Source of the DNA: Haliclona indistincta
Lineage: Eukaryota; Porifera; Demospongiae; Haplosclerida; Chalinidae
NCBI GenBank assembly: GCA_964017065.1
Contig: OZ024790.1
Location: forward strand, 12,039,498-12,103,497
Direction: 5' to 3'
DNA length: 64,000 nt
Shown here: positions 1-64,000 of the stretch, piece by piece
How positions within the stretch are numbered: position 1 is the stretch's first letter
How the letters are laid out: the number at the start of each line of letters is the position of its first letter
The notes under the pieces: generated by a model
Seen by the model: only the letters and a program-made list of their open reading frames with translations
Database searches by the model: none
Told to the model about the DNA's origin: nothing
Made by a program: the position numbers and the translations under genes

Positions 1-924
1 ATTGCTGCATGAATAATCCACAGTATTGTATTATTGTGGATGGTAGTTGTGATCTGATACAAGCGGTGAGCAAGTACCAACAACTTGACAATGTGAAAGA
101 GAAAGAACAGGATAGATCATCGGTGGAGCATTTTCTCTCAGCATGGTTTTGTAGACCTGGTCTGGTGTCTCTTGGAAGTACAGACGCTTGCATAAAATTA
201 CCAACATTGCAGCGATGATGACCATAGCTACAATGCATAGGGAAGACACAGGGCCGTACCCCAGGGCATACTGCTCGATTTTACCAGCTAGAAGACTGTC
301 ACAGTTATCATCTTTTTGTCTTATCCAGCACCAAGCTCCTGCTAGTCCGTAAGCATCATGAAGAAACGGTATCCACACAAACAAGAGGGAAATTACAATC
401 GGTACAAAGACATAGCAGATCTCTAAGCATAGTGCTTGTCTTCTTGCTTTAGTAGAGGTACGATCGGCTGGTTCAGAGAGGGTTATAATGAGCTCACGAT
501 AAGTGACACCTAATAGTATGATTGGTCGAATCTCAATGAGGGAAACGAGACATGAGAGATGAGACACTAACACAGACATGTACAGAAGTGTCGTCCACGT
601 TGAAAACTCCAGTAAAGCCGCGATTGCCTTGCAGCCAATGATGTATGCCGTGTTCGTAGGGTCATAGTTGTAAACGGCTAGTTGTAAGCAGCGAGTAACG
701 CTGTTGAAGGCAACTGCGAAGAGGAGTATCCGGTGAGTAAACCGTCTTCCGACTCGACAGATGCAAGCATGGGAAAGAGCCACAATACAGGCAGTTAGCG
801 AGATGCCTGCAACAGATCCATATGTCAGCAGTATCACGTGGCGGAGAGGACCATCAGTGTTGCTGCAGCCATTCCCAGAGGTGGAATGGTCCATGATGAC
901 AGTTAGCGAATAACGAAAGCTCAC
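1..924 (-). pseudogene. 7TM receptor, block A copy, 3' end cut by window edge and frameshifted
   Basis: Minus-strand gene for a seven-helix membrane receptor of the cAMP-receptor-like/GPR157-like type (inference from hydrophobic spacing and an AWCWI motif in extracellular loop 2 before helix 5). The reading frame opens at 924, or at the internal Met at 894 (MDHSTSG), and has hydrophobic segments corresponding to TM1-TM6. A 4-base insertion near 101-110, relative to the copies at 14400, 24380 and 31100, shifts the frame after MIYPVL, so TM6/TM7 and the tail are lost from this reading. The remaining C-terminal exon would lie left of base 1. It is head-to-head with the CMTR1 copy starting at 1100. 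Confident as a 7TM gene, moderate on family, good on the frameshift because four paralogous copies agree against it. Confidence 0.7.
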
Positions 925-1099
925 ATTTCGTCAGTAGTTAACCGCAGGAATGGTAGCTTCAGCTGATAACGGGTAATGAACTCTTCACCCACGGCACCAG
1001 TTTCATGCTTTGTTAGTAGTAGACTCGCTCAGTCTCTTTGTAGGCGTAGCTCAATAGTAGCTCCACCCACTCTATCGCCACGAGGGTCCGGGATCGGGA
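925..1099. promoter_or_regulatory. Shared divergent promoter region between receptor and CMTR1
   Basis: Only about 175 bases separate the minus-strand receptor start from the plus-strand CMTR1 start. The same spacer recurs in blocks B (15215-15373) and C (about 24700-24888), with conserved stretches such as GTAGTAGACTCGCTCAGTCT. Both genes must be driven from this interval, so a bidirectional promoter is inferred; no TATA box is obvious. Confidence 0.5.
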
Positions 1100-7680
<6,581 letters not shown>

Positions 7681-8058
7681 TCTCTCTATCCCTCACTCCA
7701 CCTGTCATCTTTTGTATCTCAAACAGCTTCCATAAGTTTCATTTTTACTCTACACTCTGTTTGCAATTTTTTTAGGCTTCACACTGCTTCACATCACATA
7801 TTATGTACAAACAAACAACCATGACTTGTGTGATAAAGCGAGCCATTAGCACTGTGAGAAGCTTTCTACCAGTTTGATGTGAGAATCTTAAAAGTACTAT
7901 AAATGGTGACCTCTAAACTCAGCTATGTATAACTTCCAAGAAATTTTTTGTACCATTGTAAACAAAATATTATTACACTTGTTGATGAGTAATATAAAAT
8001 AATAAAAATAATTGTGGTTGTGGAGTTCTAGTGTATGTAGTAATTACTGTTTGAGAGC
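7681..8058. other. CMTR1 3' flank, no gene seen
   Basis: AT-rich sequence following the CMTR1 final exon, with several AATAAA/AATAAT-like polyadenylation candidates near 7997-8011. It closely matches 59870-60215 in block E. No open frame of note. Confidence 0.5.
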
Positions 8059-8345
8059 TAAGTCATTGGTCAACTGGTATAAGAGGTCATTGGTCAACTG
8101 GTATAAGCAGTGATTGGTCAATTGGTATAAGAGGTCATTGGTCGACTGGTATAAGGTCATTGGTCGACTGGTTTAAGAGGGTCACTAGTTGACTGGTATA
8201 AGAGGTAATTGGTCGACTGGTATAAGTGGTGATTGGTCGACTGGTATAAGAGGTCACTGGTTGACTAGCTTAAGAGGACACTAGTACTGGTATAATTACA
8301 TCCATTGACTGGTATAGGAGGACTGATATAAGAAGACATTGTTCG
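8059..8345. repeat. 23-24 bp minisatellite (CATTGGTCGACTGGTATAAGAGG)
   Basis: About twelve imperfect tandem copies of a 23-24 base unit. The same family, with about six copies, lies in the corresponding position of block E (60216-60372), so it predates the block duplication. Confidence 0.9.
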
Positions 8346-8850
8346 ACTGGTTGACGTGCATTCATGGAAGTGGTTCTGGGCAGCTGGTAAACGGTATCTA
8401 CTAGTTGGTCTAGGGGTAGGTACAAGTGACTGAGGAGGATTGCTGTTACTCTTCTCTTTTGTCTCCTCCCATCACAGAGAAACACTGTCAGATGTTGGGA
8501 CATGACAGGACAGAAACCATCCTTCACAGCTAACGGAGAAATCACTAACCTTGAATTGCCGAAAGGGACGGTGATAGAAATAGAGCTTGTTACAGAAAGA
8601 GATGGGGAGGTGTGTCAATGGGCTACATTTGTATCACATAAATCGTCTGTATTGACAGGGAGCTGCCCAGCTATGCCAGAACTTTGCCTACATTACTGAT
8701 GTGTTGGCTGTACATGAAGAAGTATATGTTAGCAAACCCTTGAAGGAAAGGTACGTATGTATGTGGAGTATGTAACATTCAGATTTAACATATTGTAGGC
8801 AGCTGATTGCAGAGAAGTTGTGTAAAGTGCTCAACAAACCCACTGAAGAT
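8346..8850 (+). pseudogene. Partial second copy of CMTR1 exons
   Basis: Near-identical to 5750-6170 plus the first part of 6475-6543: the DVHSWKWFWAAGKRY exon end, the RNTVRCWDMTGQKPSF exon, the GAAQLCQNFAYITDVL exon and the QLIAEKLCKVLNKP start. It has no upstream or downstream CMTR1 exons and joins NHL sequence directly. A duplicated gene fragment, not a gene. Confidence 0.8.
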
Positions 8851-9316
8851 TATTTGACCGCAATGGCAGATTACTGAGCTTTGGAATCATCGTGTCCAGG
8901 TCCTTAATCCTGATCTGAGCTTTTCAATGCGAAGGAGACAAGCCTGGGCAACTGTATGGTCCACGTGGGATTGCTATTGATCAAGATGGAATATGGTGTA
9001 TGTCAGTGACTTTGGCAACCACCGAATTCAGAAATTTGCACTGAGGGGTTTCTATTTGGCTTCTTTTGATCATGAGAAGTTGCGTCATTCATTTAGTCCG
9101 TATGGCTTGTGCTTTGACTGCAACAATCTACTCTATGCTACTGATATGCAGAACAGTGTAGTGTGTGTCTTCAATACTAGTGGGAAGTTTCTAGGATACA
9201 TTGGTAATAGTGATGGTAGTAGTTTTGTTCGTCCTCAATACATAGTTTCTGATAAAGACAGACTGTACATTAGTGATGACAATGGAGTGGTAACTAACAA
9301 GTGCTTCCAGCAGTAA
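8851..9316 (+). pseudogene. 3' part of NHL-repeat exon, decayed
   Basis: Homologous to the last about 450 bases of the NHL exon of block D (38465-38938). The open stretch 8993-9316 (VYVSDFGNHRIQKFA...KCFQQ stop) covers two to three NHL blades. Upstream, a 17-base deletion after GAGCTTTTC and a small insertion at GGAATATGG break the frame. It ends with TAA, unlike block D where the frame continues into the NLR. Confidence 0.75.
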
Positions 9317-9389
9317 TAATTATAATGCTGTTATCAAAAGTCTCAAAAATTGAACTGATTGTGTTGCATCATGCACGTGAATATCATTA

Positions 9390-9508
9390 TCTGGCTATAA
9401 ATGTCGTTACAATGTGCATATTGACCAGTATCCCATGACCCATGATTGGTTATAAATGTCATTACAATGTGCATACTAATGACCAGCATCCCGTGATTCA
9501 GTACAGAA
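9390..9508 (+). promoter_or_regulatory. Duplicated TATA promoter of NLR-A
   Basis: Two tandem copies of a roughly 60-base segment (TATAAATGTCNTTACAATGTGCATA...GACCAG) each carry TATAAA, at 9396 and 9451. The nearer one is 58 bases before the NLR ATG. Block E has a single copy (TATAAA at 61416), and the segment is missing in blocks B, C and D. Role as core promoter is inferred. Confidence 0.5.
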
Positions 9509-12160
9509 ATGGCCAACCCTATGGCACTAGACGTAAGATGCTCTTCTGCTCATATCGCAAAGTTTTCTGAGCATATTGAAGACTGGGAGGAACTGGCACC
9601 ATATTTTGGCCTTACCGACGCAGAGCAGCAGGTTATACGAGCCAGCTACGCCCATCAATACAAGGTACAGAAACGCAAGATGCTCTGGAAGTGGGTCAGG
9701 AAGCTGGGAAAGAAGGCAACCTACCGTGAGCTGATAAAAGTGTTGGAAGAAGCAGGCGAGTCTCTACTAATAGACGAAGTTAAAGAGCTACTTGAGGACT
9801 CGCATTCCGAAGCACCTCACATCGTTGTGAAATCGTTCCGACAGTACCTCAAAGATTGCTACAGTACCTCAGCTTCTGATGGAGTGGCAGATAGAGAAGA
9901 TTGGCCACGACTACAACTTCCAATGATTTTTGTGAACCCGGAGTTAGTCTCGAAGGATGAGAAAACAAGTCTAACTACACTCGACATCTTCAAAGACAAG
10001 AAAGTGATGCTTGAAGGCACATCAGGTTCTGGTAAGACCACTCTAATGAGGCATGCCTGCCAGCAGTGGGCCGAGGGCAAGCTACTTAATGATGTGGATC
10101 TCCTCATCCATCTAACCCTGGCAGATCCCACCTTGTGGTCTGCTAAATGTTTGGAAGACATTATCCCTCATCCTACATCTATTGAGATGCGCAGAGCAGT
10201 AGCTGACTACATAATGGAGCGAGGAGGCAAAGGATGCTGCTTTATACTGGATGGATGGGAGGATTTGCCTGAAGAGCTGCATACCTCTTCTTTTATTCGT
10301 GATCTTCTCAAAGGCAGTCAGCCGGAATTGGCACTACCACGATGTTCGTTTATTGTCACCACTCGTCCGATTGTTTCTCCCTCCCTACAACCATTAGTCA
10401 CGACCATTGTTAAGATCACTGGCTACTCATCTGAGAGTGTTGATACCTATGCTAGTCAGTGTCTGACACAGCTAAGCAAAGATCCTGCTGTCTTCATAAC
10501 AGCTCTCAATGATAACCATCATGCTCGTGGCTTGTGCAGTTTGCCTATCAATGTAGCCATCTTACTACATCTGTTTTTTACTATTCTAACAGGTCTTCCC
10601 GCTACTCAGACAGAGCTGTTCAACTGCTTTATTCTTAACCTTATTCTTCGTCATCTTATCACCAAAGCGAAATACAAGCATACTAAGCCTTTGCTTCGCT
10701 GCTTTTCAGATCTTCCATCAAATGAAAATAAAGCATTCAATAACCTTTGTCTAATATCTTACCATTCCACATTCAGTGGTAAAGTAGCCTCTCAGAGTAA
10801 CCAGCTAATCTCATCTGATGACCTCCATAAAGCCGGTCTACAGGACGTGCAGGAGACCCTGGGTCTAATGAAGGTACACCAGCAGCTGACCTGGTGTGGC
10901 TATGACCCTCACTATGGGTTCCTTCACTCATCAGTTCAAGACTTCTTATGTGCTGTGAGGATGAGCCAGCTGAGTCCAGAGCAACAGGTGAAGGACTTTA
11001 TATGTATAATGACCAGTAATCCAACATCACTAGTACTTTGCTTCTATGCTGGCATAACTAAGCTTGAGAATGAAAGGGTCTGCAAATATTTGAGTCAAAT
11101 AGGAATGAATCCACCTGGTGTTTTTGTTTTAAGTAAATTGTTTACTGCTTCTTCTGACCCACGTAGACTATTTTTGACATATCTGCATTGTCTTTATGAA
11201 GCGAAGCATAACAAGATATTATGTCACTTTGACAGTAAAGACGTAGTATTTTTTGGATACTATCGACTTTCTATTCATGATCTCAGCGTGATATGGTATT
11301 TCATGTTGGACATGATTGAAAAATGTCATCCTAAAGTTTTGACACTCTTTTTCTTTTCGTGTGAAATCAATGATCACGGCATTGAGTCAGCTGTAACAAC
11401 TTTTATCAACCAGGCAAGCACTCGTAATTGCTCAAAAGGTTGTTTAAGACTTCGCTTCAGTGATGATGGTATTACATATAATGGTGTTAGAAGTTTGACT
11501 AAATTGATGAGGACAAAAAATGTAAGTTTAATTGAATTTGCGCTGCAATCGAAAATTGACTTTATAACCTTGAATCTGTTAATTGGTGCTGTACCTACCT
11601 CAACTGTAACGTCTCTTTGTCTAATGTCATTTGGCTCGCCCTTGACAAGCAGACATATTTACCATTTAGTTCTTCTCATTCACCAAGCAAGACATTTGCA
11701 GGAGTTGGATCTTTCTGAAAATTCAATGCAAGCAGAGAGTTTTCCACTTTTATTGATGGCTGCTAAAAATGTGGAACGATTAGTATTTAATAATATGTTA
11801 AGAGATCAGCACCTTCAGGAGATAGGTCCAATACTGCAGTCAAATACTAGTTTAAAAGTTTTGTTTATAGTAAATTGTCATCCCTATATGCACGGTTTTT
11901 ACTGTTTTGAATCACTTTGTGAGTTCATTAAAGTTATCACAGCACCTGAATCAAGATCACAACTAAGGATTCTTTTTACTAAATATACAGAAGATATCAA
12001 AGCAAACAAAGAGTTAATGACAACAGTAAATAAATTTGGGGAACGTCGTGGATATCCCTTAATGTTTTCTTCTTATAATAAGCAAGACGAAAGTGATTTA
12101 AAGACTACTTGGGAAAATGCTGAAACTCTACCTGAAGATTTGATGAAAGGAAAAACGTAA
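9509..12160 (+). CDS. NLR-A: Death-NACHT-LRR receptor
   Basis: Intron-less 883-residue cytosolic NOD-like receptor. Death domain about 7-92 (DVRCSSAH...EDWEELAPYFGLT), for adaptor recruitment. NACHT: P-loop GTSGSGKT at 170-177, Walker B FILDGWED at 245-252, sensor-1 region FIVTTRP at 281-287, and winged-helix motif GFLHSSVQDF near 470-479, whose His contacts nucleotide in the family. LRR-like repeats about 560-845, with LDLSENSM-type strands. The start ATGGCCAAC follows a TATA box at 58 bases, and the stop is TAA. The 3' end converges with the receptor of block B about 240 bases away. All switch motifs are intact, so it is probably functional. Ligand unknown. Confidence 0.9.
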   Translation: MANPMALDVRCSSAHIAKFSEHIEDWEELAPYFGLTDAEQQVIRASYAHQYKVQKRKMLWKWVRKLGKKATYRELIKVLEEAGESLLIDEVKELLEDSHSEAPHIVVKSFRQYLKDCYSTSASDGVADREDWPRLQLPMIFVNPELVSKDEKTSLTTLDIFKDKKVMLEGTSGSGKTTLMRHACQQWAEGKLLNDVDLLIHLTLADPTLWSAKCLEDIIPHPTSIEMRRAVADYIMERGGKGCCFILDGWEDLPEELHTSSFIRDLLKGSQPELALPRCSFIVTTRPIVSPSLQPLVTTIVKITGYSSESVDTYASQCLTQLSKDPAVFITALNDNHHARGLCSLPINVAILLHLFFTILTGLPATQTELFNCFILNLILRHLITKAKYKHTKPLLRCFSDLPSNENKAFNNLCLISYHSTFSGKVASQSNQLISSDDLHKAGLQDVQETLGLMKVHQQLTWCGYDPHYGFLHSSVQDFLCAVRMSQLSPEQQVKDFICIMTSNPTSLVLCFYAGITKLENERVCKYLSQIGMNPPGVFVLSKLFTASSDPRRLFLTYLHCLYEAKHNKILCHFDSKDVVFFGYYRLSIHDLSVIWYFMLDMIEKCHPKVLTLFFFSCEINDHGIESAVTTFINQASTRNCSKGCLRLRFSDDGITYNGVRSLTKLMRTKNVSLIEFALQSKIDFITLNLLIGAVPTSTVTSLCLMSFGSPLTSRHIYHLVLLIHQARHLQELDLSENSMQAESFPLLLMAAKNVERLVFNNMLRDQHLQEIGPILQSNTSLKVLFIVNCHPYMHGFYCFESLCEFIKVITAPESRSQLRILFTKYTEDIKANKELMTTVNKFGERRGYPLMFSSYNKQDESDLKTTWENAETLPEDLMKGKT

Positions 12161-12535
12161 CTTCTGATTGCCAACAACTCATTCATAATAGTTTTTACAT
12201 GGTAGTATAATAATATGTCACAAGTTATTGTCATTGTTGATTTGAAAAATAAATATTAATACCAGTAGCATGATCAATGCATAACCAGTAGTAGTTAAAG
12301 CTGTACTATGGAAACCCACATACTATTTTCAGTTACTTGCTATAAACAGCATTGCTGAAACATAAAAATTGGAACATGTTTTCATTACAACAAAAATTCA
12401 ATCGTCAACAATGTTCAATTCACTGCTTAGAAGTGGATCTCTTTCATTATGTCCAGCTTCATCAGGTTGAGGTTCTTTATGGAAATGTTCAATGATAAGA
12501 AATAAACAGTATAATATATAGCACATGACAAGCTG

Positions 12536-14305
12536 TTTTTTTATACAATACTCACACATGATAGCTAAAAGCTAATGTAAGATGTGTGGAAAAAAATTAA
12601 GTTACAGAAATAGACAAGAGATAAGATTCTTAAATTGTCTAAAGTTGGTACATGATTTAATGTCTACAGGTAAATTATTCCATAGGTTTGAAGTACGTAA
12701 AATGAAAGAGTTAGAATATCTAGGAAACAGAATAGTTATAAGGATTAGATGAACGTAAAACAGATAAAGGGGTGTGAGGTGGGATAAGAGCAAGAGGAAA
12801 GTAATTAATTTTATTGACAATTTTAAAAAATGTACAAAGAGACAAAAATAAACGCTGATTTACCAGGGTTGGAATTTGGAAGTGATTGCATGAGCAGGTC
12901 AGGGTAACTCATCTGCCATTGTTTAGAGCAAATATGGAGTGCGAGCTTCTGCACATTTTTAAGGTGGCGGGATACCATTTTAATGAGATTCATGACTTTG
13001 CAAGTGGCTATTTCTTTTTAAGCCAAGTCTATCTGTGCAGACGGAGTTGCAGTGTGCGCTTTGTTTGTCTATAGGCATCGATAATAGCAAGTTTCAGCCA
13101 CGTAGTGTTCGCCATCACGGAACGACGAGCTCGCCTGTGAAGACTAAACACGATCGAGTTTTTACAATTTTTCTTTAGTTGTGTGAAACGTACGAAGCTA
13201 AAACTGCTCATGCAAGCTCATCTTCCATTCGTGGAGGAGCCTGTGTATCGATTTCGCCGAGCAATGCTCGCACGCGATACTACAGCTGCGTACTCTGTAC
13301 TGTCTGGCAGTACGTAGCTGCAGTATCGCGTACGAGCATTGCTCGGCGAAATCGATACACAGGCTCCTCCACGAATGGAAGATGAGCTTGCATGAGCAGT
13401 TTTAGCTTCGTACGTTTCACACAACTAAAGAAAAATTGTAAAAACTCGATCGTGTTTAGTCTTCACAGGCGAGCTCGTCGTTCCGTGATGGCGAACACTA
13501 CGTGGCTGAAACTTGCTATTATCGATGCCTATCTATAGACAAACAAAGCGCACACTGCAACTCCGTCTGCACAGATAGACAAATAGCCACTTGCAAAGTC
13601 ATGAATCTCATTAAAATGGTATCCCGCCACCTTAAGTGCCTGTATATCTTTAATTAGATGCAGGTGCCACACTTCAGCACCATATTCTAAAACTGGCCTA
13701 ACAAGTGTTAGATAAAGCCTAATCATTGCAGGCTCGCTAGAATGATTTGAAAATTGCCTGTACAGCATACCCAACATTAATTCTTAGCCTTGCTGCAAAT
13801 ATAATTAATGTGAGAACTCCAGCTAAGGTCAGAGGTTATCACAAAGCCCAAATATTTGTAGGAATTAACAACTTCCAAAAGTTCACTATTTAACAACATT
13901 GGTGTAGTAATAGTTGGGTTACGCTTTCGAGACAATAACATCTGTTTACGTACATTTGGAAACATTAAAAGTCATAGCATTGCTGGAGGACCAGAAATCA
14001 ATACAATTGACATCTTTTTGTAGGCAAGAAAAGTCACAGGCCTCAGAAAAAATTAATTGTTTTGTAAAGAAGAATATCATCAGCATACAGTACGAGCTTG
14101 CTGTTGTTTGAAAGATGGATTTGGGAAATGCTGTCGATGTATATCAAGAACAAAAGCGGCCCCAAAATAGAACCTTGTGGGACTCCAGATAACACAGTAA
14201 TAAACTCAGACGTAGCACCATCCACCACAACTCTCTCCTGGCGTTTAGTTAGATAACTGTCAAGCCATGAAAAAAAAATAACTGGGGAAGTTGCAAAAGA
14301 TTGAG
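12536..14305 (-). mobile_element. 5'-truncated non-LTR retrotransposon in the receptor gene
   Basis: Read on the minus strand: RT blocks LSGVPQGSILGPLLF and LVLYADDILLY at 14270-14060, then KYLGFVIT at about 13870, LVRPVLEYGAEVW at about 13690, and the C-terminal LWNNLPVDIKSCTNF at about 12660. Several stops interrupt the frame. The minus-strand 3' end is followed by an A-rich run (TTTTTTT on plus at 12535). No endonuclease domain remains. It belongs to the CR1/L2/jockey-like RT group (inference). It carries the foldback element 12963-13631. Confidence 0.85.
12963..13631. mobile_element. 669-bp near-perfect palindromic foldback element, TTAA target site
   Basis: Two arms of about 330 bases are reverse complements with the centre near 13297, so both strands encode the same spurious peptide. 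The ends are GGTGGCGGGATACC and its complement. TTAA flanks both sides (12959-12962 and 13632-13635), and removing one copy plus the element restores the RT frame (IKDIQAL then KNVQKLAL). TTAA duplications are the hallmark of piggyBac-type transposition, but no transposase is present. Confidence 0.88.
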
Positions 14306-15373
14306 AAGAGCAATTGCTGCATGAATAATCCACAGTATTGTATTATTGTGGATGGTAGTTGTGATCTGATACAAGCGATGAGCAAGTCCCAACAACTTGA
14401 CAATGTGAAAGAGAACAGGATAGATCATCAGTGGAGCATTTTCTCTCAGCATGGTTTTGTAGACCTGGTCTGGTGTCTCTTGGAAGTACAGTCGCTTGCA
14501 TAAAATTACCAACATTGCAGCGACGATGACCATAGCTACAATGCATAGGAAAGACACAGGGCCGTACCCCAGGACATACTGCTCGATTTTACCAGCTAGA
14601 AGACTGTCACAGTTATCATCTTTTTGTCTTATCCAGCACCAAGCTCCAGCTAGTCCGTAAGCATCATGAAGAAACGGTATCCACACAAACAAGAGGGGAA
14701 TTACAATCGGTACAAAGACATAGCAGATCTCTAAGCACAGTGCTTGTCTTCTTGCTTTAGTAGAGGTACGATCGGCTGGTTCAGAGAGGGTTATAATGAG
14801 CTCTCGATAAGTGACACCTATAGTATGATTGGTCGAATCTCAATGAGACACTAACACAGACATGTACAGAAGTGTCGTCCACGTTGAAAACTCCAGTAAA
14901 GCCCGATTGCCTTGCACCCAATGACGTATGCCGTGTTCGTAGGGTCATAGTTGTACACGGCTAGTTGTAAGCAGCGAGTAACGCTGTTGAAGGCAACTGC
15001 GAAGAGAAGATAGAGAGATATCCGGTGAGTAAACCGTCTTCCGACTCGACAGATGCAAGCAAGGGACAGAGCCACAATGCAGGCAGTTAGCGAGATGCCT
15101 GCAACAGATCCATATGTCAGCAGTCACGTGACGGAGAGGACCATCAGTGTTGCTGCAGCCATTCCCAGAGGTGGAATGATCCATGATGACAGTTAGAGAA
15201 TAACTAAAGTTCACATTTCGTCAGTAGTTAACCGCAGGAATGGTAGTTTCAGATAATAACGGGTACTACTTACATAAACTCTTCACTCACAGTTTCTGTT
15301 CGTAGTAGACTCGCTCAGTCTCAATGTAGACGTGGCTCAATAGTAGCCCCACCTATTCTACCACCACAAGGAA

Positions 15374-15581
15374 ATGGCGGACCCTGCTGCAGAACTAGGC
15401 ACAGAAAGAGATCGTTTGGTGGGTTAGCAGCTTGCTTGTTTGTAGGCGTGAGTCAATTTTTTGTCTCCAGGTGAAAGAAAACCAGAGGAAACGAAAAGGA
15501 GCTCTCGAGGATGAAGGAGAAGATGGCGGAGCCCCGAAACAGAAGCTGCCCAACTACAGCAATTTTCCAGAGAGAATTATT
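15374..15581 (+). pseudogene. CMTR1 remnant of block B, exons 1-2 only
   Basis: Exon 1, 15374-15418 (MADPAAELGTERDRL), and exon 2, 15471-15581 (RKRKGALEDEGEDGG...), are in phase with a donor GTAGGT. Homology then stops near 15670, where unrelated transposon sequence begins. A short stretch like the next acceptor (TTTCATGCAGGCATCAAT) reappears at 21140, so about 5.5 kb has replaced the rest of the gene. Confidence 0.8.
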
Positions 15582-15669
15582 GTAGGTGATACGCCCCTTG
15601 GACGTAAAAGCTATTGTACTAGCAACAGCTGTGATATTGCTATCACGGCAACTAGACAGAGTTATCATT

Positions 15670-17599
15670 GCGCTCAGCAATGATATGTAAGGATGACCAC
15701 GAATTAAGCAGATGGCTGCTACTCATGTGTGAAAATGAGTTATCGCACGTAATTTTTTTCTAATGTTATACATTTTCTACTGCATTCTAACTATCTCTAA
15801 GTTAATCTGGAGTGCAAGCGCTTGTAGTAAGTATAGGAAAGTCGCCAGAAGAACTGTTTGCTTGACGACGAAAATCAAGATGGCGTCTCTCAGAGAGCCA
15901 TTGCAGATCGCTGTTCTAGCATTGCTTGAGTTTCCAGACATCTAGGATTGATCAGACGATAGTTATTCTGAGCATGAAAATACCTTTGGCGAAGCTGGCA
16001 GTCATTTCTAGAGTGGTAAACTGAAATGCAAATTTGTTCATCTTTTTTTCAGTAAGCCTAGTGCCGTCCTGAGCTAACGAGTCACTACCAAACCTAATAT
16101 CTGGGGTAGTGCACTTACTTCTTAGATAGGCATCAAACACTACCTGAAGCAAGTAATCCTGGTTTTTGACCGTTTTGGACTGCAAGCGATGCCATTCTTA
16201 TCACTGCTGATTATTAACTTTGCCCACATCAGTTTTGAATTATGACAGGTATCTCGGTACTGCACTTTTGTCTCTGCTCTGGACGCTTCAGCGTGCAAGC
16301 CAGAGGTATGAAAATTTGTCTAAAGCAGTACTATATACCCTAAGTAACACCAAGGGCTCATCGAACCTTAGCGGCTAGAGGGCATGCAACTCTGAATACC
16401 ACAGTGTAGATGGCATAGTGCTGACTGTTACTATAAATAGTTATCCGTATAATCACGTGAACTTAACATAAACGGCCGTTCGCAAAAGTGTGCAGGCGTG
16501 TCCTGACTTACTTCTGGTTACCACAGGGCGGCAGCGCGTATCAAGAGCGGCAGCTAGTGACTCAAAGCCAATGGATAAGCATACTAGCAGTTTACCTGGA
16601 TCTATTGTATCTAAAGCACCTATGAGTACAACCGTGGCTGCCACAGCTTTGCGCAAGAAGTACAGACGGCTGAGACAGCAGAGCCATTCTCCAGAACCGC
16701 TCTCTAGGTCCATCTTCGCCTTTGCTTCATGCGCGCTATGCAGTGTCGATGGCGACATCGACAGTAAAGTGTGTATTTGCGCGCTCTCAGCAGAGCATGC
16801 TAGTACGTGACTAACCGGAAACATTAACGTATTAATAGTTATAAATTCTATTTATAGTAACACTCAGCACTATGCCGTCTACATTGGTTGCATGCCCTCT
16901 CGCCGCTTCGCAGCTCGATATGCCCTTGGTAACACTGATCTGTCTGTTAAAGCTTCAGATGGCTGGTCAAAGCTGACATATCCAGATGCGAAGTGATTCT
17001 AGGCTGCATCATTATTGCCGGCAAGGTTTTACGCTGCGCTCAGTAATGTTTCCACACCACGCAGCGTTTGCTAGAAGCCTATCATTGAGCATGATATTGA
17101 CATCAACAAGACTCTATAATAGGCGTGTTCCATACTATATTGGGCTTGCAGCTTCATGTCAAATTTCGATTGTCAGTGTTGTTAGTCTCTTCTTCAACCA
17201 TTACAGTGCTAGGAACTATCATGTTGTCAAATCATACCTGGACTTGATCAGGCGTGTATCCTGAAATGAGGAAAAATAGGAGCGCGGGTGCATAATCTAA
17301 TTAATAAATTATGTAATTTTCGTCATTATTATTATGGCACATTAGACTTGTTCTTCACAGAAACTAATGGAAATCTGCCTAAAATACATTAGAATGGGAT
17401 ATTGGCAGTTGCTAAGTACGTTGTAAAAACAGTTATGATAAATAATTGTGTATAGTCACAGCTGAGCCACACTTTTACTTTTATGCATATTAATTATAGA
17501 ACTTCAATGCTAATTAATTGGGGTGCTTGAACACCCCTGAGCCCTATTGTGGACATGGACCTGTTGGTTGTTTGCTGTCTGCGTCCTCAACCTCTTTAA
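15670..17599. mobile_element. Unclassified repeat region with inverted arms
   Basis: Not related to the other blocks. Two arms of about 95 bases face each other at 16346-16445 and 16838-16936 (CCAAGGGC..TCG; CATAGTGCTGA; TTACTATAAATAG), enclosing about 390 bases with open frames on both strands (16490-16810 plus, 16453-16824 minus) that I do not recognise. The remaining sequence holds no supportable gene. Confidence 0.4.
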
Positions 17600-18191
17600 C
17601 CCTTTAATTACTAAATTATCCAGCTGAAATTTTAACCTCGTAAATGCTGACCACTTCTCTCGTGAATATCTCGTGTGTCTTTTGAGCTACTGGTCTCAAA
17701 TTTGCGTCCTTTTACCCCAGTGAGTAGCCGCAATTGCCCACACTCAAGTCGGTCAATATGCCCCTCCCACTTCGAAAGTGAAGCCGATAAAGTGCAACGA
17801 CCTCGTCAAATTTTGCTCAAAGTTAGTACTTTGGGGCTGGCTGCTGAAAAGTACACACAAATAGCAGTGGTTTTGGTGAGTGCAAAATGTAGCCCAGATC
17901 ATAGAGAATGTCCAAAAATGTGTTTCCGAGCACCCTGAAGCCATAAAATGTCCCAATTTTCTTGGCAGCCATTTTGTTTTTCCTAAAATGTTGTGAATTT
18001 TGCACTGAAGCCATAGAAAATGCTGTCGCCATAACGTTTAGCGCAGGGGGCGCGCCGAATACCGGTCAATTTTTTGCGGTTTTTTGTATTCTTCAATTTG
18101 GCTTAATTTTGGGATATTTTAACACTTTTTGATAAAGTTATGGTGTCTGAAGTATGTATGTCGCCAAAAGGCGACATTAGGGGTTAAAGGG
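17600..18191. mobile_element. 592-bp TTAA-flanked MITE (piggyBac-like)
   Basis: Flanked by TTAA on both sides (17596-17599 and 18192-18195). The ends are inverted: CCCTTTAA at the left, TTAAAGGG at the right. No coding capacity seen. Target site and CCC/GGG termini are as in piggyBac-type elements. Confidence 0.7.
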
Positions 18192-18622
18192 TTAACTATT
18201 TTAGCCAATAATTATTTTGTGATTGATAAAATTCAAACACAAACCACACTCCTTACTCTCTGAAGAGGCTGTGCACCTTCACATCTGCTAGACTAGTAAC
18301 TGCTGCTCATAGAGTTGTAAAAATGAAATAACAGCTAAACCGCTATCATATACAGATAATAAGTTCAAATCAAATAAATAACAAGTAAAAACGTTTCAGT
18401 AAAAACTGAAAAGTGTAGGGATGATGCTTGAAAAAGTAAAGGAAAGAGGCTTAAGAAGAAAATGAACAAGATGGGATGATGCATGCTTGCAAAATTAAAG
18501 GAATAAGATGGAATAATGCTTGCAAATGCAAAGTTCCAAGTATCCCAGCAGATGCTTGAAAGAGGACACAGTCTGATGAAGTAGTAAAGCTAGAGGTATC
18601 AGTGTTTTGGAGGACGCAGTCC

Positions 18623-19844
18623 GTTGAACCAGAGATAATATATACAGGGATAAGAAACTCATTTACGGTACCATATCAAAATGTATTACGTGACGTCATC
18701 AGTCTGAAACAGCCCGCGTTATGCTCTTTAACTGCTCGGCGACTCACACTTGACAGAGAAACTCGCTCTGTAGCAACTTTCCGCGTCTCGTATTTTCTGT
18801 AAACCGACTTCCTTCCTACTTCTCAAGGGTTATTCTTTCACGATGTCGGTGTTTACTGGCAGTAGCAATGGAAATACACGATTGTGAAACGGATCTTCAA
18901 CAGAGGTAAGCCTGTTTGTATTGCCTGTACACTTTTAGACACGTTTACTTCGAAGTGTTTGGGTTTGCTTGGCTAGCGCCAGTACTTATTCAATGTGAAT
19001 GTGTCGGTGTGTTGTTTAGTCAAGGTTTTATGTTCCTATTCGCCGTTTACGGCGAGCAAAAAGCAAATTGTTTCTGTCTCTCGTGTCATATGGTGCATAT
19101 AGTTTTGACACGTTTTCTCTTACAAGCTTACAGTATGAGTATGCATATGGCTGTAGGTAAGTAGAGTGTATGTTGGAATGTTGTTATACTTCGTAAAATT
19201 TGAACTGCAATAGTATCTAAAAGAGCTATACCCACTGAAAGTATCATGTAATTTGTATTGTTCTCCCATTTTGTAGGCGTGGCAACTCTTGGAAGGAAGA
19301 AGTAAAGGCAAACTTGGGCTCAAAAGGAAGTCACATGTTCAGCAGAAGCCAGCTCCATCACAGTCTATCCCTCCCAGTGACTCAGTAGTATAGCAATTTC
19401 AAAACAATAATAATATAAATAATATATTTACAATAATTAATTATAATAATGTAGCAATTTTAAAGTCAAGCTAGCACATGCATGTTTCAAAGCCTTTGCC
19501 AACAGAGAACTCGTGGTAAGGCTTATCCAGCTTGGAAGTTACAGATCGCCTAAGTCGCTTGACGGAGTCTAGCATCTGCTGCTCATACGTTCGACTAGCT
19601 TCTGCCGTCGAACGTATTAGCCATTCGACAACTTCTTTGTCCAGACAAAGAAGTTGTCGAATGGCTTCCACGTACAGGCAGTGTCACTTTCCAGCTCGTC
19701 TAGGTCCAGCAATAGCTGATGATGCATGAAGTAGACATTTTGAGACGTCAAGTGACGTATCACGTTTATAACGCGGGTTGTTTCATTCGCTTAAATAGAG
19801 TTTCTTATCCCGGTTACGTAGTATATATTATCTCTGGTTGAACT
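18623..19844. mobile_element. 1.2-kb element with long terminal inverted repeats
   Basis: The ends match in inverse orientation: AACCAGAGATAATATATAC and GGGATAAGAAACTC at left, their complements at 19790-19840. The similarity continues inward for about 100 bases (CCCGCGTTAT). Inside are a possible small two-exon frame (MEIHDCETDLQQR.., donor after 18905, acceptor at 19276) and a minus-strand 66-residue frame at 19471-19671, neither recognised. Superfamily not assigned. Confidence 0.6.
19619..19666. repeat. Perfect 23-bp hairpin with 2-base loop
   Basis: Left arm 19619-19641 and right arm 19644-19666 are exact reverse complements separated by CA. The core is CATTCGACAACTTCTTTGTC. It lies inside the element 18623-19844. 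Confidence 0.9.
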
Positions 19845-19933
19845 AATTAACAGTTGTAAAAGTATGGGAAGAGGATTCCATTTGCTGCAGGTCATTGCAG
19901 CAAGCCGCTGTTGTATAGGGATACTTGGGACTT

Positions 19934-20233
19934 CAGGCGCGTAGGCAGGGGGGGGCCAGGGGGGCAATTGCCCCCCCTTTTTGCTGACTTGGTAGATGAA
20001 TTTAGTTATTATGAATGACTGTGTTGATTTAGCAGCCTTAGTATATGAAAAGAGTTCCTACGTGTTGCCAAATCTGGTGGAGTCATGAGTGTGAAAACCA
20101 CACATGTAATGAGTTGTTTGTGTAGGCTAATTGATCAATACACATAGCATCCCCCCCCCCCCCCCCCCCGTTGGTAATTATATATTCATATTTCATCTGC
20201 CCCCTCATTTCAAAAATCCTGCCTATGCCCCTG
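19934..20233. mobile_element. 300-bp MITE with GC-rich ends
   Basis: The left end CAGGCGCGTAGGCAGG and the right end CCTGCCTATGCCCCTG are inverted repeats, with G-runs at the left and a C18-20 run near 20150-20169. CAGG termini suggest hAT. A target duplication could not be aligned convincingly. Confidence 0.55.
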
Positions 20234-20277
20234 GACTTTATCTTTTCAAGCATCTTGTTCCGGCTGAGGTAAAATAC

Positions 20278-20995
20278 GGACTTCCGTATTGAATTACTTG
20301 CACGATATTTTCCAGGCTAGCCTGAGCCTGAACCATGCACGCTGTGACTGGATCATGGACTGGACACGCCGCTCTGCTCAGAAGCAGTATGTAGCGTTCT
20401 ATTTTGGCGTGCTAGCGTTCTATTTTGCCATGCGAGACGAAGTACAGACGCCTGACACATACGCATCCCGCAGTTGAGTACAGGCCGTGTCCTAGGCTGA
20501 ATCGCTATTGGTACTCCGTCTTAGATTCACACCATTTGCGTTAGCAGAGAGACAGCATAGACTATTATACATATCGTGTAACTGATATGAATCTTTGAAT
20601 ATTCACGATATTATGATTCAAAGAATTGGATTCAAACTACATGTATATGGCAGTGATCTTTTGATGTACTCAACTTGCAATACTGTGAAAAGTATCGTAT
20701 CAGTTACACGATATGTATATAGTCTATGCTGTCTCTCTGCTGGCGCAAATGGCAGGAAACTAAGACGGAGTACGAGAAAGAACAGAGTACCAAAGGCGAT
20801 TCAGCTCATACGGCACGGCCTGTACTCGACTGTGGGACGCATACTTGTCAGGCGTCACTATTTTGTCTCTGATTGAGTGCTAGCATGCCAACCTAGAACG
20901 CTACTTACTGCTTCTGAGCAGAGCGGCGTGTCCTGTCCATGATCCGGTCACTGAGTGCGCGGTGCGGGTACAGCCAAGCCAGGATAATATCGTTC
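20278..20995. mobile_element. About 700-bp imperfect palindromic foldback element
   Basis: The left half (GGACACGCCGCTCTGCTCAG near 20368; GCATAGACTATTATACATAT near 20555) is mirrored in the right half (CTGAGCAGAGCGGCGTGTCC near 20920; ATATGTATATAGTCTATGC near 20710), with the centre near 20640. No protein-coding content. Sequence family differs from the foldbacks at 12963 and 36706. Confidence 0.7.
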
Positions 20996-21133
20996 AAGAA
21001 TTCAGTATGGAATTCTGGAATCGTTTTACCGTCAGCCTCTTGTTCCGTTACTTTGCAAGCGTCATCCCTACACTTTTCAGTTTTTATTAAAACGTTTTTT
21101 TATAGAATGTTTAGTGCTGGTTTATAATGATGT

Positions 21134-23872
21134 TTGTTGTTTCATGCAGGCATCAATAGATTATCAATCAGTACAATCACAGTCAGTCAGTCAGTCATTC
21201 AGTACCGAAATAGCCAAGCCTTTGTTCAACCCTACGGCAAAGATGTAAGATGCTCTTCTGCTCATATTGCAAAGCTTTCTGAGCATATTGAAGACTGGGA
21301 GGAACTGGCACCATATTTTGGCATTACCGAGGCAGAGCAGCAGGAGATACGAGCCAGCCACGCCGTCCAATACAAGGTACAGAAACGCAAGATGCTCTGG
21401 AAGTGGGTCAGGAAGCTGGGAGAGAAGGCAACCTACCGTGAGCTGATAAAAGTGTTGGAAGAAGCAGGCGAATCTCTACTAATTTCCAAAGTTAAAGAGC
21501 TACTTGAGAACTCATATTCTGAAGCACCTCACATCATTGTGAACTCGTTCCGACAGTACCTCAAAGATTGCTACAGCACCTCAGCTTCTGATGGAGTGGC
21601 AGATAGAGAAGATTGGCCGCGACTAAAACATCCAATGATTTATGTTAACCCTGAATTAGTTTCGAAGGACAAGAAGACAAGTCTAACTACACTCGACATT
21701 TTCAAAGACAAGAAAGTGATGCTTGAAGGCACATCAGGTTCCGGTAAGACCACTCTAATGAGGCATGCCTGCCAGCAGTGGGCCGAGGGCAAGCTACTTT
21801 ATGATGTGGATCTCCTCATCCATCTAACCCTGGCAGATCCCACCTTGTGGTCGGCCAAATGTTTGGAAGACATTATCCCTCATCCTACATCTGTTGAGAT
21901 GCGCAGAGCAGTAGCTGAGTACATAACAGAGCGAGGAGGCAAAGGATGCTGCTTTATACTGGATGGATGGGAGGATTTGCCCGAAGAGTTGCAAACGTCT
22001 TCTATTATTCATGATCTTCTCAAAGGCAGTCAGCCGGGATTGGCACTACCACAATGTTCGTTTGTTGTCACCACTCGTCCCATAGCTTCTCCCTCTCTAG
22101 AGCCACTAGTGACCACCATTGTTGAGATCACTGGCTTCTCATCTGAGAGTGTTGATACCTATGCTAGTCAGTATCTGACACAGCAAGGCAAGGACCCTGC
22201 TGTCTTCATAACAGCTCTCAATGATAACCATCATGCTCGTGGCTTGTGCAGTTTGCCCATCAATGCAGCCATCTTACTACATCTGTTTCTTACTATTCAA
22301 ACAGGTCTTCCCACTACTCAGACAGAGCTGTTCAACTGCTTTATTCTTAACCTCCTTCTTCGTCATCTTGTCGCCAAAGTGAAATACAAGCATACTAAGC
22401 CTTTGCTTCGCTGCTTTTCAGATCTTCCATCAAATGAATATAAAGCATTCAATAACCTTTGTCTAATATCTTACCATTCCACATTCAGTGGTAAAGTAGC
22501 CTCTCAGAGTAACCAGCTAATCTCATCTGATGACCTCCATAAAGCCGGTCTACAGGACGTGCAGGAGACCCTGGGTCTAATGAAGGTACACCAGCAGCTG
22601 ACCTGGTGTGGCTATGACCCTCACTATGGGTTCCTTCACTCATCAGTTCAAGACTTCTTATGTGCTGTGAGGATGAGCCAGCTGAGTCCAGAGCAACAGG
22701 TGAAGGACTTTATATGTATAATGACCAGTAATCCTACATCACTAGTACTTCGCTTCTATGCTGGCATAACAAAGCTTGAGAGTGAAAGGGTCTGCAAATA
22801 TTTGAGTCAAATAGGAATGAATCCACCTGGTGTTTTTGTTTTTAATAATCTGTGTGCTGCTCCTTCTGACCCACGTAGACTATTTTTGACATATCTGCAT
22901 TGTCTTTATGAAGCTAAGCATAACAAGATATTATGTCAGTTTGACAGTAAAGACTTAGTATGTTTTGAATTATTTAGACTTTCTATTCATGATCTCAACG
23001 TGATATGGTATTTCATGTTGGACATGATTGATAAATGTCATCCTGATCTTTTGACTGTTGCTTTCATTTTGTGCGAAATTAATGATCACAGCATTGAGTC
23101 AGCTGTAGCAACTTTTATCAACCAGGCAAACACTCTTACTTGCTCAAAAGGTTGTTTTAGACTTCACTTTAGAGATGATGGTATTACATATAATGGCGTT
23201 AGAAGTTTGACTAAATTAATGAAAATAAAATATGTACGTTTAACTCAGTTTCGCCTGACATCCAAAATTGACTTTATAACCTTGAATCTGTTAATTGGTG
23301 CTGTACCTACCTCAACTATAACATCTCTTGGTCTAATTTCACTTGGTTCGCCCTTGACAAGCAGACATATTTACCATTTAGTTCTTCTCATTCACCAAGC
23401 AAGACATTTGCAGGAGTTGAATCTTACTAACAATTCAATGCAAGCAGAGAGTTTTCCACTTCTATTAATTGCTGCTAGAAATTTGGAACGATTGGTATTT
23501 AGAAGTATGTTAACAGATCAGCACCTTCAGGAGATAGGTCCAATACTGCAGTCAAATACCAGTTTAAAGCTTTTATGTATAGAGCCTCTTCCACCCTTTA
23601 AACGCTGCTTTTACAGTTTTGAATCACTTTGTGAGTTCATTAAAGTTATCACAGCACCTGAATCAAGATCACAACTAAGGATTCTTGTTACTGAATATGC
23701 AGAAGATATCTATGCAAACAAAGAGTTAATGAAAACCGTATATAAATTTGTGGAACGTCGTGGATGTCCTTTAACTATTTCTACTGAGAATCAACAAACT
23801 GAAAGAAATTTAGTGATGGGTTGGAAAAATCTTCAATCTCTACCTGAATTTTTGGTCACAGGAAGAACGTAA
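21134..23872 (+). CDS. NLR-B: Death-NACHT-LRR receptor lacking its normal start
   Basis: The open frame carries all NLR modules: Death domain from DVRCSSAH, P-loop GTSGSGKT at 199-206 of this frame, FILDGWED, VTTRP, GFLHSSVQDF, LRR region, stop at 23872. The family start ATGGCC is ATAGCC here (21210-21215), and one base is missing in the following GGCACTAGACGT, so the usual N-terminal frame would stop after about 15 codons. The Death frame stays open upstream to about 21134 without an ATG. The next in-frame Met is in KRKMLWKW, inside the Death domain. No TATA segment remains upstream. Either it is read from an upstream exon or it is a recent pseudogene; the rest of the frame shows no decay. 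Confidence 0.75.
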   Translation: MLFHAGINRLSISTITVSQSVIQYRNSQAFVQPYGKDVRCSSAHIAKLSEHIEDWEELAPYFGITEAEQQEIRASHAVQYKVQKRKMLWKWVRKLGEKATYRELIKVLEEAGESLLISKVKELLENSYSEAPHIIVNSFRQYLKDCYSTSASDGVADREDWPRLKHPMIYVNPELVSKDKKTSLTTLDIFKDKKVMLEGTSGSGKTTLMRHACQQWAEGKLLYDVDLLIHLTLADPTLWSAKCLEDIIPHPTSVEMRRAVAEYITERGGKGCCFILDGWEDLPEELQTSSIIHDLLKGSQPGLALPQCSFVVTTRPIASPSLEPLVTTIVEITGFSSESVDTYASQYLTQQGKDPAVFITALNDNHHARGLCSLPINAAILLHLFLTIQTGLPTTQTELFNCFILNLLLRHLVAKVKYKHTKPLLRCFSDLPSNEYKAFNNLCLISYHSTFSGKVASQSNQLISSDDLHKAGLQDVQETLGLMKVHQQLTWCGYDPHYGFLHSSVQDFLCAVRMSQLSPEQQVKDFICIMTSNPTSLVLRFYAGITKLESERVCKYLSQIGMNPPGVFVFNNLCAAPSDPRRLFLTYLHCLYEAKHNKILCQFDSKDLVCFELFRLSIHDLNVIWYFMLDMIDKCHPDLLTVAFILCEINDHSIESAVATFINQANTLTCSKGCFRLHFRDDGITYNGVRSLTKLMKIKYVRLTQFRLTSKIDFITLNLLIGAVPTSTITSLGLISLGSPLTSRHIYHLVLLIHQARHLQELNLTNNSMQAESFPLLLIAARNLERLVFRSMLTDQHLQEIGPILQSNTSLKLLCIEPLPPFKRCFYSFESLCEFIKVITAPESRSQLRILVTEYAEDIYANKELMKTVYKFVERRGCPLTISTENQQTERNLVMGWKNLQSLPEFLVTGRT

Positions 23873-24131
23873 CTTCTGTTTGCCAACAAATCATTCATAA
23901 TAATTTTTAATTGGTAGTATAACATGTCACAAGTTATAAAAATAATTATTGTCATTGTTGGTTGAAAAATAAAATAATATTAATACCGGTAGCATGATCA
24001 ATGCATAAACAGTAGTAGTTAAAGCTACTACTATGGAAACCCACATACCATTTTCAGTTACTTGCTATAAAAAAAATATTGACACATAAAAATTGAAAAA
24101 ATCATGAACATTTTTTCATTGCAACAAAAAT

Positions 24132-24572
24132 TCAATCGTCAACAATGTTCAATTCACTGCGTAGAAGTGGATCTCTTTCATTATGTCCAGCTTCATCAGG
24201 TTGAGGTTCTTTATGGAAATGTTCAATGATAACAAATAAAGAGTATACTATAGCACATGACAAGCTATTGAGAGGAGCAATTGCTGCATGAATAATCCAC
24301 AGTATTGTATTATTGTGGATGGTAGTTGTGATCTGATACAAGCGGTGAGCAAGTACCAACAACTTGACAATGTGAAAGAGAACAGGATAGATCATCAGTG
24401 GAGCATTTTCTCTCAGCATGCTTTTGTAGACCGGGTCTGGTGTCTCTTGGAAGTACAGTCGCTTGCATAAAATTACCAACATTGCAGCGACGATGACCAT
24501 AGCTACAATGCATAGGAAAGACACAGGGCCGTACCCCAGGGCACACTGCTCGATTTTACCAGCTAGAAGACT
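24132..24572 (-). pseudogene. 7TM receptor, block C, C-terminal half only
   Basis: Encodes TM5-TM7 and the cytoplasmic tail (CIVAMVIVAAMLVILCK ... LSCAIVYSLFVIIEHF ... ERDPLLRSELNIVDD, stop). The tail contains an acidic dileucine-type endocytosis motif (ERDPLL). Homology ends abruptly at 24572, and about 125 unrelated AT-rich bases follow before the shared promoter, so TM1-TM4 are missing. Confidence 0.8.
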
Positions 24573-24888
24573 GGTAAAATAGTGTTTGGGGTTCTAATAG
24601 CTCTTATTATTATCCCCTCAAAATTCATTTCTCCTCCTCTTTGCATCTTTGGTTTTTGCTTTACCTTTGTTCTGTAAAACTTAAATTGAATGTTACGAAT
24701 AACGAAAGCTCACATTATTTTCATCAATATTTAACCGCAGGAATGGTAGCTTCAGCTGATAACGGGTACTATTTACGTAAACTCTCCACCCACTGCATCA
24801 GTTTCATGCTTTGTTAGTAGTAGACTCGCTCAGTCTCTATGTAGGCGTACCTCATTTGTAGCCCCGCCCACTGTACAACCACGAGGGA
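24573..24888. promoter_or_regulatory. Junk junction and remnant of the divergent promoter
   Basis: 24573-24695 is unrelated to the other blocks. 24696-24888 matches the spacer between receptor and CMTR1 in block A (AACCGCAGGAATGGTAGCTT; GTAGTAGACTCGCTCAGTCT). With the receptor N terminus gone it could serve only CMTR1. Confidence 0.45.
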
Positions 24889-27056
24889 ATGGCGGACGCT
24901 GCAGGCTCAGAAAGAGATCGTTTGGTGGGTTAGCAGCTCGCGTGTTGGTAGGCGTGAGTCAATTTTTGGTCTACGGGAGAATGAAAACGAGAGGAAGCGA
25001 AAGAGAGCACTCGAGGATGAAGAAGAAGATGGCGGAGCCCCGAAACAGAAGCTGCCCAACTACAGCACTTTTGCAGAGAGAATGATGGTAGGTGACACGC
25101 CCCTTTGACGTAAGTACTAGCAACAGCTGTGATATTGCTATCACGGCAACTAGACAGCATATTTATAGTGATGTTGATTGTTTAGGCATCAATGGGTTAT
25201 GTTCCTGGTAAAGGTCTTGGAAAGACTGAGTCCGGCATCTCTGAACCAATACAACAATCCATGCACAAGGGTAGGCGTGGTCTGGGGCACATGATCGCAA
25301 AACTGAAGCAAGAGGACGTCCAGTGGGAGCTGGAAGAGGTAAGAGAGAGTAAGAGTGAGAGAGAGAGAGGGGGCTAAGTGTAATGTGTGAATCAGTAGTG
25401 CGTACTTGATGTCACTACAATATAAACTGTTCACATCTGTTCAATAACAAACCCTTTTTATGTACGGGTCCTTGCAAAGAGGTGTTTGTGAGTGAGAAAA
25501 ATAGACCATTTTTCTTGCCAAAGTCTGCACAATTTCGTGTCTGTGATGCTGTGTATGATTCTTACAGGTTAACTGTGATCAAGAAGTGACCTGGCTTGCT
25601 CCTTGCCATCATCCTGTACTCACAGCTAATGAAATGACTGACTGGATTGTCACAGATGAGGTTAGAAACTAAACTATTCTTCTATTTAGCAATAGTCTAA
25701 CAGACTGCGTGTGACCTTTGGTTGTCTGATATAGAGAAAAGATACAATTGAAGATGAAACTAAGTTCTGTGATCCTGTTGTGCTGGAAGGTATTCTTGCT
25801 GCTAAAGTAAGCACTCACTCACTCTCTCATGTACTTGCAGACACAATTCACATGAATCTGTTTCGTTTAGACTGTTTTTGATTCACTCGATAGAAAGAGT
25901 TTGCTGATGCTCGTCAGAGATCTAATCCTTTCGAGACCATCAAAGGAGTCATCTTTCAAAATAGGTAACCACATGTATACGGTGCTAGCTTGGAGCCATT
26001 GTGTGGGTCATTTTTATCTTTTAAGAGCTGCAATGAAGATGGCAAACATTGATTCTGTGTTTGACTTCATGTTCACATCACCAAAAGAGAAGGTCAGCAT
26101 CATTCTGTATTTAGTAATAGTAGGTTTCTAGTTTAACCCTGTATGCATGGTTCAACATGATAATTCTTTGAAGAATAAGCATAAAATATCCAATGACTGG
26201 ATTATGATAGGATCATAGAACAATTGCCTGGACAGATTTATACATGTAACATTATTTTCAGCTCTGTACGTTTATTTTGTAAAATGTCACACAGACTGAT
26301 GTGTTGTATTTGGCCGATATCTGTGCTGGTCCTGGAGGATTGTCAGAGTACGTGTTCTGGAGAAAGAAATGGCATGCTAAAGGATTGGGTTCACCTTGAA
26401 ACGTAGAGAAACCACTGTTATCTAGACTAAGCCATGTTTGTGATTTCTTTACAGACCTTAATGATGCATCTGATTTTCAGCTGAACAAATTAATTTTCTT
26501 GCTGGACCATGTGAAACCTTCGATCCTTTTTATGGTAATGGCAACTGTGGTCTCACTTTCTCACTCTTTTATTTGCATATGATTCCATTTGCTCATCACA
26601 TGTGTACTATATAGAAACATTTTGCTCATCATTTCATAAAAGTTTTGGTGCATTCAAAAAAAATTCACCCACGAACATGTCATGCTATACATGTACAGTA
26701 TGTTAAAAGAAATAGAACTCATTTCTATCCTTGTGTCGTGTCAAGCGGCGGTAAAGAAAACATGCGTTTCACCGGGACGGGTCGCTTAGCTACTCGTTGT
26801 GAACTAGGCTTTACCGAGCTAGCACTGTTTGTTGTATTATGTAATGTGAATGCAGTATATGAATCACTCTATCTTGTTTCTACAGGTCTGTTGTGAAGTC
26901 CAGGCATTTGTGGAAGTGGAGTCGACAGAAAGACTTTGTCAATGATCTTTGTGGGACTGATGAACCACAGTCTTCTTCATCAGGATCATGCACAGAATTG
27001 AAATGGTCTGAACTAAGAACACTGCTGAATCAAAGATTGCCCCACGACAGACACTG
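24889..27056 (+). pseudogene. CMTR1: CMTR1 block C, frameshifted and internally deleted
   Basis: Exons recognised: 24889-24924, about 24979-25088, 25186-25338, 25568-25660, 25735-25806, 25871-25964, 26026-26092, 26295-26401, about 26455-26535 and a final exon 26887-27056. Lesions: the exon 2 acceptor CCAG has become ACGG (a GAG three bases on could serve), one A is lost in exon 6 (AGAAAAGAG to AGAAAGAG), one T is lost and the donor GT becomes CG after the SAM-motif exon, and 5 bases are inserted in the next exon. About 15 exons, from the MADG exon to the WW exon, are deleted. Non-functional. Confidence 0.88.
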
Positions 27057-27094
27057 ACCGACCCATTACTCCTCTCTCTCTCTCTATCCCTCAC

Positions 27095-27890
27095 CTGGTT
27101 GACTGTCCTCCCCCTTGAAGAGCATGGCTTCTCTGTACATAAAGGTGGCTTCTGCGATGCTCTTGCTCTTCGTTACGGCTAGTCACACCAGTCCATCACA
27201 CTGTACCAGTGTACCTGTGGAAGCAAACTCACCACTGAACGTACTTTTTCATGTGCAAAAGGCTGCTTTCATTCCATCAGACACAATGATATGAGATCCG
27301 AGATATCACCGCTTCTCTTCTTACCAAGGTCTGTCATTAACGTCTCTATTGAGCCTGACTTACAGCCTCTCTCCAGTGAGACAAGTCATCTTGCCTCAGC
27401 GATGGTGCTCGCCTTGACATTGCAGCTGATGGTTTTGGGGTCCCAACGAACTCTCTTTGACTTAGTGTATTCAACCCTCTTGCACCATCAAACAGCCACA
27501 CCTCCATCCAGTCCTGCTACCGCAAGCATGAACTCACAAAGAAGAGGGCCTACTCACAGAGAGTAAGAGAGGTCGAGATTGCTTCGTTTATTCCCTTGTC
27601 CTCTCAGCTACCGGTGGGTTCGGGAATGAGGCCAAGATCTTGTACAAGCGGCTGGCCTCAATGCTTGCGGATAAATGGGACCAACCATACTCCACCACAA
27701 CCTTTTGCCGCATTGGCTTCTCTCTGTTAAGCCATCAGATCTCTAATGGGGTCGAGATCTTCCAGGGGATATGCTATCAGGCTCTCCACGACGTATGTAC
27801 CGATCTGAAGCACGCATCTGTCATTAAACAATTTCTTCCAGACACTCTCTTTATCATTAAAATTAATAAAATTATCCATCATTCATCCTA
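27095..27890 (+). mobile_element. Retroelement polyprotein C-terminal fragment, frameshifted
   Basis: Plus-strand fragments read as a Cys/His cluster (CTCGSKLTTERTFSCAKGC) then HSIRHNDMRSE, IEPDLQPLS, and later ATGGFGNEAKILYKRLAS and DQPYSTTTFCRIGFSLLS. This series of motifs is one I associate with the extreme C terminus of invertebrate reverse-transcriptase polyproteins. Frameshifts split it into at least three frames. It replaces the CMTR1 3' flank, NHL tail and NLR promoter present in blocks A and E. Confidence 0.6.
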
Positions 27891-27990
27891 GTATTATTAT
27901 AATTATTATCAATTTTTTTATTATAATCTCTGGTAAAAAGAACAACACAAAATAACTTTCGTAGTAGTACGTCAGCCAGTCAGTACTAAA

Positions 27991-30606
27991 ATGGCCAAGC
28001 CTATGTTCAACTCTACGGCACTAGACGTAAGATGCTCTTCCGCTCATATTGCAAAGTTGTCTGAGCACATTGAAGACTGGGAGGAACTGGCACCATATTT
28101 TGGCCTTACCGAGGCAGAGCAGCAGGAGATACGAGCCAGCCACGCCCTTCAATACAAGGTACAGAAACGCAAGATGCTCTGGAAGTGGGTCAGGAAACTG
28201 GGAGAGAAGGCAACCTACGGTGAGCTGATAAAAGTGTTGGAAGAGCTACTTGAGGATTCATATTCTGAAGCACCTCACATCATTGTGAACTCGTTCCGAC
28301 AGTACCTCAAAGATTGCTACACCTCAGCTTCTGATGGAGTGGCAGATAGAGAAGATTGGCCGCGGCTACAACATCCAATGATTTTTGTGAACCCGGAGTT
28401 AGTCTTGAAGGATGAGAAAACTAGTCTAACTACACTCGACATTTTCAAAGACAAGAAAGTGATGCTTGAAGGCACATCAGGTTCTGGTAAGACCACTCTA
28501 ATGAGGCATGCCTGCCAGCAGTGGGCCGAGGGCAAGCTACTTAATGTTGTGGATCTCGTCATCCATCTAACCCTGGCAGATCCCACCTTGTGGTCGGCCA
28601 AATGTTTGGAAGACATTATCCCTCATCCTACATCTGTTGAGATGCGCAGAGCAGTAGCTGAGTACATAACAGAGCGAAGAGGCAAAGGATGCTGCTTTAT
28701 ACTGGATGGATGGGAGGATTTGCCTGAAGAGTTGCAAACATCTTTTATTCATGATCTTCTAAAAGGCAGTCAGCTGGGATTGGCACTACCACGATGTTCG
28801 TTTATTGTCACCACACGTCCCATAGCTTCTCCCTCCCTACAGTCACTAGTCACCACCATTGTTGAGATCACTGGCTTCTCATCTGAGAGTGTTGATACCT
28901 ATGCTAGTCAGTATCTGACACAGCAAGGCAAGGACCCTGCTGTCTTCATAACAGCTCTCAATGATAACCATCATGCTCGTGGCTTGTGCAGTTTGCCCAT
29001 CAATGCAGCCATCTTACTACATCTGTTCCTTACTATTCAAACAGGTCTTCCCACTACTCAGACAGAGCTGTTCAACTGCTTTATTCTTAACCTTCTTCTT
29101 CGTCATCTTGTCGCAAAATACAAGCTTGCTAAGCCTTTGCTTCGCAGCTTTTCATATCTTCCATCAAATGAAAATAAAGCATTCAATAACCTTTGTCTAA
29201 TATCTTACCATTCCACATTCAGTGGTAAAGTAGCCTCTCAGAGTAACCAGCTAATCTCATCTGATGACCTTCATAAAGCCGGTCTACAGGACGTGCAGGA
29301 GACCCTGGGTCTAATGAAGGTACACCAGCAGCTGACCTGGTGTGGCTATGACCCTCACTATGGGTTCCTTCACTCATCAGTTCAAGACTTCTTATGTGCT
29401 GTGAGGATGAGCCAGCTGAGTCCAGAGCAACAGGTGAAGGACTTTATATGTATAATGATCAGTAATCCAACATCACTAGTACTTCGCTTCTATGCTGGCA
29501 TAACAAAGCTTGAGAGTGATAGGGTCTGCAAATATTTGAGTCGAATAGGAATGAATCCACCTGGTTATTTTGTTTTTAATAACTTGTGTACTGCTTCTTC
29601 TGACCCACGTAGACTATTTTTGACATATCTACATTGTCTATATGAAGCGAAGCATAACAAGATATTATGTCAGTTTGACAGTAAAGCCTTGGTATGTTTT
29701 ATATGCTATAGACTTTCTATTCATGATCTCAACGTGATATGGTATTTCATGTTGGACATGATTGAAAAATGTCATCCTCAAGTTTTGCCTGTCATGTTCA
29801 ATGAGTGTGAAATTAATGATCACGGCATTGAGTCAGCTGTAACAACTTTTATCAACCAGGCAAACACTCTTAGTTGCTCAAAAGGTTGTTTTAGACTTCA
29901 ATTTAGTGATGCTGGTATTACATATAATGGTGTTAGAAGTTTGACTAAATTGATGAGAACAAAAAATGTAAGTTTAACTGAATTTGTGCTGCGATTGAAA
30001 ATTGACTTTATAACCTTGAATCTGTTAATTGGTGCTGTACCTACCTCAACTATAACAACTCTTAATCTATTGTCACGTGGCTCGTCCTTGACAAGCAGAC
30101 ATATTTACCATTTAGTTCTTCTCTTTTACCGAGCAAGACATTTGCAAAATTTGGATGTTTCTAGTAATTCAATGCAAGCAGAGACTTTTCCACTTCTATT
30201 GATGGCTGCTAGAAATGTTGAACAATTAGGATTTCAAACTATGTTAAGAGATCAGCACCTTCAGGTGATAGGTCCAATACTGCAGTCAAATACTAGTTTA
30301 AAGCGTTTGAATATAGAGAATAGTCATCCCTATAAGCGCTGTATTTACAGTTTTGAATCACTTTGTGAGTTCATTAAAGTTATCACAGCACCTGAATCAA
30401 GATCACAACTAAGGCTTCTTGGTACTGAATATGCAGAAGATATCTATGCAAACAAAGACTTAATGACAACCGTAAATAAATTTGGGCAACGTCGTGGATA
30501 TCCTTTAAATTTTTGTACTCAGAATCAGCAACTTAAAAGAATGGCAGTGATGGGTTGGAATAATATTCAATCTGTACCTGAATCTTTGGTCACAGGAAGA
30601 ACGTAA
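27991..30606 (+). CDS. NLR-C: Death-NACHT-LRR receptor
   Basis: 871-residue intron-less NLR starting ATGGCCAAGCCTATG. Death domain about 10-92, P-loop GTSGSGKT at 161-168, FILDGWEDLPEEL, FIVTTRP, WHD motif GFLHSSVQDF, then LRRs. Compared with its paralogues it lacks about 11 residues at the end of the Death domain (KVLEELLEDS instead of KVLEEAGESLL..VKELLEDS), one Ser in CYTSASDG, and two residues in the AKYKLAK segment; all keep the frame. The TATA promoter seen in blocks A and E is replaced by AT-rich retroelement flank. Probably translatable; expression uncertain. Confidence 0.88.
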   Translation: MAKPMFNSTALDVRCSSAHIAKLSEHIEDWEELAPYFGLTEAEQQEIRASHALQYKVQKRKMLWKWVRKLGEKATYGELIKVLEELLEDSYSEAPHIIVNSFRQYLKDCYTSASDGVADREDWPRLQHPMIFVNPELVLKDEKTSLTTLDIFKDKKVMLEGTSGSGKTTLMRHACQQWAEGKLLNVVDLVIHLTLADPTLWSAKCLEDIIPHPTSVEMRRAVAEYITERRGKGCCFILDGWEDLPEELQTSFIHDLLKGSQLGLALPRCSFIVTTRPIASPSLQSLVTTIVEITGFSSESVDTYASQYLTQQGKDPAVFITALNDNHHARGLCSLPINAAILLHLFLTIQTGLPTTQTELFNCFILNLLLRHLVAKYKLAKPLLRSFSYLPSNENKAFNNLCLISYHSTFSGKVASQSNQLISSDDLHKAGLQDVQETLGLMKVHQQLTWCGYDPHYGFLHSSVQDFLCAVRMSQLSPEQQVKDFICIMISNPTSLVLRFYAGITKLESDRVCKYLSRIGMNPPGYFVFNNLCTASSDPRRLFLTYLHCLYEAKHNKILCQFDSKALVCFICYRLSIHDLNVIWYFMLDMIEKCHPQVLPVMFNECEINDHGIESAVTTFINQANTLSCSKGCFRLQFSDAGITYNGVRSLTKLMRTKNVSLTEFVLRLKIDFITLNLLIGAVPTSTITTLNLLSRGSSLTSRHIYHLVLLFYRARHLQNLDVSSNSMQAETFPLLLMAARNVEQLGFQTMLRDQHLQVIGPILQSNTSLKRLNIENSHPYKRCIYSFESLCEFIKVITAPESRSQLRLLGTEYAEDIYANKDLMTTVNKFGQRRGYPLNFCTQNQQLKRMAVMGWNNIQSVPESLVTGRT

Positions 30607-30871
30607 CTTCATGATTGCTAACATTTTAACACATTCATTATAATTTTTAATTGGTAGTATAACATGTCACAAGTTATAGAATTAATTATCGTCATTGTTG
30701 GTTTGAAAAATATATATTTCTACTGGTACCGCACGATCAATACATAACCAGTAGTAGTTAAAGCTACTACTATGGAAACCCACATACCATTTTCAGTTAC
30801 TTGCTATAAAAATTAATGCTGAAACATAAAAATTGAAAAAATCATGAACATGTTTTCATTACAACAAAAAT

Positions 30872-31369
30872 TCAATCGTCAACAATGTTCAATTCACTGC
30901 GTAGAAGTGGATCTCTTTCATTATGTGGAGCTTCATCAGGTTGAGGTTCTTTATGGAAATGTTCAATGATAACAAATAAAGAGTATACTATAGCACATGA
31001 CAAGCTATTGAGAGGAGCAATTGCTGCATGAATAATCCACAGTATTGTATTATTGTGGATGGTAGTTGTGATCTGATACAAGCGGTGAGCAAGTCCCAAC
31101 AACTTGACAATGTGAAAGAGAACAGGATAGATCATCAGTGGAGCATTTTCTCTCAGCATGGTTTGGTAGACCTGGTCTGGTGTCTCTTGGAAGTACAGAC
31201 GCTTGCATAAAATTACCAACATTGCAGCGATGATGACCATAGCTACAATGCATAGGAAAGACACAGGGCCGTACCCCAGGGCATACTGCTCGATTTTACC
31301 AGCTAGAAGACTGTCACAGTTACGTATCATCTTTTTGTCTTATCCAGCACCAAGCTCCTGCTAGCTAGT
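30872..31369 (-). pseudogene. 7TM receptor, block D, C-terminal half only
   Basis: TM5-TM7 and tail (LLAGKIEQYALGYGPVSFLC ... ERDPLLRSELNIVDD) are intact, but homology stops at 31369 within the extracellular loop 2 region. A 4-base insertion (ACGT) near 31322 also breaks the frame there. Converges on the NLR-C 3' end about 265 bases away. Confidence 0.8.
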
Positions 31370-31722
31370 CCATTAAAAAGTGCAACAAGAATTTTTTACT
31401 TCTGCTTGCTACAGGATATGGCTAACTAATTACTAGCAAAGTTAGTGTTAACTACTAAAAGTTTTACAGCTTTCATGTTATGATGTTCCCTACACGTGAT
31501 CATAGGTAAAAGTAAAAAGGAAGCAAGCAGGCTAAAGCAGGTGTAAGAGAAGTTCTATTCTGAGCTGATTAAAACAGTCTCGGATCCTGACACTCTCTCA
31601 ATACTCATGCAGCTCTATAGAACCTGTATTACATAAGAAATCATCCAATGTACTCTAAGGTACACACACTGTTGAGGAACATATCCTTCTAGTAGCTCCC
31701 CATAAGAGATAGTCTGTATTGA
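31370..31722. other. No gene seen
   Basis: Unrelated to the other blocks. No open frame, repeat or RNA gene that I can support. Confidence 0.4.
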
Positions 31723-31969
31723 CTAGAAGTGTTGAAGAATCATGGGATTGATAACAGGAGCTGATGATAGATATACTATATCAATGCACTTTATAAACTG
31801 TCTTCCTAGTTTCTTCACAACACAGTAACTAGCACACTCACTGCAGGCTCCACAGTCACCACACTGCAGGCACTCACTCCCAACAATAATCTGTCCAGGA
31901 ATAGTTGTTGCTAAAACATCATGCATGCAGTTGCTCTGCGGGCTCATCGTCACCAAACACTGACAGCTC
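31723..31969 (-). other. Cysteine-rich terminal exon candidate
   Basis: On the minus strand an acceptor (AATTCGTAG) is followed by an 81-codon frame: SCQCLVTMSPQSNC, then GQIIVGSECLQCGDCGACS, ECASYCVVKKLGRQFIKC, to a stop at 31723. There are ten or so cysteines in CxxC-type spacing. I do not recognise the family. If real it is the last exon of a minus-strand gene whose upstream exons might include the microexon-like array at 32870-33672. Confidence 0.35.
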
Positions 31970-32399
31970 CTACGAATTATAATTTATTGCAACAAATTTT
32001 ATTGATCTAGATATTCAAATTATGTAGGTCTATCGTGTAAGAAAGGTTGAATAAGAATTCCATCTATTACTGTGTAAGAACTAAGAACATTGTGCATACT
32101 CTTTGCACTATAATAATACTTCAACTGGGTGCAGCATAGGCAGCGCTCTGCACACACTTGGTAGTACCAATCTGTTCGCTTTATCACATTTTTGAAATTT
32201 AAAAATATAATTTTAATGAAAAATCTTACAAATCACTAAAATGATATTGATATAGTTCTGTCAAAGCTGAGGCCAAAGAAACATAAATTTATGGATGGTC
32301 GGCCCACACCATCCAAGGGAAAAAACCTGAGAAGTAAAACCCGATGGGATAAAACCTTCGCTGGAAAAACCCAAATGATAAATACAACAGCTCAAAATT
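31970..32399. other. No gene seen
   Basis: AT-rich. A short purine-rich stretch with repeated AAACCC motifs (32315-32372: GGGAAAAAACC, TAAAACCCGATGGG, AAAAACCC) could be repeat-derived. No coding signal. Confidence 0.35.
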
Positions 32400-32790
32400 T
32401 ATGATAAAAGTGTAAATGGATCTTGATCTGTAGTAACAAAGAGATTAGACATTATACAGTAATATACCTCTCAGTGATCACACAAGCCTCAGCTCAATCT
32501 GTGGGAGAAATTATTAATGAAGTAAAAAGGATAAAAATGGGTCTTTTGATCTGTAGTAATAAAGAGACTAGACACCATACAGTAATATACCTCTCACAAG
32601 CTCAATCTGTGGGAAAAATTATTAATGAAGTAAAAAAAGAATAAAAATGGGTCTTTTGATCTGTAGTATCAAAGAGATAAAACAGCATACAACAATATAC
32701 CTGTCAGCATAAGTAAAATATGTTTGACCTGTATTGAAAAGAGGTAAGACAATATACAACAGGTACCTTTCAGTATTTACACAGGTGTTG
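32400..32790. repeat. Three degenerate direct repeats of about 115 bp
   Basis: Units share GGGTCTTTTGATCTGTAGTA, AAAGAGA, a stretch near CAGTAATATACCTCTCA and AATCTGTGGGA. On the minus strand each has an intron-like segment of about 40 bases starting GTATAT and ending TACTACAG, but the intervening segments have stops in most frames. Confidence 0.6.
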
Positions 32791-32869
32791 GGTAGATCTG
32801 TAGAATAACTAGCCTCATTCCCAGGCTCCACTCCTCTCGGTTTTGAGAGTAGTGGAGCCGGGAAAAGGC

Positions 32870-33672
32870 TAAAAAAGATAGCATGTCAATAAACAGTAAG
32901 AATACCTCTAATACAGTGTCTTTGTATAGCTGCTTTATCTGCTGAGAAAGATAGCATGTTAATAAACAAGAATACCTCTAATACAGTGCCTTTATAGAGC
33001 TGCTTTATCTGCTAACAAAGATAGCATGTTAATAAACAGTAAGAGTACCTCTAATACAGTGTCTTTGTATAACTGCTTTATCTGCTAAGAAAGATAGCAT
33101 GTTAATAAGCAGTAAGAATACCTCTAATACAGCGTCTTTGTATAGCTGCTTTATCTGCTGAGAAAGATAGCATGTCAATAAACAGTAAGAATACCTCTAA
33201 TACAGTGTCTTTGTATAGCTGCTTTATCTGCTGAGAAAGATAGCATGTTAATAAACAGTAAGAGTACCTCTAATACAGTGTCTTTGTATAACTGCTTTAT
33301 CTGCTAAGAAAGATAGCATGTTAATAAACAGTAAGAATACCTCTAATACAATGTCTTTGTATAACTGCTTTATCTGCTGAGAAAGATAGCATGTTAATAA
33401 ACAGTAAGAGTACCTCTAATACAGTGCCTTTGTAGAGCTGCTTTATCTGCTGAGAAAGATAGCATGTTAATAAACAGTAAGAGTACCTCTAATACAGTGT
33501 CTTTGCATAGCTGATTTATCTGCTAAAAAAGATAGCATGTCAAAAAACAGTTAGAATACCTCTACTACAGTGTCTTTGTATAGCTGCTTTATCTGCTGAG
33601 AAAGATAGCATGTTAATAACCAGTAAGAATACCTCTATGTATTTGTATAATTAATTTATCTGCTGAGAATTA
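32870..33672. repeat. 73-bp minisatellite with conserved splice-like signals on minus strand
   Basis: About eleven copies of a 72-75 base unit. Read on the minus strand each unit is: pyrimidine-rich TTTCTCAG or TTTCTTAG, 36 bases CAGATAAAGCAGCTATACAA.. coding QIKQLYKDTVLE, then GTATTC or GTACTC, and about 37 bases to the next AG. Base changes between copies swap C/T before AG and T/C in GTAYTC, but AG and GT are kept in all but the most degenerate end copy. Confidence 0.85.
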
Positions 33673-33744
33673 AAAGAGCATGCAGATTAATATTGATCCT
33701 TATCTTAAAGGGATATCTTCTTTTATTCTGTATAGGAGGACATG

Positions 33745-34262
33745 TGTATAAACAATAACAATATCATACCATCAGTTTGGTTCTGTTGCTTGCTTGAGAC
33801 CTATCTTGAGATCTATCTGCTTGCTCGAGACCTTTCTGTTCCCTTTTCTCGTTCATCTGACTCGTTGTCCCGCCTCTGGAACTCTCTCTCTCTCACTCTA
33901 CCAAAGCTCCTTCTACTCTTCGTTACTTTAAAAACAAATTAAAATCTTTTTGTCTTTGTCTTTGTTTTTATTTTTGTTTGTTTGTTGTGTGTGTACTTAT
34001 GTTGTTGGTTTTGTTGTTCTAGTTTTCTTTTATTTCTGTACACTTTGCCTTGGTTTATTTGCTTATTGGTTATTGTTGATAATAGTTATTTTTCTTTCAA
34101 TTTTTCTGTTCTGTTCCTTACATGCTCTACTTCACACACGTTCATCACCTCTCTCTTTTAAACTAATGATACTCTTCATAATAACTTACTATTACACTCA
34201 CACATCACCACTCACTTGTTTCATTAATGATAATTTTTTCGTCTAGTGCTATCGAGTATCTT
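33745..34262 (+). mobile_element. 3' end of a non-LTR retrotransposon
   Basis: Plus-strand frame SVPFSRSSDSLSRLWNSL matches the RT C-terminal end seen again at 41919-42010 (SVPFSRSSASFDSFVPSASRLWNSLP). It is followed by a T-rich 3' region with repeated CTCTACTTCACACACGTTCAT. 5'-truncated and not coding. Confidence 0.65.
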
Positions 34263-34299
34263 TTGAACATAAAATAAAAAAAATCATATGGGCATAATA

Positions 34300-34690
34300 A
34301 AAACAACATGGATTGGTGTAATGAAATCGATGACTCGATGATTGGTGTAATGAAATCGATGACTCGATGATTGGTATGATCAAACCAATCGGTGATTGGT
34401 GTGATCGAATTGATGAATTCATCTACAATTTACCAGTACATTAGACCAGCTGTGAGGGGTGAGCTACATTGAACCAGTACATTAGACCAGTGAGGAGTGA
34501 GCTACATTGAACCAGTACATTAGACCAGTGAGGGGTGAGCTACATTGAACCAGTAGATTAGACCAGTGAGGGGGGGAGCTACATTGAACCAGTACATTAG
34601 ACCAGTGAGGGTGAGCTACATTGAACCAGTACATTAGACCAGTGAGGGGTGAGCTACATTGAACCAGTACATTAGGATTTTAGAAGTTGT
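34300..34690. repeat. Two adjacent minisatellites (29 bp and 37 bp units)
   Basis: 34305-34422: three to four copies of GATTGGTGTAATGAAATCGA plus TGACTCGAT. 34430-34680: about seven copies of a 36-38 base unit containing GAACCAGTACATTAGACCAG and TGAGGGGTGAGCTACATT. They lie just upstream of the block D fusion gene promoter. Confidence 0.9.
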
Positions 34691-34894
34691 CGCAAGTCCG
34701 GTCCGTCGGTCCGGATTTTAGAGACAACCAATTCAAATGTAATTCCCGCTAGAAAATTTGCGCATGCGCGCTAACTCTTGGACTAGCTACCGGTACGGTA
34801 CGCGCCGTACCAGCTCTTCGACTAGCTACCGGTTCTTCTGCTATCTATCTAGCTAGCTAGCTAGATCTACATTGTGTATATGCAGCCCTGAAAA
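34691..34894 (+). promoter_or_regulatory. 5' flank of the block D fusion gene
   Basis: About 200 bases between the minisatellite and the ATG. It contains a partly palindromic GGTCCGTCGGTCCGG, paired ACTAGCTACCGG elements (34783 and 34819) and a (CTAG)n-like run before the start. No TATA box. Assigned as promoter/5'UTR by position only. Confidence 0.35.
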
Positions 34895-37800
34895 ATGTCT
34901 GACCGTGAGTTTTCAGAGCATTCACAAAGCTCCAAACACTTAGTGTTCTTGATGTGCAGGTACTCCTACACTTCAACAGCTGTTGAAGGCACTGAAGACT
35001 TTGGAGAATTGGTTTGTTTTTGGTGTGAAGCTAGGCGTGCCTTTCTCTAAACTGAAGGAGATCGAGTCACTATACGGCCAGAAGGACTTGGAACGATGCA
35101 AGACAGAAATGTTGCAGTACTGGCTTGACAACAAGTTGGTCCCTAAGTGGAATGCGGTGATAGTAGCAGTAAAGGAAACTGACCAACTAGCCCTCGCTGC
35201 TCAGATCAAACATGACTATCTGTTGTCTACAGAATCAGATGTCAGGAAAGAACAAGGTATGTTGTGAAAATTATACATCAGAAACACTGATTATCCTTCT
35301 TCAGCTATCACACCATCAACTCTTTCTGGTTCTGCTTCTCTGATTACAACTCCTCCTCTCACTGCTGCTGATGAGATTAAAGCTAAGATCAGAGCTGATG
35401 TGGCTGTAGTTAGCAATCTGAAGGATTTGGAAGTTTCGTTTGGTAGTATGATCGTGAGAGTGAAACGCCATCTTGAAAAGTGCGACTTGTCTGAAGCAAA
35501 ATTATTTCTGTATTCAGTTATCGGTACTAAAGTCTTTAAGAGGTGCGAAAATTTCGGAGAAATTTTAGAACTGTTACAGCAAGACCACATTGATGTCTTC
35601 AATATTTCTATTCTTCAACAGCTTGTGGAATGCTTTGACAACTGTGAACAAACTGAAGTAATCAAGACATATAACGAAAAGAAAGAGAAGTTTTTTCAAC
35701 AGACGACAGTTCTTGAATTCCAACGTGCTGTTGTCAGCAGAGTGGAGCCTATTCTAGCTAGTGGAAGAGCTTTGGTAACCATTGTAATATCAAGAGAAAA
35801 GGCTTACGACCGAACTCTCAAGGACATTGAGAAACTGGCAATGGAAGGATTTGAGGAATGTCACAAGGAGTTCGTCCATCTGCATGCTGAGCCAGGCTCC
35901 ATAATCATATCCTGGATCTTTCCCAAGAGGAAAAGTGGCAGATTAGAGCAACTAGCATGTAAAAACTCCACTGTTTTTGAGCACGCCGGAGTTCTTGAGG
36001 TGACAGTAGGAGAAAGGAGAGTATTTCCATGCACTCATCAAGATGTCAAAGAGGAGGAGAAAAGCAAGCTAAAGCAACTCTACATAGAGTTCTACCCTCA
36101 GCTGGTTGAAGCAGTCTCTGATCGTGACACATGTCACTCTCTCACTACTCAGCTCCATTCCAAAAGTCTGTTATCAGAGGAGAAGAAAGCGTCTCTGAGC
36201 TCCAGCATGGCGGCTAGTGGTAGGTTGTACCTGAAGGCATTGGGAGTGGAAGAAGAGCCTCACCTAGTGACTGTGCTGATGGAGAAGATGTCAGCAGTTA
36301 AACAGCTGCAGACACTATCAGAAGATATGAATGCCTGGATGAGTGGATCAAAGCAAGGTACCATGATGCACATGTTAAGGATAATTAGTGGTGCTTGCAA
36401 CTAATTAATATTCACGGCGCTGCGCGTTGCTGTGTTTCTGGAAAACTAAAGAAGCAGACAGAGTGATATTAGCAGTGTAGCATGCAAGCTACTCATATCG
36501 TGAAATATAACGGGCTGGCTTGCTCGCAAAAGAACAAAGAGATGTGGTCGTGTGTAAGAAGACGTCCAGATCCAGCGTGTGATGGCGAAGTTCTATGCCA
36601 AAATGCGTTTTGGCAAGGGCAGCACCATTGTAAAGTTTCTATTGGCTGTGGTTTGTCCTGTAAACAGTTGCTATGTCAGCAACCACACAATAATTATATT
36701 CATAGCAGCTGGCGGGATACCAGAATTAATAACTTTCATTAGTTTGCAAGTAGCTGCATTTTTCTAGCCATGGGTATTCGTGCAGACGGAGTTGTTGCAT
36801 GCATTTTGCTTGCCTATCGATAGGTATCAAATATAGCAATTTTCAGCAATGCAGTGTTAGCCATTGCGGAGCTACGAGCTCGCCCTGTGAAGACTAAGCA
36901 CGATCGATTTTAAACACTTTTTCTTTATTTGTGTAAAAGGTAGGAAGCTAAAACTGCTCAAGCATGCTCATCTGCCATCTGTGCAGGAATAAATGCAATG
37001 TTTTCGCCGAGTGCTGCTCGTACGCAATATTACAGCTATGTGTTGCCAGACAGCACAGCCTTGCATTGCTGTAATATCGCGCACGAGCTGTGCTCGCCGA
37101 AAACATCGCATTTATTCCTGCACAGATGGCAGATGAGCATGCTCGAGCAGTTTTAGCTTCGCACCTCTTGCACAACTAAGGATAAGTGTTTAAAATCGAT
37201 TGTGCTTAGTCTTCACAGTGCGAGTTCGTTGCTCCACGATGGCTAACACTGCATTGCTGAAAATTGCTATATTCGATACCTATCGATAGGCAAGCAAACT
37301 ACATACAGCAAATCTGTCTGCACGAACACCCATGGCTAGAAAAATACAGCTACTTGCAAAAGTCATGAATATCATTAATTCTGGTGCCCACCACCTTAAG
37401 GGTGCTCTCTCGTCATTAATATTCATCGGGTGGTCGGTGCTTGTGAATGTCCGTATGCGGTTGTGAATATCAGCACACGGTTGTGAATATCATTTCGCAC
37501 TTTGTAGTCTGCCGTACTTTGTGTACGTGCCGGGAAAGCACCAAACAGTATAAAACTCGAGCATGAGAACGTTTATACAGCGCCAAGATCATCAGCTACA
37601 CGTGGCCAACACTGTAACGGAGAGTTTTTGAATTGCGTACTCAACAGCCAAGATAAGTTACGTAAGTACTGTTTGTCGCTGCTGTACTGCCAAAACCTCT
37701 GCTACTGGATTCCTCGGGTCTAGATAGCCACAGAAACATGGTTTCAGCAACCTGGCACGCTCTGCTGAAAGTTTTTCAGATGAGTAGGCGTGGTTTTGTG

Positions 37801-40800
37801 GCGCCTCTGGCGGTCCTTCCCGGTAAGCTGTCTCGCTAAAACTTGGTATACAAGCAATACTTCCAGTCGTGTTGTTATGCAGCTAGCGATGCGTTCGTAG
37901 CTGCTTTAAATCTGACCCATAGCAACCGCGCCGCCTTGTGAATATTAATAATGACCAAGCACCCTTAAAGGCGTACTTGACAGCAGCTATGATTTACAGA
38001 GCAGCTTGAACATAGAAAATTTAATGACAATTGGCATGTTTGCATTTTGTAGTTAACTAAAATAATGGACAATTAGGTATTGACTATTCTAAAACACCTC
38101 TCTCTCTCTCTGCAGGTTCTATCGAGTCAATCACATTTCTCACACAACAAGCAAATGCTCATGGAATGGCTGTCACAAAGGAAGGTCACCTCATTATGGC
38201 TGATTGGTCAAAGCGTGGTATGACCATCATCAATATGACCATCATAAGTGGAGAGGTGATTAGAAGCTTTGGAGGATTTGGGTCAGGACAGACAGAATTT
38301 GATCATGCAGAAGGAGTGGCATTGACACAAGATGGCCAAGTCGTTGTAGCTGATTCTTCCAATCATCGTTTACAAGTGTTAACAGTAGAGGGAGCCTTTG
38401 TAGCTGCTGTTGGCTCCAGAGGATCTCAGCCGCTGCAATTTCAGTATCCACATGATATAGCTGTTGATCGTAATGGAAGATTATTTGTTACTGAGCTTTG
38501 GAATCATCGTGTCCAGGTCCTTAATTCTGACCTGAGCTTTTCGCATTGTTTTGGCAGTGAAGGAGACAAGCCTGGGCAACTGTATAGTCCACGTGGGATT
38601 GCTATTGATCAAGATGGAATGGTGTATGTCAGTGACTTTGGCAACCACCGAATTCAAAAGTTTGCACCGAGTGGTTTCTTTTTGGCTTCTTTCGATCATA
38701 AGAAGTTGCGTCATTCATTTAGTCCGTATGGCTTGTGCTTTGACAGCAAAAATCTACTCTATGCTACTGATATGCAGAACAGTGTAGTGTGTGTCTTCAA
38801 TACTAGTGGGAAGTTTCTAGGATACATTGGTAATAGTGATGGTAGTAGTTTTAATCATCCTCGATTCATAGTTTCTGATAAAGACAGACTGTACATTAGT
38901 GATGACAATGGAGTGGTAACTAACAAGTGCTTCCAGCAGGCACTAGACGTCAGTACAAAAATGGCCAAATCTTTGTTCAACCCTACGGCACTAGACGTAA
39001 GATGCTCTTCTGCTCACATCGCAAAGTTGTCTGAGCATATTGAAGACTGGGAGGAACTGGCACCATATTTTGGTCTTACCGAGGCAGAGCAGCAGGAGAT
39101 ACGAACCATCCACGCCCTCCAATACAAGGTACAGAAACGCAAGATGCTCTGGAAGTGGGTCAGGAAGCTGGGAGAGAAGGCAACCTACCGTGAGCTGATA
39201 AAAGTGTTGAAAGAAGCAGGCGAATCTCTACTAATTCCCAGAGTTAAAGAGCTGCTTGAGGACTCATTTTCTGAAGCTCCTCACATCATTGTGAACTCGT
39301 TCCGACAGTACCTCAAAGATTGCTACAGTACCTCAGCTTCTGATGGAGTGCAAAATTGGCCACGACTTAAAAAGCCAATGATCTTTGTGAACCCGGAGTT
39401 AGTCTCGAAGGACAAGAAGGCAAGTCTAACTACACTCGACATCTTCAGAGACAAGAAAGTGATGCTTGAAGGAACATCAGGTTCTGGTAAGACCACTCTA
39501 ATGAGGCATGCCTGCCAGCAGTGGGCCGAGGGCAAGCTACTTAATGATGTGGATCTTCTCATCCATCTAACCCTGGCAGATCCCACCTTGTGGTCTGCCA
39601 AATGTTTGGAAGACATTATCCCTCATCCTACATCTATCGAGATGCGCAGTGTAGTAGCTGAGTACATAACAGAGCGAGGAGGCAAAGGATGCTGCTTTAT
39701 ACTGGATGGATGGGAGGATTTGCCTGAAGAGTTGCAAACGTCTTCTATTATTCATGATCTTCTCAAAGGCAGTCGGCCGGGATTGGCACTACCACGATGT
39801 TCGTTTATTGTCACCACTCGTCCCATAGCTTCTCCCTCCCTACAGCCACTAGTCACCACCATTGTTGAGATCACTGGCTTCTCATCTGAGAGTGTTGATA
39901 CCTATGCTAGTCAGTATCTGACACAGCAGCAAGGCAAGGACCCTGCTGTCTTCATAACAGCTCTCAATGATAACCATCATGCTCGTGGCTTGTGCAGTTT
40001 GCCCATCAATGCAGCCATCTTACTACATCTGTTTCTTACTATTCAAACAGGTCTTCCCACTACTCAGACAGAGCTGTTCAACTGCTTTATTCTTAACCTT
40101 CTTCTTCGTCATCTTGTCGCCAAAGCGAAATACAAGCATGCTAAGCCTTTACTTCGCTGCTTTTCAGATCTTCCATCAAATGAGTATAAAGCATTCAATA
40201 ACCTTTGTCTACTATCTTACCATTCCACATTCAGTGGTAAAGTAGCCTCTCAGAGTAACCAGCTAATCTCGTCTGATGACCTTCATAAAGCCGGTCTACA
40301 GGACGTGCAGGAGACCCTGGGTCTAATGAAGGTACACCAGCAGCTGACCTGGTGTGGCTATGACCCTCACTATGGGTTCCTTCACTCATCAGTTCAAGAC
40401 TTCTTATGTGCTGTGAGGATGAGCCAACTGAGTCCAGAGCAACAGGTGAAGGACTTTATATATATAATGACCAGTAATCCTACATCACTAGTACTTCGCT
40501 TCTATGCTGGCATAACAAAGCTTGAGAGTGTAAGAGTCTGCAAATATTTGTGTCAAATAGGAATTAATCCACCTGGTGCTTTTGTTTTTAATGACTTGTG
40601 TACTGCTTCTTCTGACCCACGTAGACTATTTTTGACATATCTTCATTGTCTTTATGAAGCAAAGCATAACAAGATATTATGTCAGTTTGACAGTAAAAAC
40701 TTAGTATGTTTTTTATACTATAGACTTTCTATTCATGATCTCAACGTGATATGGTATTTCATGTTGGACATGATTGAAAAATGTCATCCTGAAGTTTTGG

Positions 40801-41627
40801 AGGTTATTTTCATGAGGTCTGAAATTAATGATCATGGCATTGAGTCAGCTGTAAAAACTTTTATTAACCAGGCAAACACTCTTAATTGCTCAAAAGGTTG
40901 TTTTAGACTTCAATTTAGTGATGCTGGTATTACACATAATGGCGTTAGAAGCTTGACTAAATTGATGAGAACAAAAAATGTAAGTTTAATTGAATTTGCG
41001 CTGCAATCGAAAATTGACTTTATAACCTTGAATCTGTTAATTGGTGCTGTACCTACCTCAAGTATAACATCTCTTAGTCTAAAGTCACTTGGCTCGCCCT
41101 TGACAAGCAGACATATTTACCATTTAGTTCTTCTCATTCACCAAGCAAGACATTTGCAAAAGTTGGATCTTAAAGATAATCCAATGCAAGCAGAGAGTTT
41201 TCCACTTCTATTGATGGCTGCTAGAAATGTGGAACAATTAATTCTTAGATCTATATTAAGAAACGAGCACCTTCAGGAGATAGGTCCAATACTGCAGTCA
41301 AATACTAGTTTAATATTTTTGGATATAGAGATTGAACTTACCTACATGCATATACGCTACTGCTTTTACAGTTTTGAATCACTTTGCAAGTTCATTAAAG
41401 TTATCACAGCACCTGAATCAAGATCACAACTAAGACTTCTTGTTACTGAATATGCAGAAGATATCTATGCAAACAAAGAGTTAATGACAACCGTAATTAA
41501 ATTTGTGGAACGTCGTGGATATCCTTTAACTTTTTATAGTAAGAATCAACAAGGTGAAAGTGAAGTAGCGATGAACTTGATGAAACTTATGTCTCTACCT
41601 GAATCTTTGATCACAGGAAGAACGTAA
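34895..41627 (+). CDS. NHL-NLR fusion: Death, DED-like, CARD-like, six NHL repeats, Death-NACHT-LRR
   Basis: Four exons with matching phases: 34895-34904 (MSDR), 34960-35256, 35305-36357, 38116-41627; about 1623 residues. Domains: Death about 10-95 (ENWFVFGVKLGVPF), helical DED-like about 145-235, beta-rich segment about 236-345 (GSIIISWIFPKR), CARD-like helical region about 352-450, six NHL blades about 455-728 (VYVSDFGNHRIQKFA, VVVADSSNHRLQVL), then a complete NLR from the internal Met at about 736: Death, P-loop GTSGSGKT about 906-913, Walker B, VTTRP, WHD FLHSSVQDF, LRRs. In blocks A and E the NHL frame ends KxFQQ stop and a TATA promoter precedes the NLR; here FQQ continues as ALDVSTKMAKSLF. 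Intron 3 is 1758 bases and full of transposons. Presumed cytosolic immune or stress sensor. The long last exon is certain as a single frame; the splicing is inferred but phase-consistent. Confidence 0.85.
36386..36705. other. Intron sequence with remnant inverted end of a TTAA element
   Basis: GGTGCTTGCAACTAATTAATATTCAC at 36391 (in two parts: GGTGCTTG, TTAATATTCACGGCG) resembles the complement of the end at 37964. This suggests an older, larger element of the same family spanning 36386-37964, into which the foldback 36706-37395 was inserted. No gene. Confidence 0.4.
36706..37395. mobile_element. Second copy of the TTAA palindromic foldback family
   Basis: About 690 bases forming an imperfect palindrome centred near 37045. 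The arm sequence (GGCGGGATACC; AAGACTAAGCACGATCG; GCAGTTTTAGCTTCG) is clearly the same family as 12963-13631 but more diverged. TTAA is present at the right boundary (37396-37399) and degenerate at the left. Confidence 0.78.
37400..37964. mobile_element. 565-bp TTAA-flanked MITE
   Basis: TTAA at 37396-37399 and 37965-37968. Ends GGGTGCTCTCTCGTCATTAA and the near-complement with TTAATAATGACCAAGCACCC. No transposase. It shares its left TTAA with the right end of the neighbouring foldback. Confidence 0.8.
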
Positions 41628-41684
41628 CTTCTGATTGCCAACAACTCATTCATAATAATTTTTAATAGTACTCGTAGTATAATC

Positions 41685-42270
41685 CTCCTGTTTGGTAATT
41701 CTCGCTCCCTTGAAAAGGTTCAATTTTTCGCCCTCAAACTCTACTCCAAAAATTGGTCTTCTAATTATTCCTCTCTTGTTAATTCCACTAACTTAGCTAC
41801 CCTCTCCTCTCGCCGGACTCAGGCTAAACTAATACTTACTTTCAAATTTCTTTAACTATCTCCACCTTCTATCTTCTCTTTTGTCAATCCTTCCTCTAGA
41901 CTCTTTGACCCGCTAAATATGTCTGTTCCCTTTTCTCGTTCATCTGCTTCTTTTGACTCATTTGTCCCTTCTGCTTCCCGCCTCTGGAACTCTCTCCCTC
42001 ACTCTACCAAATTAAAGCTCTTTCCACTCTTAAAAAAGAAATTTTGTCTTTATGTTTTATCTTTTTTTCTTTCTTTTCAAATTTTCTGCTTTGTTCTACA
42101 TGCTCTACTTCACACACGTACATCACCACTTTCTATTACAATAATGATTCTCTTCATATTTAATTATTACTTTATTATAACTATTTCACACACGCACATT
42201 TCCACTCACTTTTTGTTTTCCTTAATGATACTCTTAATTTATTATTAGTCTAGCGTTATTGAGTTGCAAA
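41685..42270 (+). mobile_element. 3' fragment of a non-LTR retrotransposon downstream of the fusion gene
   Basis: Plus-strand RT C terminus: SLEKVQFFALKLYSKNWSSN, then SVPFSRSSASFDSFVPSASR and LWNSLP, with a stop in between and a T-rich 3' end like that at 33950-34250. The flanking 3' sequence of the NLR (TAACTTCTGATTGCCAACAA; AACATGTCACAAGTTATAGA) is repeated after the element, so it sits between duplicated target flanks. Confidence 0.75.
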
Positions 42271-44269
42271 AAACATGTCACAAGTTATAGAAATAAGTAT
42301 TGTCATGATCGTAACTTCTGATTGCCAACAACTCATTCATAATAATTTTTAATTGGAAGTATAACATGTCACAAGTTATAGAAATAATTATTGTCATTGT
42401 TGGTTTGAAAAATAAATATTAATACCAGTAGCATGATCAATACATAACCAGTAGTAGTTAAAGCTACTACTATGGTAACCCACATACCATTTTCAGTTTC
42501 TTGCCATAAAAATTAATGCTGACACATAAAAATTGAAAACATCATGAACATGTTTTCATTGCTACAAAAATTCAATCGTCAACAATGTTCAATTCACTGC
42601 GTAGAAGTGGATCTCTTTCATTATGTCGAGCTTCATCAGGTTGAGGTTCTTTATGGAAATGTTCGATGATAACAAATAAAGAGTATACTACAGCACATGA
42701 CAAGCTATTGAGAGGAGCAATTGCTGCATGAATGAACAGCCTTCACGAAACCCTCGGCGTGTTGCACATTGCAGAGTTAGCTCTTTAGTTAGCTTTGCAG
42801 CTAAAGCCAACCTGCTTGCTATTGAAACTGCACTGCTAACCAGAAGACAGCGAAGTGCTGACCACAACCGAGACAAGGTGTGTCAAGTGGGCGTGACCGT
42901 GAACACTGAGTAGGTAGCCATTGCTCTTGGCTTTGATAGGCTCTTTATTGAGATGTCTACGCACCCCCAGAGCTGTCCTGCTGTTTAGATGGAATCTACA
43001 AGTACCTAGATAGTCAACTATGGGTGCGTTTGTAGTCAGAGAGGTCCAAGATGGCTGTCAAGGTGAGCCAGCCATACATAACTCGAGAACGAAAGCACTT
43101 TAGCAAAATCCACGAGTCACATTGCAAGCCATTGTCATGCTAAGCCTGTTCATACCTTTACCGAGTTTCAGAAGTGAGCGATGGTCTCTGCAGCTCGTTG
43201 GACAGAATGAACGAACGAACGAATGAACAGACTTCACGAAACCCTCGGCGGGTTGCACATTGTAGAGTTAGCTCCTTAGTTATGGTTTGCAGAAGGAGCT
43301 TTGCAGCTAAAAGCAAACCTGCTTGCTATTGAAATTGCACTGCTAACCAGAAGACAGCAAAGTGCTGACCACAAGGACAAGGTGTGTCAAGTGGGCGTGA
43401 CCGTGAACACTGAGTAGGTAGCCATTGCTCTTGGCCTTGATAGGCTTTTTCTTGAGATGTCTACGCACCCCCAGAGCTGTCTTGCAGTTTAGATGGAATC
43501 TACAAGTACCTAGGTAGTCAACTATGGGCGCTTTTGTCGTCAGAGAGGTCAAAGACGGCCAACCGTCAAGGTGAGCCAGCCATAACTCGAGAACAAAAGC
43601 ACTTTAGCAAAATCCACGAGTCACATTGCAAGCCATTGTCGAGCTTGTCATGCTCATAACCTTACCAGCGCGTAGAAATGATCGCTGATCTCTGCAGCTC
43701 GATGGACAGAACGAACGAACGAAGAACAGATTTCACGAAACCCTCGGCGTGTTGCACGTTGTAGAGTTAGTTCCTTAGTTATGGTTTGCAGAAGGAGCTT
43801 TGCAGCTAAAGCCAACCTGCTTGCTATTGAAACTGCACTGCTAGCCAGAAGACAGCAAAGTGCTGACCACAACCGAGACAAGGTGTGTCAAGTGGGCGTG
43901 ACCGTGAACACTGAGTACGAGTAGGTAGCCATTGCTCTTGGCTTTGATAGGCTTTTTCTTGAGATGTCTACGCACCCCCAGAGCTGTCCTGCTGTTTAGA
44001 TGGAATCTACAAGTACCGAGATAGTCAACTATGGGCGCGTTTGTAGTCAGAGAGGTCCAAGACGGCCGTCAAGGTGAGCCAGCCATACATAACTCGAGAA
44101 CGAAAGCACTTTAGCAAAATCCACGAGTCACATTGCAAGCCATTGTCATGCTAAGCCTGTTTATACCTTGACCGAGTTTCAGAAGTGAGCGATGGTCTCT
44201 GCAGCTCATTGGACAGAATGAATGAACGAATGACAAACTGAGTACCGTAACCCTCGCGCATGCGCCGAG

Positions 44270-44324
<55 letters not shown>

Positions 44325-46190
44325 CTATAATAATTTGCATATAGCAGGATACCAAAATAGCAAAAATGCTAATCATAAATAGTACCCTATAAGTTATATA
44401 TTAGATGAGCCACAGTTTTTTTAAAGGAAAAAAGAGTACAACTCTCCCGAATGTCCACAGGAAGATTGTTCCACAAGGCAATGGAAGATGGGAAAAAGGA
44501 GGAGTCGTACGAAGTAGAATGAGCTGTGGGCCTGGTCAGTAACTGACTTGAATTTCTAAGGATTCTAGGCAGCGATCTTGCATGGACAGGTGCATCAGGC
44601 ATAATGATAAGACCTTTGTTAATCTTGAAAAGAGTGGTTAGCTTCAGGTACTGACGCCTCTGCGCAAGAGAAGGAACTTGGCATACATGAAGGAGATCAA
44701 CATAGTTGGCCTTCCATTGTTTTGTAACAGCCTTGAGTGCAAATTTTTGAACACTTTCTAGCTTGTTAATAAGATTTATCTGATGAGGGTCCCACACAAC
44801 TGCCGCATATTCAAGGTGAGGTCGCACATGAGATAGGTAGAGAGTCAAGAAAGTATCGCAACCAGCGTAACTGTAGAGTGATCTGTAAAGGAAACCAATT
44901 TGCCGCCTAGCTTTCATACAAATGTCATCAATTTGCAAAGACCAACTCAGAGACGAGGTTATCCAAACGCCCAGATATTTGTATGAGTCAACTTTGTCTA
45001 AGGGAGAGCTGTCAACAACAATAGGAGAGGATGGCAAGGTGGGAGAACGCTTTCTGGAGATGATCATGAATTTGCTTTTTTTTGAATTAAATTTTAAAAA
45101 ATTATCATTAGTCCAGACGCACAAACGATCAACATCATTTTGAAGAGAAGCGAAGTCAGCACAGGAGTTAATCTGGCAGTATAACATCATATCGTCTGCA
45201 TAGAGTGATAAAATACCTGATGTGAGAGGCAACCGAGTAATATCGTTTATATAAAAGTTAAAAAGAAGCGGACCCAACACAGATCCCTGAGGAACTCCAG
45301 ATAGAACATGCCGAAGTTGAGAGGTGACACCACTAACACACACAGCTTGCATTCTGTTCAATAGATACGAAGCTATCCACTTGAGAATATATGGACTAAC
45401 ATTAACAGCACTCAGTTTGTCAAGAAGAGGTCTATGAGGCACGGAGTCAAAGGCCTTACTATAATCAAAAAATACAGTACAAATCTCACGACCAGAGTCA
45501 AGTACTCGGTGCCATTGATCCGTGACAGCCAAAAGTGCCCCAGTAGTGGATTTGCCACTTGTGAAACCCCACTGCATATCACTGAGGGGAGAACAAAGAT
45601 CAAAATGATCAAGCAAAACATTTTTGATATGAGTTTCAAGGAGCTTGCTAAGCACAGACAACAGAGAAATGGGTCGAAACTTTGCCGGATCAGAAGAAAC
45701 GACACCTTTGGGAATAGGAGCCACCCGAGCCATCTTCCAATCATGAGGGAGTTCACCAAGACTGATTGAGATGTTAAACAATTGTGTTACAACAGCTGAA
45801 ATGCTAACAGCAGTCATCTTGAGCATCATGGCAGAGATATCATCAGCTCCACTAGCTTTGTTACAGTCTAAGGTGCTAAGGAGCATAAAAACTTCTTCTT
45901 CAGAACACAAGAGCTCATCAGGACAATCACCAGACAATGCTGAAGGTATATCTGACTGATCAAGAACAGGTACAGCTAGATTAAAATTTTTAATGAAACA
46001 GTCATTTAGAAGCTCAGCTTTGTCCAGATTAGTAGAGGCAGTAATATCTCCACAAAATAAAGTTGGAATTGAATTCTCCTTGTGATTAAGCAAACGAATT
46101 TTTTTCCAGAACTCATTCACACCAGCAGACTCTAGATCAGCAAAGAAAGACTTCTTTTCAGCTCTCAGTTTAGCAATGAATGGGTTAATG
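44270..46190 (-). mobile_element. Non-LTR retrotransposon with near-intact RT, inserted in the array
   Basis: The minus-strand frame 44387-46201 (604 codons) contains the RT series: FWKKIRLLNHKE, KASGADDISAMMLK, RPISLLSVLSKLLE, FFDYSKAFDSVPH, LSGVPQGSVLGPLLFNFYI, LSLYADDMMLY, KYLGVWITSSLSWS, RPHLEYAAVVWDP, ALWNNLPVDIRESC. Both catalytic Asp in YADD and the Asp in FFDYSKAFD are present. The 3' end is a long poly(A) (T-run 44271-44324 on plus). The apurinic-type endonuclease and ORF1 are missing, so it is 5'-truncated. It is the youngest-looking retroelement in the window. CR1/L2/jockey-like by motifs. Confidence 0.9.
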
Positions 46191-49100
46191 AATGAACGCA
46201 TTTCACAAACCCTCGGCGTCTACGCTCCATAGACCATATAGTTGGGGATTGCAGCAGGAGTTTACCACTAGTGCCAACCTGCAGCTTAGCTTATAGGCTG
46301 TAGCTATATTATAACTGCACTGCTAACTAGTTATGGCTTTCAGAAGGAGCTTTGCAGGCTTGCAGCTAAAGACAACCTGCTTGCAGCTAAAGACAACCTG
46401 CTTACTATTGAAACTGTACTGGTAAACAGAAGACAGCAAAGTGCTGACCACAAGGACAAGGTGTGCCAAGTGGGCGTGACCGTGAACACGAGTAGGTAGC
46501 CATTGCTCTTGGCTTTGATAGGCTTTTTCTTGAGATGTCTACGCACTCCCAGAGCTATCCTACAGTTTAGATGGAATCTACAAGTACCTAGGTAGTCAAC
46601 TATGGGCGCTTTTGTCGTCAGAGAGGTCAAAGACGGCCGTCAAGGTGACTGACTGAGCCAGCCATAACTCGAGAACGAAAGCACTTTAGCAAAATCCACG
46701 AGTCAGATTGCAAGCCATTGTCATGCTAAGCCTGTTCGTACCTTTACCGAGTTTCAGAAGTGAGCGATGGTCTCTGCAGCTCATTGGACAGACAGAATGA
46801 ACGAACGAATGAACAGATTTCACGAAACCCTCGGCGTGTTGCACATTGTAGAGTTAGCACCTTAGTTATGGTTTGCAGAAGGAGCTTTGCAGCTGAAGCC
46901 AACCTGCTTCCTTTTGAAACTGCACTGCTCATGTAACCAGAAGACAGCAAAGTGCTGACCACAATTCAATCGAGACAAGGTGTGTCAAGTGGGCGTGACC
47001 GTGAACACTGAGTAGGTAGCCATTGCTCTTGGCTTTGATAGGCTTTTTCTTGAGATGTCTACGCACCCCCAGAGCTGTCCTGCTGTTTAGATGGAATCTA
47101 CAAGTACCTAGGTAGTCAACTATGGGCGCCTTTGTTGTCAGAGAAGTCTAAGATGGCCGTCATGCAAGGTGAGCCAGCCATAACTCAAGAACGAAAGCAC
47201 TTTAGCAAAATCCACGAGTCACATTGCAAGCCATGGTCGTGCTTAGCCTGTTCATACCTTAGTTGACGCGTAGAAGCGATCGCCGATCTCTGTAGCAGAA
47301 GAGACAGACAGACAGACAGACCGACCGAACGACAAAGCAAGTACCGTAACCCTCGCGCATGCGCCGAGGGTTAATGAACGAACGAAACATTGTAGAGTTA
47401 GCTCCTTAGTTATGGTTTGCAGAAGGAGCTTTGCAGCTAAAAGCAAACCTGCTTGCTATTGAAATTGCACTGCTAACCAGAAGACAGCAAAGTGCTGACC
47501 ACAAGGACAAGGTGTGTCAAGTGGGCGTGACCGTGAACACTGAGTAGGTAGCCATTGCTCTTGGCCTTGATAGGCTTTTTCTTGAGATGTCTACGCACCC
47601 CCAGAGCTGTCTTGCAGTTTAGATGGAATCTACAAGTACCTAGGTAGTCAACTATGGGCGCTTTTGTCGTCAGAGAGGTCAAAGACGGCCAACCGTCAAG
47701 GTGAGCCAGCCATAACTCGAGAACAAAAGCACTTTAGCAAAATCCACGAGTCACATTGCAAGCCATTGTCGAGCTTGTCATGCTCATAACCTTACCAGCG
47801 CGTAGAAATGATCGCTGATCTCTGCAGCTCGATGGACAGAACGAACGAACGAATGAACAGATTTCACGAAACCCTCGGCGTGTTGCACATTGTAGAGTTA
47901 GCTCCTTAGTTATGGTTTGCAGAAGGAGCTTTGCAGCTAAAGCCAACCTGCTTGCTATTGAAACTGCACTGCTAACCAGAAGACAGCAAAGTGCTGACCA
48001 CAATCGAGACAAGGTGTGTCAAGTGGGCGTGACCGTGAACACGAGTAGCTTGGTAGCCATTGCTCTTGGCTTTGATAGGCTTTTTCTTGAGATGTCTACG
48101 CACCCCCAGAGCTGTCCTAAGGTTTAGATGGAATCTACAAGTACCTAGGTAGCCAAATATGGGCGCTTTTGCCGTCAGAGAGGTCAAAGACGGCCAACCG
48201 TCAAGGTGAGCCAGCCATAACTCGAGAACGAAAGCACTTTAGCAAAATCCACGAGTCACATTGCAAGCCATGGTCATGCTTAGCCTGTTCATACCTTAGT
48301 TGACGCGTAGAAGCGATCGCTGATCTCTGTAGCAGAAGAGACAGACCGACCGAACGACAAAGCAAGTACCGTAACCCTCGCGCATGCGCCGAGGGTTAAT
48401 GAGTGAACGAACGACAAACCAAGTACCGTAACCCTCGCGCATATGCGCCGAGGGTTAATGAATGAACAGATTTCACGAAACCCTCGGCGTGTTGCACATT
48501 GTAGAGTTAGCACCTTAGTTATGGTTTGCAGAAGGAGCTTTGCAGCTGAAGCCAACCTGCTTGCTATTGAAACTGCACTGCTACATGTAACCAGAAGACA
48601 GCAAAGTGCTGACCACAATTCAATCGAGACAAGGTGTGTCAAGTGGGCGTGACCGTGAACACTGAGTAGGTAGCCATTGCTCTTGGCTTTGATAGGCTTT
48701 TTCTTGAGATGTCTACGCACCCCCAGAGCTGTCCTGCTGTTTAGATGGAATCTACAAGTACCTAGGTAGTCAACTATGGGCGCCTTTGTTGTCAGAGAAG
48801 TCTAAGATGGCCGTCATGCAAGGTGAGCCAGCCATAACTCAAGAACGAAAGCACTTTAGCAAAATCCACGAGTCACATTGCAAGCCATGGTCGTGCTTAG
48901 CCTGTTCATACCTTAGTTGACGCGTAGAAGCGATCGCTGATCTCTGTAGCAGAAGAGACAGACAGACAGACCGACCGAACGACAAAGCAAGTACCGTAAC
49001 CCTCGCGCATGCGCCGAGGGTTAATGAACAGATTTCACGAAACCCTCGGCGTGTTGCACATTGTAGAGGTAGCTCCTCAGTTATATAGTTTGCAGAAGGA

Positions 49101-50460
49101 GCTTTGCAGCTAAAGACAACCTGTTTGCTGCACTGCTAAACAGAAGACAGCAAAGTGCTGACCATATAAGGACAACTGAGGTGTGTCAAGTGGGCGTGAC
49201 CGTGCAAACTGACTAGCCATTGCTCTTGGCTTTTTCTTGAGATGTCTACGCACCCCCAGAGCTGTCCTGCAGTTTAGATGGAATCTACAAGTACCTAGGT
49301 AGTCAACTATGGGTGCTTTTGTCGTCAGAGAGGTCAAAGACGGCCGTCAAGGTGAGCCAGCTATAACTCGAGAACGAAAGAACTTTAGCAAAATCCACGA
49401 GTCACATTGCAAGCCATTGTCATGCTAAGCCTGTTCATACCTTGACCGAGTTTCAGAAGTGAGCGATGGTCTCTGCAGCTCATTGGACAGAATGAACGAA
49501 CGAATGAACAGATTTCACAAAACCCTCGGCGTGTTGCACATTGTAGAGTTAGCTCCTTGGTTATGCATGGTTTGCAGAAGGAGCTTTGCAGCTAAAGCCA
49601 GCCTGCTTGCTATTGAAACTGCACTGCTAACCAGAAGACAGCAAAGTGCTGACCACTAGACAAGGTGTGCCAAGTGGGCGTGACCCGTGAACGCTGAATA
49701 GGTAGCCATTGCTCTGGCTTTGATAGGCTTTTTCTTGAGATGTCTACCACCCCCAGAGCTGTCCTGCAGTTTGGATGGAATCTACAAGTACCTAGGTAGT
49801 CAACTATGGGCGCTTTTGTCGTCAGAGAGGTCAAAGACGGCCGTCAAGGTGAGCCAGCCATAACTCGAGAACGAAAGCACTTTAGCAAAATCCACGAGTC
49901 ACATTGCAAGCCATTGTCGTGCTAGGCCTGTTCATACCTTTACCGAGTTTCAGAAGTGAGCGATGGTCTCTGCAGCTCGTTGGACAGACAGAATGAATGA
50001 CAAACTGAGTACCGTAACCCTCGCGCATGCGCCGAGGGTTAATGACAAACTAAGTACCGTAACCCTCGCGCATGCGCCGAGGGTTAATGAACGAATTTCA
50101 CGAACCCTCGGCGTGTGAGCACCATTGCACATATTGTAGAGTTAGCACTAAGCTCCCTAGTTGGGGGTTGCAGCAGGAGTTTGCAGCTAGTGCCACCTGC
50201 TTAGCTTATAGGCACTGCTAACCAGAAGACAGCAAAATGCTGACCACTTTCTAGGCGTGTCATGTGGGCGTGACCAGGCATGAACTCACACGTGAGTAAG
50301 TAACCATTGCTAGTTGTATAGCCTGTAGGCTTGTTCTTGAGATCTCTACGCACACTCAGACATGTCCTGCTGTTTAGATGTAGTCTACAAGTACCTAAAA
50401 AGTCAACTATGGGCGCTTTTGTTGTCAGAGACGTCCAAGATGGCTGGTAAGCAAGGTGAG

Positions 50461-51095
50461 CCGGTTTGGTATCGGTTCGCCTACTCCCAGTTGGCCTACT
50501 CCCCATTTGCCTACTAAGCGCCTAAGGCGTTTTGTTTCGCCTACCAAAATCATAAACAAAACCCTAAACCCTAAACCTTAAAAACCTTCTCCTAACAGCG
50601 CAAAGTCGGGAGGGTCGTCCTAAACCGGGCCTTCGGCCCTTGGTAAGCCTAAGGATCGTCGGGAAGGTCGTCCTAAACCGGGCCTTCGGCCCTAGCTAAA
50701 GATCGTCGGGAAGATCGACCTAAACCGGGCCTTCGGCCCTAGCTAAAGATCGTCGAGAGGGTCGTCCTAAAGAAGGCCTTCGGCCTTCACTAAGGATCGT
50801 CGAGCTGTCCCGACTAGCTAAAAAAAAACTTAAGTTTTCTGAGAAAAAAAAAGAAAAAAATGTTCTCAGCGAGAATCGAACCCTGACCACCCGCATTATA
50901 ATCCACCGTTCTAAACCACTAAGCCAGCTGACCGGTCAGTGCTACAAACAAGCCTTAATAGTGATTCTGTACGCGCGCACGTAGATATTATAAGCCGCCG
51001 AAGGCGGCTTGCGTAGGCAAAACAGCACGCCTGGGCTCTTAATAGGCAAAACGATAGTAGGCGAAATGAGAGTAGGCGAACTGATACTATCCCGG
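50461..51095. mobile_element. Foldback element with GGGCCTTCGGCCC hairpin repeats
   Basis: The ends are imperfect inverted repeats: CCGGTTTGGTATCGGTTCGC on the left, GCGAACTGATACTATCCCGG on the right, each followed inward by several CGCCTACT / AGTAGGCG motifs. The interior (50595-50815) has about four to five 45-base units with CGGGCCTTCGGCCCT hairpins and GATCGTCGGGAAGGTCGTCC, then a tRNA-like stretch. Inserted in one unit of the array, which continues on both sides (GCAAGGTGAGCC / GGTGAGCCAGCC). Confidence 0.7.
50868..50942 (-). other. tRNA-like sequence (degenerate)
   Basis: On the minus strand GGTCAGCTGGCTTAGTGG resembles a D-arm/A-box, GGATTATAATGC a loop with a UAU-like anticodon, and GGTTCGATTCTC a B-box. 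The anticodon and T stems do not pair properly, so this is a tRNA-derived relic rather than a working gene. Confidence 0.35.
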
Positions 51096-52390
51096 TGAGC
51101 CAGCCATAACTCAAGAACGAAAGCACTTTAGCAAAATCCACGAGTCACATTGCAAGCCATTGTCGTGCTAAGCCTGTTCATACCTTTACCGAGTTTCAGA
51201 AGTGAACGATGGTTTTTGCAGCTCGATGGACAGAACGAATGAATGAGTGAGTGAATGAATGAACAGACTTCACGAAACCCTCGGCGTGTTGCACATTGTA
51301 GAGTTAGCTCCTTAGTTTTGGTTTGCAGAAGGAGCTTTGCAGCTAAAGCCAACCTGTTAGCTATTGAAACTGCACTGCTAACCAGAAGACAGCAAAGTGC
51401 TGACCACAACCGAGACAAGGTTTGTCAAGTGGGCGTGACCGTGAACACTCAGTAGGTAGCCATTGCTCTTGGCTTTGATAAGCTTTTTCTTGAGATGTCT
51501 ACGCACCCCCAGAGCTGTCCTGCTGTTTAGATGGAATCTACAAGTACCTAGGTAGTCAACTATGGGCGCGTTTGTTGTCAGAGAAGTCTAAGATGGCCGT
51601 CAGGTCATGCAAGGTGAGCCAGCCATACATAACTCGAGAACGAAAGCATTTTAGCATAATCCACGAGTCACATTGCAAGCCATGGTCATGCTTAGCCTGT
51701 TCATACCTTAGTTGACGCGTAGAAGCGATCGCTGATCTCTGCAGCAGAAGAGACAGACAGACCGACCGAACGACAAAGCAAGTACCGTAACCCTCGCGCA
51801 TGCGCCGAGGGTTAATGACAAACCAAGTACCGTAACCCTCGCGCATGCGCCGAGGGTTAATGACAGAGCAAGTACCGTAACCCTCGCGCATGCGCCGAGG
51901 GTTAATAATCCACAGTATTGTATTATTGTGGATGGTAGTTGTGATCTGATACAAGCGGTGAGCAAGTCCCAACAACTTGACAATGTGAAAGAGAACAGGA
52001 TAGATCATCAGTGGAGCATTTTCTCTCAGCATGGTTTTGTAGACCGGATCTGGTGCCTCTTGCAAGTCATAAAATTACCAACACTGCAGCGACAATGACC
52101 ATAGCCACAATGCATAGGAAAGACACAGGGCCGTACCCCAGGACATACTGCTCGATTTTACCAGCTAGAAGACTGTCACAGTTATCATCTTTTTGTCTTA
52201 TCCAGCACCAAGCTCCTGCTAGTCCGTAAGTATCAAGAAGAAACGGTATCCACACAAACAAGAGGGAAATTACAATCGGTACAAAGACATAGCAGCTCAC
52301 TAAGCACAGTGCTTGTCTTCTTGCTTTAGTAGAGGTACGATCGGCTGGTTCAGAGAGGGTTATAATGAGCTCACGATAAGCGACACCTAA

Positions 52391-53262
52391 TTTTTTTTTT
52401 CATTTCAAAAAGAAATGTGAAATAGCAATAATGCTAATGAATGAAGGTGTTAGTGATCTAAAAGGTAGTAAATAGCTTGGACTTAAATAGAGAAAAAGAA
52501 TCAGTAGATTTGATACAAGAGGGAAGAGAGTTCCAGAGCTTGATAGAGGTGGGATAAAATGAATTCATATAAGTAGCTGATTTGCAGAAGATGGGGGCAA
52601 AATCATGTCTATTATAATTGCGGGAGAAATGCAGAGGCGGGGAAGGTGATATGAGAGGACAATTGATTGAATGAGAAAAACCAAATTTGAGTTTGAACAG
52701 AGAGGAAGTTTTGCAAATTTTTCTTCTCTGTTCAAGAGGCTTTATAGCTCAAGAGGCTTTATAGCAAATTGGGAAAGAAGAGATGGAAAGCTGGAAGCGC
52801 ACGATTTAGATGCCATTTTTAAAGCAAAATGTTGAACAGATTCAAGAGATGAGATTGCAGTTAGTGAAGGTGGATCCCAGATAGCAGCACCGTACTCCAA
52901 GATTGGGCGAACCAACATTTTGTATAGAGTAAGTAGAGTAGATGAGGGGCAGTGGTGGTAAAAATGCCTGTAGATTAGCCCAAGGCGTTTCCTTGCTTTC
53001 ATTCTAATATTATGAATGTGAGAAGGCCATGACAAATTGGGCTGAAAGGTTAGCCCAAGGTATTTGTAGGAGTAGACTCTATCAAGAGGGATATTGCTGA
53101 TTTGCACAGGGGGTAGTGAGTCAAAAAATGACTGTGGACGAAGTGAAAAAATCATGAATTTTGATTTTTGTAAGTTGATGTTAAGTGATCTAGAGGAGAG
53201 CCAGCAGTGAATATCAGAGAGCAATGAATTGATAGTGGCAATATCAGCAGTATAGTATGATT
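52391..53262 (-). mobile_element. 5'-truncated non-LTR retrotransposon in the receptor remnant
   Basis: Minus strand: LNINLQKSKFMIF, DRVYSYKYLGLTFQPNLSWP, MKARKRLGLIYRHF, LVRPILEYGAAIWDPPSL, ESVQHFALKMASKS, stop near 52742, then a degenerate tail ending in an A-run (T-run on plus at 52391). Only the last third of the RT remains. A 16-base tandem duplication (AAGAGGCTTTATAGC) lies at 52734-52764. Different subfamily from the elements at 12536 and 44270. Confidence 0.8.
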
Positions 53263-55733
53263 GCATTGGTCGAATCTCAATGTAGTAGACTCGCTCAGTC
53301 TCTATGAAGGCGTGGCTCAATAGTAGCTCCACCCACTTTGTCGCCACGAGGGAAAGGCGGACACTGCAGGCACAGAAAGAGATCGTTTGGGTTTGGTGGG
53401 TTAGCAGCTCGCGTGTTGGTAGGCGTGAGACAATTTTTGGTCTCTAGGAGAATGAAAACGAGAGGAAGCGAAAAAGAGCGCTCGAGGATGGAGGAGAAGA
53501 TGGCGGAGCCCCGAAACAGAAGCTGCCCAACTACAGCACTTTTGCAGAGAGAATGATGGTAGGTGACACGCCCCTTTGACGTAAGTACTAGCAACAGCTG
53601 TGATATTGCTATCACGGCAACTAGACAGCATATTTATAGTGATGTTCATTGTTTAGGCATCAATGGGTTATGTTCCTTGTAAAGGTCTTGGAAAGACTGA
53701 GTCCGGCATCTCTGAACCGATACATCAATCCATGCACAAGGGTAGGCGTGGTCTGGGGCACATGATCGCAAAACTGAAGCAAGAGGACGTCCAGTGGGAG
53801 CTGGAAGAGGTAAGAGAGAGTAAGAGTGAGAGCTGGAGAGAGAGGGAGAGAGGGCTAAGTGTAATGCGTGAATCAGTAGTGCGTACTTGATGTCACTGCA
53901 ATAAAATCAAGATAAGCTGTTCACATCTGTTCAATAACAAACCCTTTTTATGTACGGGTCCTTGCAAAGAGGTGTTTGTGAGTGAGAGAAATAGACCATT
54001 TTTCTTGCCAAAGTCTGCACAATTTCGTGTCTGTGATGCTGTGTATGATTCTTACAGGTTAACTGTGATCAAGAAGTGACCTGGCTTGCTCCTTGCCATC
54101 ATCCTGTACTCACAGCTAATGAAATGACTGACTGGATTGTCACAGATGAGGTTATAAACTAAACTATTCTTCTCTTTAGCAATAGTCTAACAGACTGAGT
54201 CTGACCTTTGGTTGTCTGATATAGAGAAAAGATACAATTGAAGATGAAACTAAGTTCTGTGATCCTGTTGTGCTGGAAGGTATTCTTGCTGCTAAAGTAA
54301 GCACTCACTCACTCTCTCATGTACTTGGACACAATTCACATGAATCTGTTTCGTTTAGACTGTTTTTGATTCACTCGATAGAAAAGAGTTTGCCGATGCC
54401 CGTCATAGATCTAATCCTTTCGAGACCATCAAAGGAGTCATCTTTCAAAATAGGTAACCACATGTATACGGTGCTAGCTTGAAGCCATTGTGTGTGTCAT
54501 TTGTATCTTTTAAGAGCTGCAATGAAGATGGCGAACATTGATTCTGTGTTTGACTTCATGTTCACATCACCAAAAGAGAAGGTCAGCATCATTCTGTATT
54601 TAGTGATAGTAGGTTTCTAGTTTAACCCTGTATGCATGGTTCAACATGATAATTCTTTGAAGAATAAACATAAAATATCCAATGACTGGATTATGATAGG
54701 ATCATAGAACAATTGCCTGGACAGATTTATACATGTAACATTATTTTCAGCTCTGCTCGTTCATTTTGTAAAATGTCACAGACTGATGTGTTGTATTTTG
54801 CCGATATCTGTGCTGGGCCTGGAGGATTTTCAGAGTACGTGTTCTGGAAAAAGAAATGGCATGCTAAAGGATTTGAGTTCACCTTGAAAGGTAGAGAGAC
54901 CACTGTTATCTAGACTGAGCCATGTTTGTGATCTCTGTACAGACCCCAATGATGCATCTGATTTTCAGCTGGACAAATTTCTAGCTGGACCATGTGAAAC
55001 CTTCGATCCTTTCTATGGTAATGGCAACTTTGGTCTCACTTTTTACCCATGCGCATACTGCGCACAGGTAATAAAAGAGTATTATTTTCCATTAAAGCAA
55101 CAGCTATTCATAAAAAAAATGATTTTGGTGTTTTCATAAAAATTCTTCCACAAACATGTCATGCTATACATGTACAGTATGTTTGAATTATGAGATCTTG
55201 TTTGTTGTGATACAGGTGTTGGTGGTTATGATGGAGATGGTGACATAACCAAGACAGATAATTTACTAGAACTTCAAGAGTATGTGATGGATCAGACAGA
55301 AGGTGTTCATTTTGTGATGGCTGATGGTGTAAGTCCTGTGTGAGTCTATAATGTGTAATAATGTGTGCCACAGGGGATTTGTGTTGACGGAGAGGAAAAT
55401 ATTCAAGAAATTCTGACGAAACAGTTGGTTCTCTGTCAGTACCTTTGTGCTCTTATGATTTTGAGAACAGGTGATAGCACATTGTTACAGATAATTGTGT
55501 TGTGACCTTTTGTACTCCAGGTGGTCATTTTGTCTGCACTGTATTCGACCAGTTTACTCCATTCAGTGTGGGCCTGTTCTACCTGCTCTACCGGTGCTTT
55601 GAACAGGTCTGCATCTTCAAACCAGTGACCAGCCGTCCAGCTAATTCCGAGAGGCAAGTCATGCACTCTTGCACACACTGTGCCGAGTTTGAGTTCCCTC
55701 CCTTCCCCCTCTCTTTCTCTCCTTCTCTTCCTC

Positions 55734-55740
<7 letters not shown>

Positions 55741-55808
<68 letters not shown>

Positions 55809-56030
55809 TCCCTCTCCCTCTCCCTCTCCCTCTCCCTCTCCCTCTCCCTCTCCCTCTCCCTCTCCCTCTCCCTCTCCCTCTCCCTCTCCCTCTCCCTCTC
55901 CCTCTCCCTCTCCCTCTCCCTCTCCCTCTCCCTCTCCCTCTCCCTCTCCCTCTCCCTCTCCCTCTCCCTCTCCCTCTCCCTCTCCCTCTCCCTCTCCCCC
56001 TCCCTCCCTCCCTCCCTCCCTCCCTCTCTC
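55741..56030. repeat. CT and CCCTCT microsatellite in CMTR1 intron
   Basis: (CT)n at 55741-55803 then a very regular (CCCTCT)n to about 55995 and a (CCCT)n tail. Same intron as 3650-3998 in block A, but there the hexamer is TTTCTC, so each copy has expanded independently. It produces spurious Leu/Pro/Ser and Arg/Glu frames. Confidence 0.95.
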
Positions 56031-56372
56031 ATACTTTCTTTGTCACTGGTGTATACTGTGGGCAATTCCTAATTTCATGTCTTCCTTCTCGTGCTAATCT
56101 CTCTGTACCCACACTAGGTATGTGATATGCAAGAGTCTAAGGTCTGGTATTGATGATGTGTGGAACTACATGTTGGCAGTCAATATACACATGTGTAAGA
56201 TGAAGAATGAGATGCCAGACCAGGATGTCGAGGAGGTATTGATATTCATGAAGAAGACTTGTCTGCTTGTTGTCAAGCAGTCATAGATTTTTGCATTACG
56301 CCATATTAATTTCAGATAGTGCCATTCCATCTCTTAGTGGAAGAACCATTCTGTTCTTACATCAAAGAGACC

Positions 56373-57067
56373 AGGAGTCCATAATCAACCGCGCCTACTA
56401 AGAGTAGGAGTGTGAATCGCCCACGCTTTAATTGGATTTTCTGCCAGCGAACTGTCGCTAGCGGATATACTATTTTTAGCGCTTGAAGATGGCAGCTCAA
56501 TACTGAAGACAGAGAGTTGTCTATGATCTAAGCGCTGAGGAAGCATCCTGGTCTCTATTTCTAGCTCGATTTACAAGGCCGTCGTTGCCTTCGCCAATCC
56601 TCGTGAGCCGGCGTGGCTGTCTTCCGTTCGATCAAAGCTTCGTGTCATATCACTGGTCAGCTGTTTCTCAGAGTTCCATTCCTTACTTGAGTTGTAACAG
56701 TAGTTGTTACAGTTAGTGGCAGCGTACAACACATAACTGAAGCGGAACAGCTATGCTGACAGGTCAACACAGCAGCTCCAGGGATCCAGTTGTATGATCG
56801 AGCGATAAACAGCTTCGAAACAATCAGATAGCCGAACCACGAACGTACAGGTGATCTAGCGACGCCACGATGTGGCTGGATAGGCTATCAGATGCTTTCA
56901 CGAGTACATACAGTTGCTCTCAGGTTGCCCATGTTCAAGGAGGTGCGGTCTTACTGCGCTAAAAATAGTATATCCGCTAGCGACAGTTCGCTGGCAGAAA
57001 ATCCAATTAAAGCGTGGGCGATTCACACTCCTACTCTTTAGTAGGCGCGGTTGATTATGGACTCCTG
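56373..57067. mobile_element. 695-bp MITE inserted in a CMTR1 coding exon
   Basis: Ends CAGGAGTCCATAATCAACCG and its complement, with arms of over 100 bases nearly perfectly inverted (through AAAGCGTGGGCGATTCACAC and GCTAGCGACAGTTCGCTGGC). Flanked by AAGAGAC on both sides (a 7-8 base duplication of the exon sequence). CAGG ends and the duplication length suggest hAT. Absent in block A. Confidence 0.85.
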
Positions 57068-57203
57068 AAGAGACTAATAATGAGTAAGTTTATTGAGGGG
57101 CCATCGTACGTGTCTTGAGTTATCTCAAAGGTTTGGTTTGAATCAGATTATCGCTTTGAAAAAGCTACGTTACTATGTGAAAAATATGTAAGTATGTTGA
57201 AAT

Positions 57204-57503
57204 TAGGGCTGGGCAATATTTCAATATTATCGTAGTATCGTGATATTGTTATATATCGTTTGCAATATTTGAGGATCACTTAAAACAATAATATCGTGAA
57301 CACAATATATCGTGTGATATCGTGAATATTGAATTTAGTGATGGTTTTACAATTCTTGATCATTCTGATATTATAAACATGCTTAAGTACAGAAAATGCT
57401 AAAGGTAAGGACGGCAATCATAGTGTGGCAATATATCGTCATATCGTGATGACTTGGTGCAATATCGTATCGTCACTAAAAATATCTATATCGCCCAGCC
57501 CTA
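57204..57503. mobile_element. 300-bp hAT-type MITE
   Basis: Perfect 8-bp target duplication GTTGAAAT (57196-57203 and 57504-57511). Inverted ends TAGGGCTGGGC and GCCCAGCCCTA, interior rich in ATATCGTGATAT. Absent from the same intron in block A. The AGGGCTGGGC terminus is common in animal hAT MITEs. Confidence 0.9.
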
Positions 57504-59817
57504 GTTGAAATGCAGATTATAACATGTTTATATTTAATGCTGCGTTCGTGAAGAAATTTACAAGATGCAAGGCAGTCTAGAATAAGAGCAGATTGTCTGA
57601 AGTTGTGGAAGGTTTGTGACTCACAATTAGGTTTTTCAGATTCAAGCTGGTCTCTGTAGGTGCCCAATAAACCACGAGCAGAAGCGCCGGCACCAGACGC
57701 ACCAGAAATATTTACCAATGTTTGGGAGGTAAAAAATTAATATTATAACATTGCATAGTTATCATGGTTACCAGTAAATTCGGAGCACCAGTTATGAATT
57801 TTATTTGAGAATAAAATTTTGATTTTTCACAGAAGGCAGTGTCATCAAGTGACCAGTCAATTGAAATCCTAGCCACGAACTCATTCACTACTGTCACTGG
57901 TGAGGATGCTAAGTTTCTTGTTGACGTGCATTCATGGAAGTGGTTCTGGGCAGCTGGTAAACGGTATCTACTAGTTGGTCTAGGGGTAGGTACAAGTGAC
58001 TGAGGAGGATTGCTGTTACTCTTCTCTTTTGTCTCCGCCCATCACAGAGAAACACTGTCAGATGTTGGGACATGACAGGACAGAAACCGTCCTTCACGGC
58101 TCACAGAGAAATCACCAACCTTGAACTGCCGAAAGGGACGGTGATAGAAATAGAGCTTGTTACAGAAAGAGTTGGGAGGTGTGTCAATGGGCTACATGTG
58201 TATCACATAAATCGTCTGTATTGACAAGGAGCTGCCCAGCTATGCCAGAACTTTGCCTACATTACTGATGTGTTAGCTGTACATGAAGAAGTATTTGTCA
58301 GCAAACCCTTGAAGGTATGTATGTGGACAGGAGTGTATAATGGGAAGGAGTGTTCAACTGCCGTATTTGCTATAGTAATATCGAAGTCTCATGTCCGCTG
58401 CCATGCGCTGTAGTTACTTGGGCCATTCTTTGCACATTCATCCACGCTTCGTCCTGCCTTTCTCCAGCTAGTGTCCAATCAGAACCATGATCGCCGTCTT
58501 ATGCGACCAGGAAGGAGTTTGCAGCGCAAGCGGCAGACTTTATTTACAGTTGAACATTCCTTCGCAGAGTATGTAACATTCAGATTTAACACATTATTGT
58601 TAACATAATATTTAGGCAGCTGATTGCAGAGAAGTTATGTAAAGTGCTCAACAGACCATGTAGAACACAAAGTCTGAAGCTAAAGTGAGTGTGTGAATTA
58701 TGTCAGTTTACTAGCCAGCTTGTACAGGGTTAAACAGTATCGAAGACTGAATGAGCTAGAAAACGAGATTGGAAGGTAACAAGATTCGTAATTTCTGGAT
58801 AAACTGTCAATAAATCTACATGTATAGACTAGTGGTTAGGAAGTGCAAGGCGGTGGGCCCATCACCGACTATAGACATCAGTGACGACACGTTTATAGCT
58901 CCTTTTGGAGTTGTATTCTGCAAGAATGTCAAAGGCAAGTTGTGACAGACATTACCTCTCACAATAACAACACTATTGCAGATCCTTGGCAGCTACATCT
59001 CAGTAAACACGGACACTATTACTTTTTAAACAAGTCTGACGGCACCAGCAAATATGAACCACCATCGGGATCTATTGCAACATATCTGTGAGTGAACTCT
59101 GTTGATAGTGCTAACATTTGGGGTCCACTACCAATACCCTTCATACTGGGTTTCATCAAGGCTCCTGGTTTCATACATAATTGTTTCCATGGGGACATTT
59201 TTTCCGCGTGTTAAAGGTTGATCAGCTTTATAGGAGTCTGGGATATATCTCAGAAAAGTTTGCTCTTTTAAGCCTTCAAGGCTTTCTAGTCATTGTACAC
59301 TGGAGCTATGGGAAAATCTCACTTTCCCAAGCCGCTATATGGAAGCCCCACCTCAACTGTGATAAAGTACTAGACTGTAGTGGTATAGCTCAGTTTGGTT
59401 TCGAGAAGTGTTTTTACTGTAAGCAACTTACAACCGGGCTAAAAGAAATATAACTCATTTCTATCCTCGCGTCGCGTTAAGCGGCGGTAAAAAAACATGT
59501 GTTTCACCGGGACGCGTCGCTTAGGTACTTGTTGTGAACTAGGCTTTACCGAGCTAGCACAGTTTGTTTTATTATGTAATGTGAATGCAGTAAATGACTC
59601 TCTCTATCTGTCCTGTTTCTACAGGTCTGTTGTGAAGTCTAGACATTTGTGGAAGTGGAGTCGACAGAAAGACTTTGTCAATGATCTTTGTGGGACCGAT
59701 GAACCGCTGTCTTCTTCGTCACGATCATGCACAGAATTGAAATGGTCAGAACTAAGAACACTGCTGAATCAAAGATTGCCCACGAAAGACACTGACCGAC
59801 CCATTACTCCACTCTAA

Positions 59818-60215
59818 GACACTGACCACCCATTACTCCACCCTCTCCCTCACTCCACCTGTCATCTTTTGTATCTCAAACAGCTTCCATAAGTTTCATT
59901 TTTACTCTACACTCTGTTTACCATAAAAAACTAGCAAATATTTTAGGCTTCACATCACATATTATGTGCAAACAAACAACCATGACTTGTGAGATGAAGT
60001 GAGGCATTAGCATTGTGAGAAGCTTTCTACCAGTTTGATGTGAGTATCTCAAAAGTACTATAAATGGTGACCTTTATACTCAGCTATGTATAACTTCCAA
60101 AAAAATTTTTGTACCATTGTAACAAAATATTATAACACTTGTTGATGAGTAATATAAAAATAAATAATTGTTTTTGTGGAGTTCTAGTGTATGTAGTAAT
60201 TACTGTTTGAGAGCT
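59818..60215. other. CMTR1 3' flank, no gene seen
   Basis: AT-rich, matching 7690-8058. Contains polyadenylation-like AATAAA at about 60160. No open frame of note. Confidence 0.5.
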
Positions 60216-60372
60216 AAGTCATTGGTCGACTGGTATAAGAGGAAATTGGTCGACTGGTATAAGATGTCATTGGTCTACTGGTATAAGAGGTCATTGGTCG
60301 ACTAGTATAAGAGGACATTGATTGACTGGTATATAGGAGGACTGATATAAGAAGACATTGGTCAACTGGTTG
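60216..60372. repeat. 23-24 bp minisatellite, block E copy
   Basis: About six copies of CATTGGTCGACTGGTATAAG with AGGT, orthologous in position to 8059-8345 but shorter. Confidence 0.9.
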
Positions 60373-60875
60373 ACATGCATTCATGGAAGTGGTTCTGGGC
60401 AGCTGGTAAACGGTATCTACTAGTTGGTCTAGGGGTAGGTACGAGTGACTGAGGAGGATTGCTGTTACTCTTCTCTTTTGTCTCCTCCCATCACAGAGAA
60501 ACACTGTCAGATGTTGGGACATGATAGGACAGAAACCATCCTTCACAGCTAACAGAGAAATCACCAACATTGAACTGACAGTGATAGAAATAGAGCTTAA
60601 TTGTTACAGAAAGAGTTGGGGAGGTGTGTCAATGGGCTAAATGTGTATCACATAAATCGTCTGTATTGACAGGGAGCTGCCCAGCTATGCCAGAACTTTG
60701 CCTACATTACTGATGTGTTGGCTGTACTTGAAGAAGTATTAGTCAGCAAACCCTCGAAGGAAAGGTATGTATGTATGTGGAGTATGTAACATTCAGATTT
60801 AACATATTGTAGGCAGCTGATAGCAGAGAAGTTGTGTAAAGTGCTCAACAAACCCACTGAAGATTATTTGACAAT
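60373..60875 (+). pseudogene. Partial second copy of CMTR1 exons, block E
   Basis: Same exon fragments as 8346-8850 (HSWKWFWAAGKRY, RNTVRCWDMIGQKPSF, GAAQLCQNFAYITDVL). A 12-base loss (LPKG codons) and an insertion in IELNCYRKSW break one exon. Joined directly to NHL sequence. Confidence 0.8.
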
Positions 60876-61345
60876 AATGGAAGATTATTTGTTAGTGAGC
60901 TTTGGAATCATCGTGTCCAGGTCCTTAATCCTGATCTGAGCTTTTCGCATTGTTTGGCAGTGAAGGAGACAAGCCTGGGCAACTATATGGTCCACGTGGG
61001 ATTGCTATTGATCAAGATGGATTAGTGTATGTCAGTGACTTCGGCAACCACCGAATTCAGAAATTTGCACCGAGTGGTTTCTTTTTGGCTTCTTTTGATC
61101 ATAAGAAGTTGTATCATTCATTTAGTCCGTATGGCTTGTGCTTTGACAGCAACAATCTACCCTATGTTACTGATATGCAGAACAGTGTAGTGTGTGTCTT
61201 CAATACTAGTGGGAAGTTTCTAGGATACATTGGTAATAGTGATGGTAGTAGTTTTGATCGTCCTCGATTCATAGTTTCTGATAAAGATAGACTGTACATT
61301 AGTGATGACAATGGAGTGGTAACTAACAAGTGGTTCCAGCAGTAA
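60876..61345 (+). pseudogene. 3' part of NHL-repeat exon, block E copy
   Basis: Open from 60950 to the stop after KWFQQ (61345): FGSEGDKPGQLYGPRGIAID, VYVSDFGNHRIQKFAPSGFF and VVCVFNTSGKFLGYIG blades. One T is missing at TTGTTTGGCAG relative to block D, so the upstream WNHRVQVLN blade is out of frame. No 5' exons nearby; a truncated copy. Confidence 0.75.
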
Positions 61346-61410
61346 GAAATATAATGCTTATCAAAAATGCGAAACAGATCATGTTACATCATGCACGTGA
61401 ATCTCATTAT

Positions 61411-61479
61411 CTGGCTATAAATGTCGGTACACTATAAGCGTCTTGACCTGCCTCCCGTGACCCGTGATTCAGTACAGAA
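61411..61479 (+). promoter_or_regulatory. TATA promoter of NLR-E
   Basis: CTGGCTATAAATGTCG with TATAAA at 61416-61421, 59 bases before the ATG, equivalent to the duplicated segment at 9390-9508. Confidence 0.5.
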
Positions 61480-64000
61480 ATGGCCAACCCTATGTTCGAC
61501 CCTACGGCACTAGACGTAGTATGCTCTTCTGCTCATATTGCAAAGCTTTCTGAGCATATTGAAAACTGGGAGGAACTGGCACCATATTTTGGCCTTACAG
61601 CGGCAGAGGAGGAAGATATACGAGCGAGCCACGCCCTCCAATACAAGGTACAGAAACGCAAAATGCTCTGGAAATGGGTCAGGAAGCTGGGAAAGAAGGC
61701 AACCTACCGTGAGCTGATAAAAGTGTTGGATGAAGCAGGCGAATCTCTACTAATTTTAAGAGTTGAAGAGCTTCTCGGGGACTCATATTCTGAAGCACCT
61801 CACATAATAGTGAACTCGTTCCGACAGTACCTCAAAGATTGCTACAGTACCTCAGCTTCTGATGGAGTGGCAGATAGAGAAGATTGGCCGCGACTGAAAC
61901 ATCCAATGATTTTTGTGAATCCAGAGTTAGTCTCGAAGGACAAGAAGACAAGTCTAACCACACTCGACATCTTCAAAGACAAGAAAGTGATGCTTGAAGG
62001 CACATCAGGTTCTGGTAAGACCACTCTAATGAGGCATGCCTGCCTGCAGTGGGCCAAGGGCAGGCTACTTGATGATGTGGATCTCCTCATCCATCTAACC
62101 CTGGCTGATCCCACCTTGTGGTCTGCCAAATGTTTGGAAGACATTATCCCTCATCCTACATCTATTGAGATGCGCAGACCAGTAGCTGAGTACATAACAG
62201 AGCGAAGAGGCAAAGGATGCTGCTTTATACTGGATGGATGGGAGGATTTGCCTGAAGAGTTGCATACATCTTCTTTTATTCATGATCTTCTCAAAGGCAG
62301 TCAGCCGGGATTAGCACTACCACAATGTTCGTTTATCGTCACCACTCGTCCGATTGATTCTCCCTCCCTACAGCCACTAGTCACCACCATTGTCGAGATC
62401 ACTGGCTTCTCATCTGAGAGTGTTGATACCTATGCTAGTCAGTATCTGACACAGCAAGGCAAGGACCCTGCTGTCTTCATAACAGCTCTCAATGATAACC
62501 ACCATGCTCGTGGCTTGTGCAGTTTGCCCATCAATGCAGCCATCTTACTGCACTTGTTTCTTACTATTCAAACAGGTCTTCCCACTACTCAGACAGAGCT
62601 GTTCAACTGCTTTATTCTTAACCTTCTTCTTCGTCATCTTGTCGCCAAAGCGAAATACAAGCATGCTAAGCCGCCTTTGCTTCGCTGCTTTTCAGATCTT
62701 CCATCAAATGAGTATAAAGCATTCAATAACCTTTGTCTAATATCTTACCATTCCACATTCAGTGGTAAAGTAGCCTCTCAGAGTAACCAGCTAATCTCAT
62801 CTGATGACCTTCATAAAGCCGGTCTACAGGACGTGCAGGAGACCCTGGGTCTAATGAAGGTACACCAGCAGCTGACCTGGTGTGGCTATGACCCTCACTA
62901 TGGGTTCCTTCACTCATCAGTTCAAGACTTCTTATGTGCTGTGAGGATGAGCCAGCTGAGTCCAGAGCAACAGGTGAAGGACTTTATATGTATAATGACC
63001 AGTAATCCAACATCATTAGTACTTCGCTTCTATGCTGGCAAAGCGAAGCTTGAGAGTGAAAGGGTCTGTAACTATTTGAGTCAAATAGGAATGAATCCAC
63101 CTGGGTATTTTGCTGTTAAAAACTTGCGTACTTCTTCTTCTGACCCACGTAGACTATTTTTGACATATCTTCATTGTCTTTATGAAGCAAAGCATAACAA
63201 GATATTTTGTCAGTTTGTCAGTAAAGACTTCGTTAGTTTTGAATTCTATAGACTTTCTGTTCATGATCTCAACGTGATATGGTATTTCATGTTGGAAATG
63301 ATTGAAAAATGTCATCCTGAAGTTTTGAAAGTCAATTTCTTTAAGTGTGAAATTAATGATCGCGGCATTGAGTCAGCTGTAACAACTTTTATCAACCAGG
63401 CAAACACTCTTATGTGCTCAAAAGGTTGTTTTAAACTTTGCTTATGTGATGCTGGTATTACATATAATGGCGTTAGAAGTTTGACTAAATTGATGAGAAC
63501 AAAAAATGTTAGTTTAATTGAATTTCAGCTGCAATCGAAAATTGACTTTATAACCTTGAATCTGTTAATTGGTGCTGTACCTACCTCAACTATAACAACT
63601 CTTCGTCTAAGTTCTAATGGCTCGCCCTTGACTAGCAGACATACTTACCATTTAGTTCTTCTCGTTTACCAAGCAAGACATTTGCAAAAGTTGGATCTTT
63701 CTGACAATTCGATGCTAACAGAAAGTGTTCCACTTCTATTGATGGCTGCTAGAAATGTGGAAGAATTAGTATTTAAAACTATGTTAAGAGATCAGCAACT
63801 TCAGGAGATAGGTCCAATACTGCAGTCAAATACTAGTTTACAAATTTTGAATATAGAGAATAGTCATCCCTATAAGCACTGTTTTTACAGTTTTGAATCA
63901 CTTTGTGAGTTCATTAAAGTTATCACAGCACCTGAATCAAGATCACAACTAAGGATTCTTAATACTGAATATTTAGAAGATATCTATGCAAACAAAGAGT
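61480..64000 (+). CDS. NLR-E: Death-NACHT-LRR receptor, 3' end beyond window
   Basis: Frame open from ATGGCCAACCCTATG through the last base of the window (at least 840 residues); about 40-50 residues should remain. Death domain about 10-96 with changes at its start (DVVCSSAH) and in FGLTAAEEEDIRA. P-loop GTSGSGKT 174-181, FILDGWEDLPEEL, FIVTTRP, WHD motif GFLHSSVQDF, LRRs with LDLSDNSM and LNIENSHPY strands. Has its own TATA box and follows the NHL tail by 134 bases. All switch motifs intact. Distinctive substitutions: TGKAKLE.. in place of GITKLE, HTYHL in place of HIYHL. Confidence 0.9.
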   Translation, partial: MANPMFDPTALDVVCSSAHIAKLSEHIENWEELAPYFGLTAAEEEDIRASHALQYKVQKRKMLWKWVRKLGKKATYRELIKVLDEAGESLLILRVEELLGDSYSEAPHIIVNSFRQYLKDCYSTSASDGVADREDWPRLKHPMIFVNPELVSKDKKTSLTTLDIFKDKKVMLEGTSGSGKTTLMRHACLQWAKGRLLDDVDLLIHLTLADPTLWSAKCLEDIIPHPTSIEMRRPVAEYITERRGKGCCFILDGWEDLPEELHTSSFIHDLLKGSQPGLALPQCSFIVTTRPIDSPSLQPLVTTIVEITGFSSESVDTYASQYLTQQGKDPAVFITALNDNHHARGLCSLPINAAILLHLFLTIQTGLPTTQTELFNCFILNLLLRHLVAKAKYKHAKPPLLRCFSDLPSNEYKAFNNLCLISYHSTFSGKVASQSNQLISSDDLHKAGLQDVQETLGLMKVHQQLTWCGYDPHYGFLHSSVQDFLCAVRMSQLSPEQQVKDFICIMTSNPTSLVLRFYAGKAKLESERVCNYLSQIGMNPPGYFAVKNLRTSSSDPRRLFLTYLHCLYEAKHNKIFCQFVSKDFVSFEFYRLSVHDLNVIWYFMLEMIEKCHPEVLKVNFFKCEINDRGIESAVTTFINQANTLMCSKGCFKLCLCDAGITYNGVRSLTKLMRTKNVSLIEFQLQSKIDFITLNLLIGAVPTSTITTLRLSSNGSPLTSRHTYHLVLLVYQARHLQKLDLSDNSMLTESVPLLLMAARNVEELVFKTMLRDQQLQEIGPILQSNTSLQILNIENSHPYKHCFYSFESLCEFIKVITAPESRSQLRILNTEYLEDIYANKE

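Follow-up and report, generated by a model that had tools for sequence, protein, structure and literature searches.

The locus at positions 34895-41627 of the window, by which we mean the whole stretch of 64,000 nucleotides of Haliclona indistincta DNA that was analyzed, raises the question of whether an NHL protein with death-fold domains and a complete NACHT-LRR receptor have become one gene and, if so, how. A sequence-only reading had proposed that three upstream exons of 10, 297 and 1053 bases join one long last exon. This four-exon model, all on the forward strand and encoding 1623 residues, holds, and the predicted protein has the domain order Death, DED, RRM/ACT-like, six-bladed NHL propeller and Death-NACHT-LRR. 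Exon 1 (34895-34904) carries the start codon (ATGTCTGACC) and recurs, with its donor, in 8 of 8 related loci. Exon 2 (34960-35256) encodes a Death-like domain, for which the Pfam Death match at approximately 34971-35132 (E 0.0013) falls under the Pfam cut-off. Exon 3 (35305-36357) encodes a DED (35430-35678), an alpha/beta domain (35751-36014) and a helical tail (36036-36344). Intron 3 (36358-38115) contains a nested fold-back element (36743-37360), whose arms of 183 and 122 nt (36743-36925/37178-37360 and 36919-37040/37064-37185) are 91% and 87% complementary. A minisatellite of ~38 bp units (34419-34675) lies directly 5' of the gene.

Exon 4 (38116-41627, stop codon 41625-41627) is a single unbroken frame that begins at the splice acceptor and runs from NHL into the NLR, and the exon borders are conserved, as expected of the one fused reading frame that had been claimed. 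The propeller is complete, with all six blades (38160-38930) ahead of the NLR. A second Death domain (39015-39236; Pfam Death 2.5e-11) lies immediately 5' of the NACHT domain (39459-39926), which has the Walker A motif GTSGSGKTT and a Pfam NACHT match at 1.2e-20. The protein therefore has the two sets of death-fold domains that were predicted, Death plus DED at the N-terminus and the second Death before NACHT. The LRR region (40701-41537) was placed by a structure model, in which strands and helices alternate and Foldseek finds matches to NLRP3/NOD2; Pfam gave no LRR match in the fused gene. Like an animal NLR, the receptor part combines a NACHT with Walker A, an N-terminal death fold and a C-terminal LRR, the last by fold only. 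A 47-bp repeat, 98% identical, lies on the fused gene's stop codon (41620-41666) and again at 42307-42353.

A CARD-like domain had also been read in exon 3. In the part of exon 3 ahead of its last helices (244-346), this was not confirmed by the structure model and domain search, which give a DED plus the alpha/beta domain. The latter has an RRM/ACT-like fold with a middling Z and is a TRADD-N candidate. An NCOA6_TRADD-N match was found in 1 of 44 relatives, at 0.051. The genome search with PF13820 gave 0 matches, and its controls were equally silent. NCBIfam assigned no family to exon 3, and phmmer against PDB sequences returned nothing at E up to 5.

The gene is part of a tandem NLR array (G000:C8, 11.89-12.25 Mb) in which a hand count gives at least 26 substantial copies, five of them wholly or partly inside the window. 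Unfused copies lie at 9497-12160, 21131-23872 (start codon now ATA), 27937-30606 and 61468-63999 (cut by the window end), all on the forward strand. NHL remnants, mostly broken, precede many NLR copies of the array; two such remnants, each 5' of an unfused copy on the same strand, lie at 8870-9313 and 60846-61342, the second with a stop codon at its end. The 5' regions of 23 NLR starts were compared (22 of the 26 array copies and one fragment), and 3 were fused and 20 unfused. The fused copies are A (the window gene), B (L002) and C (L003). Copy D (L026), with exons 1-3 and a stop-ended NHL exon followed by an open NLR frame, represents the unfused arrangement.

The joint of copy A lies at 38939/38940, right after CAGCAG, where unfused copies carry a stop codon. 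No stop codon is present at the NHL end of copies A, B and C, and in the predicted fused protein the joint reads VVTNKCFQQALDV. Copies A and B contain the 11-bp direct repeat GCACTAGACGT twice, 48 bp apart (38940-38950 and 38988-38998 in the window), with the native NLR start codon (38961-38963) retained in between, in the context AAAAATGG in copy A and AAACATGG in copy B. The 48-bp unit is missing from copy C, as would be expected of a deletion between two repeats. The native start is absent in copy C and in P0002, one of the frames found on other contigs, and is changed to Leu in another, P0001; therefore, only the fused frame gives an upstream start there. An intron of 21 bp or 38 bp at the NHL end (GTAAC...CAG) was considered and discarded, since in unfused copies these bases form part of the coding sequence ahead of the stop codon.

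A genome-wide pattern search for NHL ends, with one mismatch allowed, found 18 stop-type ends (14 on C8, 3 on C5 and 1 on C38) and 4 fused ends, all of which join immediately behind CAGCAG. Three of these stop-free joins continue into a full NLR and one ends after the second Death domain. Between QQ and RCSS/ICSP, four distinct joint lengths occur (20, 4, 5 and 6 codons, the last two in copy F and P0002), and each is a whole number of codons; the chance of three free length changes all being in frame is ~1 in 27. Copy F (L032, reverse strand), ~0.5 Mb outside the array, is joined and then has stop codons just past the second Death domain, so that NHL is fused to a lone Death domain in a form without NACHT.

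Two known gene families are genuinely fused here, in several copies and in an architecture that we did not find described. We read the fused gene as a chimera between an adaptor and an NLR family, most likely made as one protein. A short deletion probably turned a Death-DED-(RRM/ACT-like)-NHL adaptor gene and its Death-NACHT-LRR neighbor just downstream into a single gene.

The unfused copies indicate what such a deletion would have removed. The NHL stop (CAGCAG/CAGCAA-TAA) is readable in 9 of the 20 unfused copies. Counted from true start codons, the NLR start follows the NHL stop by 137-195 bp in eight unfused copies and by 346 bp in L005, whose spacer holds an insertion; in the remaining unfused copies the NHL ends are altered, more distant or absent within the 420 bp examined. 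TATAA occurs within 110 bp of the NLR start in 14/20 unfused and 0/3 fused copies (counts with no shuffle control). At the copies at 21.1 and 27.9 kb of the window, it sits in sequence that by eye is unlike the common spacer. An upstream GTGAATCTCAT-like motif is present in 16/20 unfused copies and in none of A, B and C; copy D has this motif and no TATAA within 110 bp. Since the lost interval so often carries TATAA in unfused copies, the NLR probably came under a different promoter with the fusion. These data bear on the alternative of two products, in which a cryptic promoter would still allow the NLR to be made from its native ATG at 38961, leaving the fused frame incidental. The start codon kept in copies A and B agrees with it and counts against a single product, as a second one could be made from it. 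However, the TATAA-bearing interval has been lost, copy C, P0001 and P0002 either lack the start codon or have it altered, and all four joint lengths are in frame, and we consider two products unlikely.

Selection on the propeller was estimated from pairs of copies. NHL dN/dS was 0.26 for A-C (dN 0.055, dS 0.207; bootstrap 0.16-0.41), 0.29 for B-C (0.18-0.47) and 0.34 for both A-F and C-F, and A-B had too few differences for an estimate. Copy A gave 0.44 against unfused D and 0.47, 0.58 and 0.61 against the broken copies G, L013 and L017. Part of the NHL constraint may predate the fusion because pairs with D or G are also below 1. In the copied fused gene, the propeller has apparently been kept by selection. 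A different possibility is that the fused copies are recent duplicates of a chance fusion, a functionless hybrid that is decaying and happens to be still unbroken. The many broken NHL remnants in the array and the truncation of F, P0001 and P0003 are in keeping with decay, and the early ends of P0001 and P0003 relative to A or B count against the fused-gene reading. Decay is nevertheless improbable: comparison of A/B with C, at dS ~0.2, shows purifying selection on NHL, and three genomic copies have frames of 1154-1188 codons without a break.

The receptor end of the fused gene behaves differently from its front. In the NLR part of unfused copies, median dN/dS was 0.34 for NACHT pairs and 0.94 for LRR pairs. 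Pooled dN/dS was 1.3 in the predicted LRR strands, extended by two flanking residues, and 0.79 in other LRR sequence. Copies A and B are ~99% identical in Death and NACHT and differ in the LRR with a dN of 0.16, to the same extent as A and C. Because A and B share NHL-Death-NACHT so closely yet differ in the LRR, we infer that the receptor end is exchanged or fast-diverging while the fused front is kept. A conserved propeller together with diversifying LRR strands fits a constant platform or bait combined with a variable LRR sensor.

A clean single-origin tree for the fusion was not obtained, as the forks of the NHL tree are weak and the NLR copies appear recombined. Stop-ended D and broken G stand beside C and F in the NHL tree with moderate support (89/86). 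The shared joint position favors one origin of the fusion. Since D groups with C and F, there may have been a second origin or a later exchange of the NHL end. Across the ten pairs that A, C, D, F and G form, identity is 99-100% in NHL codons 211-245 but 82-99% in codons 246-281, which hints at exchange there.

Copy C also has its closest upstream exons 15 kb off, across retroelement debris, and one of these matches contains a stop codon. This distance between its NHL exon and the nearest exons 2-3 would suit an arrangement in which exon 4 is a separate fused NHL-NLR gene and exons 1-3 are part of a different transcript. Such an arrangement is very unlikely, as only 1.4-2.4 kb separate exon 3 from the NHL exon in A, B and D, the exon 4 frame opens at a splice acceptor, and several exon 3 relatives on contig C5 have a same-strand NHL exon a few kb downstream. 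The four-exon chimera remains the preferred gene model. Contig C5 holds exon 3 and NHL relatives at 8.1-9.8 Mb, where the NHL exons mostly end at or near a stop codon, and this family is the likely source of the adaptor.

The public protein clusters gave 1063 matched proteins. Among the 120 of these 1063 matches listed, at least three (P0001, P0002 and P0003) carry both NHL and NACHT; no more distant NHL+NACHT protein is among the 120. P0003 is 99.5% identical to copy B until its early end and is probably from the same species in another assembly. P0001 is 96% like copy B, with Leu for the NLR Met and an early end. P0002 is 88% like copy A, reaches the same C-terminus and probably shares a contig with an exon 3 relative, P0123. 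An assembly collapse at 38939-38960, which the 48-bp direct repeat structure at the site might suggest, is hardly credible because the same joint recurs in copy B, among other genomic copies, and in three frames on other public contigs (possibly from the same individual). Within the genome, at least 150 NHL matches (fragments included) and at least 102 NACHT matches were found, the latter being the scored part of 631 NACHT candidates, with most C8 array copies missing from the list. Comparison of these matches by eye found no NHL adjoining NACHT outside the C8 array.

Under the proposed fusion by deletion, the adaptor would have lost its stop codon together with the stretch in which the NLR promoter probably lay. 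At the joint, an 11-nt duplicate of sequence close by is of a kind that templated end-joining can leave. Expression would then have come under the adaptor promoter. Going by the biochemistry of the families involved, the gene would encode a receptor in one chain, with the LRR as its variable sensor, NACHT as an ATP-driven switch and the NHL propeller as a binding platform or bait that stays constant, and both death-fold sets could bring in death-fold partners further along the pathway with no need for a separate adaptor. The fused exon would later have been copied by duplication, with its LRR parts exchanged or fast-diverging. More tentatively, one deletion may have created a single-chain immune complex that joins a variable sensor and a switch to the propeller and two recruiting death-fold units, all under the adaptor promoter, as a chassis for swaps of neighboring LRRs; we regard this as possible, though doubtful.

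In the open-licence literature searched, which excludes most subscription papers and all supplements, no description of an NLR with an NHL propeller was found. However, a figure legend on Halichondria panicea receptors lists NHL among the domains (PMC8242945). In Amphimedon, 357 NCOA6-clade TRADD-N proteins are reported, mostly with death-like domains, TRADD-N and variable C-termini, named as ankyrin, SH3-LRR, kinase, caspase and others (Kaur et al. 2021; PMC8195603). That paper also discusses gene fusions and names STAND NTPases and propellers for bivalves; the word NHL is absent from its main text. The fused gene has N-terminal death-like domains, as these proteins do, and fits the NCOA6-clade plan if its alpha/beta domain is the candidate TRADD-N. 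An NHL propeller plus whole NLR is not among the C-termini named for Amphimedon in the section consulted. NACHT-WD40, NACHT-TPR and sushi-NACHT proteins are described in Dysidea avara (PMC12909245), in a paper whose main text does not contain the term NHL. No NHL-NACHT protein appears in the portions consulted of PMC3386278, PMC11639872, PMC6208332 and PMC12909245. As far as these sources go, sponge NACHT-LRR receptors (Dysidea avara, PMC12909245 and PMC6208332; Amphimedon) are likewise of the Death-NACHT-LRR type and form large families, some of them clustered. In contrast, the fused gene has its receptor behind a Death-DED-NHL adaptor, with the probable promoter lost and the native start lost in some copies.

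The TRIM-NHL proteins (TRIM2, TRIM3, TRIM71, Thin and Brat) have the same six-bladed NHL propeller fold. Unlike them, the fused gene gave no match to RING or B-box, either in the exon 4 frame and exons 2 and 3 with E values as high as 1 or in the joined exons 1-3 with E values as high as 10, and its propeller is instead partnered with death folds and an NLR.

In plants, where the idea of integrated domains is well worked out, an unrelated binding domain is joined to the NLR in some members of a clade. The fused gene differs in having a whole adaptor gene in front, and no effector or bait relation is known for it. As a decoy, its propeller could mimic any of the 150 or more NHL matches in the genome. 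The array, with fused and unfused copies side by side, offers a base-level before-and-after view of an animal NLR gaining a domain set, in which the lost stop codon and probable promoter become visible by comparison and a conserved propeller can be contrasted with a diversifying LRR within one chain. The integrated-domain idea would become testable in a probably early animal lineage.

Other features of the window were also recorded. Two related minus-strand frames (31-930 and 14249-14839) resemble, by eye, pieces of seven-helix receptors, and the pair suggests a duplicated block. A stretch with long CT microsatellites and near-identical flanks occurs in two copies (3427-4180 and 55436-56125). 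Units of ~520 bp are repeated within 42791 to 51815, and frames that by eye are reverse-transcriptase-like lie on the minus strand at 44387-46219 and 52742-53443.
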